From positions 1 to 64,000 of the forward strand of contig MCFE01000064.1 in NCBI GenBank assembly GCA_002104905.1: a stretch of 64,000 nt of DNA, written 5' to 3'. The DNA is from Basidiobolus meristosporus CBS 931.73. Lineage: Eukaryota; Basidiobolomycota; Basidiobolomycetes; Basidiobolales; Basidiobolaceae. The notes below the pieces were generated by a model, which worked only from the letters and a program-made list of their open reading frames with translations, searched no databases and was not told the DNA's origin. A program made the position numbers and the translations under genes. This document shows positions 1 to 64,000 of this stretch, in pieces. The number at the start of each line of letters is the position of its first letter. Positions within the stretch are counted from its first letter, which is position 1.

Positions 1-812
1 AGCATAGATAAAGCGTAACACAAATAAAGTGAACAGTCACATTTGGCTTGTTTCTTGACAAATAACTAATTGAAAACGCGTGTACTACAACCAGAAATTC
101 CAAGGCAGCCTCAACTATCCCAAGCACTATCCACTCAATATCCCCAACTCTTGGCAAACAACTAACCAATTTATTCTTGCCTGTACTGTCCTGTACAACC
201 CAGGACAGTCGTATTGTTCACCAATCAGCAACAGCCCTAGGTTCTCGTAATAACAGGTTAATTTGGTACGCCTGCCCCAAAGCTTGACTGTGGTGGTTGC
301 TCTCAAGTTGCGGCAGGGTCAGCTCAGCAATATATATAAGCATGTGTATAGCAAGAAAACAACACTACCAAAGGACAATACCTTCCAGGCAATGATAGGA
401 CTATTGTAAGAGATACTTGCCTTAAAGATGTAACAAAGATACCAAGCTCACAGGATAAAGTACCATCCAGGAAAGCTACACTGATACAAAGGGAGTACCA
501 AAACCCGCTGAAATTGACCGAAATCACCTTGGAGCTATCGACGGTAATGTTTAGGCTCATTAGTAAACAATTACCAAAGTCCTTACCAATATGGATAGCT
601 ATTGCAAAAACTGAGAATTGTGAATGATATTAAGGATATCATTGACCAGATCGCCCTCATTCTTTACACTTTGAAGTGCAGCCTATACTGTGTAGCCTTG
701 GTACGAAGAGGTAAAGTAGCAAAGGTTAAATCAATCTAGCTCGCATAAAGCTAGTGCTATGAACGAAGCCTAATTGAGTGGGATCGAGGTGATATAAATC
801 GGCAAAATTCGC
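1..812. other. Upstream intergenic DNA
   Basis: AT-rich DNA with no credible coding region. The only sizeable open frame, on the minus strand at 324-560, has no domain, signal or codon character to support it. A TATAAAT sequence at 793-799 lies just upstream of the first secreted-protein gene and is probably its core promoter. Confidence 0.6.
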
Positions 813-1358
813 ATGAGACTCCACCAGCCAGTCATGCAGCTTTCCTTCCTCTTGCTAGTTTCCGCCATCGCTTCGTTGCAAGCAATTTCCGCTACCCCAC
901 TCGGTGAATCCCAGGTGGGCTACACCAATGAGCCATGTGTTGGACAACAGGGTGCTTGTTATCAGGACACTTCGGCCCCCAGTCAAGAATACCGGCCATC
1001 AACTGAGGAGGGGGATGATTCGGAGATGAGTGAGCCAATACAGACAAGCGAGACTTCGGGTGAGCAGCCAGGATTCTCTGGGTTGCAAGGGTTCGATATT
1101 TCCAATCTTCAACCATCCCAAGCCTTGCTGGACAAAATCAATGGCCATTCCTCCAGTAAAGCCAATGCCTTGTCCAACTCAAACCAGTTCGACCAAGCGC
1201 AAGTCATTGATCAAACCCTGTACCAGCCCAAGCAGCAACAGTCACAAATTATCATCACTCAGCCAGCAGCGCGTGCGCTTAGAGGTGGGTACAAGAAGTA
1301 TAAGAGATCTGCTCGTCGCCACTTCAAAGTTAGATATTTCAGTGGAAACAGACATTAA
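813..1358 (+). CDS. Small secreted protein (effector-like), PCx6CYQ motif
   Basis: Encodes 181 residues from the ATG at 813, or 174 from the in-frame ATG at 834. The second start is attractive because TATAAAT at 793-799 is only 14 nt from the first ATG, and the protein then opens with a classic hydrophobic signal peptide (MQLSFLLLVSAIASLQA) and a likely cleavage before ATPLG. The mature part is polar, rich in Ser, Gln, Asn and Glu, and ends in a basic stretch (KKYKRSARRH). It has only two cysteines, in the motif PCxxxxxxCYQ, which the next gene shares. There is no known domain. It is presumably exported, and in a plant-associated fungus it would be listed as a candidate effector. That role is inference. 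Confidence 0.75.
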   Translation: MRLHQPVMQLSFLLLVSAIASLQAISATPLGESQVGYTNEPCVGQQGACYQDTSAPSQEYRPSTEEGDDSEMSEPIQTSETSGEQPGFSGLQGFDISNLQPSQALLDKINGHSSSKANALSNSNQFDQAQVIDQTLYQPKQQQSQIIITQPAARALRGGYKKYKRSARRHFKVRYFSGNRH

Positions 1359-1532
1359 GTCTAGTAAAAGTAAACTTACGAAATAAAATGAGCAACATAT
1401 TACTCGGTATGCTGATGATGTACAAGTACTCAAGAATTTTCTGATATGCACACACAGAAACAGTGGCACTTATCGTTGTACACAATGTCATTGTTCGTAT
1501 TGATGAGAAGTATGGGCAGCGCTGATAAAGCC

Positions 1533-1553
1533 ATATATATATATATATATATA
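1533..1553. repeat. (AT)n microsatellite
   Basis: About ten AT units in tandem between the two small secreted-protein genes; a simple-sequence repeat likely to vary in length. Confidence 0.85.
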
Positions 1554-1695
1554 CACAGAGGCTGTCATTCCAGTGCATGTATTTTATATGTTACAGGCTT
1601 CCTCAATAAAGTCAATAACAGAATGGAAAACATGCGCAATCTAACAAGACTCACTTTATGCCCTCGACTTAACCTTATTATATAGCCTCCCATGC

Positions 1696-1702
1696 TATAT
1701 AG
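1696..1702 (+). promoter_or_regulatory. TATA box of the second secreted-protein gene
   Basis: TATATAG lies 47 nt upstream of the ATG at 1743. It is the only TATA-like element close to this start. Confidence 0.45.
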
Positions 1703-1742
1703 TGGCCTATGCAACTAACTTATTTCTCAGCTATTCTTCAGC

Positions 1743-2231
1743 ATGCGCTCTACTACCATAACAGTGATTCTAGGCCTTGCCGCTCTTCAAGTTGCCGTTG
1801 CTGCCCCAATCGGCTGTTCTTCTCCATGCACTCGCGAGTATAGAAGGGTGCATTATCGCAGCTTACCATGTGCACAGTATGCGAGCGATTGCTACCAAAA
1901 CGCTCGAGTTTTGCCTGTCGTTAAGACGACGAATGTCCAATCCCCGTTATTGCGCCAGGTTTTCACCACCGTGACCAGAAAGCACGATAACCTGAACATT
2001 GCTAACGCCAACAGCAACAAAGGCTTCAATGTCAAGTATCAAGCAGGGCCCAGTCTCGAACTGGAGGGTGGAGCCAATGCATTAGAATATGCCAAGCAAA
2101 AGGGAGCGGAACACTTGGAAGATAGTTCTTTCTCTCCCTACGTCCTGATGCAGCCCACCCAAGATATACAATACACAACCCCTGTGGCAGAGATGCAATG
2201 CGTAGAAGATTGTGCAGGGCAAAACGTGTAA
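1743..2231 (+). CDS. Small secreted protein, paralogue of the preceding gene
   Basis: Encodes 162 residues and starts with a strong signal peptide (MRSTTITVILGLAALQVAVA, cleavage before APIG). The mature protein has six cysteines: two near the N-terminus (CSSPC), the PCxxxxxxCYQ pair shared with the neighbour at 813, and two near the C-terminus (CVEDC). The shared motif, the signal peptide and the tandem placement 385 bp apart suggest an old duplication, although the rest has diverged greatly. No domain was recognised. An AATAAA sequence near 2305 is a plausible polyadenylation signal. The product is probably extracellular and its function is unknown. Confidence 0.78.
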   Translation: MRSTTITVILGLAALQVAVAAPIGCSSPCTREYRRVHYRSLPCAQYASDCYQNARVLPVVKTTNVQSPLLRQVFTTVTRKHDNLNIANANSNKGFNVKYQAGPSLELEGGANALEYAKQKGAEHLEDSSFSPYVLMQPTQDIQYTTPVAEMQCVEDCAGQNV

Positions 2232-2630
2232 TACAACTAGTGCGGTGACAATGCTTCAAATGTAGGCAGCCATCACCACACTATTACTGAAAATCTTCAA
2301 TCAATAAAATTGAAATGACATTCCTATATTTGTTGTTACTTGTGATTATCATTAACTGTGTCTCCAGCGCTTTTTACTTGCACACACCTGTATCATGATC
2401 AGAGCTGCGGGTATTAATATTAGATATTCGCTTACGTACTAACATACTCAACCTCAGTCTTTAGTAATGCTGCCCTCCACCGAAGAGTTTGATATTGGAG
2501 AGAATATCTGGCAGGGTTACCGGATTGATTTTGGTAACACAAAGATTCGAGATTGACAGACTGCCCAGTGAATGTTAGCATTGTGATATTTCCTCTTATC
2601 ATTTTTGTGTAAGCTAAGAGTAAAAAGGTT
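2232..2630. other. Intergenic DNA before the tRNA gene
   Basis: About 400 bp with no gene. It holds the 3' flank of the second secreted-protein gene and ordinary AT-rich sequence. Confidence 0.6.
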
Positions 2631-2711
2631 GATGAGGGTGGGGTTCGAACCCACGCCTCCGAAGAGACTGCGACCTGAACGCAGCGCCTTAGACCACTCG
2701 GCCACCTCACC
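2631..2711 (-). tRNA. tRNA-Leu (anticodon CAG), no intron
   Basis: The reverse complement folds as a class II tRNA of 81 nt. The acceptor arm is GGTGAGG against CCTCATC with one G-T pair. The A box reads TGGCCGAGTGG. The anticodon stem CTGCG/CGCAG encloses the loop TTCAGGT, giving anticodon CAG. A long variable arm (TCTCTTCGGAGGC) is typical of leucine tRNAs, and the T arm GTGGG-TTCGAAC-CCCAC is perfect and contains the B box. It decodes CUG as leucine. The anticodon loop is uninterrupted, so no intron is needed. An LTR-like repeat begins 13 bp upstream of its 5' end. Confidence 0.95.
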
Positions 2712-2723
2712 AGCTTGTACTGT

Positions 2724-3050
2724 TGTTACAGAGTAAAGAGTCACTCGATGCTAAGTGACATCAACGCATACAAAGACGACTTAGTAGCCAGGGAAAAACA
2801 AATCAAAGACAAATCACCAGACTCACAACAAGGTATAAATACCAAACAAGTAACTAAATAAAAAGGGAGTTTTGGTTATAGGCAGAAGAGCGTAGTAGGA
2901 ACGAATATTAGTTTGAATATATTTCTACGAAGTCACCACCCTAACCTTTTTAAGAGATATTCTTACACTACCCCGTCGAATCTACAAGATAACATATAGG
3001 TTATCCCTTTTCGTACTCTCTAAAGGACATTACTCTTTAAGTACGTAACA
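2724..3050. repeat. TGTTAC...GTAACA repeat, copy 1 (solo LTR or MITE)
   Basis: A 327-bp unit bounded by TGTTAC and GTAACA. The ends show further loose inverted similarity (TAAAGAGT near both termini). A second copy starts 2 bp later at 3052 in the same orientation and is about 95% alike. It has no coding capacity. The TG...CA ends suit a solo LTR, while the longer imperfect terminal inverted repeat would suit a MITE. The sequence GTAC occurs just outside the outer ends of the pair (2717-2720 and 3623-3626), which may be a target duplication of the whole tandem. Confidence 0.6.
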
Positions 3051-3051
3051 C

Positions 3052-3622
3052 TGTTACAGAGTAAAGAGTCACTCGATGTTAAGTGACATCAACGCATACA
3101 AAGACGACTTAGTAGCCAGGGAAAAGCAAATCAAAGACAAATCACCAGACTCACAATAAGGTATAAATTGTTATATTCTGGTTCGTCAAATATCCACAAG
3201 GGGCCTGTTAATTGCAAGTTACTTCTTTGTTCATTTATACTTTTGACATGTTTGATAGTCATATTATTTTATCCTAAAGCAGTGCGACTTTGTTATTCTC
3301 CCCGAGTCGTGGTAGTACTAAATTTGTGTAGTACTGGACCCTTATCTAGATGCTTATGGTGTTGTCTCAGATTATCCTTCATGTGATCCATGTTTATCTT
3401 TTAACAAAATACCAAACAAGCAATCAAATAAAAAAGTAGTTTTTGGGTTATAGGCAGAAAAGCGTAGTAGGAACGAATATTAGCTTGAATATATTTCTAC
3501 GAAGTCACCACCCTAACCTTTTAAAGAGATATTCTTACACTACCCCATCGAATCTACAAGATAACATACACGTTATCCCTTTTCGTACTCTCTAAAGGAC
3601 ATTACTCTTTAAGTACGTAACA
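3052..3622. repeat. TGTTAC...GTAACA repeat, copy 2, split by a nested insert
   Basis: A second copy of the repeat at 2724-3050, interrupted after its first 117 bp by the insert at 3169-3406 and resuming at 3411. Without the insert it is 329 bp long and collinear with copy 1. The open frame at 3168-3386 lies inside the insert and is not a gene. Confidence 0.65.
3169..3406. mobile_element. Nested 238-bp LTR-like insertion
   Basis: Comparison with copy 1 of the surrounding repeat shows the insertion exactly. The empty site reads GGTATAAATACC; here the AAAT is present on both sides (3165-3168 and 3407-3410), a 4-bp target duplication. The insert begins TGTTATATT and ends CTTTTAACA, giving perfect 5-bp inverted ends TGTTA/TAACA. 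It is probably a solo LTR of a separate element family. It has no coding potential. Confidence 0.75.
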
Positions 3623-5120
3623 GTACTTGGACCTTACGAAAAAGTTTCCAATCAAATGTTCTTGAAGTACAGCCATCACTCGAAGCAAGCATCGTAAAGT
3701 ATCTTTACCTATTGTTTTGTCGTTACCCATCAGTGTCTTTTCCTAATGAAGAAATGGCAATCAAATTTACGATAAATAAATACAAAATCCCGGGTTTGGC
3801 AGACTAAATTAAACTGAAATTCAATGGATGCCTCAAAGACGAAGTACTTAGATCTTTTCCTATGTAATGGTCAATAAATCAGTTGTAAACGGAGCAATAA
3901 AGATACTAGGATTAGCACTAGTATGCTCCAGAAAATCATGGTGAGTTCCACAAAATAATGGAAGAAATGAGTAAAAATAAGAACTATGGACATGTGTGAG
4001 CGGAATGCAGAATGCTGATGGAGCCCAAACAATCGTTAGAAGTGTGCCTGCAGGAACGCAACAGTAGCAGAGACTGATCAAAACGTTCATTACAATTAGT
4101 GTACTGACAATTGCGCCCAACAGATAAAGTTAAACTGAGAATATTGAGTAAGCAAAACAAATAAACATTCTTTGCACAGTCTCACAGACTATTAAAGTAT
4201 GGCTGGCACAGTATACTAGTCCAAAAAAATTGACATACGACGATACCTCACATCGACAGACACCAAAGGATTAGGGACACTCCACATTTGGTTGGTGGCA
4301 AGATGAACTAACAATAGAGAAGTTCAAATAGCATTGTGTATCAATTACCGCATTTGAAGATACTTTGGGATGTTTAATGTTTACTCAATCGAACTGTAAA
4401 ATATTGTATCGATATTGGGTGTTAAATTGTCGTTTAAGTCAATATACTATTGTGTTATGAGTGAGACGCAAAACGACTCAACCTACGATTTCTCAAGCAA
4501 GGGCTTGAAGCGTGCACACAGTAATCGCACTATTCTTACGTAGCTGGTTATTTCATAGTCAATGTTTGCAGTCCAGAGCAGTATATATAATACACTTGTT
4601 TTTGTCGCTTCCTATATTATGGGATGTGGCCACAAAATGAGGGAAAAATTTTCTCGATTTTCTTCCTATAAATAAATATGTTGTCTGGTATTATTACAAC
4701 TGTACTTTACAGGATTATGTATATTGTACATTCTCAGTACACTAAAGGATGGCTTGCACATTCTGACAGCTTGTTGGTACCCAAATATCACTCAAAAAAT
4801 CAAATCAAAATACCAATCTATATTTCTACAAATTCACTTCAAAAAGGAAAATGCTTAAAATTTTGATTGCAAAATGGCATACTGGTTTGATCACAATTGC
4901 AGTTTTTTGATCATTAAAATCAATTTTAATAACTGAATGTTTAAGTGGGCACACAACTTTGCATAAAAACTGGAAAAGAGTAAGTTGGTAGTCAAATTTT
5001 ATTGTAGTGGCTACTGGTGACCATCCACTTGGACTGCCAATACCCACTCTCCTTGGGGTACTTGTATTCTCCAGTTATTACAGAGTAGTTGTGCTTCTTA
5101 GGAACAAGATGAGAAATATG
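3623..5120. other. Gene-free AT-rich DNA
   Basis: No open frame here has domain, signal-peptide or codon support. No tRNA or clear repeat boundary was seen. Confidence 0.5.
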
Positions 5121-5125
5121 GTACC

Positions 5126-5801
5126 TGATTTGTGTCAACATTGAGAACTTAGCCAATTTTGCTATATTAAGAATTCTAATACCCTAACTGATTTTCCCTA
5201 ACCCAAATATAGCTAATCCTAGGTATAGCTTACTTTATCCCACCTCACAGTCTATTTATAGCTGTCACACCTGATCAACTTTAATGTGGCCATTACATTG
5301 TCAACTTATCTGCCAAGACTTCCCAGGTGATTAGTCATCTTGGATCCACTCAACCACTTGGCAGTTACCAAGACATAAACTGATTGATAATGCAATTTTC
5401 ATTTATGTTATGCATGCAACAACACCCAAATAGATCTCAATTAATCTGGTCTCTTGGCACTTATAAATTCAACTTGATTAGTAAAGTATAAATAATGTTT
5501 ACTGAATTTTTGGTTCAGTGTGTGTCTCAGCAAAATTCAGAATTTAACAATTCCATTCTAGTTTCTACCAAAGCTTAGCATCTCTAGCACTTCCAAGCAT
5601 ACCAAGCCTAGCTTGCATAGTAGACCAACTGCAATGCCTTTATAGCCAAGCACAGCTATATTTAAGACCAGTATTAGACCAGAATCACTCTGCTAATATT
5701 TTTGCCCCTCTCTGACAATTCTGAGATTCCACACTTAATTGTCCCTTTGGTTCAGTTAAACCATTGAAGTGTTTTATTACACTTTTCTCTTGGATACAAC
5801 A
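5126..5801 (+). mobile_element. Solo LTR of the Ty3/gypsy family, with target duplication
   Basis: This 676-bp unit aligns along its whole length with the 639-bp LTRs of the gypsy element at 8.9-14.7 kb. Shared blocks include CCTAACTGATTTTCCCTAAC, the AGTATAAATAA promoter region and the end CTCTTGGATACAACA. It is visibly diverged and has a small extra segment in the middle. The 5-bp flanks are identical: GTACC at 5121-5125 and 5802-5806. This is the expected scar of an insertion followed by LTR-LTR recombination. Confidence 0.85.
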
Positions 5802-6829
5802 GTACCTTCCCAGAGTAGTCAGGTGTAGTGTGTTGTCAAATGTATTATAGATATTAGTCAAACTTTAACCTATACCCACAACAGTATGAGAACTCTTTAC
5901 AAATTGTTATAGATGGACAATTAGTTGACAATGATATATATTGATTCACAGCAGTGGCAATGAGTGCTGCATCTATCATACTACAAAGGAGTAATCACCC
6001 TATCTAGACAGTATATAGTAGGTGGATAAATTGAAAGTCCACCTATGTCTCATGTACAGTGCAAGCATACCTATATTTAGTATAACTGAGCCAGAAGAAA
6101 ATGGTTTTATTCTGTTATTATCAGTGGAAAGGCTAATTCTTATCCTGGAAGAAAGGTATAGTATACTGGCTGTAAAGACTAGGCTTTTCTAGCATCAGAC
6201 CCCTTCCACTACAAACAACTCAACCATTGCTAAGCAGTGATATTCACCAGCTAGCTGACTTCAGGAGAATTTAGCTAGCAAAGATATCACTTGATGAGTG
6301 TCGTTGGGTTTCATCATTTCAAGCTATATTGGCATAGTAAGTATAGAATGTGCATAACTCTGTTCAGTACTTTACTCTTGATGAAAAACTGGAGTGCTTA
6401 TTGCACCCCAATTTGTTGTATAAAAAGTTTTATGTTAGTCAAATTACTACATTTTAGTCATACCATCCCAGTTCAAGGTGTTTTTTTGTCTGTGGTAGCA
6501 ACTCACTGAGAGTGGTCATGTAGGGGTATGAGTAGTGCTGCATTGTATAGCAGAGCTACATTTGAATAGTGCTCACCACTGGAAAAATATCTTTCCAAAG
6601 CATCAATAGTCACACTATGGAAATTAATTTCTGATGATTCTTACATTTGCTCATCATAGCAAGCCACAGATAGAAGTGGCATTATTGTGAACAGATACTG
6701 CTCAAAGTCTATATGCAAAATATACAAATGCATAGGGCATAAATCAAACTGGCTAACTAGGACCTATAAAAAATCTAAACTAGGGTTTTTTACTTTCACT
6801 TGATATAATTGAGCTGAAATCCTCCTGGC

Positions 6830-7060
6830 ATTTAGATGGAGTTTAGCTGGTAAGTTTCATGGAATCTTCAAATGCTATCAACTCAGGGAACAGTGATTGG
6901 ACTGCTACCTAAGCTGTGATTAGGGCTAACTAGACTTTAGTTGTTCCATATTAAACATCTATAAATCCTAAAAGTAGCCTTGACTACAAATGTTGGTAGT
7001 TGTAGCTTTGAGGAGACCTGGATTTGATACAGTATTTTGCTTGCCTTCTGTAGGCCTTCA
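6830..7060 (+). repeat. Dispersed repeat, copy 1 (plus orientation)
   Basis: Shares an ordered series of blocks with 8622-8873: a TTTAGCTGG-type start, then TTCATGGAATCTTC, AGGGCTAACTAG, GTAGCTTTGAGGAGACCTGGAT and a TTGCTTGCC end. It is strongly diverged and non-coding. Confidence 0.45.
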
Positions 7061-7761
7061 TCAATTTTTTTGGATAGGGTAGCTAGTAGCTAGTAATTAT
7101 CTATCTGAAGTTCAAGCAAACCTGCATGCAGCACCACAGTACTTTGGTAAAGCAACATTTAGTGTTTACTAGAGGTATGGCATATACCCATCCTAAACAA
7201 AAGACAACAAGAGCTGGATATCAGTAAAATGACACTTCTAACAGCATACCTCTATCTCCTCAAACAGCAAAGTAGCTCCTCTAGAGTTCTGTTTATTGGC
7301 TGATGGAATTTGGTAGGGTTTGGCTTGCTAAAGATATGTCAAGGAGCAATAAGATAATGTACCACCATGGTCAATTACAATACATGGCTGTTGCACAAAG
7401 TGCATAGCCCAGCTCAGTTGCTGTGTCTGTTATAATAATTCCAGGTACTGGGTATACCTTTGTTTATAGTGTAAAGCTACTTTCTACATATTCCCCTGGC
7501 TTAAGGTGCTTGTTTGATGTGGAAACAGCCATCAAGGTGATTGAATTATGATGTACAGAACCATAGAAAAAATCTACCATAGAAAAATCTAAATATTATT
7601 CATAGCTGGAGGGATACTCTTGTCATGCAACAGTAGTGACAGTTTTGAAATGCTTGTTTTGTTGTTCCACATACTTGATGCCCTAACTAGGTCATTAATA
7701 CCTTGTGGTGCATCAATTTGCTGAAGAAAACATTTTCCTGTGAAGTGCTTGATGAAGGCCA

Positions 7762-8010
7762 GCAAGATGCCAGCTGAACACTGTATGAAATCCAAGTCTC
7801 CTTAAAGTTACAACTTTCAGTATCTGAAGTTACAGCTACTTAGAGAATATGTGGGTGTGCCATACCAAAGGACTTGTGTCATATTGCCCTTATACCAACT
7901 TGGGTAGCAACTAGACTTCTGTACCCCTTATTGAAAGCATTTGAAGATTCAATGAGATTCACTGGCTGAATCCCAGCTAGTTGCCAGCAGAATGCTAGCT
8001 GAATACCATC
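7762..8010 (-). repeat. Dispersed repeat, copy 2 (minus orientation)
   Basis: The reverse complement aligns with 8622-8873 at roughly 70%. Both contain, in order, GATGGTATTC, CTGGCAACTAG, ACAAGTCC, a CCACATATT block, AGTAGCTGTAACTTC, and a GGAGAC-TGGAT block. The two copies form a large inverted repeat separated by about 610 bp. Confidence 0.55.
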
Positions 8011-8621
8011 AAATAAAAGTAAAAAATCCAAGCTTGAAACTTTTCAAAAGGAGGTTCATTTGCAAAATTGACATTTGTGTTAACATTTATAACCTACTTT
8101 ATTTTAATAGCATAGTTATATCAATCCAAATAGTGCTGGGTGCCACTTGATAAAATAAGCCTGTATCTTTTTATTGCTGCAGGCCATTCTTGTTGTTTTA
8201 GTCACATAACACCCTCAGAGATCTGCAACAACTACTTACATGTAGCTACATATTTTTTCATTGCATGCAGCAACTCAACTTGTACTTGCAATTGAGACTA
8301 TTAGGTAAGCCAGTATTGCTTAAAATTCCTTCAATCCTGTAAATTTAAAGGTGTATCTTGAAGTTGGTAGGAAAGCACTAATGATTCTGAGAATATTGCG
8401 CATTACTTTGCCAACAGTGTGGAACATAGTAAAGAGATTTATGTGACTAAAAATGATTGTGTTAGGTCTCGGACATAATTTGGGTTGGTAATACAGAAAA
8501 CACAAGTTTGCACAATTGTTTGATAGGATTAGTACAGGGGTGCAAGCAAGATATACTCTACTAAAATGCATGTAATACCCTATGAAAAACTTCAAATTTG
8601 GATATTCTACCTTAGCTAGAT

Positions 8622-8873
8622 GGTGTTTGGCTGGTATTCTACTAGCATTTAGCTGGAATTTGGCCAGTGAACTTCATTAAATTATTCATGTGCATTTAAC
8701 TCCGAGAACAACAATCTAGTTGCCACCAAAGTTGGTATGAGGGCTAACATGGCACAAGTCCCTCTGTATGCTACATCCACATATTGTCAAAGTAGCTGTA
8801 ACTTCAAATTCTGCAAGTTGTAACTTCAAGGAGACCTGGATCTCCTATGGTATTTGGCTGGCATCCTGTAGTG
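8622..8873 (+). repeat. Dispersed repeat, copy 3, ending at the gypsy insertion
   Basis: Plus-orientation copy of the repeat at 7762-8010. Its right part runs straight into the target site (GATCC) of the complete gypsy element, so the retrotransposon inserted at the edge of this repeat. Confidence 0.55.
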
Positions 8874-8878
8874 GATCC

Positions 8879-9517
8879 CGTTGTGCATCAACATTTAAAA
8901 CTTAGCCAATTTTACTCTGTTTGAAAATCTAGTACCCTAACTGATTTTCCCTAACCCAAACATAACAAATCCCAGTTACAGTTTATTTTATCCCACCTCA
9001 GAATCTATTTTTAGCTATCACACCTGATCTATTTTCAAATGGTCATTACGTTATCAACCTATCTGCCAAGCCTTCCCAGGTGATTAGTCATCTGAGATCT
9101 ATCCAACCACTGTGCAGTTGCCAAGACATCAGTTGATTGATGATTCCCTTGGCGCTGACTAATTCAACTTGATCAGAAAAGTATAAATAAAGTTTACTGA
9201 ACCTTTTGGTTTAGTGTGTGTCTCAGCAAAATTAGGATTCTGTCTCAGCAAAAATAAGAATCCAACAATTCCGTTCTAGTTTCTATCCAAGCCTAGTATA
9301 TCTAGCACTCCAAAGAACACCAAGCCTAGCCTGCCTAGCAAACAAATATCATTGCCTTTATAGCCAACCCAGCTATATCCAAGACCAATATTAGATCAGA
9401 ATCTTTCTGCTAATATATCCACCACTCTCTGACAATTCTAAGATTCTGCACTTAATTGTCCCTTTGGTTCAGTTAAACCATTCAAGAGTTTTATTACACT
9501 TTCTCTTGGATACAACA
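8879..9517 (+). repeat. Gypsy 5' LTR
   Basis: 639 bp, starting CGTTGTGCATC (the usual T is mutated to C) and ending GGATACAACA. A TATAAATAA box near 9181 marks the probable promoter of the genomic RNA. Confidence 0.93.
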
Positions 9518-9557
9518 TTTTTTTCGTTGAATTCCATTACATTCAGCCAATTAGAAG

Positions 9558-12500
9558 ATGTCCTCAGCAGCAAGCAATCCAAACCTTTCCATGTTGGAAG
9601 AAGCCAGAAGAAATCAGGAAGAACTTACTGAACAGCTTGAAAACATCATGATTGAAAGAAATACCATGATGATTGAGCACTCAAAGCTTGCCAAAACAAG
9701 ATCTGATAATCACCGTAGAGATGAACTCCTTGAAGTTATATCCGGTTACCAAGATGAAATTGGAATAATTAAGGAAGCACTGGAGAATATTGCCATAGTA
9801 ATTGACAGCATTGAAAATCCACCAAGCCTTGCTCTGCATCAGCCACCAAGAAGTCATGCCTTTGAATCCTCCAGATCTACATCTCCTTCTAGACCTGCCC
9901 CGGTGGTTGTCCCAAGATCCTTGCCTGTTTATGCTGAAGGCACCAATGCCATCAAGAATCCAACTGAGTTTCTTTACAAGTTTAGTCACGTCTTAGCTGC
10001 ACACCAGCTAGACCCTGACACCAACTGGGCTAGACTTTTGCCTCTCTGTCTCACAATGCAAGATGCTGACTGGGTTGAAGTGAACATTCCTTCCAATAGT
10101 ACGTGGAAAATTGCCCAAAACCTCTTTTGCAGCCATTTTGAAGATCCTCTCAAGAAAGCACATCTGAACTGCGACTTATGGAAAACTAAAATGCAAAAAG
10201 GTGAATCTGTGCAACACTTCTGTGATAGATTCAAAAGACAAATGAGATTAGCTGGAGTTAGTGATGATAATCCATTGCTTACTGCTCATTTTCTTTCAAA
10301 CTTTTCACACCAGCTACAGAGCAATATTGCTATTGTCAAAGCATGCAACCCTGCACGTAGCTATGACCAGATCTCAGAGATATGTACACTGGCAATCACC
10401 TTGACTGCAGCTGTTAGCCAGACTTCAGGCAGCTCAACCCAATATCCCACAACAGCCGGAAAAGAGACCAGTCATGTGACCAAGAAGCAGTCAACCGCTA
10501 CTAAGCACTGTGAGCTTCATGGAAAATGCTATCATTCTACCAGTGAATGCAAAGGCATTACCAAGCAGTCAAACAAGTCAGGAAACACCGCAGAAAAGCA
10601 GCAAAACACCAAAACTGATAATCCATATGCAGATGACAAGTGCTTTAAATGTGGAAATAAGGGACATAGATCACCTGCCTGTCCTGAGAAGAACTCCACA
10701 CCATCAGCCAAAATTACCCAGATCCTTGATGATCATTCAGCCAATGATACAATGGGGTATGAAGAAGCATATGAAGAACTTACAGTTCAAGATTATCACA
10801 ACCTCTTTGAGTTTCCGGCTAAAATTGCAACTGTCCAAGAAAAGAAGCAACCAATCACACAGCTCAAAGCCATAGAAGTGCCACTCACCCTCAATGGCCA
10901 ATCATACGTAGCACTACTGGATACCGGATCATCCAACTCTATTGTATCACCCAATGTAGTCAGAGAACTCAATTTGGAGATAGAAAAACGACCAGGAAAA
11001 ATCATTCTTGCAGCTAAGGATCTCTCAGCCCCAAGAATTGGCATTACCAACCCAATCAACATACATTGTGGCTCAGTAACCATAATCCATCAGATGGAAG
11101 TGATTGACATACCAGATGGACCTCAGGTAGTCATTGGTCTGGACACCTTCACCAAACTTGGCTTTCACATAGGCGGACTACCAGTTTCCTATCCAGGAAT
11201 CACTAAATCTCAGCCGCTCATAATGGATCAAATCCCAGAGATTATCTCATCCCAACCGGAAGAAGAAGAGTTAACCCCAACTTTTCAAGAATATTCTCAA
11301 TCAGTCAAATTAGATATTCAGCCGGCCATAGAGAGAAATCAGGCCATTCCAAGGAACAGCTTCTGCACCATCCCAGAGTCCATTGTTACACTAGAGACCC
11401 CACCTGGTGAGTCAACATGGAGGAGGCAATACCCAATTCCGCATTCATGTCAACACTTAGTTGATGAGATAGTCCAAAAATGGGCTGACAATGGAATTAT
11501 CACTCAAGCCCCTGTCAACACAACATTCAACAGCCTTTTGACGCTTGCACCAAAGAAAGATGCTGATGGAAATCTAACCCTGAAGAGACCCTGTTTGGAC
11601 CCCAGACCTCTGAACAAGCTTCTCCAAGATGACAAGTTTCCAATTCCAAGAATCCAAGATATCTTTTCCGCACTATCAGGAGCAAAAGTATTCTCCAAGT
11701 TGGACTTGAAGGATGCATATCACCAATTCCAGATCCATCCTGATCATCAGCATAAGACTGCCTTTACTTGGAATAATATGCAATGGATGTTTCAGGGAGC
11801 TCCCTTTGGCCTAAAGACACTTACCAGCAAGTTTCAGAGAGTCATGACTATAATACTCAAGAATGCACCATACGCATTAGTATTTGTTGATGATGTCATC
11901 ATATTTTCCACTAACCGTGATGATCATGCAGCCCATGCCACTGATGTAATCAACAGACTGACAAGTGCTGGACTGATTCTCAATGCTGAAAAGTGCAGAT
12001 TTGCCCGCCTCAAAATCAATCTACTTGGATTTATAGTCACACCAGCTGGCCACCAATTAGATCCTTTCAAACTGGTCAATATCCCAGAATGGCCAAAACC
12101 CACTAGCGCCAAGCAACTTCAACATTATCTTGGAGTATTCAACTATTTCAGGGAACACATACCACTCATGTCCTCATTGAGTGCCCCTTTAGATGCATTA
12201 CGCCATAGTCCTGATCTCACCTCAGCCTGGAACAAGACTCATGACCAAGCCTTTGAGTCACTCTGCCAACTGCTTCCACAAGCACCCACCTTATCCTACC
12301 CAGACTTTACTAAGCCCTTTATTGTTGCTACGGATGCATCTAATGTTGGGTTAGGGGCAGTCCTCTATCAAGATGAAGACCAAAATCCGCCTCACTGGAT
12401 CTCTTTCCAAGCCAGGTCCCTACAACCTGCTGAGAGAAACTACTCTGCTACCAAGAAGGAACTACTTGCCATAGTCTTTGCGTTGAAGAAGTTTCATCAG

Positions 12501-14042
12501 TATCTATGGGGTAATCCTTTTACCTTGTACACTGACCACCAAGCCCTTGTCTATAGCCACACTCAGAAGACTCTGACTCCAATGCTTACCAACTGGCTTG
12601 ATACTCTACTTGATTATGAATATACAGTTATTCATTGCCCAGGAATTCTCAACATCCTTCCTGACCACCTGTCAAGACTTTTTCCAACTTCACCTTGGGA
12701 GGGACATGTGATTACTGATGTAATCAGTAAACTCTCTACAACTTCCAAAATAATTCCTCAACTGGATTCAGCAACTTGGAAAATCCCACCTGAAGAACAA
12801 AGGAAAACATTGATACAGAGGAGTCATTTACTTGGCCACTTTGGAGCTGACACACTTATGAAGAAGCTACACTCTGATGGATATCACTGGCCAAATATCA
12901 AAGTTGACTGCTTAGAATTTGTCAAGTCGTGCAGAGAATGTCAACTTTACAATATCAGCTGCCATGGATTTCACCCTTTGAGCCCCATCCATGCAAGCCT
13001 TCCTATGGATCATATTGCAATTGATCTAGCTGGACCTTTCACCACTAGTGATGATGGTAATCACTACCTCTTTGTAATTGTGGATGTCTGCACACGTTTT
13101 GTCTTCCTCAAAGCTATCCCAGACAAGTATGCTGCCACTATTGCACAAGAACTATTCAAGCTCTTCTGCCTTTTTGGATTCCCTAAGGTCATTCAATCGG
13201 ATAATGGAACAGAATTTGTGAATCACGTGATCAAAGCCCTTTGCCAGAATAGCGCCATTGATCACCGTCTGATCACTCCATATCATCCCAAAGCTAATGG
13301 ACTGGCTGAAAGACATGTTCAGACCTCAGTGAACATCATCAGGAAATCTATCAAAGGTATCAAGAAGAATTGGGACAAGTACGTTCCAACTGTACAGTAT
13401 GCTATCAACACCAAAATTGCCACTCTACATGGATCAACACCATTTTCCTTGATGTTTGGAAGAAGATACAACCACTTTGGAGACTACCAGAATACAGAGT
13501 TAGCAAGTTTGAATACAGATAAGCTAAAGAACCGGCTTGAGTACCTTACCAACATTGTCTACCCTGCTATCAGTGCCAGAAGTAAGGCCTCTCAGCAAAA
13601 GATGACTTCAACGTATGCCTCAAGACACAGGAACAGCAGCTTCCCAGATGGGTCATATGTCATGACACTAGATCCAATCCGGCAATCTAAGCTTGACCCC
13701 AAGTATGAAGGACCATTCAAGGTTGTCAGACGCACTACTGGAGGATCTTATGTACTTCAGGATAACACTGGAGCACTGCTACCCAAAAACTTTCCACCTT
13801 CTTCACTCAAACTTATTTCTCAAGACCCAGTAACTTTGGAATCCTATGAAGTTGAAGCTATTGTGGACCATGATGGAGAAGAACCAAATTGCCTTTATTT
13901 AGTCAAGTGGAAAGGCTATGATGCCAAACACAACACCTGGGAACCTTACACCAACTTTGATGATGTTGCCATTATTGATCAGTATTGGAACCGCAGAGGA
14001 ACCCAGAAGGTATCAAAAAACTCCTCTTCCGGAAGGAAGTGA
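9558..14042 (+). CDS. Gag-Pol polyprotein with chromodomain (Ty3/gypsy)
   Basis: One uninterrupted frame of 1494 residues. An N-terminal coiled coil is followed by a retrotransposon Gag domain and a CCHC zinc knuckle near residues 362-375 (CFKCGNKGHRSPAC). The aspartic protease carries DTGS at D455. Reverse transcriptase has FVDD with D778 and D779. RNase H follows (ATDASN near residue 926). Integrase has an HHCC zinc-binding region around 1090-1130 and a catalytic triad D1156, D1215 and E1251 with 35 residues between the last two. A chromodomain around 1430-1480 (YLVKWKGY, NTWEP) probably directs integration to modified chromatin. All catalytic motifs are intact. The stop codon lies directly against the 3' LTR. 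Confidence 0.95.
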   Translation: MSSAASNPNLSMLEEARRNQEELTEQLENIMIERNTMMIEHSKLAKTRSDNHRRDELLEVISGYQDEIGIIKEALENIAIVIDSIENPPSLALHQPPRSHAFESSRSTSPSRPAPVVVPRSLPVYAEGTNAIKNPTEFLYKFSHVLAAHQLDPDTNWARLLPLCLTMQDADWVEVNIPSNSTWKIAQNLFCSHFEDPLKKAHLNCDLWKTKMQKGESVQHFCDRFKRQMRLAGVSDDNPLLTAHFLSNFSHQLQSNIAIVKACNPARSYDQISEICTLAITLTAAVSQTSGSSTQYPTTAGKETSHVTKKQSTATKHCELHGKCYHSTSECKGITKQSNKSGNTAEKQQNTKTDNPYADDKCFKCGNKGHRSPACPEKNSTPSAKITQILDDHSANDTMGYEEAYEELTVQDYHNLFEFPAKIATVQEKKQPITQLKAIEVPLTLNGQSYVALLDTGSSNSIVSPNVVRELNLEIEKRPGKIILAAKDLSAPRIGITNPINIHCGSVTIIHQMEVIDIPDGPQVVIGLDTFTKLGFHIGGLPVSYPGITKSQPLIMDQIPEIISSQPEEEELTPTFQEYSQSVKLDIQPAIERNQAIPRNSFCTIPESIVTLETPPGESTWRRQYPIPHSCQHLVDEIVQKWADNGIITQAPVNTTFNSLLTLAPKKDADGNLTLKRPCLDPRPLNKLLQDDKFPIPRIQDIFSALSGAKVFSKLDLKDAYHQFQIHPDHQHKTAFTWNNMQWMFQGAPFGLKTLTSKFQRVMTIILKNAPYALVFVDDVIIFSTNRDDHAAHATDVINRLTSAGLILNAEKCRFARLKINLLGFIVTPAGHQLDPFKLVNIPEWPKPTSAKQLQHYLGVFNYFREHIPLMSSLSAPLDALRHSPDLTSAWNKTHDQAFESLCQLLPQAPTLSYPDFTKPFIVATDASNVGLGAVLYQDEDQNPPHWISFQARSLQPAERNYSATKKELLAIVFALKKFHQYLWGNPFTLYTDHQALVYSHTQKTLTPMLTNWLDTLLDYEYTVIHCPGILNILPDHLSRLFPTSPWEGHVITDVISKLSTTSKIIPQLDSATWKIPPEEQRKTLIQRSHLLGHFGADTLMKKLHSDGYHWPNIKVDCLEFVKSCRECQLYNISCHGFHPLSPIHASLPMDHIAIDLAGPFTTSDDGNHYLFVIVDVCTRFVFLKAIPDKYAATIAQELFKLFCLFGFPKVIQSDNGTEFVNHVIKALCQNSAIDHRLITPYHPKANGLAERHVQTSVNIIRKSIKGIKKNWDKYVPTVQYAINTKIATLHGSTPFSLMFGRRYNHFGDYQNTELASLNTDKLKNRLEYLTNIVYPAISARSKASQQKMTSTYASRHRNSSFPDGSYVMTLDPIRQSKLDPKYEGPFKVVRRTTGGSYVLQDNTGALLPKNFPPSSLKLISQDPVTLESYEVEAIVDHDGEEPNCLYLVKWKGYDAKHNTWEPYTNFDDVAIIDQYWNRRGTQKVSKNSSSGRK
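14031..14042 (+). promoter_or_regulatory. Polypurine tract of the gypsy element
   Basis: GGAAGGAAGTGA lies immediately before the 3' LTR, where the plus-strand primer must be. It overlaps the last codons and the TGA stop of the polyprotein, so one sequence serves both coding and replication. Confidence 0.7.
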
Positions 14043-14681
14043 TGTTGTGCATCAACATTTAAAACTTAGCCAATTTTACTCCGTTTGAAAATCTAGTACC
14101 CTAACTGATTTTCCCTAACCCAAACATAACAAATCCCAGTTACAGTTTATTTTATCCCACCTCAGAATCTATTTTTAGCTATCACACCTGATCTATTTTC
14201 AAATGGTCATTACGTTATCAACCTATCTGCCAAGCCTTCCCAGGTGATTAGTCATCTGAGATCTATCCAACCACTGTGCAGTTGCCAAGACATCAGTTGA
14301 TTGATGATTCCCTTGGCGCTGACTAATTCAACTTGATCAGAAAAGTATAAATAAAGTTTACTGAACCTTTTGGTTTAGTGTGTGTCTCAACAAAATTAGG
14401 ATTCTGTCTCAGCAAAAATAAGAATCCAACAATTCCGTTCTAGTTTCTATCCAAGCCTAGTATATCTAGCACTCCAAAGAACACCAAGCCTAGCCTGCCT
14501 AGCAAACAAATATCATTGCCTTTATAGCCAACCCAGCTATATCCAAGACCAATATTAGATCAGAATCTTTCTGCTAATATATCCACCACTCTCTGACAAT
14601 TCTAAGATTCTGCACTTAATTGTCCCTTTGGTTCAGTTAAACCATTCAAGAGTTTTATTACACTTTCTCTTGGATACAACA
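14043..14681 (+). repeat. Gypsy 3' LTR
   Basis: 639 bp, starting TGTTGTGCATC directly after the polyprotein stop and ending GGATACAACA. It is nearly identical to the 5' LTR. Confidence 0.94.
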
Positions 14682-14686
14682 GATCC

Positions 14687-15887
14687 ACTGTCCTCTAAGT
14701 TTTGTCCCCAATCAGCATCAGAGTATCACACAAGATCCTGCACTGAGCTCTTATAGGCGTCTCCCCCCCTAACCACAAGTCACCATATGAGTCTTAACAT
14801 GTGCCAAAACTGCTTTAGAATTTTAAAGCAAATTTTAAGCTGCAGAATGATACCAAGTAATCAATAGTTCAACATCCGCACTATGGAAACCCCCATTAAT
14901 ATTGATTAACTTTACAAACATCACTAGTTACAATCAGATCGCATAGTAGTCCAGCAACAAAACAAATGGAATTGTGAGCGATGAAAAATTAGGCATTTAT
15001 GGATCTGAGCTATCCTGAAGAATCACAATGGATGGAAATCTCATCATCACAAGTGGGATGTCGGTGGAGTTATCGCAAGCCTTGCTAACCAAGCTCACAG
15101 GTGGCTTAAATTGCTGTGACAGAGGAGTGCTTGGTTTGACTTGACTATTGTTGAAAATAGCTAATCCAATCGACCCCTGACCTCCAGATTGCTAGAATGA
15201 TTGAACGTGAATAGCCTGGTAATAATCGCTTGCTGCACTTGCTACAATTAGTAATATTGGCGCCTAAATATTATCTCCCCACACCCTCCAGGTTTTCATC
15301 ACCCGAGCCTGAAGAAGCACATTCAGAACCCCTCAGTCTGCACAATGAGATTTCATTTCCAGGAAATAAGCATCTAACGCCCAGGCGGCAAAGTGGTTCC
15401 TACCCCCTAAATAATGGGCATCTCTATGGGAATTGTTGGTACGATGTTGTCAATCCAATTATTATGCTTACCACTCGCATGATAATTTGGCTCACCCCTC
15501 CATCACTGCTCAACTACACAAGTTGGTATGACGCTCCGATGGTCCACATGATTCTCGGGGTCAGATAGCGTAGGCTTGCATGGAATCAGTAATGAAAACT
15601 TCGCTTCAAGTAGGATTTATTTACATGGAGATGATCAGTTGAGAAAGCCAATAAACACTGAGACAAAGGCCGGCGAGAACGTATTCGCTGAGATCGGAAA
15701 CTATATCTTACATATGATCCATACTCCTCTCACTGGCTACCACACTTGAGTACCGCCAGGCCACTCAGTGGATTTGAATGAACAAGCAAAACTACTTGGT
15801 GGATGATCCTACCACCACAGGAATTATGTAAGGATTAGGTGGAATTATTGATAATGTTAGAGTAATGGCAATTGCAAAGTATGATGA
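14687..15887. other. Intergenic DNA between the gypsy element and the WOPR gene
   Basis: About 1.2 kb. An open frame at 15230-15568 on the plus strand has no recognisable domain and no good start context, so it is not called. The last few hundred bases are presumably the 3' region of the minus-strand WOPR gene. Confidence 0.5.
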
Positions 15888-16847
15888 CTAAAACCGAGCG
15901 AATGAGTGGCTCAAAATTGCCAATTGACGCCGGTCTTCACTGTGTAGAGCGGACTCAAGCCGCATATCAAGATATGGTACTGCCAGCGGAGGCAATGTTC
16001 TAAAACTTTGGTTGGGGCTCGCTTTCTCCAAAAGATGTGGCAAGATCTCGGGTAAGTTTGGGATGCGAGTGGGACTACCATTTTTTGGTAGAGACAAGGA
16101 ATTGTCTAGAGCCGGGCTAGCTCTACGGTCTAAAAGCCCTTCCTCTTGCTTGATTTCGAGACTGACTGGCGGCATGTTTGAAGTTAAGCTGAAAGTGCTG
16201 GTTGTTTGTGCATCTCTAGAGTGTGATGTCGAGGTAGAAGAGCTATACGGGGAGTTCCTCTTATGCTGAGCTAGATTTCTCTGTAGCTCCTTTTCAAAGT
16301 CGCTGCCAGTAGGATTCGTCATACTAACTGGCCATTCATCAGTCATGTCGGGGTACAAACCTTTCGGAATCACTATTTGAGCAAAGAACGGATCCTTTGA
16401 AGGGGAAGGCGTTTTATCAATGGACAACTGGCTCTTACGATAGTAAGCAACCAAGTGGAGCTTCCTATGATCAGCAGTAGTACATGAGAGTGATTGCTTG
16501 ATCAGACAGCTGCTGTCCACGTCCAAATCCATCAGGTTTCCGGTCATAGAAGTCATGGGCGGGGACTCGGTTAACTTTGCGGATTTACGCTTTCCCTCCA
16601 GTTCACTATAAGTAAGAAAACTTCCATGAACACGAGAGGGAGACCAGGTGCGGCCATCAGTCCACCGCCTCATTCCAGCTTCCTCCTCTTCCCATACGTA
16701 TACCGAGCCGGAGCGTAAACTTTGTCTTTCTTTATCGCTTAGCCGGCGTTGAACACGCCTAAGATAACCTAGTCTACAAGCTTCGAAGATCAGCAAGGCA
16801 TCTTGAATGCTCTCAATCACACCATAGTAGGTTTCCATGGTGGTCAT
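15888..16847 (-). CDS. WOPR-domain (Gti1/Pac2 family) transcription factor
   Basis: Single exon, 319 residues from the first ATG at 16847; the frame is open further upstream but without an ATG. Residues 5-85 form the first WOPR subdomain: TYYGVIES, DALLIFEACRLG, RRLSDKER, SGSVYVWEEEEAGMRRWTDG, TWSPSRV and FLTYSEL are all characteristic. The second subdomain follows a short linker (CLIKQSLSCTT, LHLVAYY). Family members (Wor1, Ryp1, Gti1, Pac2, Sge1) are fungal DNA-binding regulators of morphological switching and, in pathogens, of effector expression. The remaining half is Ser/Pro-rich and probably disordered. The gene stands alone between two retrotransposon regions. The family call is firm; the biological role here is not known. 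Confidence 0.93.
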   Translation of the reverse strand: MTTMETYYGVIESIQDALLIFEACRLGYLRRVQRRLSDKERQSLRSGSVYVWEEEEAGMRRWTDGRTWSPSRVHGSFLTYSELEGKRKSAKLTESPPMTSMTGNLMDLDVDSSCLIKQSLSCTTADHRKLHLVAYYRKSQLSIDKTPSPSKDPFFAQIVIPKGLYPDMTDEWPVSMTNPTGSDFEKELQRNLAQHKRNSPYSSSTSTSHSRDAQTTSTFSLTSNMPPVSLEIKQEEGLLDRRASPALDNSLSLPKNGSPTRIPNLPEILPHLLEKASPNQSFRTLPPLAVPYLDMRLESALHSEDRRQLAILSHSFARF

Positions 16848-19800
16848 TGTGTTAAGTATATCTGGTGAAGGGCTAAGACTGCAAGGCGCAAAATGGGATT
16901 CCCAAAAGGAGGTTTTGAACAAGAAAGGGACAAAATCAAATGTGCGGGCAACAATAAGGACTGGAGAGTAACCACCAGTGAAAAAGGAAAATTCCAACCT
17001 GCGATGAAAATTCAGGGAAATCGGCTTTTAAAAGGAGAAGCCAACCTTATCGGTCGTTGAGCGACCCTGATTGGTTAGCCAAATCTATTAAATCCCTTAA
17101 ACGTATTTTGCTTTCCGACTACAGGTTTTTGGTACTGATCCTGTCATCTAAACTTAGATTAATTCCCCCCAAGCTAATACTATCTCCTCACTGACTCACC
17201 TGAGATTGTTTCATGTCACCAACAAATATGGTAAATTCTGCGAATTCCCCAAATTCAACCAATTCTACGTTTACGCAGCCCTCAATCCCTCCATTCAGCC
17301 GAATGCAACCTCGAATACCGCAAGCTCAGCCCGTATTGCGTCTGACAGAGCGTGAACAAGCTTGCAGAGAGAATATCCGACCGACACCAGACACCTCATG
17401 CTCACCTGGCTCTTGGCAAGAGACTGGATTGGGAAATTTGTGCATGGGTTACATTTCCAAGGTTAAGGGGTATGAACAGCATGCAGCCCCTCACCATAGG
17501 CAACACGTTGGACGCTGATTCCATGAGCATTAGCACCCGTTTGGCCATGATAATCTTGGAGCATTGCGGCTAGTCTTAGTCACACACCTGATTAGTCATC
17601 AGGTATGTTATTTTCGTCCATACTATTGGCTAACACGATCTACCACGGCCGAAATGACTGGAATTGAAGAGAGGTTGAACCCGGATCCCTACCACCTTGC
17701 ACATGACAAAACTGCTTCTCGCTATTTTGGGATTAGCACGGATAGGAACCTTAATTTCCTAGCCACTGGATCCCAAGGTGAATCACTCGAATGCTAGGTG
17801 ATTGGATCTGTCGATAGAGTGGTGCGGTTGCTTAGATAGGAAGGATGCATCTAGGATTGCTATACCAAGTTAGGTTATATAGGTCTCCTTCCCTCAATAG
17901 CTGTATCACGTTTCTGCTTTGAGTGGTCGCGGTCAAAGCTTTATAAGTTCTAGTACCCAGTGCTCAGAGTGGGCTAATGTTGTGCGACATTTCACTAGGC
18001 CAGGTAATATCGGTCAGTCAGTTCCCATCTGAACCGGCTGCGAAAATAGAGGTGAACATAGGGTTGGATAAAATGGGGTTGTTCGAGCATTTGCAATCAG
18101 AAGGAGTATTTTCCACATTGAGAGCGGTAAGAATGAGTGGAGGGTACACATAGATGGTATGTCTTACAAGCCAGGTCGTTTATCTGATTTTTAATAACGT
18201 TGCTAATGGCTAAGCCTATATTTAACCATCACTTCTAGATAATTGCCCATTTGATCCAGGAACTGCATGACAGCACTGGGGGGGTGAAATAAGCAAAAAG
18301 CATCTAGACTCTTTCGACTTCACTTTGAAGGTGTAGACCATATCTTGTCCACAGTCAATCACCACAAGTATTCTTAATTCAAACCCAGAACAGACCTTAC
18401 TTCAGCCTTTTGAAGGACTAATACCCAAACCTGCCCGAAACCTATCAAATTCTTTGGGCTGTACTAGGGACAAAGGCACAGGATGTTTACCTCATCAAAT
18501 CCGGTCGTACACCAACCTTGATATCCATTCTTCCAAGGATCCTCATTGGGTTTGAGGCAAACGGGTATGTCGTGGATTCAATGAGCAGAAAATTTGCTTC
18601 GTGAAATCTGAGATACGCTCAGTCACATGCATGTATATATATTTATATTACGGTTTGTCTACCGTGACAATATCAAGTGGATACCAAATTAAGCTTGCCA
18701 GTGATTCATCGGCCAATGATTACCAGCGACTGTTTCATCTCATCTTGTCCTCCAAGCCATTCATTGGATACTTTTGGCATCGTTCCCCATTCTGAACAAT
18801 GTTGTAAGTGAAGATAAACAAATCCCATCAAATCCATTTTCGAGACCATAATCCGGGCGATTATCCGGGCACTTCTCCCTATTGTTATCTCACATTCTAC
18901 TGCATCAACATTTAATTACGGCGATGTTACCCTGACCTCCTCGCCAAGTATTTTAACCTTATCCTCTGGCGATGCAATGCAATGCACCACCACTTCTGCT
19001 GTGGGCTTTTCGTGATTACCATCAATCTATTACTCTTATACAGCCATCAACTCACAACCCTGTTCAAGTACTAGGGTTTGTTTCTCAGCACCACTTGGAT
19101 GTTTGGCGTATGGGTGCCACCAACAATAGGTTCCATGGTTCACCTACGTCAGGGATTCATAATCTGACCCCGAAAAGCTATACCGGGCATCTGATATCCG
19201 GTATATCACGTGATGCTTCAAGTGGTCCTAGGTTTTGAGGATGAAGCGGTTGCGGTTATTTAAGGTGGAACATCCACATGTTGATCCATTGACATACAGG
19301 CGGGTATTTATGGGTCTGATGGCGTTTCGTAGAACACTCTGTGGTAGGTTATGCAATGGTATGCTCAAGATATTGATTGGGAATTCACCTGATGCTACAT
19401 TTAGGATGATCCTGGAATTGTATGGCTGAGAGAGACTCGAGCATGAATGCCAACCTTGAAACATACTATAAACTCCAATTAATCAGCATTTTTGTTAACA
19501 CTCTTTTTCAAGTGGTAAAGCAAGTGACAGTGGGACCTTACAAGTGAATTGGTGTGTATTTTGCAACTGACTGGTGGACTTGGGTTGTGTTTTGGAAGTG
19601 CTTGGTAAAGCCAAATCTTGCCAGGTCTGTTTTCATAATTTTTTGTATGCCCATATTTCCAAGGAATCTACTCATCCACCTTCTACAAGTATCTCTCAAT
19701 TTGGTGTCACTAGGGACCTTATGCATGGGGGCTTAGAGGTGGCACTCAATTGCTGGGTGGATAGGCATGGGCAATATCTACTGACTAATACATCCACCAC

Positions 19801-19869
19801 AATTTCTATAAGTGGCAGTTTTGGTGAAAGCAGGTATATATAATCTACAGACTTGTGTTACCAAAATAC
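16848..19869. other. Three-kb gap without a supported gene
   Basis: Several short open frames occur (for example 17213-17518 and 18972-19238, plus strand) but none has a recognisable domain, signal peptide or exon structure. The first is Ser/Asn/Pro-rich and starts 366 bp from the divergent WOPR start, so an expressed upstream transcript cannot be excluded. No clear transposon boundaries were seen before the copia LTR at 19870. Confidence 0.45.
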
Positions 19870-20218
19870 TGTTGTAAAAATTTGTAATTCCACCTAAATA
19901 TTCACCTAACTTAGTCACTTAGATCATTACCTTCAAATCCTAGAGAATACTGACCAAATTCCTTGTTGGGATTTACTTAGAATATTTTCACCAAAATACC
20001 AGGTACCCAGAACTTGAAAATTCTCAAAGTTATCCAAACAGCCCCAAACTCTGCACACATGCTCTTGAGACCTTTCTTAACCTATTCTACAGGTTGTTTA
20101 TGATAAGACCATATATAAGTATAAATACTACTTTTACATTGAAGAAATCATTAAGTGAAAACCACATAATCTACTTGTCCTCCCAATCACTTCCAATATC
20201 TCCTAGACTCCTACAACA
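19870..20218 (+). mobile_element. Solo copia LTR
   Basis: 349 bp, the same length as the LTRs of the complete copia element at 22.6-27.3 kb and clearly the same family (TGTTGTAAAAATTTG start, ACAACA end, AGTATAAATACTAC promoter block). The flanks AATAC and AACAC differ by one base, consistent with an aged target duplication. Confidence 0.85.
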
Positions 20219-21069
20219 AACACAATCAAGGCATGTGATAGACATTTGGGCCATTTTTTGAAATATGCAATTTAGGGTTTGGACTAAGAGGTGAATTGGT
20301 GTAATTTGATGAATGTATGCTTTGGGCTTGCAGATGAGGCAGCATACTCTGTGTAAGTATTTTTGCCAAGATTACTGAATTATGTCAGGGAAGCTCATCC
20401 AAAATTTCTGCTGACATAGAGGACTTTGCATAGTAAATCATTGGCCCTGTTTAATTTCCTGAGATTCAACATGAATTAACGCAACACTGACTGCATTTGA
20501 CAGACTTTTTGAATGCTTAATTGGAAGCCAACAAGAAATATACAAATAGCAGGTAGTAATCATTATCTAATACTTCAAAATTGGGATTATTTGAGCTCCT
20601 TGATTGTGATCCACCCCAAATATGATTTAAAATTGTCAGGCAAAAAAGTCAACTAGAAACCAGTAGAAGATCATAATATCAGCAGAACTATAAGTTTCTT
20701 TCAGCTTACAGCTCTTAATACCCTTGGTTCTAGCTATTAGGCTGATAAGAGGACATAGTTTCATGGAGGAGGCAATACTGAGGAACACTATTACAGGATT
20801 TGATCACCCATTACTCACCACTTTCACATATATTGGTAATCAAAAGTATGAAGGAGAAACACCAGCTGAATGCCAGTAAAATACCACTAGAATACCAGTA
20901 GACTACTGGTAGATTATCAAATGAGCTATAAGTATGGGGTTTATCCAAGGGAGATGTTGGGTTGTGTATGAGCATAAGAATATGGCAGCTGGGTTGTATA
21001 CTCTACCTGGTGTTGTATATGCAAAAGTCTGTGAGTTGTGTGAAATAGTAGATAGAAGTACCTATACTT
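20219..21069. other. Gene-free repetitive DNA
   Basis: No coding region is supported. Near 20862-20910 there are runs of the motif CAGCTGAATGCCAG and ATACCAGTAG that recur, inverted, near 27622 on the other side of the copia nest. Confidence 0.45.
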
Positions 21070-21597
21070 ATTTAACACTAAAAGGCAGGCAGGTTACTAC
21101 CAAAGCTTTAAGTGAAAGTAGTTCAATGCATCTACCCAAAATCATCATTGTGTTGTAATACTCCTCATTATCATTTGCTAGAGCTGTAGAGATTTTGAAG
21201 GTGATAAGAGCAGCTTTTATGGGTGTATGTACCTCAGGAAGTGAAATAAGATGCTTAGGAGTGTTTGGAAAAGTTAGGGACACTGATGTTTCTTGTAAAG
21301 GTTTTGAAGATGCAGGAAGTGGTTGGGAGAACAGGTAGATAATGTAGCGCTCTATTAATGATTTATTGAATGTGAAAGTTGTATTTATACTTATATATGG
21401 TCTTGGCATTACAAACACATAGAATATGTCTAGGATGGTCCCAAAGCATGTGCGCAAAGTTTGGGGCTGTTTGGACAACTTTGAGAATTTTCATGTTCTG
21501 GGACCTGATGTTAAGGTAAAATATTCTAAATTACTCCCAACAAGGAATTTGGTCAGTAATCTTTAAGATATGTAGGTAATAATCTAAGTGACTAAGT
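21070..21597 (-). mobile_element. Antisense copia-related LTR with adjoining internal segment, copy 1
   Basis: Read on the minus strand, roughly 21289-21597 is a copia-type LTR lacking about 50 bp at its left (5') end. It is followed by a segment of about 220 bp that is also present next to the second antisense copy at 21947. The LTR is cut off abruptly where a sense-oriented LTR begins at 21598. The minus-strand frame at 21068-21478 runs across the LTR boundary and has no domain, so it is not called. Confidence 0.6.
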
Positions 21598-21946
21598 TCT
21601 TGTAAAAATTTGTATTTCCACCTAAATATTCACCTAACTTAGTCATTTAGATCATTACCTTCATATCCTGGAGAATACTGACCAAATTCCTTGTTGGGAT
21701 TTACTTAGAATATTTTCACCAAAATACCAGGTACCCAGAACATGAAAATTTGATAAGTTGTCCAGACAGCCCAAAACTTTGCACACATGTTCTTGGGACC
21801 TTTCTTAACCTACTCTACATGCTTGTTATGCCATGATCATGTAAAAGTATAAATACTACTTTTACATTCAATACATGATTAAGAAAAAACCACTTAATCT
21901 ACTTGTCCTCCCAATCACTTCCAATATCTCCAAGACTCTTACAACA
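21598..21946 (+). mobile_element. Sense copia LTR abutting the antisense copies
   Basis: 349 bp, matching the family from its second base pair onward and ending CTTACAACA. The flanks (TAAGT and ATTTA) do not match, and the left neighbour is a truncated antisense LTR, so recombination rather than simple insertion shaped this junction. Confidence 0.75.
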
Positions 21947-22085
21947 ATTTAAAACTAAAAGGCAGGCAGGTTACTACCAAAGCTTTAAGTGGAACTAGCT
22001 CAATGTATCTACCCAAAATCATCAATGTGTTGCAATACTCCTCATTATCAATTGCTAGAGCTGTAAAGATTTTGAAGGTGATAAG

Positions 22086-22434
22086 TGTTGCAATATTCTG
22101 AGGAGTATTGAAAGTGATGTGGAGAGCTAGAGGACTTACATGTTATTCACTTGTAGATTTATTGTTCAAAAGTGTGGTATTTATACTTTTTATTAAGTAG
22201 AGCAAACATATGGGTAGAGTTTGTTAAGGAAGATCCCAAGAATATGTGTGCAAAGTTTGGGGGCTTTTAGACAACTTTGAGAAAGATCATAATCTGGGTA
22301 CCTGATAATTTGGTGAAAATATTCTAAGTAAATTCCGACAAGACATTTGGTCAGGACAGAATGCTAACTAAAGAATAAGAGCTATGTGACTAAGTTAGCA
22401 TGAATATTTTGGTGACAACCTAATAATTACAACA
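22086..22434 (-). mobile_element. Diverged antisense solo LTR with target duplication
   Basis: Exactly 349 bp, TGTTGCAAT to ATTACAACA, flanked on both sides by ATAAG (22081-22085 and 22435-22439). The body reads as an antisense copia-type LTR but is well diverged from the others. Confidence 0.75.
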
Positions 22435-22592
22435 ATAAGAACAGCTTTTAGAGGTGTATGTACCTCAGGAAGTGAAAATAGATGCTTAGGAGTGTTTGGA
22501 AAAGCTTGGGAGACTGATATTTCTTGTAAAGGTTTTGGAGATGCAGGAAGTGGTTGGGAGAACAAGTAGTTAATATAGTGTTCAGTTAATAA

Positions 22593-22941
22593 TGTTGTAA
22601 AAATTTGTATTTCCACCTAAATATTCACCTAACTTAGTCACTTAGATCATTACCTTCAAATCCTAGAGAATACTGACCAAATTCCTTGTTGGGATTTACT
22701 TAGAATATTTTCACCAAAATACCAGGTACCCAGAACATGAAAATTCTCAAAGTTGTCCAAACAGCCCCAAACTTTGCACACATGTTCTTGGGACCTTCCT
22801 TAGCCTATTCTACATGTTTGTTATGCCAAGACCAGGTAAAAGTATAAATACTACTTTTACATTCAATAAATCATTAAGTGAAAACCACATAATCTACTTG
22901 TCCTCCCAATCACTTCCAATATCTCCAAGACTCTTACAACA
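22593..22941 (+). repeat. Copia 5' LTR
   Basis: 349 bp, TGTTGTAAAAATTTG to CTCTTACAACA. The promoter-like AGTATAAATACTAC block is near 22840. Confidence 0.92.
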
Positions 22942-22953
22942 GGTTATGAGCCC
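22942..22953 (+). promoter_or_regulatory. Primer binding site: half initiator-Met tRNA type
   Basis: GGTTATGAGCCC follows the 5' LTR directly. It is complementary to the anticodon stem-loop of eukaryotic initiator tRNA-Met (GGGCTCATAACC), not to the tRNA 3' end. Drosophila copia and yeast Ty5 prime from a cleaved half-tRNA in this way. The first possible gag ATG (22946) lies inside this site. Confidence 0.8.
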
Positions 22954-25900
22954 CAAGCTGTCACTCTCTGCAATGTCTACTACTGCTATTACTGGAATTT
23001 TTCCCTCTGCTGAAAAGTTGGATGGATCTAACTACCAAGTGTGGAAAGTGAAGATGAAGATGCTGCTACAAGAAAGAGGCCTTTGGGATATTGTCATGGG
23101 AGAAGAATGCCCTCCTAAAAACGTGGGAGAGGAAGCCTTAAAGTACAAAAAGAAAGAACAAAGTGCCTTTAACTGCATTTGCCTTAATGTCAAGGACAAA
23201 TTGCTAATTCAATGCTCAAGAGCAAAAACGGCAAAGAATGCCTGGAAAGCATTGAAAGACACCTACCAGTCATGTTCAGCTGCCAAGAAGATGTATCTGA
23301 GACAAAAATTCTTTACTACAAAGATGCTGCCAGGAGAAGAAATGAAAAATCTAATTAACAGAATTACCCTGCTGGTAGATGAGATGGAATCTGTGGGCGT
23401 ACCAACTACTGATGAGGATGTGATAGCTACCATCCTGAATAGCCTGACAGACAAGTTTCAGGGCCTTGTATCAGCCCTAGAGTCCAGAACTGAAGATTTG
23501 ACCTTAAATTACGTATATGGAAGGCTCCTGGATGAAGAATTAAGAAAATCAAGCACCAATAAGAAGGAAGAAGAAAATGCTTTAATAAGCAATGATAACC
23601 AACAAAGGAGGTACCCAAGACCCTACCAAGGCAACAGCAACCTATTTTGCAACTACTGCAAAAGGAAAGGACACACATCAGACCGGTGTCTCAAAAAGAA
23701 AGATAATCAGCAAAAGAAGCCTGAATATTGAAATGCTGCAACAACTGAAGATAGACTATTCATATCTGCACTAAATATGACCACAAACAAGGATTCTCAG
23801 ACGTGGTATATTGACTCTGGAGCTTCTCAACACTTTACACACCAAAAAGTACTTTTTACCCAATATCAAGAAATTCCAATTAAGAAGGTTTTCATGGGTG
23901 ACAATAGTACACTTGATGCAGTGGGAGAAGGAACTATCCAAGTAAACCTTAGAAGCAGTGAAGGAAGCCATACACTGACCTTTAAAGAAGTACTCTATGT
24001 ACCAGAAATAGCCAAGAACCTACTCTCTGTAAGCAAGGCCACAGCAGAAGGACTCAGTTTCAGTTTTGACAATTCTGGATGCAGGATCACTGATCAAAAT
24101 GGTGCCCATATTGCTTTGGGCATGAGAGATCAGAATCTATACAAGTTGACTTATATTCCATCATATTTGGAAGCCAATATAAGTAACTTAAATGAAGAAA
24201 CACCAATGCTTTGGCACAGGAGATTTGGACACATCAATTTTGATTATTTGTGCACAATGATCAAAGATCAGCTAATTTCTGGAGTAAAAATTGATCCTCC
24301 AGCTAATTTGGAGCACTGTGAAGCCTGCATATATGGGAAACAAGCCAGACAACCGTTCAAGAGCTCTGGGTTAATCAAAACTAAGAAAAAATTAGATCTA
24401 ATTCACTCAGATCTGTGTGGACCTATGCAAAATTTATCCTTAGGTGGGATGAAGTATTTAATCACTTTTATTGATGATTATAAAAGATACACATGGGTCT
24501 ACTTCATGGAGAGAAAGGAAGAAGCTCTGTCTAAGTTCAGGGAGTTTAAAGCCATGGTGGAGAGAGAAACTGGTGAAAAAATCAAGAAAATACGCTCTGA
24601 CAATGGTGGAGAATATACCTCAAAACTCTTCATCCACTTCTGCAAAATTCATGGGATAAAGCAAGAGACTACTGTACCATACTCCCCACAGCAAAATGGA
24701 GTAGCAGAACAAGCTAACAGATCATAAATTGATATGGCAAGATCTATGATCCATGATCAAAAATTATCCTATGATTTTTGGGCCAAATCAGTTGCCACTG
24801 CTGTATACCTTAAAAATAGGAGTTATAACAGAATACTTTGTGATTCTACTCCATTTGAAGCATGGTATGGATACAGACCAAGTGCAGAACATCTAAGAAT
24901 ATTTAGGTGTACAGTATATGCCAAAAAACTGGCCGGAAATCAGTCAAAATTTGAGCCAAAAAGTGTAAAATGCATATTTTTGGGCTACTGCAATGAGAGT
25001 AAGGCATACAGACTCTACAATACCAAAGCAAAGAAGCTGATCAAGTCCAGGGATGTGTTGTTTGATGAAAATTCAAAATTTTCACAAAAAATGACATCAG
25101 ATGATGACAAAAATCTGATCTCAAGTCCACCAATTGTCAGGATTGAATCAGAGCAAAACAATGAAAATTTTTTCACTCCAGAGGACTCTACAACCGTGGT
25201 TCAGCCAGAATCAGTGCCCAGGAATATCCCAGAAGTGATCATTCCAGTATCAAATGCCCGGAGATCCAATTGGACAAGAAATAGCCCAAATTACTATATC
25301 AATGAGGGTACAAACTTAGCCTATGCCTATTCAGTCCATATTGATGAACCCCAGACTGTAAAAGAAGCCCTAAATAGCCCTCAGACAAAGTTTTGGAGAT
25401 CTGCAATGACTGAGGAATATCAGGCACTGATGGAAAATCAAACTTGGGACTTAGTCAAATTACCAATCAACCAAAAATCAATTGGATGCAGATGGGTCTT
25501 CAAGACAAAATACAAGGCTGATGGTACAATTGAAAGATACAAAGCAAGACTTGTAGCCAAAGGATACTCTCAAACAAAAGGACTTGACTATACTGAGACC
25601 TTTGCTTCGGTAGCCAAGTTTAATTCCATCAGATTAATTTTGGCTATTGCAGCAAAATATAAGTTTTTTATTCATCAAATGGATGTAAAAACTGCATTTT
25701 TGAATGGAGAACTTGATGAGGATGTGTATATGGACCAGCCTGATGGGTTTGTTGACCAAAATAACCCCCATTTTGTCTGCAAGCTTAAAAAGTCACTATA
25801 TGGTCTCAAACAATCACCAAGAGCATGGAATTGCAAGATAGATTCTTATTTGGAATCTTTGAGTTTCAAAAGAAGTAATGCTGACTATAGTATATACTAT

Positions 25901-26917
25901 AAGCCAGATAGAGCAAATTCAGTTCTATTAGCTCTATATGTGGATGATCTTATTATAGCCGCCAATAACCTAGAAACATTGGATGAGACTAAATCCAGCC
26001 TATCTAAGGAGTTCAAGATGTCCGATCTAGGAGAACTTAGTTACTACTTAGGGATTAAGTTCTCCATAGACAGAAGTACCCAGACTATTACCCTAAGCCA
26101 ATCCAAGTATATTCAAGATATACTAAAGAAGTACAAAATGGAAGACTGTAAGCCGGCAGCCACCCCAATGGAGACAAACCTTAACTTGGTCAAAACTCAA
26201 CCAAATCAAGAGAGCTTGGTGAAATCTGAAAGCCCTGACTTTCCTTATCAATCTATGGTCGGCAGTCTGATGTATATCATGCTTGGAACACGTCCAGATA
26301 TCTCATATTCAGTGGGAGTTGTCAGCCAACATAATCAGAATTATGGATCTGATCATATTGCAGCAGTTAAGCGGATTTTTAGATACCTAAAAGGAACTGC
26401 TGATATCTGCTTAAGATACACTTATAAGGATTCAGAACAGGATCTTGTGGGATACTCTGATGCTGATTGGGGATGAAGTTTGGAAGACAGAAGATCCACC
26501 ACAGGATACACCTTTCTTTACTATAAAGGAGCAATTTCATGGAATTCAAGAAAGCAACCAACCGTAGCACTTTCTACTACAGAGGCAGAGTATATGGCAG
26601 CCTGTGAAGCTACAAAAGAAGCAATGTGGTTAAGAAAGCTCTTTACAGATTTAGGCCTATGTCAAAAAACGCCTATTACTTTATTTCGAGATAATCAAGG
26701 ATGTATACAATTAGGTAGAAATCCAACTTTTCATGCTAGAACCAAGCACATAGATATTAGACATCATTTCACATGTGAAGCTATAGAGAATAACTTAGTT
26801 AGCTTAGTTTACTGTCCTACAGATGAAATGATTGCAGACATATTTACCAAACCATTAGCTAGAGACAAGTTTGAATATCTTAGGTCAAAATTAGGACTAG
26901 TCAGTATGAACATTTAG
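22946..26917 (+). pseudogene. Copia Gag-Pol with three in-frame stop codons
   Basis: A single ancestral frame of about 1324 codons. Gag comes first (the LDGSNYQVWKVKM region typical of copia Gag, CCHC knuckle CNYCKRKGHTSDRC near 23660). The protease follows (WYIDSGASQHF at 23815), then the integrase zinc finger and core (HRRFGH; DLCGPM; SDNGGEY), reverse transcriptase (ALYVDDLIIA near 25940) and RNase H ([22 protein letters not shown]). Stops break it at 23729 (TGA, between Gag and protease), 24725 (TAA, at the end of the integrase core) and 26474 (TGA, RNase H). All parts stay in the same frame, with no frameshift seen. The Gag stop could be read-through signalling, but the other two replace normally conserved positions. 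Initiation at 22946 or 22973 fits the LTR promoter; the frame open upstream from 22814 lies within the LTR. Confidence 0.9.
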
Positions 26918-26919
26918 CT

Positions 26920-26928
26920 GAGTGGGAG
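26920..26928 (+). promoter_or_regulatory. Polypurine tract of the copia element
   Basis: The purine-rich GAGTGGGAG ends immediately before the 3' LTR, the expected position for plus-strand priming. Confidence 0.6.
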
Positions 26929-27277
26929 TGTTGTAAAAATTTGAATTTCCACCTAAATACTCACCTAACTTAGTCACTTAGATCATTACCTTCAAATCCT
27001 AGAGAATACTGACCAAATTCCTTGTTGGGATTTACTTAGAATATTTTCACCAAAATACCAGGTACCCAGAACATGAAAATTCTCAAAGTTGTCCAAACAG
27101 CCCCAAACTTTGCACACATGTTCTTGGGACCTTCCTTGACCTATTCTACGTGCTTGTTATGCCAAGACCAGGTAAAAGTATAAATACTACTTTTACAATC
27201 AATAAATCATTAAGTGAAAACCACATAATCTACTTGTTCTCCCAATCACTTCCAATATCTCCAAGACTCTTACAACA
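26929..27277 (+). repeat. Copia 3' LTR
   Basis: 349 bp, differing from the 5' LTR at about eight positions. Confidence 0.92.
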
Positions 27278-27557
27278 AATAATTATTGAATGTGAAAGTT
27301 GTATTTATACTTATATATGATCTTAGCATTACAAACACATAGAATATGTCTAGGATGGTCCCAAAATCATGTGCACAAAGTTTGGGGCTGTTTGGACAAC
27401 TTTAGAATATTTTACCAAAACATCAGGTACCAGAACATGAAAATTCTCAAATAACTCCCAACAAGGAATTTGGTCAGTAATCTTTAAGATATGTAGGTAA
27501 TAATCCAAGTGACTAAGTTAGGTGAATATTCGGGTGAAAATACAAACTTTTACAACA

Positions 27558-29047
27558 ATATCTTCCAGTACTTCAGTAATCTCTGTGAGGAATCACATAC
27601 TCAGAGCTCATATCATAATCTGCCAGTATTCTGCTGGAATTTAGCTGGTGCTTTTTGTTGCAATCTTGGGCTTCAACTAATAGTAGAAATAGTGAATAGC
27701 ATATTAGTAAATTTGATATGAACATATTATTATTTTTTTATCATTGTATTGTAAATTCAGCAGAACCTTAAGGTATATGAATGATTTGGATACAGACTGA
27801 TTACTGAGAATACTTAAAATGCCCACAAGTTTTGTACCCTATTATGGGAATCTTTCTCTTGCTTCTAGCAATATATTCCAACTACAATCAGCAGTTTAAT
27901 ATTCAGCTCTTAATATACACATTCATCAGATGCTTTTGATAGCTCCAACACAGTGGGTTAATATTAAGAGGAGGCTAACCAATGGCACAATCCAAGTCAT
28001 TCTGGTATGATGCTCAGCAAGTGGTATACTTATATAAATTCAAACGATTATTTCATCTTGTGTCTATTCTGGTCAACTGACAAATTACAAATTACATGCA
28101 AATCACATGAAAGTCAAAGATGTTGAAGAGTTTTAACAATTTGAGACAACTAGTACTCAAGGAGTATAGGGCAGCATATGCTTAGGTGATGTGACTAGTG
28201 CTCTAGGTTTTTTTTTTGTGAGGAACCAAGAGGAGTAAAGAGCAGTGGACTGTAGCAAATGGTTAGTGCTGCATTCAAATGCACTGTTCTATACATATTT
28301 GACATAGCCTGGTATCATATGAGGTTAGTAATTTCCCGATTCTTGAATATGATGAAGAGCCCCCTAATCCATACTCTGCATATATTCATCATGTCCGTTA
28401 ACAAACCAGGATTTATTTTAGCCAAGATATATCAGATGTAGTATCACATCACTTTACTTTTAACATGTGATGAGCATCCACTCTTCTAAATTGTGACGCA
28501 TTAGGGAATCAGAATGAGACAGAAATCTGGCGACAATTTCATCACCCATCTTTCGCCCACTACTCAGAAGTGATTTCCTTGACAAGAACCCATGTTTCCA
28601 AGGTTGTATTTCGAATATTGGACACTCATCATCTGGCTGAGGTTCATGGGTAAGCGCGAAATGATTGATATCTCAGCAAACTTGTTACATCATCGATGGT
28701 CACACGTAATCCGAACCAAACGATCCCCCCCCAATTTGCATCGGTTCGATACCCTAATTCCCAGGTGGCCGATAAAATTTTCACCATCAGCAAAGGATGG
28801 AGATGGATTCGCCAAATTCCACGCTCATCCAAGTGAGCCTCCCCATCAATGCCATCTTAAGATCAGTGTGTCAGATGGGATATTTTATTGGGATGAGTAG
28901 ATTGGGTGAAGTGTGGGTTCTGTTATGTGTGGAATAAGCTGATAACATCGAGAAAGCGACGAGTTGTTTCATTGGTGCTACACTACTAACTAGAACAGGG
29001 ATGCAACAATGCTGACGTGGAGTTCTCATGAAAATAGGGTGTTTCAT
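27558..29047. other. Intergenic DNA between the copia nest and SDH3
   Basis: No supported gene. A plus-strand frame at 28592-28900 has no recognisable domain and overlaps an equally long minus-strand frame. Near 27622-27650 the motif TTCTGCTGGAATTTAGCTGG is an inverted match to sequence left of the copia nest. Confidence 0.5.
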
Positions 29048-29775
29048 TTACATACAGGCCAGACCCAATGCGGCCGCGGCTGACGAACCGATGGCCAAGT
29101 AGCCAGAGTTGATCACTCCCTGGTTGGTAAGGCAGCGTCCAGCATCCCAGACCTAAGAAGAAGCAGGGGGGATTAGCGGGGGGATCCGGATGAACAAGGG
29201 GCTTGACAATCTCGTGCTTACCAAGTGTCTGATGCCATTGAAACTATGATACATGAAAGGCCAGGCCAAAATGAACTTTCCGGCGACCTTGACACCGACG
29301 GGCAGGGCACCGACGGTGGAAACCAAAGCGGCGGTGTTGAAGTCTCCGACGGCGTAGGTCATCACACCAGCGTAAAAGACTAGATATTATTCGGTTCCGA
29401 GGTGAGTACTAGATAGGGGCAGCCGTTTCCCAAGCAGTTGCAACTTACGTGTGGCAAACCCGGCCCCAGTGATACGATGAATGATGGAGCCGTACCAGGT
29501 GATCTGGGGCTGGTAGATGGTGAAGTGTGGGGAAATGGGACGGTGCTTCTTGACGAATTCAGAGTCCAAGGGCTTGTCCTGGTTCACTGGCTTACCGGTA
29601 GAGAAAGCTCTGTCAACCGAAGCGGCATTAGGTGGCTGTTCTGGATGGTCAATACCACGTAAGGGAGGAAATACCTGAGCTGAACTGGAGCGGCGGCATT
29701 GTTCTTGCCGATCATCTGGAAAACCCTGGCGGTAGGGGTGACAAGTCTGGTCTGAAGGAGTCTGGTGGAATTCAT
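29048..29775 (-). CDS. SDH3: Succinate dehydrogenase cytochrome b subunit (SdhC)
   Basis: Four exons on the minus strand (29675-29775, 29449-29609, 29222-29379, 29048-29152) give 174 residues with all phases closing. The introns are 65, 69 and 69 nt; the first has donor GTATTT, a CTAAT branch-like site and acceptor ACAG. The protein is a membrane anchor of mitochondrial complex II and helps bind ubiquinone and heme b. A mitochondrial presequence ([19 protein letters not shown]) ends around RAFST. Family motifs are HRITG at residues 78-82 (quinone site) and HSFNGIRHL, with heme-ligand histidine character, followed by WDAG. Three membrane helices follow the signature. SDHI fungicides bind at this quinone site in other fungi. 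Confidence 0.93.
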
Positions 29776-30691
29776 GGTGGCTGTCGTGCTAGAGAATAGG
29801 GTAACAGAAACAAGTCAAGAAATTAACAAAAGAGCGTTCAGCAGCGTAACTGCCACTTAAGAGAAGTTAAATTGTGTGGGGGAGAGGGGTGAATGTGGAT
29901 CGGAGGTTGAAGGGAATAAAACGTGTGAACCTGGCCCAATTTGGCAGGTGATGGTGGTAATCTACTTAAATATATTACGATGTTTCTCCCCTGTCAAATT
30001 CTCGCCCCACTCATGACAACCATCCGGAGCTCCTGTCAAAAGTTCTTTCGCTCCCCCCCCCCAAACGCCGTCACATGTCACCCCGCTCGCCTCCCGATGC
30101 AAACAAAATTTTGAGTTTGCGATGACTCTATTACGGTTCCCACCCTAGCTACTGGATTGCCGAGGAGACCCCCATTGGTCCATCGGCTTGCCGACATGAC
30201 ACAAAGGGAATTTGTGAGGTGGGCATTGGTGGAAATCCCGAGTTATTCTCAGCAGTGGCAAGATGGGGGTTGCGAGTCTAGAGAGTCTATGTGAATCCGA
30301 CCACCACCATCACCACGACGAGGACGAGGACGACGACGAAGGGTGGGTAGGGTGGTGTTTTCAGTGCAATTCTATGCCTATAATACATCGATTTTATCTA
30401 GCTCTCGCGAGATACATGTGACACCAGCATTGAGTCGATGTGAAGAAAAAGTATCCAGGGCAGGCTTGTTGATTGTTTCTAAATGTGATTTAGCCAGGCG
30501 AGGTGTACAAGTAGATTATATATAGGGGGATGCACGAGAGGACATTGCATTGGGAGGGTGCAGGGAGGATTAGCATGGAAAGGACAATACACAATAAATA
30601 TTGACTTATTTAACATAGCGTGGGGTGATGGGTGGTGGAAAAGCAAGGGACGAGACGTGATGATGCTTATAGGGATGTGTATCAATACGGC
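29776..30691. other. Intergenic DNA upstream of SDH3
   Basis: Holds the SDH3 promoter region, a C-rich run near 30050 and a GAC/GAG/CAC-rich simple repeat at about 30299-30345. A short plus-strand frame at 30343-30525 is not convincing. Confidence 0.5.
30299..30345. repeat. Low-complexity CAC/GAC triplet repeat
   Basis: Imperfect trinucleotide repeats (CACCAC, then GACGAG and GACGAC units) in the intergenic region. Confidence 0.7.
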
Positions 30692-30910
30692 CTACTCTTG
30701 GGCTTTGTGGCGGGCGTGACGTCGAAGAAAATCGATGCTGGTCTGGTAGCTTGTGCCTAGCAAGCCCGCTGATTTGGGCCCGAGATCTGGGTTCACCTTG
30801 TTGTTACGGATGGTTATAGGCTTCACGGCCGACCCGCGAAAATAGGTCTGCTCGTCAATCGTGCTTAGCTGATTTTTGTCGATCATCCTGGAAATAAGGT
30901 CAGCCACCAT
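30692..30910 (-). CDS. Hypothetical 72-aa protein or 3' exon
   Basis: An open frame of 72 residues starting at an ATG, charged and without a signal peptide or membrane segment, ending LRRHARHKAQE. Its composition looks protein-like (DLGPKSAGLLG; SIDFLRRH) but I do not recognise it. It lies 88 bp downstream of the kinase stop on the same strand. A pyrimidine-rich tract ending TTATTTCCAG sits inside its start, so the reading frame from codon 9 onward could instead be a terminal exon. I tried joining it to the kinase reading frame through several GT donors and none kept the frame. Confidence 0.4.
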   Translation of the reverse strand: MVADLISRMIDKNQLSTIDEQTYFRGSAVKPITIRNNKVNPDLGPKSAGLLGTSYQTSIDFLRRHARHKAQE

Positions 30911-30998
30911 TCACTGGGATCCGCCATTGAAAACAATAAGAATACTGACGATTTCCTCCTCTGTCTTGTTTTGATCAGGCTCTCGGGGGAATTCCGTG

Positions 30999-33900
30999 CT
31001 AACCGGGGCTAGTGGGAGTGAAGGGCTTAGAAGACAGCTCGATAAAGAAGGTCTTGGGATCTCCCCTTACCTCTGGGCTAGTCCCTCGGATCCAGTAATG
31101 GCGTAGAGCCTCCTCCGGGGTCATCCGCTTCTGCGGATCCCACTCAAGGCATCGAGAAACAAAATCAAGAAACCCGTCATCATTGCACCTTAGCGTTTGC
31201 GAAAGGGGTCTATGCCCAGGGCGTCGTCTCTTTCCCTTAGAATTGACGACTGGTCTGGGGGCATTGTTCGAATCTAGACGAAACGTGTGAGCAAAATGCT
31301 GTAGGTAGCACTGCAAATGTGACTAAGTTTACCAAAGAATGCAATCTTTCTGGCACTTTTCTCTATCAGGTGTGCAGGAGGAATTCCGAGTGCTTCCATA
31401 ATACAACTAAGCTGTTCTTTCTCGCTCTCTCCTGGAAACAGGGGGTGTGCAGTGTACAACTCGGCTAGTATACACCCAAGACTCCACATATCAATGGCCA
31501 TGGAGTAAGGAATTCCCAGTATCACCTCAGGAGCACGATAAAATCGACTCTGTATATATGTGTAGACTAAGCGCGATTAGTTGATGCACGCAAGACTATG
31601 TTATGAAGAGAACCTACTTCTTTCGCTTTCAAAACAGCTGCTCCCTACATCAATTACCTTCACCTGACTTGACTTGGTCGATTTCAACAAGATATTCTGT
31701 AGAAAATTTAGTGTCAAGACGCACACTGTCTGTGCCACTCGGATTCACTTACCTCTGGCTTTAGATCGCAGTGCACTACATGATGCTTCTTGAAAAGACA
31801 CAGCGCTTGCAGAATCTGGACCGTGACCCGCCGGATAAAGTTGATGCTACATCCTTGGAACGAGTTCGCTTTGATATGGTCGTACAGGTTGAGGCTGAGC
31901 AGTTCAAAAGAAATACACAGATGGTTTCGGAAATAGAAGCTGTCATACATATGGATCAGGTTGTGGGTATCATCAGGATCCTACAGAAATCAAAGGGGTC
32001 AGCAACCGCTCTTCTAAAGCACCTCGGACACACCTACCCATCGAACAATACATTCCAATATCTTGACTTCTACAAGCGCTTGTGTGTGAAACTGCTTCTT
32101 GTTCCGGATGATCTTGATGGCCATGAATTTCCCAGTTTTGTGATCCCTGACCCGCACCACCTTACCGAATGAGCCCTTTCCCAGCACCTCCAAGATCTCA
32201 TATCGATATGCCAGGTGGTCATGTAGGGTGACATGGTAGTCGCCTTTGTTGTCGTCGTATCCTGTACATCGTCAGGGAGAGAATGGTAAATCCAAGGAAC
32301 CCGAAATAATCCCCAGAGAGCCATACCGAAATTAGCGGTTCCTTCTCCCTTGACCAACTTTTTGCGAATATGTTGTCCGAAGAAATATACTTCGGGGTAA
32401 TCCAGCACTTCCCCACGTTCAAACAGGCTGAGCTTGTGGCCGTATGTTTTGAGGATTGCTAATGATCCGAAAGTAAGGTCAGTTGCCTGGTATGCCTCAA
32501 GTACGATTCCAAAAGGATGCTTACTGTAAGGGTCTAATATTTTGCTCTCAAAACTGGGCGTATTGTTACGAGACTCATCGCGGTCCGATTCAAAGGGCGT
32601 GTTGTCACGGGAAGGAGTCCCTTGTCTACTCAAGGTGGCTGATGAGGCACTAGATAAAATAGAGCTCCTGCCACTACGATCGCCTTCGCATACAGTGTGC
32701 TTGTCGTTGATCCTAACTGATTTGGTACTGTTTTCATCTATACCAGCAAGAGAACAAGATAATCGACTGTGATTGCTAATCAGAGAGAGTCTCGAGGAGC
32801 TCAATTTAGCAGCCAGCGAGGAAGAGGACAATATTCCGGCCCTCGTCTCTCCGGGAGAGCCGTATGGTTTGGTGGAATCAGATGGCTCGTCCAGTTCATT
32901 CGCTTTAGCCTTATCGAGGGAGATTCTACGGGTATCAGTTTTCTTCAAGGAATTGATAGACAGCGAAGATCCTCGTTTGGTTATAAACATCTCTTTGTCG
33001 CTTGCATCGGATGACGAAAGGCTACTCAGAGAGTCCAATAGACTGGTATCGTCGAGGAGCTTTTCAGAATTCTCTTCTTTGATAGGCGTCGGTGAGGGAA
33101 CTCGAGCGGGTGGAGGTAGACTGACCCGATGGGATTGAACTCTAGTCAATGCAATAGGGTTTGCTTGATTATTCGCTGGTCCATCCTGAGATGTGGTGGT
33201 ATGTTCACTAATAGCGGTAACGGTAGTATGAGTATTTGCTGCGGTTGTACCACTCTAAATACGGGGCATTTGGGTAAGCAATATGATGATACTCAATCCA
33301 ATCTGCAGAAATATACCTTTCGACGATCAGCTGTTTTGAGCTCAAAAGATTTCGTGGGTCGAGTGAGTCGCGAAGATAGTGGAATGGTAAAGTTACTCTT
33401 GGCTGAGGTGGGTTTAGTCTGAGACGGAGGTTTTGTTGTTGACGCGGGTAAAATCGATGAAAATCGTTTAGTCTTTGAGATTTTAGCTTCCGCTTCTCCC
33501 GGGCTGTCCTCGACAAACATTGTATTGGCTCTTGCTCGAGACTTCTCTTTGGGAGTGACAATCGGTATTGGCTTACTGCCGGTCTGCTCTCTAGACTCAA
33601 CTCCACGGATGTTTGATCCCGACTTGGTTGTCGCCTGTGAACGAAGTTTCCCAAAAAAGGAGGCTCCGCCAAACGTCCGACTTTTGGTTTCTTTGCTATG
33701 GAGTTCGGCTGGACTCTGGTTACAATAGATAAGCATTAGATATCTGTGCGAGTATCTGAACCAAGGAAAGCGAAGCTTAAAATATGCTACGTTCACTCAC
33801 TGAAAAGGATGTCTCATGGCTTTTATCTAATGGAACCTTATGAACGGAATGTCTCTTTGGTACTTTTCGGACGCTCGTCGGTTCTAAAATACCCATGTAA

Positions 33901-34256
33901 CACAATAGGTCAGGGGGTTCGAATAGATGGGTTTTAGAAGACGAGCCTTGAGAAGTACATGGAGAACGAAACAAACAACTACCTAGATTTGTAGTACCGG
34001 AGATTGAGGCTCGTTGATTGGTACGGGGAGAGTCTTTAGGTATGAAGTTTCCCGATAGTCAATCGGAATAGAGATTAATGGATATTGTTGCCACTACACG
34101 ATTCAGCAAAACGTAGTAAATACCAGGATAACTGGATAGCTCATTCTTTTTTGGAACGGTGGATAATAGCGAGGAGGTTTTCTCAGTATAGGATGTGGCT
34201 TTTCTATGAAATCTGGGAGAAGGCTGAGGTGCTTGGGGCAGTACAATATTAGGCAT
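30999..34256 (-). CDS. POM1: Pom1-like DYRK-family protein kinase
   Basis: Nine exons (34124-34256, 33801-34033, 33317-33715, 32327-33254, 32038-32261, 31753-31980, 31618-31696, 31333-31566, 30999-31273) join into 910 residues; introns run 51-90 nt and every phase closes. The first ~560 residues are Ser-rich and probably disordered. The DYRK-homology box ([10 protein letters not shown]) precedes the kinase domain: glycine loop GKGSFG at 592-597, lysine K614, catalytic HCDLKPEN with D711, activation loop [14 protein letters not shown] with Y743 and Y745 (the auto-phosphorylated DYRK tyrosine pair), and [11 protein letters not shown]. Fission yeast Pom1 forms a cell-tip gradient that controls division site and size. 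The metal-binding DFG motif reads DVG (731-733). The kinase exons are secure; the two most 5' exons are less certain. Confidence 0.88.
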
Positions 34257-35105
34257 GTTGTTTGGACAGAAAATAAGACTAGTCGTTGAGAATTCCCGCT
34301 CTCTTTCTCGATAGAAGCAAATGCGATGCGAAGTGTTGTGGTAGAGTCAAATACACCTATGTTCTGGCGACCAGCAAAGTGTTCGAGCACTGTTAAAGAA
34401 AGGAAAACCCGGCTTCGAATATGAAAGATCTCGGTCAGAGAATACAAGTTACTTTATGCTGAGGAGACGAGGGGGAACGAGCATATATCAAGATACTTGA
34501 ATTGCAGTATCAACCAAAGTAAAGGAATGTAGCAACAAGGCTGCTGATAAGGTCAAGGTTGCTTGAGCCTTGTTATGCAAGGGTTTTAGAAAAGAATATT
34601 ATGTCACAGGAAGGGTTAAATATTAGGTAACCAAATAACAAATAGTAAAAGAGCAAGTAAATAAGAGAACCACGAGTAAATGATAGGTACTGCAGAAGGA
34701 GGTTATATTACAAGGGCTTATGTTCTGCCCCGTGTTACTTGCAGATATCCACAACAAGTAGGTGAATTCTGGATCAATGCAAAAATCAAACGATCATTAA
34801 AAGTGAATCATTTTAAGTACAAAGCCAATCCCAATGGTTACCAGCTTCGGCAGTAATTCATGGGACTGCTTTACAGAGGGTAGATTTCATTGTTTACCAA
34901 CAAATGACTGATCAAGCAAAGTACACACCATGGAAGAATAGCAATGCTGCAACGAATGCATGACGCAGGTTCGATCTTTTCAAAAATAGGTTTATTAAGC
35001 TTCGTCGTCTTGTTCCAAAAGGACAGCGGCTCTATACACAGTACTTCAATGATTATTCAATATACAACGACATGGGGATGTGGGCTTGCGTATTCAAAAC
35101 CGAGT
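34257..35105. other. Intergenic DNA upstream of the kinase
   Basis: About 850 bp between the kinase start and the stop of the GDP-mannose pyrophosphorylase gene; both genes are on the minus strand. A minus-strand frame at 34103-34447 overlaps the first kinase exon in another frame and could include a further 5' exon, but I found no convincing junction. Confidence 0.5.
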
Positions 35106-36313
35106 CTACATGATGATTCGGGGCTCAGTAATATCCTCGCCGATGCTTTTGTGCGGTAGCACAAGGCCACCGTTGACAAATACTTCGTCTTTGACCGTGA
35201 CATCCTCGCCAAGAACAGACACTCCTTCTAAACGAGCCCATCTGCCAATGACTGAACGCCAGCCTACAATGGTGCTTCGGATCCAAGCGTGATCCTTAAT
35301 TCGTGAATTGCCTAGAATTACGCAGCGTTGGAGTCGAACACCGTCGCCAATGACCACGTTGGGCCCGATAACCACATTTGGACCTATCTGACAGCCGTTG
35401 CCAATTTTGGCCGAAGGGTCGACCATCACATTGCCTTTGTGGCAATACACCTCAGAGGTTGGGACCAGCATCTCGGGATTTCGTTTCTGAAGAGAATTCA
35501 AATATAGACACGTTCCAGTCAGAAAATCTTTCGGCTGGCCTACATCCATCCAGAATCCCTCCAGATTGAACGAGTGGAGCTGCTTGTCGCTGGACATCCT
35601 AGGGAACACCTCTTTCTCGATGGATGTGGGGCGAAGTTCGATCCGGTCCAGGATACTTGGGTTGAACATGTATATGCCCGCATTGATCTTGTTGGAAACA
35701 AACTCCTGGGGCTTTTCGACGAACCGGTCGATGCAGGTGGAGTTGGAATGGTTAACGACCACTCCATACTTCGAGGGCTCCTCTACCTTAGTGACAACAA
35801 TCGTACCCTCGGCACCATGTGAATGGTGGAACTTCTTCAACTCCTCGAAGGGGAACTCACAGACCACATCGCTGTTGAGGACGAAGAAGGGGGAATCGTC
35901 TTGTGCCAGGATCTCCCGAGCCAAGGCCAATGGGCCAGCAGTGCCTAGTGGCTCGGTTTCCACCGAAAAGGTGATGGTCACTCCGAACTCTTTCTCGTAT
36001 TTCTCCAAGACTGAAATCATGATCTCCGGGCGATAGTTCACAGCAAGCACAATGTCGGTGACACCAGCCTAAACTGCAACGTTAGTATCTTGGGCTTACG
36101 GGGATCAAACGCGCCATTAGTCTCACCTTGGCCAGCGCTTCGATTTGATGGAAAATCATGGGCCGGTTAGCGAACTCTACGAGAGGCTTGGGGACAGAAA
36201 GCGTCAATGGACGAAGTCTGGTTCCGAAACCTTAGACGGAACTTAGCATGAGAAGTCGGAGTTTGATCACATCAACGAAGATAATTACCTCCAACAAGGA
36301 TTAAAGCTTTCAT
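35106..36313 (-). CDS. MPG1: GDP-mannose pyrophosphorylase (mannose-1-phosphate guanylyltransferase)
   Basis: Three exons (36289-36313, 36127-36230, 35106-36068) with two 58-nt introns give 363 residues, the usual size of fungal Psa1/Mpg1. It makes GDP-mannose from GTP and mannose-1-phosphate in the cytosol, feeding protein glycosylation, GPI anchors and cell-wall mannan. The N-terminus has the nucleotidyltransferase signature ([12 protein letters not shown], then [12 protein letters not shown]). [13 protein letters not shown] carries the metal-binding Asp, and [18 protein letters not shown] is the sugar-binding region. The C-terminus is a left-handed beta-helix of hexapeptide repeats ([16 protein letters not shown]) and ends EPRIIM, the near-invariant tail. 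The first exon encodes only eight residues plus one base. Confidence 0.96.
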
Positions 36314-37987
36314 ACTGGACGGAGAATGTGTGATATAGTCAAGTGCAATCCAAATCAAAGAACCGACGGCTCGTTGGGCTGCTTATATACAAGCACCGGA
36401 AATTTGATATCGAAGATGACATGGCATCCCAGCATCCTATTATAAGCAATATAAAATATGAATCGGGAATGCACATATGTTTGCTTAGAATTTCCTACCC
36501 AACTGGGCCATATCAGTAAAATAACACAAGCCACGGCCTGGTCCCGAATGAGTTATATTTAGCCACAACCTATTGTTATTCTAAATCATGAGACGAGCTT
36601 GGCCAAAAATACGATCCAAATTTGCATAATTTTATTGCCTATTCGCATGATTTTATTACCTCGGTAGACGTGCCGTCATCATACATTGCGCCATTCATTG
36701 GATCCGTATCATTTCCATCAGGTAAGCTTAAGCTATACTTGACCCATCCGGTCTGCCGCCATCGCAAGCCCATCATAAGATGGATGCTAGTGCCGTTGCC
36801 AAATTAGTGCCATCAATAAATGAGTGAGACGCAAGTATGATGCTATTCTTGGATTGCTCTAGTTTACATCCCCTCCTCCTCACCGATGCCATTACACCAT
36901 TCGAAGCCCGAGTGTTTCTTCATAATATATTGGTACATCGCCCGAGTATTTCTTCATGATATATTGGTACATCATTGATTCGCAGGGGATTGTAACATCC
37001 ACCCCATTTCTGGCAATAGTTCATTCAACGTACTGGCTGAGGCTGTATCATATACACGTTCTCAGTATCAAGTATGGCTGCAGATAGGAGCAACGTTGCT
37101 GGTAACTGTGTATTTAGTCCGATTTCACGTAAGCCAGATTAGATTCATTGCTGATTAGATATTCCTGTTATCATATAAACTCTGACATTGCTCCAAGAAA
37201 TTCGTCCCACTCTGGGAAATCATCTGATGCCTGAATATGTCTTCCATACCACAGACTACTGCAAGATAATGTTGACCAGATAAGCGCAGCCAAATTTAGT
37301 GGTTATTGCCTACTATTTGGTTTCTTTCTTGCCACAGCAAGCTTCCTGGAGTAGAAGTGATGGAACCTGTCTTGTTACTACCATTTCTAAGTGATACATT
37401 TACCGTATATTGCGTGTGACCCATCGTTCCATGCTGCCCATATATAGCCACCATTCCTGCACACCAGCGTTCGCACATCTCACCATGGAGATCATATCTG
37501 GAAATGTTTCCTCGCTTCGCTTAATTTAATGATCAATGCTATTAATTTCCACTCCTTATTAAGCAACCGTTGTTGCGTCCTCCAACCAGCGATTGGTTGA
37601 TTCGGTTGGTGTCTATTCTTGATCAGTAAACTACAACGGATGAATGGAAAATAGGTCGCTGAAAGGTACACAACCGTGATCCAGCCTTAAGCTTATATGA
37701 GTGGCAAGCGCGCTGTGGGGTGAGTTGGTGCGTCTGTTCCCATAGGAGATCCGGTCACTGATCATTTTGTGCTCTGCTTTGAAACCCCAAGGGTGGTGCG
37801 GTGTTCACCGGTGCTCTTAAATACGGCCGATACTGTCTCCATACCACCTTTTTGTCGATTCTTGTATCCTCACGTTGGATATCTTTTTGAACATATAGTG
37901 GCAGTTGTTACGTTTCGCTCAGTGTGTTCCCGCTGTTATTCTCTCGCCCCGGATTACTTCGTTTGATTGCTGAATATATCTGAGCAT
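36314..37987. other. Divergent promoter region between MPG1 and the G-alpha gene
   Basis: 1.7 kb between two genes transcribed away from each other. No coding region is supported. A short direct duplication (CCGAGT followed by TTTCTTCATGATATATTGG) appears at about 36907-36973. Confidence 0.6.
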
Positions 37988-39291
37988 ATGGGTTGTTGTG
38001 TCAGCCACGAGGAGCACGACGAGCGTCGGAAAAATGATGAAATTGAGAACCAGCTGCGAAAAGAAAAAGTAGCACAGAGGAGCGAGATTAAAATGTTACT
38101 GCTTGGTAAGCGACCGAGTCAGCGTGCGTGGGCGGCGGCCGTTTAGCCAGAGTTAACGTGAATATTTTTAGGCGCCGGGGAGTCGGGGAAAAGTACCATC
38201 CTAAAGCAGATGAGGCTCATTCACCAAAATGGCTTTGATGAGGAGGAGCGCGAGACTTTCAAAGAAATCATATATTGCAACACGGTCCAATCGATGTATG
38301 TGATTCTGGAGGCCATGGAGAATATAGGTATACCGCTTGCCGACCCAGAGAATGCCGTTCACGCCTTGGTGATCCTTGAACATCCTCGGGTAGATGGCCG
38401 TACTCTACCAACCGATATAGCCGAAGCAATCAAGCACTTGTGGAAAGACGAGGGTGTGCGCGAATGCTTCAAGCGGTCAAGGGAGTTCCAGCTGAACGAC
38501 TCAGCTATATAGTAAGTGGTCTGGTAAAGAACCGATCAACGCGGCACATGTTAATCGTCAAGCCAGCTATTTCGACTCCATCGATAGAATCGCTAGTCCC
38601 GATTACAATCCCACAGACCAAGACGTTCTGCGGTCTCGGATCAAAACCACCGGAATCACTGAAACCATCTTCCACGTTGGCGAGTACACATATCGTATGC
38701 TGGACGTAGGTGGACAACGCTCGGAACGCAAAAAATGGATTCATTGCTTTGAGAACGTGACAACCATCATTTTCTTGGTAGCAATAAGTGAATACGACCA
38801 GGTTCTTATTGAGGATGCGTCGGTGGTAGGTGGCCTTCTAGGTTGTTTATTTTGTTTATTGTTGCTCATATCCTGTTTGTATGTAGAATAGAATGCAGGA
38901 GGCACTTACTCTATTCGAGTCCATCTGCAACTCCCGCTGGTTTACAAAAACCTCTATGATTCTTTTCCTCAACAAGATTGACCTTTTCAAAGCAAAGCTA
39001 GTCGTTTCACCGTTAAAGCAGTCTTTTCCTGAATACAGAGGTAGTTCTATATATTTATGTATCCTGGTGTATTCTTTGGTCGTTTTTACTCATGTGTCCC
39101 TAGGTGGAAATAACTATGAATCTGGGTGCGAGTACCTCAAGCAGAAATTCTTGGGTCTCAACCGGTCAAATTCCAAGCAGATTTATACCCACTTCACTTG
39201 CGCTACCGATACAAACCAGGTGCGCTTTGTTATGAATGCAGTCAACGACACCATAATACAAAATTGCCTACGCGATTGTGGATTATTATGA
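37988..39291 (+). CDS. Heterotrimeric G-protein alpha subunit
   Basis: Five exons (37988-38105, 38172-38511, 38567-38825, 38887-39040, 39104-39291) with introns of 55-66 nt give 352 residues, a standard G-alpha length. It is a GTP-switch that couples membrane receptors to effectors such as adenylyl cyclase. The start MGCCVS offers a myristoylation glycine and palmitoylated cysteines. Visible motifs: P-loop GAGESGKS at 40-47, switch I R177 and TTGI, switch [14 protein letters not shown] with Q203, NKID at 268-271, and TCATDT. The tail RDCGLL has a cysteine four from the end (C349), as in the pertussis-toxin-sensitive Gi class. Which fungal G-alpha subgroup it belongs to cannot be settled without a tree. 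Confidence 0.96.
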
Positions 39292-39647
39292 AAGACCCCT
39301 TCCGCTCTATTACTAGCATCGATTTTGACCTTCACCAGCATTAATTGAATCAATAATACATTAATCTCCAAGTTCCGCTAAACCAGATGGTTTTCCATTA
39401 AACTACACCATTCGAAAACGTATTTCTCCAAAATATTATACCCAAAGAATAGTTTATAGTGTCATTGGTGATGATCCATTCAGCCATGTACAAAGCGGTG
39501 CTTCGGATGATTGGTCAAATGATCCAAGTAATCAAGGTTGGAGGGTAGTTTGTTTACATTAAACGTGGATAAAATCAATCAATTTCCAGAAGGTTGCTTT
39601 TATTGCTGGGAGTTTTATAGCTGAGGATTTCGGTCCTTCACACAGAC
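39292..39647. other. Short intergenic gap
   Basis: 355 bp between the G-alpha stop and the next start on the same strand. It must hold the terminator of one gene and the promoter of the next. No feature was recognised. Confidence 0.6.
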
Positions 39648-42184
39648 ATGACCACAGACACCTTGAGCTTGTTCACTCGCTTTTTGATATGGATTGGCTT
39701 GTACCAAACCCTCACTTGTTTCTACTGCAACACTGTACATATCTTTGGCGGATCTAACAAGAAAAGCCCTCATAACTGGTACTGTAATCGTTGCGATTCT
39801 CAGAATGTTACTGATGAGGTATTGTCTTGTTTTTCGTACCTAAAAATTCGGATGTTAACCACGCGTTTTGATGGTGCGCCTTGATTAGAAAGGAGAGATT
39901 GTCGATGACCTCCCTCAAATGCACTACAGCTCCATGAACAAGCATACTGGGAGCGCGAGAGGTATGTATGGTTCTGCGAGGATTTGTAACAACGCTAACG
40001 CGCTCCATAGTCAAAAATCCACTTCCTGAAAAAGAACAGACGTTCTGCAAAGATTGTATCACCAACCAAAACCTGGTCATATCTTTGCTGGGAAGTTATA
40101 TTCCTGCAGACAACGTAATCCTTATTCTTCACAAGTCCATGCGTCGAACGGTTTGCTGACCAAATCCCATCGTGTAGGATCCTGATTTCGAATATGCCAT
40201 GGCCACGTTCGACACGTATCGACAACGTATCGAGGCGAACTATCCCATGGTATGCTCCAAATGCGAAGAGAAAGTCGCGCAGGAATTAAGCCAAAAGAGC
40301 TATCAAATGAAAGCCCGGGTTTTCGGCGAGGCATTGAAAACCTCGAAACCTCACGAGATCCAAAAGGTTTTGACTCTTCGATTCCCCAACGTTCTTCGAT
40401 GGCTGGTATACACGCTGTTTTACTTGGCTGTAAACATGCCCACGCTAGTCTTTCTTGGCTTTGGTAAGATCGACTTGGGTGACTGTTATTGGATAATCCA
40501 GACTAATCAGAACCGTGCTTCTAGTTGTGGTATATCCCAATCTAGTGAACATCACGCCCTCTCCCGTGGATCCGGTAGAGAACTCGATCGTCGTTGATAA
40601 AATCGTGCTGGGGGAGCTTCCTTTCCACCAAGTGATCAAGATCTGCCTATGCTCTACTTGGTCAACAATCCAGTATCTTTGGGTGAATATCGTTCAAAAG
40701 CACCAAACCAATGACAATTGTGCACACCTGTTGATTGCCTGGCTCTTTGTATTTTCCGTCTTGGCCTTCATCTCGTCGTTCTACGATCCTACGATGTTCA
40801 AAAGAATGGTCAATTACAAGCGACAGCCCATCAACGTTGAGCTGTTCAAGGTAGGAAATGGATGGTTGACGGTTAGCTCAATGATACATACTAATGAACT
40901 CAGGATTATCACATGTTGCTCGGCATTTCGCGAGTGTGTTTAAGCTTGTTCTATCGGTTTGCTGGTGCGACGCCCGAAAGCATTCAACAATGGACTGGCG
41001 TTGCCCTGGTATTCAACGTAGTTACGATCCTGTTCACCTGGATCAAAGTTGAAACCAAGGACCCTATCCGTGTCCACCTTGGAAGTGGGATTATGGGAAC
41101 ACCAGTGGGCAAGAAAGTCACTTACGACTCTCCACGCGAGGCAGCCTCGGTGTCTCCAAAGCAAGCCCCGACTTCCGCCATTTCCAAGAACCAAGAACCC
41201 ATCAGGTCATCGTCAAATGGACCCCCAGGAATCAATGGCATCGCCTCCTCTCTCTCGTTGGGAGGCTCTTCTGTCAAACGGGCACCTCAAAACCCGTTCA
41301 TTATCCACCGCAATCGAATGGAGGCTATAAGAAGACGGGATCCAAAGTGCGATGATTCTGGGTCAGAAGGGGAGAACGAAAATACCCACATGGATCCCGA
41401 GAGCGATCACGACAACATGGACTGGGAGCCTAGTTCTAGAAACCAGAGATACAATAGGGCCAAATCTACCGTTTCCACTACCCACCATACATTTCAATCG
41501 GAATACGATCCCGAATTCGACGCTCAGCCGATCATTCGTCCACCCCGATTTCATTTACGGGAGCCGGATACGGGCCTTGAGGATCTAATGGCCAGCTCGC
41601 TACGCATTACTGAGAGCCATCCTTTGGTTCAGACCCTGAAGGAATTTGACCGTAAAGTGACACGCCAAGGACACTTGGTAAAGGGGTTGCTATTGCTTGT
41701 CTCTGGGATGTTCTTATTGTCATACACCAATCGACTCTGCCAGTTCTTATATATTGGCATGTGTGTGTTTACCTGCTTGAAGATGAGAGCGTACTATGGT
41801 TACTTGAAGGGTAACGCCACTAGAGCAGCTAACAGCTCCCGGATTGACATGAGTGCCAGTAAAAGGAGCCGGACAATACGGTACAGCAAATTGATACTAC
41901 TGCTTGTTCATCTTAGAGTATATGTATTTGTTATTCAAATAGTTCTTGTTGGGATACAAACACTGAGCTCCGATCACACTCAACCACTGATGCTCATGAA
42001 TATTGTGGAATCCATCGCTCGTGCGGATCTTTTGGCGACACCAGTACCTGACTTCCTCAGGTACATTCCTATAGACTACCTTCAAGCCGGAAACCTACCG
42101 CCCTTTTGCGTGTATCTCGTTACACATCCATTAGACACACTACTTGCATTGATCATCTTAGCTTTCCCCACAATCAACCATTGA
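39648..42184 (+). CDS. IMA1: Ima1-like inner nuclear membrane protein
   Basis: Six exons (39648-39818, 39889-39961, 40011-40114, 40178-40463, 40525-40850, 40904-42184) with introns of 49-70 nt give 746 residues. The N-terminal region matches the Ima1_N domain: paired CxxC zinc ligands (CFYC at 24-27, CNRC at 46-49), PLPEKEQTFCKDC, NQNLVISLLGSYIP, DPDFEYA, YRQRIEANYPMVCSKC. Several hydrophobic helices follow (LRWLVYTLFYLAVNMPTLVFL; LLIAWLFVFSVLAFIS), then a long polar region of about 200 residues and further helices at the C-terminus. Fission yeast Ima1 and animal Samp1/NET5 sit in the inner nuclear membrane and connect heterochromatin to cytoskeletal linkers. The final exon is continuous over 426 codons. 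Confidence 0.88.
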
Positions 42185-42482
42185 GCTTCCCTTACAAGTC
42201 AACACAGCCTGTAATGAAAGCCATTCTTTCGTTCTTAATATACAATATTTTAATTGAGGTTCGATTGGTTGCTTGCTGAAATGAAGTAAACTTCGCCATT
42301 GTTGATTAGAAGAGGGAAAATACAATTAGATACAAACCCGGAAGAGTATTCCTGGCTGCAAAGCGTAATAAACCTCCGAGAGCAAGCCTTCGAGGGGTCA
42401 TCAAGGTTGGAAGGTGGTAAGGCAAGGGATGGATACTTGGTAGGAAAAATCTGGTACTGTTTCAGTCAGGCTTTCTCGCTCC
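42185..42482. other. Convergent 3' region
   Basis: 298 bp separating the Ima1-like gene from the convergent 137-aa gene. The plus-strand frame at 42299-42586 starts with a non-ATG codon and runs antisense to the latter, so it is a shadow. Confidence 0.6.
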
Positions 42483-42965
42483 TCAACCATCTAGCTTTAC
42501 CATGGTGGCCACTTCCTTGGCCAAGTTGTTCACCTGCTTTTCAAGCTGTATTTTCTTCAGTATGGCCTCCAGACTGGCCCCTTTAAGCTTGGTCTTATTC
42601 AAGAGGTGTCGTCTAGAGAAATGACGTATGCCGGGTCTTCTCTTGAGTATCTATATGGGAAATTGGGTACTGCATGAGTTGACCAGAAGTGGTGAAGCAG
42701 AGAGATTCCAATCGATTACTCTGATAGTAGATCTTGGAGTTGGAGCTTTTTCCACCCCAAACCTATTCGAAACTTTCACTCTTTTGTGAAGGACACGAGG
42801 TTTTTTCGTCGGACAGGTTCTCATGTGTTTTGAGAAGTGCTCACTAAAGTAGGCAGAGTATGTACTTTCCATTCCAGAAAAGTGGGTAGGCTCTATATCG
42901 ATGAAGAATCCATCGAATTCCATTGAGGGTGGGAGTTGATTCGTCGAAAATGGTGGAGCAAACAT
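42483..42965 (-). CDS. Unrecognised two-exon gene, 137-aa product
   Basis: Two exons on the minus strand (42720-42965 and 42483-42650) flank a 69-nt intron with donor GTAATC and acceptor CATATAG; the junction keeps the frame at phase 0. The product starts MFAPPFSTNQLPPSMEFDGF, has a very basic middle (RSTIR joined to ILKRRPGIRHFSRRH) and ends in a probable amphipathic or coiled-coil helix (LEAILKKIQLEKQVNNLAKE). No signal peptide, membrane segment or known domain was seen. It sits 73 bp downstream of the BAR-SH3 gene on the same strand. The call rests on consistent splicing, intron size like its neighbours and protein-like codons on both sides. Confidence 0.6.
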
Positions 42966-43038
42966 CTTGGTTATGATACATTTTATTTATCGAAGAAAAC
43001 AACTCTATGAATGTCTATGGCGCAGTGATTGTTGTGAT

Positions 43039-44674
43039 TCACAAATCCGCAACATAATTACCTAACAAAATGGATTGGGTTAATGCTTGCAGGAATGGAT
43101 CCTCCACATACTTGCAAACTTACCTGGAAATAGTCCCACCACACCATGTAACCTTCCTTGCCACCAATCGTTCTGGCTGTCAGTACGTTCCAATACTTCA
43201 ATCTTGTCGTCTTTCCTGAAGCTAAGGTCCCCTTCTGATTGAGCCTCGAAGTCATACAGCGCTATAACGTATCCATTGCTAGGTGGTGCACTGGCTGCCG
43301 GCGGAACGCTTCGGCTGCTAGAGCTCATTGTGGGAGAGCGGGCGTATGGATTGGTGGCTGTTTGGTAGCCCCCTGCTTCAGGATAGCCCGAGTCTTGTAC
43401 GTGCGAATACGGCGGTGGGTATTCGTTCGAGCTACCGAACTGGGGAGATGATGGGTGCGTCGAGTAGGAGCTGCCGTATCTATTTTGAGCATGCAGGGCA
43501 CTGCTAACGGAAGAGGTCGCTAATAGCAAAGGTTAGGCCATGGCCTGTGCATGATACAAGTGGAGAGTGGTTACCGAGCATTTTGGCCCTGACAAAATTG
43601 GCCATTTCTTCGGCCAAAGCATCGCTGGGACCTCTCCGGGCCTCGTAGCCGGCAACAACCCCGACACTCATGTCAACCGCACCCGTACTGGTCAAGTCGT
43701 GCAGATGACTGTAGAGGAGGCTAAAGATCGAGCTCTGCAGGAAGTAGAATGCGTGAAAGCATGGTTTCACCAATTCCGTATTGAGCTGCGTGTACACTGG
43801 CAACTCGCGCTTCACCAAATCCGTGATTCCGAAATACTCGTTGCTGGCCTGTTCCAGGCTGCCCTCCAATTTGTAGATCTTCTTCTCGTCATCCAAGCTT
43901 CGGGTGTTTTTGTTCCGTAGTTTCTTCATGCTGTCCCGATGCCGATCGTAATCGATCCGCTTGTGGTCGCATTTCACGAGAAGCTTACGGATGTGTTTGT
44001 TCATGTCCATCAACTCCCGGGTGGGCGACACTACTCTGGAGTCGATCATATCCTATCCAAAGTACGTCCTTAGTTCTGAATGGCCGGAATCCATTTTGCC
44101 CAACACCACAACTTACCACTTCGGGTAGCACACTGTTCCTCAGCTCCTCCGAGAAATCGCGGAAGAATTCAGCGGTTTGGATCTTTTCCTTGGGAGTGGT
44201 GGGTCTCCGGGTGGAGGAGGGAGCTGCCTCTGGGTCTAGTGTATCACTGATAGGGTTATACAGGTCAACCAAGGAGTTTCCAAAGGAAGCCTGGGTATCA
44301 AGTAAAGCTTGTGTGGTTCGGTCAATGGACGGTCGTTGCAATTCCAGAGAAAGTGAGATAGCTTACAAACGATGGAATCTCGGTACTTGATCGCGTCCGC
44401 GTTGAGTCGAATCGCCGCTGCTTCAAGCTGGCTGAAATGGTCCACCAATCGCTTGAGTTCGGGGTCCACAGTTTCTAAAGGGCGTTTGTATTAGCGAGCG
44501 CATCCCTACAACTCCAAACCGCACCGAAGCTTTACCTTCAATACGCCCCACCTTCGACATCATTTGGGAAGGTAAACGCTCCACCGCCTTTTTAAATCCC
44601 TTCCTATATCCAAGACCCAGGTTACTATACCTACAACGCTATCCCGCTAAGCAAACAACCACATACCAACTCAT
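43039..44674 (-). CDS. RVS167: BAR-SH3 protein (Rvs167/Hob1, amphiphysin family)
   Basis: Seven exons (44667-44674, 44536-44603, 44367-44474, 44117-44307, 43575-44052, 43124-43519, 43039-43061) with introns of 55-64 nt give 423 residues; all phases close. The start MSWKGFKKAV matches the amphipathic N-terminus of Rvs167. Residues ~1-250 form the BAR domain (VDPELKRLVDHFSQLE, SFGNSLVDLYNPIS, VKCDHKRIDYDRHRDSMKKL, YFLQSSIFSLL), which senses and bends membranes. A Ser/Pro/Tyr-rich linker leads to a C-terminal SH3 domain at 368-423 (ALYDFEAQSEGDLSF, WWQGRL, GLFPGNYV). The family acts in vesicle scission during endocytosis and in actin patches. The first and last exons are tiny (8 and 23 nt). Confidence 0.94.
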
Positions 44675-47167
44675 GGTCTATTCAATAACTAGGTGATATT
44701 TCGTAAGTTCACGCAAGGGCGAACAAGTGTCTGAGGAGAGATAGGAAAATTCCCGTATCTTTGATAGGCAGCGATGGAACTTCCATGAACCTGGTCTAAC
44801 TACCTTCGTTCAGGGCATCCGGGAGATACCTCTACCCGAGTGCCACATCGATTACCGAATTGGCAATCATCTCTACAAATATCCAGTTTCGTCTTTCCAA
44901 TCGGTGCTTCATTCCTCGGATATCCACTCCGATTATTCTGCGTTGATCTATTACGGAACCGGCGTGACACGTGTCCCAATCGATCAGGGATTATCGAGCC
45001 AACCCATTCAGGTGGCTGCGGTGTTTCCATCCCCCAACCATAGCATTATCTCATGATATGGTGGATTCTGTAGCGGCAAAGATGAGTGCTACATGGTTGA
45101 ATTGGATATATACAACTACTTGCCATAGATTTTCAGAATCACATGAACATTTAGCTTTGCCATTGATGATTAATCCAAGAACTCGAACTGGAGCTCCTGC
45201 ATTAGTTGTAGAGACATCCCGTGCTATGGACTTGTTCAAAGTTATGTTCACACACTCTATGAGTATTAATAATCGGCCTGATGTGGCTCTAAGCAGCTAT
45301 TTCACGCATTATCCCAGTGTACATCGAAGCTATAGCATTGCCTAGCTTATTCAATCCATCAACATATCAGGTCTATAGCATCAAGCCTGTGTAAAAGGGG
45401 TTTGCGATTGTTGCAGAGAATTATTTTGGCACCTAATTATTCCTCTCTTAAACATAGTGCTTTTTAGTAATAATCTTAATTTAGACTGAATTTTGTATGA
45501 TGTCTACTAATTCTTAGAAATAGGGAAAATCTAAAGCAATGGAAGTTTCCAATGTCTTCTAAGGGACCCCAGACTTTGCACAAAACTTCCTGCAACTTTT
45601 CTCAAACCGTTTTAATCCTTTGGCGAAGCCAAATTTCTAATGCCATTTTCAACAGTAATAGCTATTGAGTAACAAGTAGAGTGTGCCATTACTAATTCTA
45701 TTCACCCAGACTTTTTGCTGGTATAACCCAGCAGAAAATTGTGATTGGAATTTTCTTGGGCTTATTAACAATCTTATGATGGGATTCCATCCCAAGTACA
45801 GTTATCATTTTTTTACTACTTATAGCTCTTCAGAAAGCTAGTAGTTGGACTGCATGCCTTGTATAGTGCATGTGATACCTATTCATTTATGCTTGAATCA
45901 ATTTTGAAATGTTATAGGCTCAGTTCAAGTGGAATTTCTGCTGATTTTCTGGTATTTTGAGGGTGTCCATCATGAATTTCCAGAAGTGAAGATTTACTAT
46001 TCATCCACACTGATTAACATTTCACTTGCCTTAAAATTCCATGCTCGTAGCTTGTGAGATAGTAAGCGGCCAGGTTTCATAATTTGAATAAAGAAATAAT
46101 GTGCGCAGGTATAAATCTTGCAAAGCAAATCAGTAGGCCAGGATCCGGTCATTCATATATTTGGATAGAGTGCTTTGTTTATTACGAAAATGATGTCTAT
46201 TCACATGGTATTAATTTAGTAAGATGCTTAATTCTTGACACAACACATATACTGAAAGTTACCAAAAATTCGAAACACATCCAAAAGTTTCACACTTTGT
46301 AACTACTGTCAAAACATTCCACAACACATTCTCGCCATCACTTTTACAAAGCACAAACACATATGTAAATACTTTATTTTAACTCAATAGGTGTACGTTT
46401 AAAAATATACTCTCTTCACTGCCAGGTTCCCACCGCGACTTTCAGCATCCTATTTATAGTAATATACTCAAATGTAGTCCCTGATCCTAATGTTGCGAGT
46501 TTAACTCAAGTTGGGGTATTAGAAATCTCCATGTGGCTTTCGGACGATATTTACGAAAAATTTCATATATTCTCATCTGTAAGGCATTGGATGTGGCTGC
46601 ACAAGGATTGTAAAAGAAAAGAGTATTCTAAGCAGAAGTTAATGTAGCTATAAATAAAGCTGCACTGTGTGCTGTGCCCGTGAAGAATGGTTAAGTCTAT
46701 TGCACGCAAACCAATATTGCTTATTTAATATGTCGGTTGAATTCAAAAATTTGTTATACTGTCAAAGGTGGATGATCACCAGGGTCTGGGGTATGTCAAG
46801 GAGTACAAGGAACACATCCATAGAGCGCTATTTCCATCCAAATCGTCATTGTCCCTACTAGTTTACCGGCGCTGATCTCGACACTAATCGGTATGACGTT
46901 CGAAGGTTAGTCCAACTTACCATGTGTAGATACTGATAATACTCCATTGATAAATGTCTTAGCAAGGGAAGGACTAGCTGTGCTATTTCCGCAACATCTG
47001 TTACACTCGTTGCTCTCAGTACTCCCAACCTGGGGCCTATTAGCCTATTCTCACCATTCGATTGTAACCACCATCCTAGACCATCCGAGAAATAGAAATA
47101 GGTTCAAAAGCCTAGAAGGGTCAAAGGATGGAAAATACAATTGGCATATATTCGAGATGGATGCCCC
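44675..47167. other. Intergenic DNA between the housekeeping block and the secreted-protein array
   Basis: 2.5 kb with no supported gene. The frame at 44971-45345 has no domain or exon structure. A stretch at about 45408-45660 begins TGTTGCAGAGAATT and contains GGGACCCCAGACTTTGCACA, loosely like the copia LTR, and may be a very old LTR. Confidence 0.45.
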
Positions 47168-47188
47168 ATTCTTGGCTACTAAGCCACC

Positions 47189-47195
47189 TATAAAG
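47189..47195 (+). promoter_or_regulatory. TATA box, gene A1
   Basis: TATAAAG 96 bp before the ATG; the spacing is identical in gene A2. Confidence 0.65.
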
Positions 47196-47284
47196 ATCAC
47201 TGTGAATAAAAGCATACCTCCATCCCTTTCGAGTTTACCATCACCAGTCCAATCTTCTATTCTGCATTGCTACAATACGCTGCT

Positions 47285-47704
47285 ATGTTCATGTCTACTC
47301 TTCTTTCTCTTGCTATGGTGGGTGTCAGCTTCTCAGCTCCGTTTCCCTACATCTGTAAACCAAACGTGGAGATCGAGGGAACTAGGGTGACGAATGCTGG
47401 ATGCAGTATCAAACTCGAGCTGGCTATTTCCTCCGGAATTCTGAGCACAGTCAGCTCACTCGATGTCAAGTTGTACAAAGGCAACTCACCTCGTGGGATT
47501 CTGGTGCATCAGGTACAGACCAAAGGTACACAAGCCGGCCAAGGAAACGTGGAGATACTTTTCCCCGTCAGCAGTGAATACCTAGGAAATAATACGTTGA
47601 TTGTGACCGAGACATCGCGCAAACAAACACAATGCCCACGAGTGTATGGAACGCACGGGTTGCGGGTGCTTCCAGCTAGTGGTGATGTCATGTGTATATT
47701 TTAG
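47285..47704 (+). CDS. 139-aa four-cysteine secreted protein, subtype A (A1)
   Basis: First gene of a tandem family. Single exon, 139 residues. The signal peptide is MFMSTLLSLAMVGVSFSA, with cleavage likely before PFPYIC. The mature protein has exactly four cysteines at 24, 40, 117 and 137, likely two disulphides. Its alternating hydrophobic pattern suggests a small beta-sandwich (SIKLELAIS; SLDVKLYKGNS; NTLIVTE). Landmarks shared by the family are NAGC, LDVKLY, VHQVQTK, FPV, LGNNTL, CPxxYGxH and DVMCIF-stop. I know no function for this family; secretion, cysteine content and array growth make it an effector or surface-protein candidate. The start at 47285 is chosen because all paralogues begin at the same place; a longer frame opens upstream only with TTG. 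Confidence 0.92.
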   Translation: MFMSTLLSLAMVGVSFSAPFPYICKPNVEIEGTRVTNAGCSIKLELAISSGILSTVSSLDVKLYKGNSPRGILVHQVQTKGTQAGQGNVEILFPVSSEYLGNNTLIVTETSRKQTQCPRVYGTHGLRVLPASGDVMCIF

Positions 47705-48714
47705 GCAATCTGTAAGAAACATGACAGCAAGTAAAGTAATCACATCGGGCAGACATTATGAATAAACAAATTGACACCAGTTCTTTTAGCTCAAAAAGAT
47801 CTATAATCGTTATATCCCTGATACGAGGGTATGCGTGCACAGATAGCTCATATTAGAATTACCATTAATAGGAGGCTTTCTTATTGTATTCACTATACAT
47901 AGAGTTCCGCAGGTGTGAATATTGATACGGATATTGCTGCACCCTTAATAGTAGATGTAGGCCGCGAGTGTACTTATGAGGTTAAAGGTTGCTGACTGGT
48001 AGTATAAGTATCCACAGTCTGGGGACGGTTCACAGTCGTTTCAATATCTTTATTTAGGTACCGAAATATATCGGCGAATCAGCATAACAGTCAGGACTAC
48101 ATTTGACTTCAGGGTCAACAATAAGAAAAAGCCACAATCTATCCATGAATGATGTGAATGAAAAGTCCTGTGAAGCATACGATCATGAGAGCACTGAAGC
48201 TACATTCACTAACAGGTATTGGCCACACAGGTCAAGTCTGATGAAGATCATGTACCGATGCACACAAACGATTATATGCTAGAGGTACTCAACGATCAAT
48301 AAATATCGTTCCCTTGCCATGCTTCAGATGGTTCTACGAGTATATTGCAGTCCTGGATCAAAGGCGAATGGAGTGACAAATGTATGCGTGGGATATCCCA
48401 ATAATGTGGCATTGCTGGTGGTGTAGCTAGCTTTGTATTCCCTGGCGTAGATGCCAGCAATCCAGGTTCTTTGGAGGCATGTCAATAACTAATCCTGGAA
48501 ATAGGACACTACAGGTGTTGAGTATTGACGTTGACATCGCTACACCCTGCATAGGGTGCATAGATCGCTAGCACCCTTACAAGGTTAGAGGTTGCAGGTT
48601 GGTGGTACAAGTATCCACAATCTGGGGTCGACTCACGGTTGATTCAGGATGTAAATTGAGGCATCGAAAAATATTAACAAACCAGAACCACAGTCAAGAC
48701 CACATTTAACTTGA
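47705..48714. other. Inter-gene DNA with cassette remnants
   Basis: No intact gene. It contains a GTATCCACAGTCTGGGGAC-type segment near 48010 that recurs through the array, and at 48147-48246 the start of the decayed upstream ORF (MNDVNEKSCEAY, then frame loss). From 48247 it is the beginning of the 2.27-kb duplicated block. Confidence 0.6.
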
Positions 48715-48925
48715 GGGCCAACATCTGATGCTGATCAACTGCTTGATCGGTTCTGTGGCTTAGAATCATCCGGACATCTGGCAGGCTTAGTGAGTGACTA
48801 CAGTAAGTACATCGGTTCTCGACTCTACCATGCCTTTGCTCGCACAAGCAACCAGTTACTGGCCATCAACGACGAGATTGCCCATCTCTTGGGGACAGTA
48901 AGCGGATATTCCAGAGAGCCTTAGA
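48715..48925 (+). pseudogene. Decayed upstream ORF of the cassette (copy before B1)
   Basis: The plus-strand reading contains DQLLDRFCGLESSGHL, then AFARTSNQLLAINDE and a stop after SREP. It is homologous to the open frame at 51795-52118 but is shortened at the start and carries disruptions. Confidence 0.55.
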
Positions 48926-49039
48926 GGCTCAAGTGGAACATGGTGAGACATTGATGGAATAATGAAGGAATGGAAAGAGATGCCAGGGTCAGATAGATTC
49001 TATTGCGCAATACTACTCGACCACCTGTATTTTGTAAAT

Positions 49040-49047
49040 TATAAAAG
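49040..49047 (+). promoter_or_regulatory. TATA box, gene B1
   Basis: TATAAAAG exactly 80 bp before the ATG, as in B2, D and E1. A CATCGTTAT element lies about 30 bp before the ATG. Confidence 0.75.
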
Positions 49048-49119
49048 CACATTCCACTTCCACCTATTTGGACAAGGAACACCACTTGCATCGTTATCCC
49101 ATTACAACTGAATCTCCAA

Positions 49120-49539
49120 ATGTACGTATCAACACTACTCTCCTTAGTGATGGTTGGTGCAACCCTCTCCGCTCCACTTCCCAAGGTATGCAAGCCAAAC
49201 GTAGTGACTGAGGGGCCTAGCACGATCAACGCAGGATGTAAGATGAGGCTACAGCTTACTTTCCCTGCTCACTCTCTGAGTGCAGTGAGCACACTGAATG
49301 TGAGGTTCTATCAGGAGAATTCTCGTCATGGAACTCTGGTGCACCAAGTGAAAGCTAAGGAGGTGAAAAGCGACCAAGCGACCATTGAAGCCATGTTCCC
49401 AGTCGGGGGGAATTACTTGGGAAATGGAACATTGATAGTTACCGAAGCAGCTAGCAGGAATATCAAGTGCCCAGCAATATATGGCATTCATGAATTATCC
49501 ATACTTCCTAGTATCCCTGATGTGATGTGCACTTTTTAA
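49120..49539 (+). CDS. 139-aa four-cysteine secreted protein, subtype B (B1)
   Basis: Single exon, 139 residues. The signal peptide MYVSTLLSLVMVGATLSA is followed by PLPKVCKPNV. Cysteines are at 24, 40, 117 and 137. It is distinguished from other subtypes by LNVRFYQENSRHGTL in place of LDVKLYP, by FPVGGNYLG, and by the ending DVMCTF. It shares the same 80-bp TATA-to-ATG spacing as subtypes D and E. Its near-identical duplicate is B2 at 57859, differing by only two residues (E31K and T35A), both in the segment between the first two cysteines. Confidence 0.92.
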   Translation: MYVSTLLSLVMVGATLSAPLPKVCKPNVVTEGPSTINAGCKMRLQLTFPAHSLSAVSTLNVRFYQENSRHGTLVHQVKAKEVKSDQATIEAMFPVGGNYLGNGTLIVTEAASRNIKCPAIYGIHELSILPSIPDVMCTF

Positions 49540-50110
49540 CAACGAATCGACATACCATGAATGGTCAAACATTAGAATCTCCCAAAGATCAATAAATAGC
49601 ATCATTTTGCTGCTCCCGAAGTTGGAGCGAAGATAATATCTTGTAGGGAATAGTAGATATTTTGAGTGACAGTTGTGTGAGAACATCATCAAGAAACGTA
49701 GCATTATAGATCTTCCAGTTAATGGATCATCCACTTGCAAATGAGTCAATACCGGTGCAGTTATCGTCAAATACGAATTACCTATTGATTTTGCAACAGT
49801 TTTTTCTGCGCATGCAAAAATTCCCACTCCAGAAACATGTCTCTTAGATTCGAGTGTAGATAGAATTGAGGGTACACATGAGTTGAAATTAAGCTCTGAT
49901 TTTTTTTACCCCATGTGCAGTATTTTAATTGCTGAATGCGTAGCGTGTTGAGCACATGGTGTCCAGGACTCACAGGAAGTCGAATTGTCGAATAGTATGT
50001 ATCAGTATATTCACTTTGGGGACAGTTTCAAAGCGAGGTGTATAACGAATACAAACTTTATTAGTCGTAAAATGAGTTACGCGCATATAGCCGCACCTGA
50101 TATTGATCAC

Positions 50111-50118
50111 TATAAAAG
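50111..50118 (+). promoter_or_regulatory. TATA box, gene C1
   Basis: TATAAAAG 76 bp before the ATG; C2 and C3 have the same spacing. Confidence 0.75.
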
Positions 50119-50186
50119 TATGCTCTCACCTCGCACTATCTCATCACAAGCAACGCTTTCAACTGAACCTTTTCAACAATTCAGAA

Positions 50187-50606
50187 ATGATCGTGACCTC
50201 TCTAGTCGCTCTTGCCATGGTGGGCTCCACCCTCGCGGCTCCATTGCCCAAGATATGTAAGCAGAACGTGGCACTCCAGGCACCCAAGGAGATCCAAGCT
50301 GGATGCAGCATGAGACTTCGAATCTCCATTCCTGCTCATGTACTGAGCACCGTTGAGTCGCTGGATGTGAAGCTCTACCCTGGAAAATCTCACCATGGAG
50401 CTTTGGTGCACCAAATTCAGACGAAGGATATCCTCAGCAACCAGGAGAATATCGACATGATGTTCCCAGTGACCAGTAAATTCTTAGGAAGCAATACGTT
50501 GCTACTCACCGAAACATCCCATAGTGGAATGGGTTGTCCAACAATCTATGGGGCACAGGGGCTGCTTGTTCTCCCAAGGAAAGCTGATGTGATGTGCACC
50601 TTCTAA
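50187..50606 (+). CDS. 139-aa four-cysteine secreted protein, subtype C (C1)
   Basis: Single exon, 139 residues, start fixed by alignment with C2 and C3 at MIVTSLVALAMVGSTLAA. The mature part begins PLPKICKQNV. Cysteines are at 24, 40, 117 and 137. Subtype C differs from the others by KEIQAGCSMRLRISIPAH, by LYPGKSHHGALVHQ, and by MMFPVTSKFLGSNTL. The C-terminus reads VLPRKADVMCTF. It is followed by a decayed paralogue ending at 51543, an arrangement repeated after C2 and C3. Confidence 0.92.
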   Translation: MIVTSLVALAMVGSTLAAPLPKICKQNVALQAPKEIQAGCSMRLRISIPAHVLSTVESLDVKLYPGKSHHGALVHQIQTKDILSNQENIDMMFPVTSKFLGSNTLLLTETSHSGMGCPTIYGAQGLLVLPRKADVMCTF

Positions 50607-51429
50607 AAAGAATTACGGCAATTTCAAAGAAATAAAATACGACTATAGTGTCTTTTGTTTTATCAAAGCAATCTTTTCAAGCGCTTCGTATATCCAGCAC
50701 AAGCAAAAGTACAACAATTGATTGAAGTCGAATATTGCACCACACCGATAGTGACGTTAATCCCAACTACATTATATGAATTATCATGCCAGTGAGTAGC
50801 CGATTATCCTAGCATTCTAGGGGTATCAGAAATTTTCGTCGTATATAGTGTACCTGAGTTATGGCAGCAACTTACAATACTACTCTCAGACATTCGCGTC
50901 TCCCCTCAGCTTACCTTACAATACGGGGTTACTATTGATCAACCCACTTGTAGCTATTTGGTGTTACAGATTTTCACATCCGGTGGGCGGGTCTCGTTTT
51001 GTTCGAATTCGAGGCCGAATATACCTCATGAAATCCCAAATGTCGCGTAGAGTGTACTCGATGGCTTGTTACGTCACATAGCTGATTCTCGGTAATACAA
51101 AAACCACATGAAAGGTCCTCATTGAAATTGATTAAAAAATGATATGTACATTCCGCTTGGCGGTTCCAGATCATTTCTGCCTTAGGATACTCCTAGAGTA
51201 TGGGTCTTTGGTTCCTGTTTAGTGGTACAGGCATTGACATTTTAGGGAAAGGGCAAGCTTCCACTAGCACATATATAGGGCTTAGATGAGGTGGATAAGA
51301 GTTTAAAAAGGAATCTAAACAGCATGTGGATATGTTTACCAAATCCTAAAACCGCATTACTATTTGATGTTATACTATAGAAGACTAAGAATTCAGAAAA
51401 ATATCAAAACTGTGTTCGTGGGGACCAGA
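50607..51429. other. Inter-gene DNA after C1
   Basis: No gene. From about 51060 it resembles 60085-60300 and 63600-63800 (a CATTCCGC, then GTTCCAGATCATTNCTGCC block), the upstream part of the decayed unit that follows each subtype C gene. Confidence 0.55.
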
Positions 51430-51543
51430 AAGTTCTTTGGCAGCGGCACCATAGTATTTACCGGAACATAGCAGGCAGATGCCCAGCGATTCCGGTGGTT
51501 CTTTGTGCAGTCGAGATGAGAGGGTGCGATGTGTATCTTTTAG
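51430..51543 (+). pseudogene. Decayed paralogue after C1
   Basis: The translation starts KFFGSGTIVFTGT and hits a stop where the intact genes have TETS, then loses the frame and ends MCIF-stop. It corresponds to the last ~38 residues of the 139-aa family; the N-terminal two thirds are unrecognisable. Confidence 0.75.
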
Positions 51544-51794
51544 ACTCGACATAGGACCAGAAATAAAGATACAAGCTATATAAGGATCAACAAAGATATT
51601 ACTATACCAGACGTGATTTATTGAACATCATTCAGTTCTGAATCAGAGGCTATTGGAGTGACAGCTGCAGATATGAAATGTACTCATATCGATCCACCCT
51701 GAATAGCAGTGCTCAAATATATTAGCAAATCAGAGCAGCAGTCAGATCTACAATCAACTTCTGGACTCACAAGAATAACAATGGATTGCAACCA

Positions 51795-52118
51795 ATGATA
51801 ATATACTTTAGTAGTCCTGCGAAATATGCTATCCGTGAGAACACTGAAGTTGGGGTCATTGCTACATCGCCAAAAGATTGGCTTCAAGGGTTGGGTGGGT
51901 CTGATGTTGATCTACTACTTGATCGGTTCTGTGGCTTGAACTCATCCGGGCATTTAACATTCCTAGTGAGCAGCCGCAATAAATTCATACGCACTCGACC
52001 CTGCCACGTCTTTGCTCCAGCAAACAATAAGTTACTATTTATTTACGACGGGAAAGCCCATTTCTTGGGGGCATTAAACAGAAAGTCTAGAGACTCTTAT
52101 GATCCCATTGCTCAATAA
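51795..52118 (+). CDS. Upstream cassette ORF, 107 aa, best-preserved copy
   Basis: An ATG-initiated frame of 107 residues ending just before gene D's promoter. Decayed relatives lie upstream of B1, A2, E1, the E/D remnant, B2 and E2. Recognisable segments are GVIATSPKDWLQGLGGSDVD, LLDRFCGLNSSGHL, ACxNN-like FAPANNKLLFIYDGKAHFLG. There is no signal peptide or membrane helix and no family I know. It is either an ancestral second gene of the cassette, still open here, or an exon that has lost its partners. Expression is uncertain. Confidence 0.4.
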   Translation: MIIYFSSPAKYAIRENTEVGVIATSPKDWLQGLGGSDVDLLLDRFCGLNSSGHLTFLVSSRNKFIRTRPCHVFAPANNKLLFIYDGKAHFLGALNRKSRDSYDPIAQ

Positions 52119-52143
52119 TACGAAGCCGCTTACTTTTCCAGAA

Positions 52144-52151
52144 TATAAAAG
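52144..52151 (+). promoter_or_regulatory. TATA box, gene D
   Basis: TATAAAAG exactly 80 bp before the ATG, with the CATCGTTAT element in between. Confidence 0.75.
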
Positions 52152-52223
52152 CACATTTCGTTTCTATCTACAAGGACAAAAAGCACCCCCTTCATCGTTA
52201 TCCTATTGCAGCTGAATCCCCAA

Positions 52224-52643
52224 ATGTACGTATCAACACTACTTTGCTTAGTGATGGTTGGTGCCACTCTCTCCACTCCACTTCCCCACATCTGCAAGCC
52301 AAATGTAGTGGCCGAGGGGCCTAGCACGATCAATGCAGGATGCAAGATGAAGCTACAGTTCACTGTCCCTGCTCATATTCTGAGCACCGTAACCGAGTTG
52401 GATGTGAAGCTGTATCCAGACGGTTCTCACTATGGAGCTCTTGTGGACCAAGTGAAGACCGAGGATGTACAAAGTGGCCAACAGAGCCTTGAAGCTATGT
52501 TTACAGTCAGTGGGAAACACCTGGGAAAATCAACTCTGGTACTGACCGAGTCATCTCATAAGGAGACTGGGTGTCCAGTAGTATATGGCGTTCACGAGGT
52601 TGTCGTACTCCCAAGTAACTCAGATGTGATGTGCATCTTCTAA
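52224..52643 (+). CDS. 139-aa four-cysteine secreted protein, subtype D
   Basis: Single exon, 139 residues, the only intact member of its subtype. The signal peptide MYVSTLLCLVMVGATLST contains an extra cysteine at residue 8, inside the part that is removed. The mature part is PLPHICKPNVVAEGPSTINA, with cysteines at 24, 40, 117 and 137. It lies between B and E in sequence: the N-terminal half is B-like, the C-terminal half (GKHLGKSTLVLTESSH; VYGVHEV) is E-like. Confidence 0.92.
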   Translation: MYVSTLLCLVMVGATLSTPLPHICKPNVVAEGPSTINAGCKMKLQFTVPAHILSTVTELDVKLYPDGSHYGALVDQVKTEDVQSGQQSLEAMFTVSGKHLGKSTLVLTESSHKETGCPVVYGVHEVVVLPSNSDVMCIF

Positions 52644-53546
52644 ATCCAACATGGGCACACATAATGGAAAATATACTGTAGATACTTCAAGGCCAATAAA
52701 TATTGCCACCTCGCGATACTTCGAATGATTTTACAAATCTTTTGATATGCAGTATCCTAAAATATCAGTACGACAGTTGATAAGGTGAATTATTCCAACA
52801 AAAACGTGGCAAAGGGTTAAGTATGGCGAACTACGTCTTTGTTCGCAGAGTCCAAGTCAAAATTTTCAAGTTATTAAAGGTTCTTTAATACAGATAAATT
52901 GAAAGCGATATAATAGTATCCTTCAACCATTCAACCATGTTATTATTATTGTTACACATCAGTTAGTGGCGCATTTTTTCACATTCTACAAACAAATTCT
53001 CAACTGAGGTAACAATGTAATACAACTAATCGGTGTAACAGTCATGTTCATGGTTGGACTGTTGGCAGCTATGCCAGTAGCTTTATTGAATTGTCCAAAA
53101 ATATCAGCTGAAAATACTGAAGTTGTAGTCATTGCTGCATCATCAAAATATCTGCTGCATGGGTTGGGTGAGTCTGATGTCGATCAATCACTTGATCGAC
53201 TCGGTAACTTGAGCTCATCCTGAAAATAAACCCCAGGATACCACGGGGAAACAAACCTGCCTAAGGGGCCTAGTTGTGACACCGCTGCCAGGTTTTCTGA
53301 TAAATTCGTTAATAACACTACAACTTGCTGGGATCAGTTCTCTTAGGGGCTGTGGGTATTTTGCCAGTGGATCCTCCTCAAGAAGCTAGATGTAATTGAA
53401 CACATTATAGTCGATAAATTGTAACACCTGTGTAAGACTTTCGGATGCCACTCGCTAAAGACTTTTCGATGAAAAAATTAGGCCCGAAGGTCTAGAAACA
53501 TCGATGGAAGGAAAGGATACAGCGATATATGCATGATGGATACTCT
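52644..53546. other. Inter-gene DNA with a cassette remnant
   Basis: No intact gene. At 53100-53222 a decayed copy of the upstream ORF reads SAENTEVVVIAASSKYLLHG and GESDVDQSLDRLGNLSSS before a TGA. Confidence 0.6.
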
Positions 53547-53567
53547 ATTCTTGGCCACTAAGCCACC

Positions 53568-53574
53568 TATAAAG
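53568..53574 (+). promoter_or_regulatory. TATA box, gene A2
   Basis: TATAAAG 96 bp before the ATG, as in A1. Confidence 0.65.
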
Positions 53575-53663
53575 ATCACTGTGAATAAAAGCATACCTCC
53601 ATCCCTTTCGAGTTTACCATCATCAGTCCAATCTCCTATTTTGCATTGCTACAATACGCTGCT

Positions 53664-54083
53664 ATGTTCATGTCTACTCTTCTTTCTCTTGCTATGGTGG
53701 GTGTCAGCTTCTCAGCTCCGTTTCCCTACATCTGTAAACCAAACGTGGAGATCGAGGGAACTAGGGTGACGAATGCTGGATGCAGTATCAAACTCGAGCT
53801 GGCTATTTCCTCCGGAATTCTGAGCACAGTCAGCTCACTCGATGTCAAGTTGTACAAAGGTAACTCACCTCGTGGGATTCTGGTGCATCAGGTACAGACC
53901 AAAGGTACACAAGCCGGCCAAGGAAACGTGGAGATACTTTTCCCCGTCGGCAGCGAATACCTAGGAAATAATACGTTGATTGTGACCGAGACATCGCGCA
54001 AACAAACACAATGCCCACGAGTGTATGGAACGCACGGGTTGCGGGTGCTTCCAGCTAGTGGTGATGTCATGTGTATATTTTAG
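53664..54083 (+). CDS. 139-aa four-cysteine secreted protein, subtype A (A2)
   Basis: Single exon, 139 residues, a near-exact duplicate of A1. The proteins differ at residue 96 only (Ser in A1, Gly in A2). Signal peptide and cysteine positions are as in A1. The duplicated unit carries its own promoter and 3' flank, so both copies are likely regulated alike. Confidence 0.92.
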   Translation: MFMSTLLSLAMVGVSFSAPFPYICKPNVEIEGTRVTNAGCSIKLELAISSGILSTVSSLDVKLYKGNSPRGILVHQVQTKGTQAGQGNVEILFPVGSEYLGNNTLIVTETSRKQTQCPRVYGTHGLRVLPASGDVMCIF

Positions 54084-54149
54084 GCAATCTGTAAGCAACA
54101 TGACAGCAAGTAAAGTAATCACATCGGGCAGACATTATGAATAAACAAA

Positions 54150-54939
54150 GCTACAGCAGACCTTTAAACTCTACAAGCCGAGTGAATATTCCACAGAACC
54201 TTAAAGACCCAAGTGGAAAGTGGCTAGTGCCACCCTATCCGCTCCACTTTCCAACATCTATAAGCCAAAAAGGTAGCGAGCGTGGGGCCTAACACGATCG
54301 ATTCTGGTGCAATCTGGTGGCAATGATATTCGTATTCTGCGGATATATCTTGGGTGTTTCAATTTGCAAGAACCATATATTGAATGCCATGCACTAAACC
54401 GGATTGCTATTAGAAGATGTTGCATGTCTAGAACATCTTTGGTGTTCGATAAAATTTAAGTTACGTTTGGAATTTTAGATTTTTCCATAGTTCATCGCCT
54501 GGATACGATAATTTCGAGGCAGCAAAGTACACTTCCCATTCTCACTGTAACTGAATAATGTTACGCTCGTCGAAGGCTAATGCATTTTGTCGCATTCCTA
54601 CTCTTGTGTTGATGCCATGAATATTTTATAGTTGGGTATTCAGGTGGAAACTTTCTCAAAAAAACGTGGCAATGACCGAGGTGTAACCATTTGCATTTCC
54701 TATCCATCGGAAATTTCTATAAATAACCTTCAAACGAAAAAATAAAGTATTTTAATGATTCAATGTCGTGAGTATTCTGACTGCGCCCTGGTTAGTGGTA
54801 TACGCTCTAGGGACAGTCCACAATCGATAAGGTATCTAGCTAAAAAAAGATCTCCACAACAAATAGGAATAAGAGCCGGGCATACAATCAACTTCTGGGC
54901 CCACAACAGGAATAATGTCATATTACATACATTAATAAT
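54150..54939. other. Inter-gene DNA after A2
   Basis: Contains the N-terminal remnant at 54218-54310 and otherwise no gene. Around 54790-54900 it resembles the GTATCCAC...GGGGAC segment that precedes other units. Confidence 0.55.
54218..54310 (+). pseudogene. N-terminal remnant of a B/D-type paralogue
   Basis: The translation gives VASATLSAPLSNIYKP, then a stop and a frame change, then VASVGPNTIDSGA. It matches the end of the signal peptide through the second cysteine of subtypes B and D. The first cysteine is replaced by Tyr. Confidence 0.7.
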
Positions 54940-55210
54940 ATGAATGAAATGGCATACGAAATACGTATGAGAAATCAAGTTGCGGTAGCTTCTACATCGC
55001 CGGAATGTTTACTGCAAAGGTTGCGAGAATGTGATGTTGATCAATTACTTGACCGGTCCTGTAACTTGGAATCGTCCAATCGCGTCGAATCCATTGGTTC
55101 TCGCCACAGCCATTTCTTCACTTTAACACACAACCAGTTACTGTGACTCAACAACGGAATCACCCATCTCTTGGAGGCAATAAGTAGAGATTTTAGGGAG
55201 CCTTAGAGGC
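54940..55210 (+). pseudogene. Decayed upstream ORF of the cassette (copy before E1)
   Basis: Starts at an ATG and stays open for 68 codons (STSPECLLQRLRECDVDQLL, DRSCNLESSNR) before a stop at 55144; the homology continues after it (NNGITHLLEAISRDFREP). It is a relative of the frame at 51795-52118. Confidence 0.55.
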
Positions 55211-55316
55211 TCTAGTGGAATACGGTGAGACATCAAGGGAATCCCTGAAGAAATGATAATGAAAGATAGGTAGATTCTACGGATCGGTATTACCTATTCA
55301 CTTGTATTTTCACAAA

Positions 55317-55324
55317 TATAAAAG
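55317..55324 (+). promoter_or_regulatory. TATA box, gene E1
   Basis: TATAAAAG exactly 80 bp before the ATG. Confidence 0.75.
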
Positions 55325-55396
55325 TGACTCTCATTTTCATTTGTTGGGACAAGAAACACGACTTTCATCGTTATTCGATTGCACCAAAATCTCCAA

Positions 55397-55816
55397 ATGT
55401 ACATTTCAACACTATTCTCCTTGGCAATGGCTGGAGCCTCCCTCTCCGCTCCACTCCCCCAGGTCTGTAAGCTAAATGTGGTTAGCCAGGGACCTGAAGT
55501 TATCAACGTAGGATGTAAGATAAAGCTGCAGCTCACTGTCCCTGCGCATATTCTCAGTGCAGTAGACACATTGGATATAAAGTTGTATCCAAGTGGGTCT
55601 CGTCGAGGTACGCTTGCGCATCAAGTGAATACCAAGGATGTGCAAAGTGGCCAGCAGAGCATCGAAGCCGTGTTCCCGATCAGTGGGAGACACCTGGGCA
55701 AATCAACGTTGGTGCTGACCGAATCACCCTATCAAGGGTTAGGGTGCCCAGCAGTGTATGGTGTTCATGAGGTGACCGTGCTTCCCAGTAGCCCAGATGT
55801 GATGTGTATTCTGTAG
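55397..55816 (+). CDS. 139-aa four-cysteine secreted protein, subtype E (E1)
   Basis: Single exon, 139 residues. The signal peptide MYISTLFSLAMAGASLSA precedes PLPQVCKLNV. Cysteines are at 24, 40, 117 and 137. Subtype E has LDIKLYPSGSRRGTL, VNTKDVQSGQQSIEAVFPIS and GRHLGKSTLVLTESPYQG. Residues 41-139 are almost identical to E2 (61366) while the first 40 differ at many positions, so the two halves have different histories. Confidence 0.92.
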   Translation: MYISTLFSLAMAGASLSAPLPQVCKLNVVSQGPEVINVGCKIKLQLTVPAHILSAVDTLDIKLYPSGSRRGTLAHQVNTKDVQSGQQSIEAVFPISGRHLGKSTLVLTESPYQGLGCPAVYGVHEVTVLPSSPDVMCIL

Positions 55817-56389
55817 ATTCAATCCCGTTCACGACAAGTAATTATACGAAAAGAACATTCACAAATCAATAAACGCCACTCTTTTTCTGGCCTCATAAGT
55901 ATGTTTGTAATGTTCATGGTAGTGATGTAGGTCTGGGCAAGAAACGCAGTACCGGACTTGGCCTAACCAATATAGTTTCGGTACATCAATGTAACTTCGA
56001 TTTAGCTCGCCTATGTCAGCCATGTCTAGATTTTAGGTTTCACATCTGATTTTTAATGGTTGAATAGTAGTACAAATATCCACATTCTGGGGTCATGTCA
56101 ATCTTGTTTCGATCAAAAGCAATATGAATATATTTTAAATGCATCAATATTCAACCGTGTAAATAGAAGGTAAGGGGAAATCAATCCAGTTGGATACTGA
56201 CAATGACCAGTTACCGTTGAGAATTCTGATCTGATGGAGGGCTCGGAATTCCCTACTGAAAGACTAAAGGAACGGATACACATTAACACTGGGCAATCAG
56301 CAAATGAAGATATTGAACGATATAAAAGTAGCAGACGGGGCCATATTTAATTTCCAGACCAACAAAAAGAACAAAATCACAATCCTTCT
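55817..56389. other. Inter-gene DNA after E1
   Basis: No gene. It includes the E-type 3' flank shared with E2 and a diverged copy of the TATCCACATTCTGGGGTCA segment near 56080. Confidence 0.55.
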
Positions 56390-56700
56390 ATAAGTGATGT
56401 GAATGATGCGCCTTGCGAGATATACTACCTGTGAGAGTATTGTAACTGTGGTACCTTGCTACCTCACCAAGGGCTTGACAGTAAGGGTTAGATTGGTCTT
56501 ATGAAGATCAGCTACTTCATCAGTCCTGTGGCTCGAAATCATCCGGACATCTAAACAGGCCTAGTGAGGAATTGTAACAAATATATTGGTTCTCGACCCT
56601 ACCATGCTTTTGCTCCTACAAGCATCCAGTTACTGGCCATCAACGACGGGAATACCCATTTCCTGGGGCAGCAAGGGGAATTTGGGTGGAGCTCAAAGGC
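56390..56700 (+). pseudogene. Decayed upstream ORF of the cassette (copy before the E/D remnant)
   Basis: Homologous along its length to 48715-48925 and 57455-57665 (CTGTGGCTCGAAATCATCCG; ACCATGCTTTTGCTC; AGTTACTGGCCATCAACGAC) but with several frameshifts. Confidence 0.5.
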
Positions 56701-56814
56701 GCAAGTGGAATAGGCCGAAACACTGATGGAATTTCAAAGAAATGCGAATAAAATGCCAGGGTCAAATAGATCCTGTTGTTCAATACTACTCAACCACCTG
56801 CGTTTTCCAAAATA

Positions 56815-56977
56815 CAAATCACATTCAATTGTATTTCCAGTCAGTGGGAAACACCTGGGCAAATCAACTCCGGTACTGACCGAATCATTACATAACGATA
56901 TCGGATGCCCCTCAGTGTATGGCATTCATGAGGTAGCCGTACTCCCAAGTAGCTCAGGTGTGATGTGCATCCTTTAG
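56815..56977 (+). pseudogene. Internally deleted D/E-type paralogue
   Basis: The region just upstream (56726-56814) is a normal cassette promoter zone, but the sequence jumps from the post-TATA leader directly into codon ~93 of the family (FPVSGKHLGKSTPVLTESLH, then CPSVYGIHEVAVLPSS). The signal peptide and first two cysteines are missing. The end MCIL-stop and the 3' flank are intact. A frame is open from 56726 but would have no signal peptide. Confidence 0.8.
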
Positions 56978-57454
56978 ATCATGTACCGATGTACACAAAC
57001 GATTATATGCTAGAGGTACTCAACGATCAATAAATATCGTTCCCTTGCCATGCTTCAGATGGTTCTACGAGTATATTGCAGTCCTGGATCAAAGACGAAC
57101 GGAGTGACAAATGTATGCGTGGGATATCCCAATAGTGTGGCATTGCTGGTGGTGTAGCTAGCTTTGTATTCCCTGGCGTAGATGCCAGCAATCCAGGTTC
57201 TTTGGAGGCATGTCAATAACTAATCCTGGAAATAGGGCACTACAGGTGTTGAGTATTGACGTTGACATCGCTACACCCTGCATAGGGTGCATAGATCGCT
57301 AGCACCCTTACAAGGTTAGAGGTTGCAGGTTGGTGGTTGGTGGTACAAGTATCCACAATCTGGGGACGACTCACGGTTGATTCAGGATGTAAATTGAGGC
57401 ACCGAAAAATATTAACAAACCAGAACCACAGTCAAGACCACATTTAGCTTGAGG

Positions 57455-57665
57455 GCCAACATCTGATGCTGATCAACTGCTTGATCGGTTCTGTGGCTTA
57501 GAATCATCCGGACATCTGAGCAGGCTTAGTGAGTGACTACAGTAAGTACATCGGTTCTCGATTCTACCATGCCTTTGCTCGCACAAGCAACCAGTTACTG
57601 GCCATCAACGACGAGATTGCCCATCTCTTGGGGACAGTAAGCGGATATTCCAGAGAGCCTTAGAG
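57455..57665 (+). pseudogene. Decayed upstream ORF of the cassette (copy before B2)
   Basis: A near-identical copy of 48715-48925 within the duplicated block. Confidence 0.55.
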
Positions 57666-57778
57666 GCTCAAGTGGAACATGGTGAGACATTGATGGAATA
57701 ATGAAGGAATGGAAAGAGATGTCAGGGTCAGATAGATTCTATTGCGCAATACTACTCGGCCACCTGTACTTTGTAAAT

Positions 57779-57786
57779 TATAAAAG
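57779..57786 (+). promoter_or_regulatory. TATA box, gene B2
   Basis: TATAAAAG exactly 80 bp before the ATG. Confidence 0.75.
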
Positions 57787-57858
57787 CACATTCCACTTCC
57801 ACCTATTTGGACAAGGAACACCACTTGCATCGTTATCCCATTACAACTGAATCTCCAA

Positions 57859-58278
57859 ATGTACGTATCAACATTACTCTCCTTAGTGATGGTTGGTGCA
57901 ACCCTCTCCGCTCCACTTCCCAAGGTATGCAAGCCAAACGTAGTGACCAAGGGGCCTAGCGCGATCAACGCAGGATGCAAGATGAGGCTACAGCTTACTT
58001 TCCCTGCTCACTCTCTGAGTGCAGTGAGCACACTGAATGTGAGGTTCTATCAGGAGAATTCTCGTCATGGAACTCTGGTGCACCAAGTGAAAGCTAAGGA
58101 AGTGAAAAGCGACCAAGCGACCATTGAAGCCATGTTCCCAGTCGGGGGGAATTACTTGGGAAATGGAACATTGATAGTTACCGAAGCAGCTAGCAGGAAT
58201 ATCAAGTGCCCAGCAATATATGGCATTCATGAATTATCCATACTTCCTAGTATCCCTGATGTGATGTGCACTTTTTAA
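57859..58278 (+). CDS. 139-aa four-cysteine secreted protein, subtype B (B2)
   Basis: Single exon, 139 residues, duplicate of B1. Only two residues differ (Lys at 31 and Ala at 35). The signal peptide, cysteines and 80-bp promoter spacing are unchanged. Confidence 0.92.
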   Translation: MYVSTLLSLVMVGATLSAPLPKVCKPNVVTKGPSAINAGCKMRLQLTFPAHSLSAVSTLNVRFYQENSRHGTLVHQVKAKEVKSDQATIEAMFPVGGNYLGNGTLIVTEAASRNIKCPAIYGIHELSILPSIPDVMCTF

Positions 58279-58848
58279 CCACGAATCGACATACCATGAA
58301 TGGTCAAACATTAGAATCTCCCAAAGATCAATAAATAGCATCATTTTGCTGCTCCCGAAGTTGGAGCGAAGATAATATCTTGTAGGGAATAGTAGATATT
58401 TTGAGTGACAGTTGTGTGAGAACATCATCAAGAAACGTAGCATTATAGATCTTCCAGTTAATGGATCATCCACTTGCAAATGAGTCAATACCGGTGCAGT
58501 TATCGTCAAATACGAATTACCTATTGATTTTGCAACAGTTTTTTCTGTGCATGCAAAAATTCCTATTCCAGAAACATGTCTCTTAGATTCGAGTGTAGAT
58601 AGAATTGAGGGTACACATGAGTTGAAATTAAGCTCTGATTTTTTTACCCCATGTGCAGTATTTTAATTGCTGAATGCGTAGCGTGTTGAGCACATGGTGT
58701 CCAGGACTCACAGGAAGTCGAATTGTCGAATAGTATGTATCAGTATATTCACTTTGGGGACAGTTTCAAAGCGAGGTGTATAACGAATACAAACTTTATT
58801 AATCGTAAAATGAGTTACGCACATATAGCCGCACCTGATATTGATCAC

Positions 58849-58856
58849 TATAAAAG
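58849..58856 (+). promoter_or_regulatory. TATA box, gene C2
   Basis: TATAAAAG 76 bp before the ATG. Confidence 0.75.
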
Positions 58857-58924
58857 TATGCTCTCACCTCCCACTATCTCATCACAAGCAACGCTTTCAA
58901 CTGAAACTTTTCAACAATTCAGCA

Positions 58925-59344
58925 ATGATCGTGACCTCTCTAGTCGCTCTTGCCATGGTGGGCTCCACCCTCGCGGCTCCATTGCCCAAGATATGTAAGC
59001 AGAACGTTGCACTCCAGGCACCCAAGGAGATCCAAGCTGGATGCAGCATGAGACTTCGAATCTCCATTCCTGCTCATGTACTGAGCACCGTTGAGTCGCT
59101 GGATGTGAAGCTCTACCCTGGAAAATCTCACCATGGAGCTTTGGTGCACCGAGTTCAAACGAAGGATATCCTCAGCAACCAGGAGAATATCGACATGATG
59201 TTCCCAGTGACCAGTAAATTCTTGGGAAGCAATACGTTGCTACTCACCGAAACATCCCACAATGGAATGAGTTGTCCGATAATTTATGGGACACAGGAGC
59301 TAGTTGTTCGTCCAAGAAGAGCCGATGTGATGTGCGCTTTTTAA
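58925..59344 (+). CDS. 139-aa four-cysteine secreted protein, subtype C (C2, mosaic)
   Basis: Single exon, 139 residues. The first ~110 codons match C1 almost perfectly, with the change HQIQ to HRVQ. The last ~28 codons then differ at about ten residues (HNGMSCPIIYG, TQELVVRPRRADVMCAF). The 3' flank (AAATTGACTAG) resembles that of C3, not C1. All four cysteines are kept. The gene therefore spans the end of the 2.28-kb duplicated block and looks like a recombinant. Confidence 0.92.
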   Translation: MIVTSLVALAMVGSTLAAPLPKICKQNVALQAPKEIQAGCSMRLRISIPAHVLSTVESLDVKLYPGKSHHGALVHRVQTKDILSNQENIDMMFPVTSKFLGSNTLLLTETSHNGMSCPIIYGTQELVVRPRRADVMCAF

Positions 59345-60314
59345 AATTGACTAGAAAAATCAAAATACCTTTCACTATGATGTTCTATTTGAGTATGACC
59401 GTATGAAACCATACTATTCTGTAAGCTAAAAATAGCATCGCATTCTGGCTTATTTGATTCAGCATAGTATTTGAAATGCTTTGACCTAAAATACTAAATA
59501 ACGCCTTTCACACTAGGCTTTTGAAACCATACTCTGAAATCGTATACATTTCTTGGTGGTCATGGAAAATTGTCGCGTTTTGAGGACAATTCCCATCATA
59601 GGACTTTTGTCAAGTTTAAGCGGTGAGTATGCTCAATAGTTCGGAAAATGTGGAGGCTGTGTTCTGAATGATGCTTTGCCCAACCGAAACTTCTCGGTTT
59701 CACATCGGGTGTTCAACTTTAATGAATGACTAAGACTTCAAAATTGAAATCCACCCTGAACTCATTCGACAGGATCGTGATCCAGATTTATTGCGACCTG
59801 GTTTATTTGATGTAACGGCATGTTACTGCTTATTTTCATGTTTCGATCCTTTTATAACAGGCAAGATTAAAATAGCCATTAATTATTACTGCCTCACATT
59901 GATACAATTTTACCAACACGATTTGGTCCAGCTTCCTGGATTAATCGCATTGATTACCTCAACTTTCTGGCTTCGGATATGTACTTGGATATTAGTAAAA
60001 ATGGGATCATATTAGTCACACACAGAATGGTTTTCGTGTTTTGAAAATAATATAAGATGGTTGGATTTTTATCATCGTGTGCAACATACGCGATGGCTTA
60101 CTAACTTTTCTAGCTGATGCTCGGGGCTATATACATAGTTCCATTTAGCAGTTCCAGATCCTTGCTACCTTGGGCTACTAGAAGACCATGCGTCTTTAGC
60201 TCTTGCGGAGTGGTACACGTATCTAATAATTACACTATAGGAAGTAAATTAAAATTTGAAAGGTATTCCACACACAACTGGGCTAGATACACAAACTTCC
60301 GTGATTGTTTATTC
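59345..60314. other. Inter-gene DNA after C2
   Basis: No gene supported. It resembles the region after C3 (62914-63800) through much of its length, showing that the C gene and its downstream DNA were duplicated together. A plus-strand frame at 59791-60015 has no support. Confidence 0.5.
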
Positions 60315-60525
60315 CTGCGCATATTCTGGATACTTTCGGATCTTCAGATATGATGTTACGTCCTGCCTACTGTCATCCCGGGATCTTGGTAAATTATGCT
60401 AGAGCAAAGGAAATCTTTGGCAACCAAGTGAATATCAACGTAATGAAGTTGGGTGCCTAGCGATTTATGGAGTTGAGAAGATATTTGTGCAGCCAAGCAG
60501 ACCGGATGCGGTGTGTATTTTTTAG
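60315..60525 (+). pseudogene. Decayed paralogue after C2
   Basis: Pieces of the family are readable with frame changes between them: IPAHIL, then AKEIFGNQVNINVM, then GCLAIYGVEKIFVQPSRPDA and VCIF-stop. The signal peptide region is gone. Confidence 0.75.
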
Positions 60526-61286
60526 ACTCATCATTGGGTGAAATATAAAGATGCGCACCATAAAAAGATCAATATCATTTTATTGCAATACTTCCAATGA
60601 TTTTATGACCTTGGCATTTTCGAATTTCAGGTTATTAGAGTGATTAGTGGTAAGGTGGAATTCCTAAGGAACGTGGCATTTGTGTTGGTGTAACAAAGTT
60701 TGTATTTATTCATGAAGATGGCAGTGATCTCGATGAATTGGAGGCGTATCAGTATGAAACCAATTACTAAACACGAATACAAAGCAATCCAAGAATTGAA
60801 TAAAGGCATTGATATCGCTCCAACCTGAACATTGTGTGTGTGTGTGTGTGCTAACAATACCCTAATGAGGCTAAAACCTGTTGCTTGATGATGCTATGAT
60901 CCACAATATGGGGACGGTCCGCACTTGATTATGTATCCTGGTTGAAGTATCGAAATATATCAGCAATTCAGAGTAATAGACTAGATTGTAATTGAACTCT
61001 GGGAGCAAAATAGATGCATTCCCAAATTGTATCCATTAATGATATGAATGCCATGCTAATAATGTTGCCTAGGGGGACACTAAAGCCACGGTTTTTGTTA
61101 CATTCCCTAAGGTGCTAAATACAAAAATATCATCCGTTCTAGACCCAGCCATCCCCTAGCTCCAGAAAACAACCAGTTATATCCCATCGGCGACGGATTT
61201 AAACATTTCGTGGGGGCATAAGCTGAAGGTCTAGAGACCCTTATAATCCAAATACTCCGTATCACAAAGTCACTAATTTTGGATGA
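60526..61286. other. Inter-gene DNA before E2
   Basis: Contains the cassette segment with ATCCACAATATGGGGACGG near 60900 and, at about 61030-61235, a heavily decayed copy of the upstream ORF (blocks matching GCTCCAGAAAACAACCAGTTAT). No intact gene. Confidence 0.55.
60833..60850. repeat. (TG)9 microsatellite
   Basis: Nine TG units between the decayed paralogue and gene E2. Confidence 0.85.
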
Positions 61287-61294
61287 TATAAAAG
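61287..61294 (+). promoter_or_regulatory. TATA box, gene E2
   Basis: TATAAAAG 79 bp before the ATG, one base shorter than in E1. Confidence 0.75.
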
Positions 61295-61365
61295 TGCATT
61301 TGGTGTCTACCCACAAGGGCAAGCAACACGACTTTCATCATTATTTTATGCAACTGGATCTCCGA

Positions 61366-61785
61366 ATGTACATCTCAACATTGCTCTCCCTGGTGCTGGT
61401 TGGAGTCACTCTCTCCGCTCCACTTCCCCAGGTCTGCAAGTCAAATGCGGTTAGCCAGGGACCTAAAGCTATCAATGTAGGATGTAAGATAAAGCTGCAG
61501 CTCACTGTCCCTGCGCATATTCTCAGTGCAGTAGACACATTGGATATAAAGTTATATCCAAGTGGGTCTCGTCGAGGTACGCTTGTGCATCAAGTGAATA
61601 CCAAGGATGTGCAAAGTGGCCAGCAGAGCATCGAAGCCGTGTTCCCGATCAGTGGGAGACACCTGGGCAAATCAACGTTGGTGCTGACCGAATCACCCTA
61701 TCAAGGGATAGGGTGCCCAGCAGTGTATGGTGTTCATGAGGTGACAGTGCTTCCCAGTAGCCCAGATGTGATGTGTATTCTGTAG
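61366..61785 (+). CDS. 139-aa four-cysteine secreted protein, subtype E (E2)
   Basis: Single exon, 139 residues. The signal peptide MYISTLLSLVLVGVTLSA and the segment to residue 40 (KSNAVSQGPKAINVGC) differ clearly from E1, while residues 41-139 are nearly identical to it. Cysteines are at 24, 40, 117 and 137. The longer frame from 61279 uses a TTG codon and is not needed. Confidence 0.92.
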   Translation: MYISTLLSLVLVGVTLSAPLPQVCKSNAVSQGPKAINVGCKIKLQLTVPAHILSAVDTLDIKLYPSGSRRGTLVHQVNTKDVQSGQQSIEAVFPISGRHLGKSTLVLTESPYQGIGCPAVYGVHEVTVLPSSPDVMCIL

Positions 61786-62417
61786 ATTCAATCCCGTTCA
61801 CGACAAGTAATTATACGAAAAGAATATTCACAAATCAATAAACTTCCCTATTTTCCTGTCAAAAGTGTGTTTGCAGTGTCATTTAATCGAGAATAACACC
61901 TGATCATAACCATGGTAGTGATGTAGGTCTTGGCAAGAGATATAGCATCTGACTTGACCTAATTAGTATAATAGTATATCTATTTCACAAATCTCTATCG
62001 AATGGAAATAGAGAGTAAGAGATAATCGAACTGATGAGACATATCGAAGTCCGCTCAGAACACAACGTGCGATTTAGCGTAGCATCACTTTATGTAGGAG
62101 TTCTCGGATCTCCATATTTCTTCTACTGCAATGACACGAGCCCAATATTTTCTAGCTAGTTTTTTCTCACTAATATGGCATTTGCTCGCAAATGCGAGAA
62201 TATTAATACAGTTACCATCACACTCAAATTATTTAATGGAATTGCTGAATTTTTGTTATTTACTCTTATCACACAATAGGAGTTCCACATATATAACCGC
62301 ACCTATTATCGATCGCTATAGATCAGAGGCTGTTGCAAAGCATATTGTATATTGAATACGTGTTTTATTCATCAGAAAACGAGTTCCACACATATAACCG
62401 TACCTGATATTGATCAC
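61786..62417. other. Inter-gene DNA between E2 and C3
   Basis: The first part is the E-type 3' flank shared with E1. A short direct repeat (GAGTTCCACA, ATATAACCG, ACCT) occurs at 62280 and 62380 just upstream of C3. No gene. Confidence 0.55.
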
Positions 62418-62425
62418 TATAAAAG
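62418..62425 (+). promoter_or_regulatory. TATA box, gene C3
   Basis: TATAAAAG 76 bp before the ATG. Confidence 0.75.
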
Positions 62426-62493
62426 TATGCTCTCATTCCCGACTATTTCATCACAAGAAACGCTTTCAACTGAGCCTTTTCAATAATTCCATA

Positions 62494-62913
62494 ATGATCG
62501 TGACCTCTCTAGTCGCTCTTGCCATGGTGGGCTCCACTCTCGCGGCTCCATTGCCCAAGGTATGCAAGCAGAATGTAGCACTCCAGGCACCCAAGGAGAT
62601 CCAAGCTGGATGCAGCATGAGACTTCGAATCTCCATTCCTGCTCATGCACTGAGCACCGTTGAGTCGCTGGATGTGAAGCTTTACCCTGGAAAATCTCAC
62701 CATGGAGCTTTGGTGCACCAAGTTCAAACGAAGGATATCCCCAGCAACCAGGAGAATATCGACATGATGTTCCCAGTGACCAGTAAATTCTTGGGAAGCA
62801 ATACGTTGATACTCACCGAAACATCCCACAGTGGAATTGGTTGTCCAACAGTCTATGGTACACAGGGGCTGCTTGTTCTCCCAAGGAAAGCTGATATGAT
62901 GTGCGTCTTCTAA
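62494..62913 (+). CDS. 139-aa four-cysteine secreted protein, subtype C (C3)
   Basis: Single exon, 139 residues. It differs from C1 by a handful of residues (KVCKQ, PAHALS, TKDIPS, HSGIGCPTVYG, ADMMCVF). The final motif reads DMMC instead of the DVMC found in all other intact members. Signal peptide and cysteines are conserved. Confidence 0.92.
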   Translation: MIVTSLVALAMVGSTLAAPLPKVCKQNVALQAPKEIQAGCSMRLRISIPAHALSTVESLDVKLYPGKSHHGALVHQVQTKDIPSNQENIDMMFPVTSKFLGSNTLILTETSHSGIGCPTVYGTQGLLVLPRKADMMCVF

Positions 62914-63900
62914 AATTGACTAGATTATTCCAAGAAAAATAAAAACACATTTCATGATGGAGCTCTTTCTGAGATTGACCATTTGAAATCACACTGTTCT
63001 GTAAGCTCGAAATAGCATTGTATTCGACTAAAACGTAGTATTCAAAGTGCTTTAACCTAAGATACTTAATCGTGTCATTTTTCCGGATTTAATTTGAAAT
63101 CGGAAGAAATTTTCTGAATGCTGTGAAAAGTTCGTGTTTCGAGTTATAATTCCAATCATCGTGGGTTTTAGCTCATAATGCTCTAGCATTTAGTCCTAAT
63201 CCAGGAGATATTGATAGTATGTTCTACGTAAGCTTGTGCATGTTGCTTTCCGACACATCCGCAATGAAGTTGAATGCCATCATTAATCGTGAACTTCGCG
63301 TTAATAATTGAAATGCCACCTAAACAAGTTAGGTACGTGATCCTCATATTGCAACCTGGTTTATTGCTGTAGCGCGTGATACATTCTTTTTTTGTGTTTC
63401 AATTTTTGACACAGGTCTAGCTAAATAGCTATTGATTGACAATGAATACTGTAACATCGAAAGTGGCACTTACCTAAACCATCTTTACCAACACATCGTA
63501 ATCCAGCTATCTGGATTGATCTTATTGGCAAGTAATAGGTCATCCTATCATTCTAAGGAGGGTTGCTAAAGGTTATTAAAGGTCGCTTGTTGTGCAACGT
63601 TCTCGATGGTTTGTTAATATCCCCAGTTGATGCTTGGGGATATCATAGCCATATGGAAGGAACACATTCAATTTTTCGAAAATATACAATAATACGCTTA
63701 CATTCCGCGTAATAGTTTTAGATCATTACTGCCTTTAGTTGCTCCAAATCCATGTGCCTTTAGTTCTTGCCTGATGGTACAAGTATCCACCTTATGGGGG
63801 ACAGAAATGGTGCTTTAGTCTGACACTGTGGCTTAGATGAAGGAAATTGAAATTTGAATGGCATTCCGCATAGTATGGGGTAAGATATGCCCAAGTTCTC
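62914..63900. other. Inter-gene DNA after C3
   Basis: Homologous to the region after C2, including the block that precedes the decayed paralogue. No intact gene. Confidence 0.5.
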
Positions 63901-64000
63901 GATTCTTTATTTGCACTCGTATTCGGGATACTTTTGGCTCTCTGTATGTGATCTTATATCCCAACAACTCTCATCACGGGACCTTGGCCCCTTCGAATCT
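63901..64000 (+). pseudogene. Decayed paralogue after C3, cut by the window end
   Basis: The translation TRIRDTFGSLYVILYPNNSH followed by HGTLAP matches residues ~50-75 of the family (IPAHVLS; LDVKLYPGKSHHGAL). No signal peptide is recognisable upstream. The array evidently continues beyond the window. Confidence 0.65.

Follow-up and report, generated by a model that had tools for sequence, protein, structure and literature searches.

The tandem array found on contig MCFE01000064.1 of Basidiobolus meristosporus CBS 931.73 is probably, with a probability that we put at about 0.6, a family, specific to Basidiobolus, of small secreted and soluble proteins with a predicted Ig-like fold, amplified in tandem and binding an extracellular ligand. 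Searching the genome with three copies as queries revealed 15 intact copies (g1 to g15) in a single array, all on the + strand, between positions 47285 and 72498 of the contig. Ten of these are located within the window (the whole 64-kb stretch of DNA that was analysed) at 47285–62913 on the + strand, each with 139 codons and neither intron nor interruption, and the remaining five start beyond its edge at 64647, 66339, 69051, 70797 and 72079 of the contig. The spacers between the array copies range from 646 to 2292 nt. The following copies and pieces were identified in the window, where A1, B1, C1, D, A2, E1, B2, E2 and C3 each rest on the open reading frame (ORF), the genome search and a promoter/terminator scan:

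47285–47704, + strand: g1 (subtype A1), 139 aa, TATA-like box at -96 and a polyadenylation-type signal 59 nt downstream of the first base of the stop codon
49120–49539, + strand: g2 (B1), 139 aa
50187–50606, + strand: g3 (C1), 139 aa
52224–52643, + strand: g4 (D), 139 aa
53664–54083, + strand: g5 (A2), 139 aa, one residue apart from A1
55397–55816, + strand: g6 (E1), 139 aa
56822–56971, + strand: truncated piece of another copy, residues 89–138 (genome search)
57859–58278, + strand: g7 (B2), 139 aa
58925–59344, + strand: g8 (C2), 139 aa, almost identical to C1 in codons 1–107 and diverged in 108–139, no polyadenylation-type signal within 150 nt
60296–60522, + strand: decayed piece with stops inside 60296–60478, the remainder to 60522 being weak
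61366–61785, + strand: g9 (E2), 139 aa
62494–62913, + strand: g10 (C3), 139 aa
63900–63989, + strand: possible piece, weak (genome search, E 0.08)

The original prediction, made from the window, had named these ten copies, all of which are present on the + strand with 139 codons each, and had described a dense, intronless amplification running off the window edge, which the 15 uninterrupted same-strand copies bear out; where it counted "at least nine", ten lie inside the window and 15 on the whole contig. The genome searches were single-protein queries in which the best candidates alone were scored, so that distant paralogues could be missed, and with the three copies no clear match to the family appeared outside the array contig in the 89.0-Mb assembly. 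One match at C635:51402 (E 0.5) was rejected as a relative, the ORFs there encoding no such protein.

Other features of the window include a tRNA gene (2630–2711, - strand; Rfam RF00005, 55.7 bits) and, judged by eye, an uninterrupted 1494-aa Ty3/gypsy-type gag-pol ORF with an apparently chromodomain-like end (9558–14042, + strand), a Ty1/copia-type gag-pol over three successive ORFs (22814–26476, + strand) and an ORF resembling GDP-mannose pyrophosphorylase (35106–36050, - strand). ORFs with SH3 and BAR domains at 43080–44049 on the - strand are likely exons of one gene. Downstream of the array, at 83801–93700 of the contig, transposase-like and copia-like ORFs were recognised by eye, so that the array has a region dense in mobile elements nearby.

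The DNA had been taken to come from a probable rust fungus. This origin is ruled out, since g12 and g13 are letter-for-letter identical to K493DRAFT_312252 and K493DRAFT_312253 of Basidiobolus meristosporus CBS 931.73 (NCBI) and NCBI taxonomy places the species in Basidiobolomycota. A single-sequence protein search returned the array only (3 clusters, 26 candidates). When profiles were run twice against 5.8 billion proteins with E up to 10 (3358 and 5425 candidates), the array and proteins of B. ranarum alone came back, seven of the latter in the first search and eight in the second, with no rust protein among the matches; matching in this search depends on 5-residue words in common, and very remote relatives may have escaped it. 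The B. ranarum relatives are 142–145 aa long and their locus tags (002509–002511; 009737, 009739–009741; 008187) suggest that they too are arranged in tandem groups. In an unrooted tree of 22 proteins, comprising the 15 array copies and seven of the eight B. ranarum proteins (P0015 left out), the two species fall on opposite sides of a branch with support 99/99, the plain readings of which would be amplification after the species split or concerted evolution. With relatives found in the same genus only, the family appears to be genus-restricted, and none of the Basidiobolus papers listed treats it, judging by title or start of the abstract.

All ten copies in the window carry the four cysteines that had been described, at positions 24, 40, 117 and 137, and copy D has one additional cysteine at position 8, inside the signal peptide. 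The presence of a signal peptide agrees with inspection of the 15 copies, in which residues 5–16 are mostly hydrophobic, residue 17 is S or A in all, residue 18 is A in 14 (T in D) and residue 19 is P in all; the proteins are thus apparently secreted. By inspection there is neither a Ser/Thr stalk nor a GPI-type tail in any of the 15 copies, nor a hydrophobic C-tail.

Structure prediction, which had been proposed as a test for a beta-sandwich, gives an Ig-like beta-sandwich, and an earlier prediction from 10 sequences (pLDDT 70.2) has nearly identical strands. Among the best 50 rows of each structure search against the PDB nearly all are antibody-type chains, with one CARDB domain (3idu) in one search and no ML or ToxA-like chain, a result that excludes neither of these two folds. 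Comparison with a library of viral folds was uninformative, returning an assortment of viral proteins of which several are named Ig-like. When the cysteines are considered on the topology of the predicted strand order, without coordinates, the pairing C24–C117 and C40–C137 appears to fit better than the pairing C24–C40 and C117–C137 originally put forward.

The statement that no named family could be recognised holds in the profile checks. Pfam gave no family over its cut-off in the 22 members scanned, these again being the array copies and the B. ranarum proteins excluding P0015 (E up to 10, with HMMER filters discarding most matches above 0.1), and NCBIfam gave nothing for the five copies scanned. 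Among Ig families the best was PF23486, below threshold (E 0.019; 15.5 bits, the cut-off being 28) and in two of ten members. Immunoglobulin V domains in the PDB share 8–15% identity with the array protein among the matches listed, and the array protein lacks their cysteines in strands B and F; the two would have a predicted fold in common with no sign of common ancestry.

In UniRef g12 carries the name 'MD-2-relat...', which made the ML family (PF02221; ML, Npc2 and PG-PI transfer proteins) the strongest lead. The copies would then be divergent MD-2-related, Npc2-like lipid-recognition proteins, with a sterol or another lipid bound between their two sheets. ML proteins are small, secreted, disulfide-bonded Ig-like sandwiches, as the array proteins are predicted to be, Npc2 genes are amplified in arthropods, and a cysteine right after the signal peptide together with one before the last strand is compatible with the N-to-C disulfide of the ML domain. 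However, PF02221 matches none of the 22 members at E up to 10, its three loci in the genome all lie outside the array, and hhalign of the family against four ML sequences (a thin profile) gave a probability of 0.3% (E 0.22). The cysteine spacing also differs, the ML proteins (three from the genome and PDB 6r4m) having invariant C54, C116, C126 and C166, and the label itself may be an automatic name, g13 being 'Uncharacte...'. Membership on the basis of the label is therefore unsupported by sequence, which does not decide the fold, and we regard lipid carriage of this kind as unlikely. Kre9/KNH proteins (PF10342) are also fungal, secreted and multicopy, with a beta-sandwich fold like the one predicted here, but membership is rejected, as none of the 76 genome matches (70 over cut-off) is in the array, the 22 members scanned have no match, and hhalign against four Kre9/KNH sequences gave a probability of 0.1%. 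The three longer Kre9 ORFs aligned also have a Ser/Thr-rich tail (two with a hydrophobic end), where the array has neither. The secreted Kre9/KNH family is itself large in B. meristosporus, with members for example on contigs C791, C372 and C578, and some of them are clustered.

The array grew through the tandem duplication of modules holding one or two genes, as seen in the following repeats:

48245–50608, + strand: two-gene module B1–C1, recurring at 56976–59346 with 97.5% identity over 2372 columns
56976–59346, + strand: second copy of the module, B2–C2, a duplicate of B1–C1
47146–47770, + strand: A1 with its near flanks, recurring at 53525–54149 with 97.8% identity over 625 columns

Divergence within subtype C is uneven. 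The pair C1–C2 has 5 differences in 321 nt over codons 1–107 but 18 in 96 nt over codons 108–139 (Fisher p 1e-8), and five of the six pairs in the subtype show such a step at p < 2e-5, the exception being C1–C3 (p 0.10); it was not seen in the pairs A1–A2, B1–B2, E1–E2 and E2–E3. Synonymous sites in subtype C step likewise (pS 0.09 against 0.36), which points to exchanged segments and not to relaxed constraint, and segments have likely been exchanged inside genes. Between subtypes pS is 0.71, near saturation, indicating that the subtypes are old.

The copies are under purifying selection. NG86 dN/dS was 0.12–0.44 in the 73 of 105 copy pairs that could be estimated (the other 32 being saturated) and exceeded 1 in none of them, pN exceeded pS in none of the 105 pairs, and the pooled within-subtype pN/pS was 0.31. 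In subtype E a single loop of six codons reaches 1.05 on 8 changes. A TATA-like box lies 61–96 nt upstream of the ATG in all 15 copies, including the most divergent g13, g14 and g15, the copies not being independent, and against a background of 583 in 11942 windows that includes the array. In 13 of 15 copies (all but C2 and g13) there is a polyadenylation-type signal no more than 150 nt after the stop, and codon usage is ordinary with no high-expression bias found. Purifying selection on the intact ORFs, the promoter-like and terminator-like signals and the ordinary codons indicate that the copies are functional genes that each form a separate unit, and nothing points to extreme expression or to arms-race evolution. 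The exact sequence TTGGGGACAGT is present upstream of g2, g3, g7, g8 and g13 (at -231, -171, -231, -171 and -213), that is in 5 of 15 copies (B1, C1, B2, C2 and g13), and is possibly a regulatory element common to three subtypes; shuffled sequences attain similar 7-mer and 8-mer sharing as the upstream regions.

Several near-identical copies under purifying selection would also suit a matrix or adhesive role on spores or in hyphal walls, the copies serving dose, and Basidiobolus does produce adhesive capilliconidia. The unbiased codon usage and the missing stalk and GPI-type tail speak against such a role, which is quite unlikely.

A pattern of effectors or surface antigens had been proposed at the outset; in Basidiobolus such proteins would be directed at an animal host. 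What stands of it is that the proteins are apparently secreted, cysteine-stabilised, lineage-specific and densely amplified in tandem. The genus is an amphibian gastrointestinal symbiont according to the title of PMC7466969, a paper that traces the strain to gecko dung and also describes RNA-seq reads of B. meristosporus CBS 931.73. What falls is the arms race, as the pairwise dN/dS and pN/pS tests showed no excess of amino-acid change among the copies, and the rust identity on which the proposal was first made. Small secreted cysteine-containing proteins of rusts are likewise tandem and lineage-specific, but belong to another phylum. An effector role is, on balance, very doubtful.

The array proteins are most likely soluble extracellular binding proteins. 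The signal peptide would be removed near residue 18 and the mature chain would fold into the predicted Ig-like beta-sandwich, which two disulfides may hold together, C24–C117 linking the N-terminus to the FG loop and C40–C137 the AB turn to the C-tail. Because a hydrophobic C-tail and a Ser/Thr stalk are absent, the protein would be released rather than anchored, and its loops may bind an extracellular ligand of the host gut, of prey or of a bacterial or fungal surface, or a lipid, with the array supplying dose and moderately diversified variants. The FG (CDR3-like) end is the site of both the likely subtype C segment exchange and the sole length change between the two species. A highly speculative extension with little probability is that the array would act as a diversified extracellular recognition set, aimed at gut microbes or at molecules of the host, so that an early-diverging, gut-dwelling fungus would possess its own species-specific repertoire of secreted recognition proteins with an antibody fold.

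The analysis moves the array from a crop rust to Basidiobolus, a fungus known from the guts of amphibians and the dung of reptiles. The secreted family thereby added is uncharted and confined to the genus, and both a fold and a disulfide pattern open to testing have been predicted for it. Although the predicted fold is interesting, the family joins the other lineage-specific secreted families and brings no new mechanism. Basidiobolus is an opportunistic pathogen of people, and its genus-specific secreted proteins could therefore serve as diagnostic antigens, if expressed.
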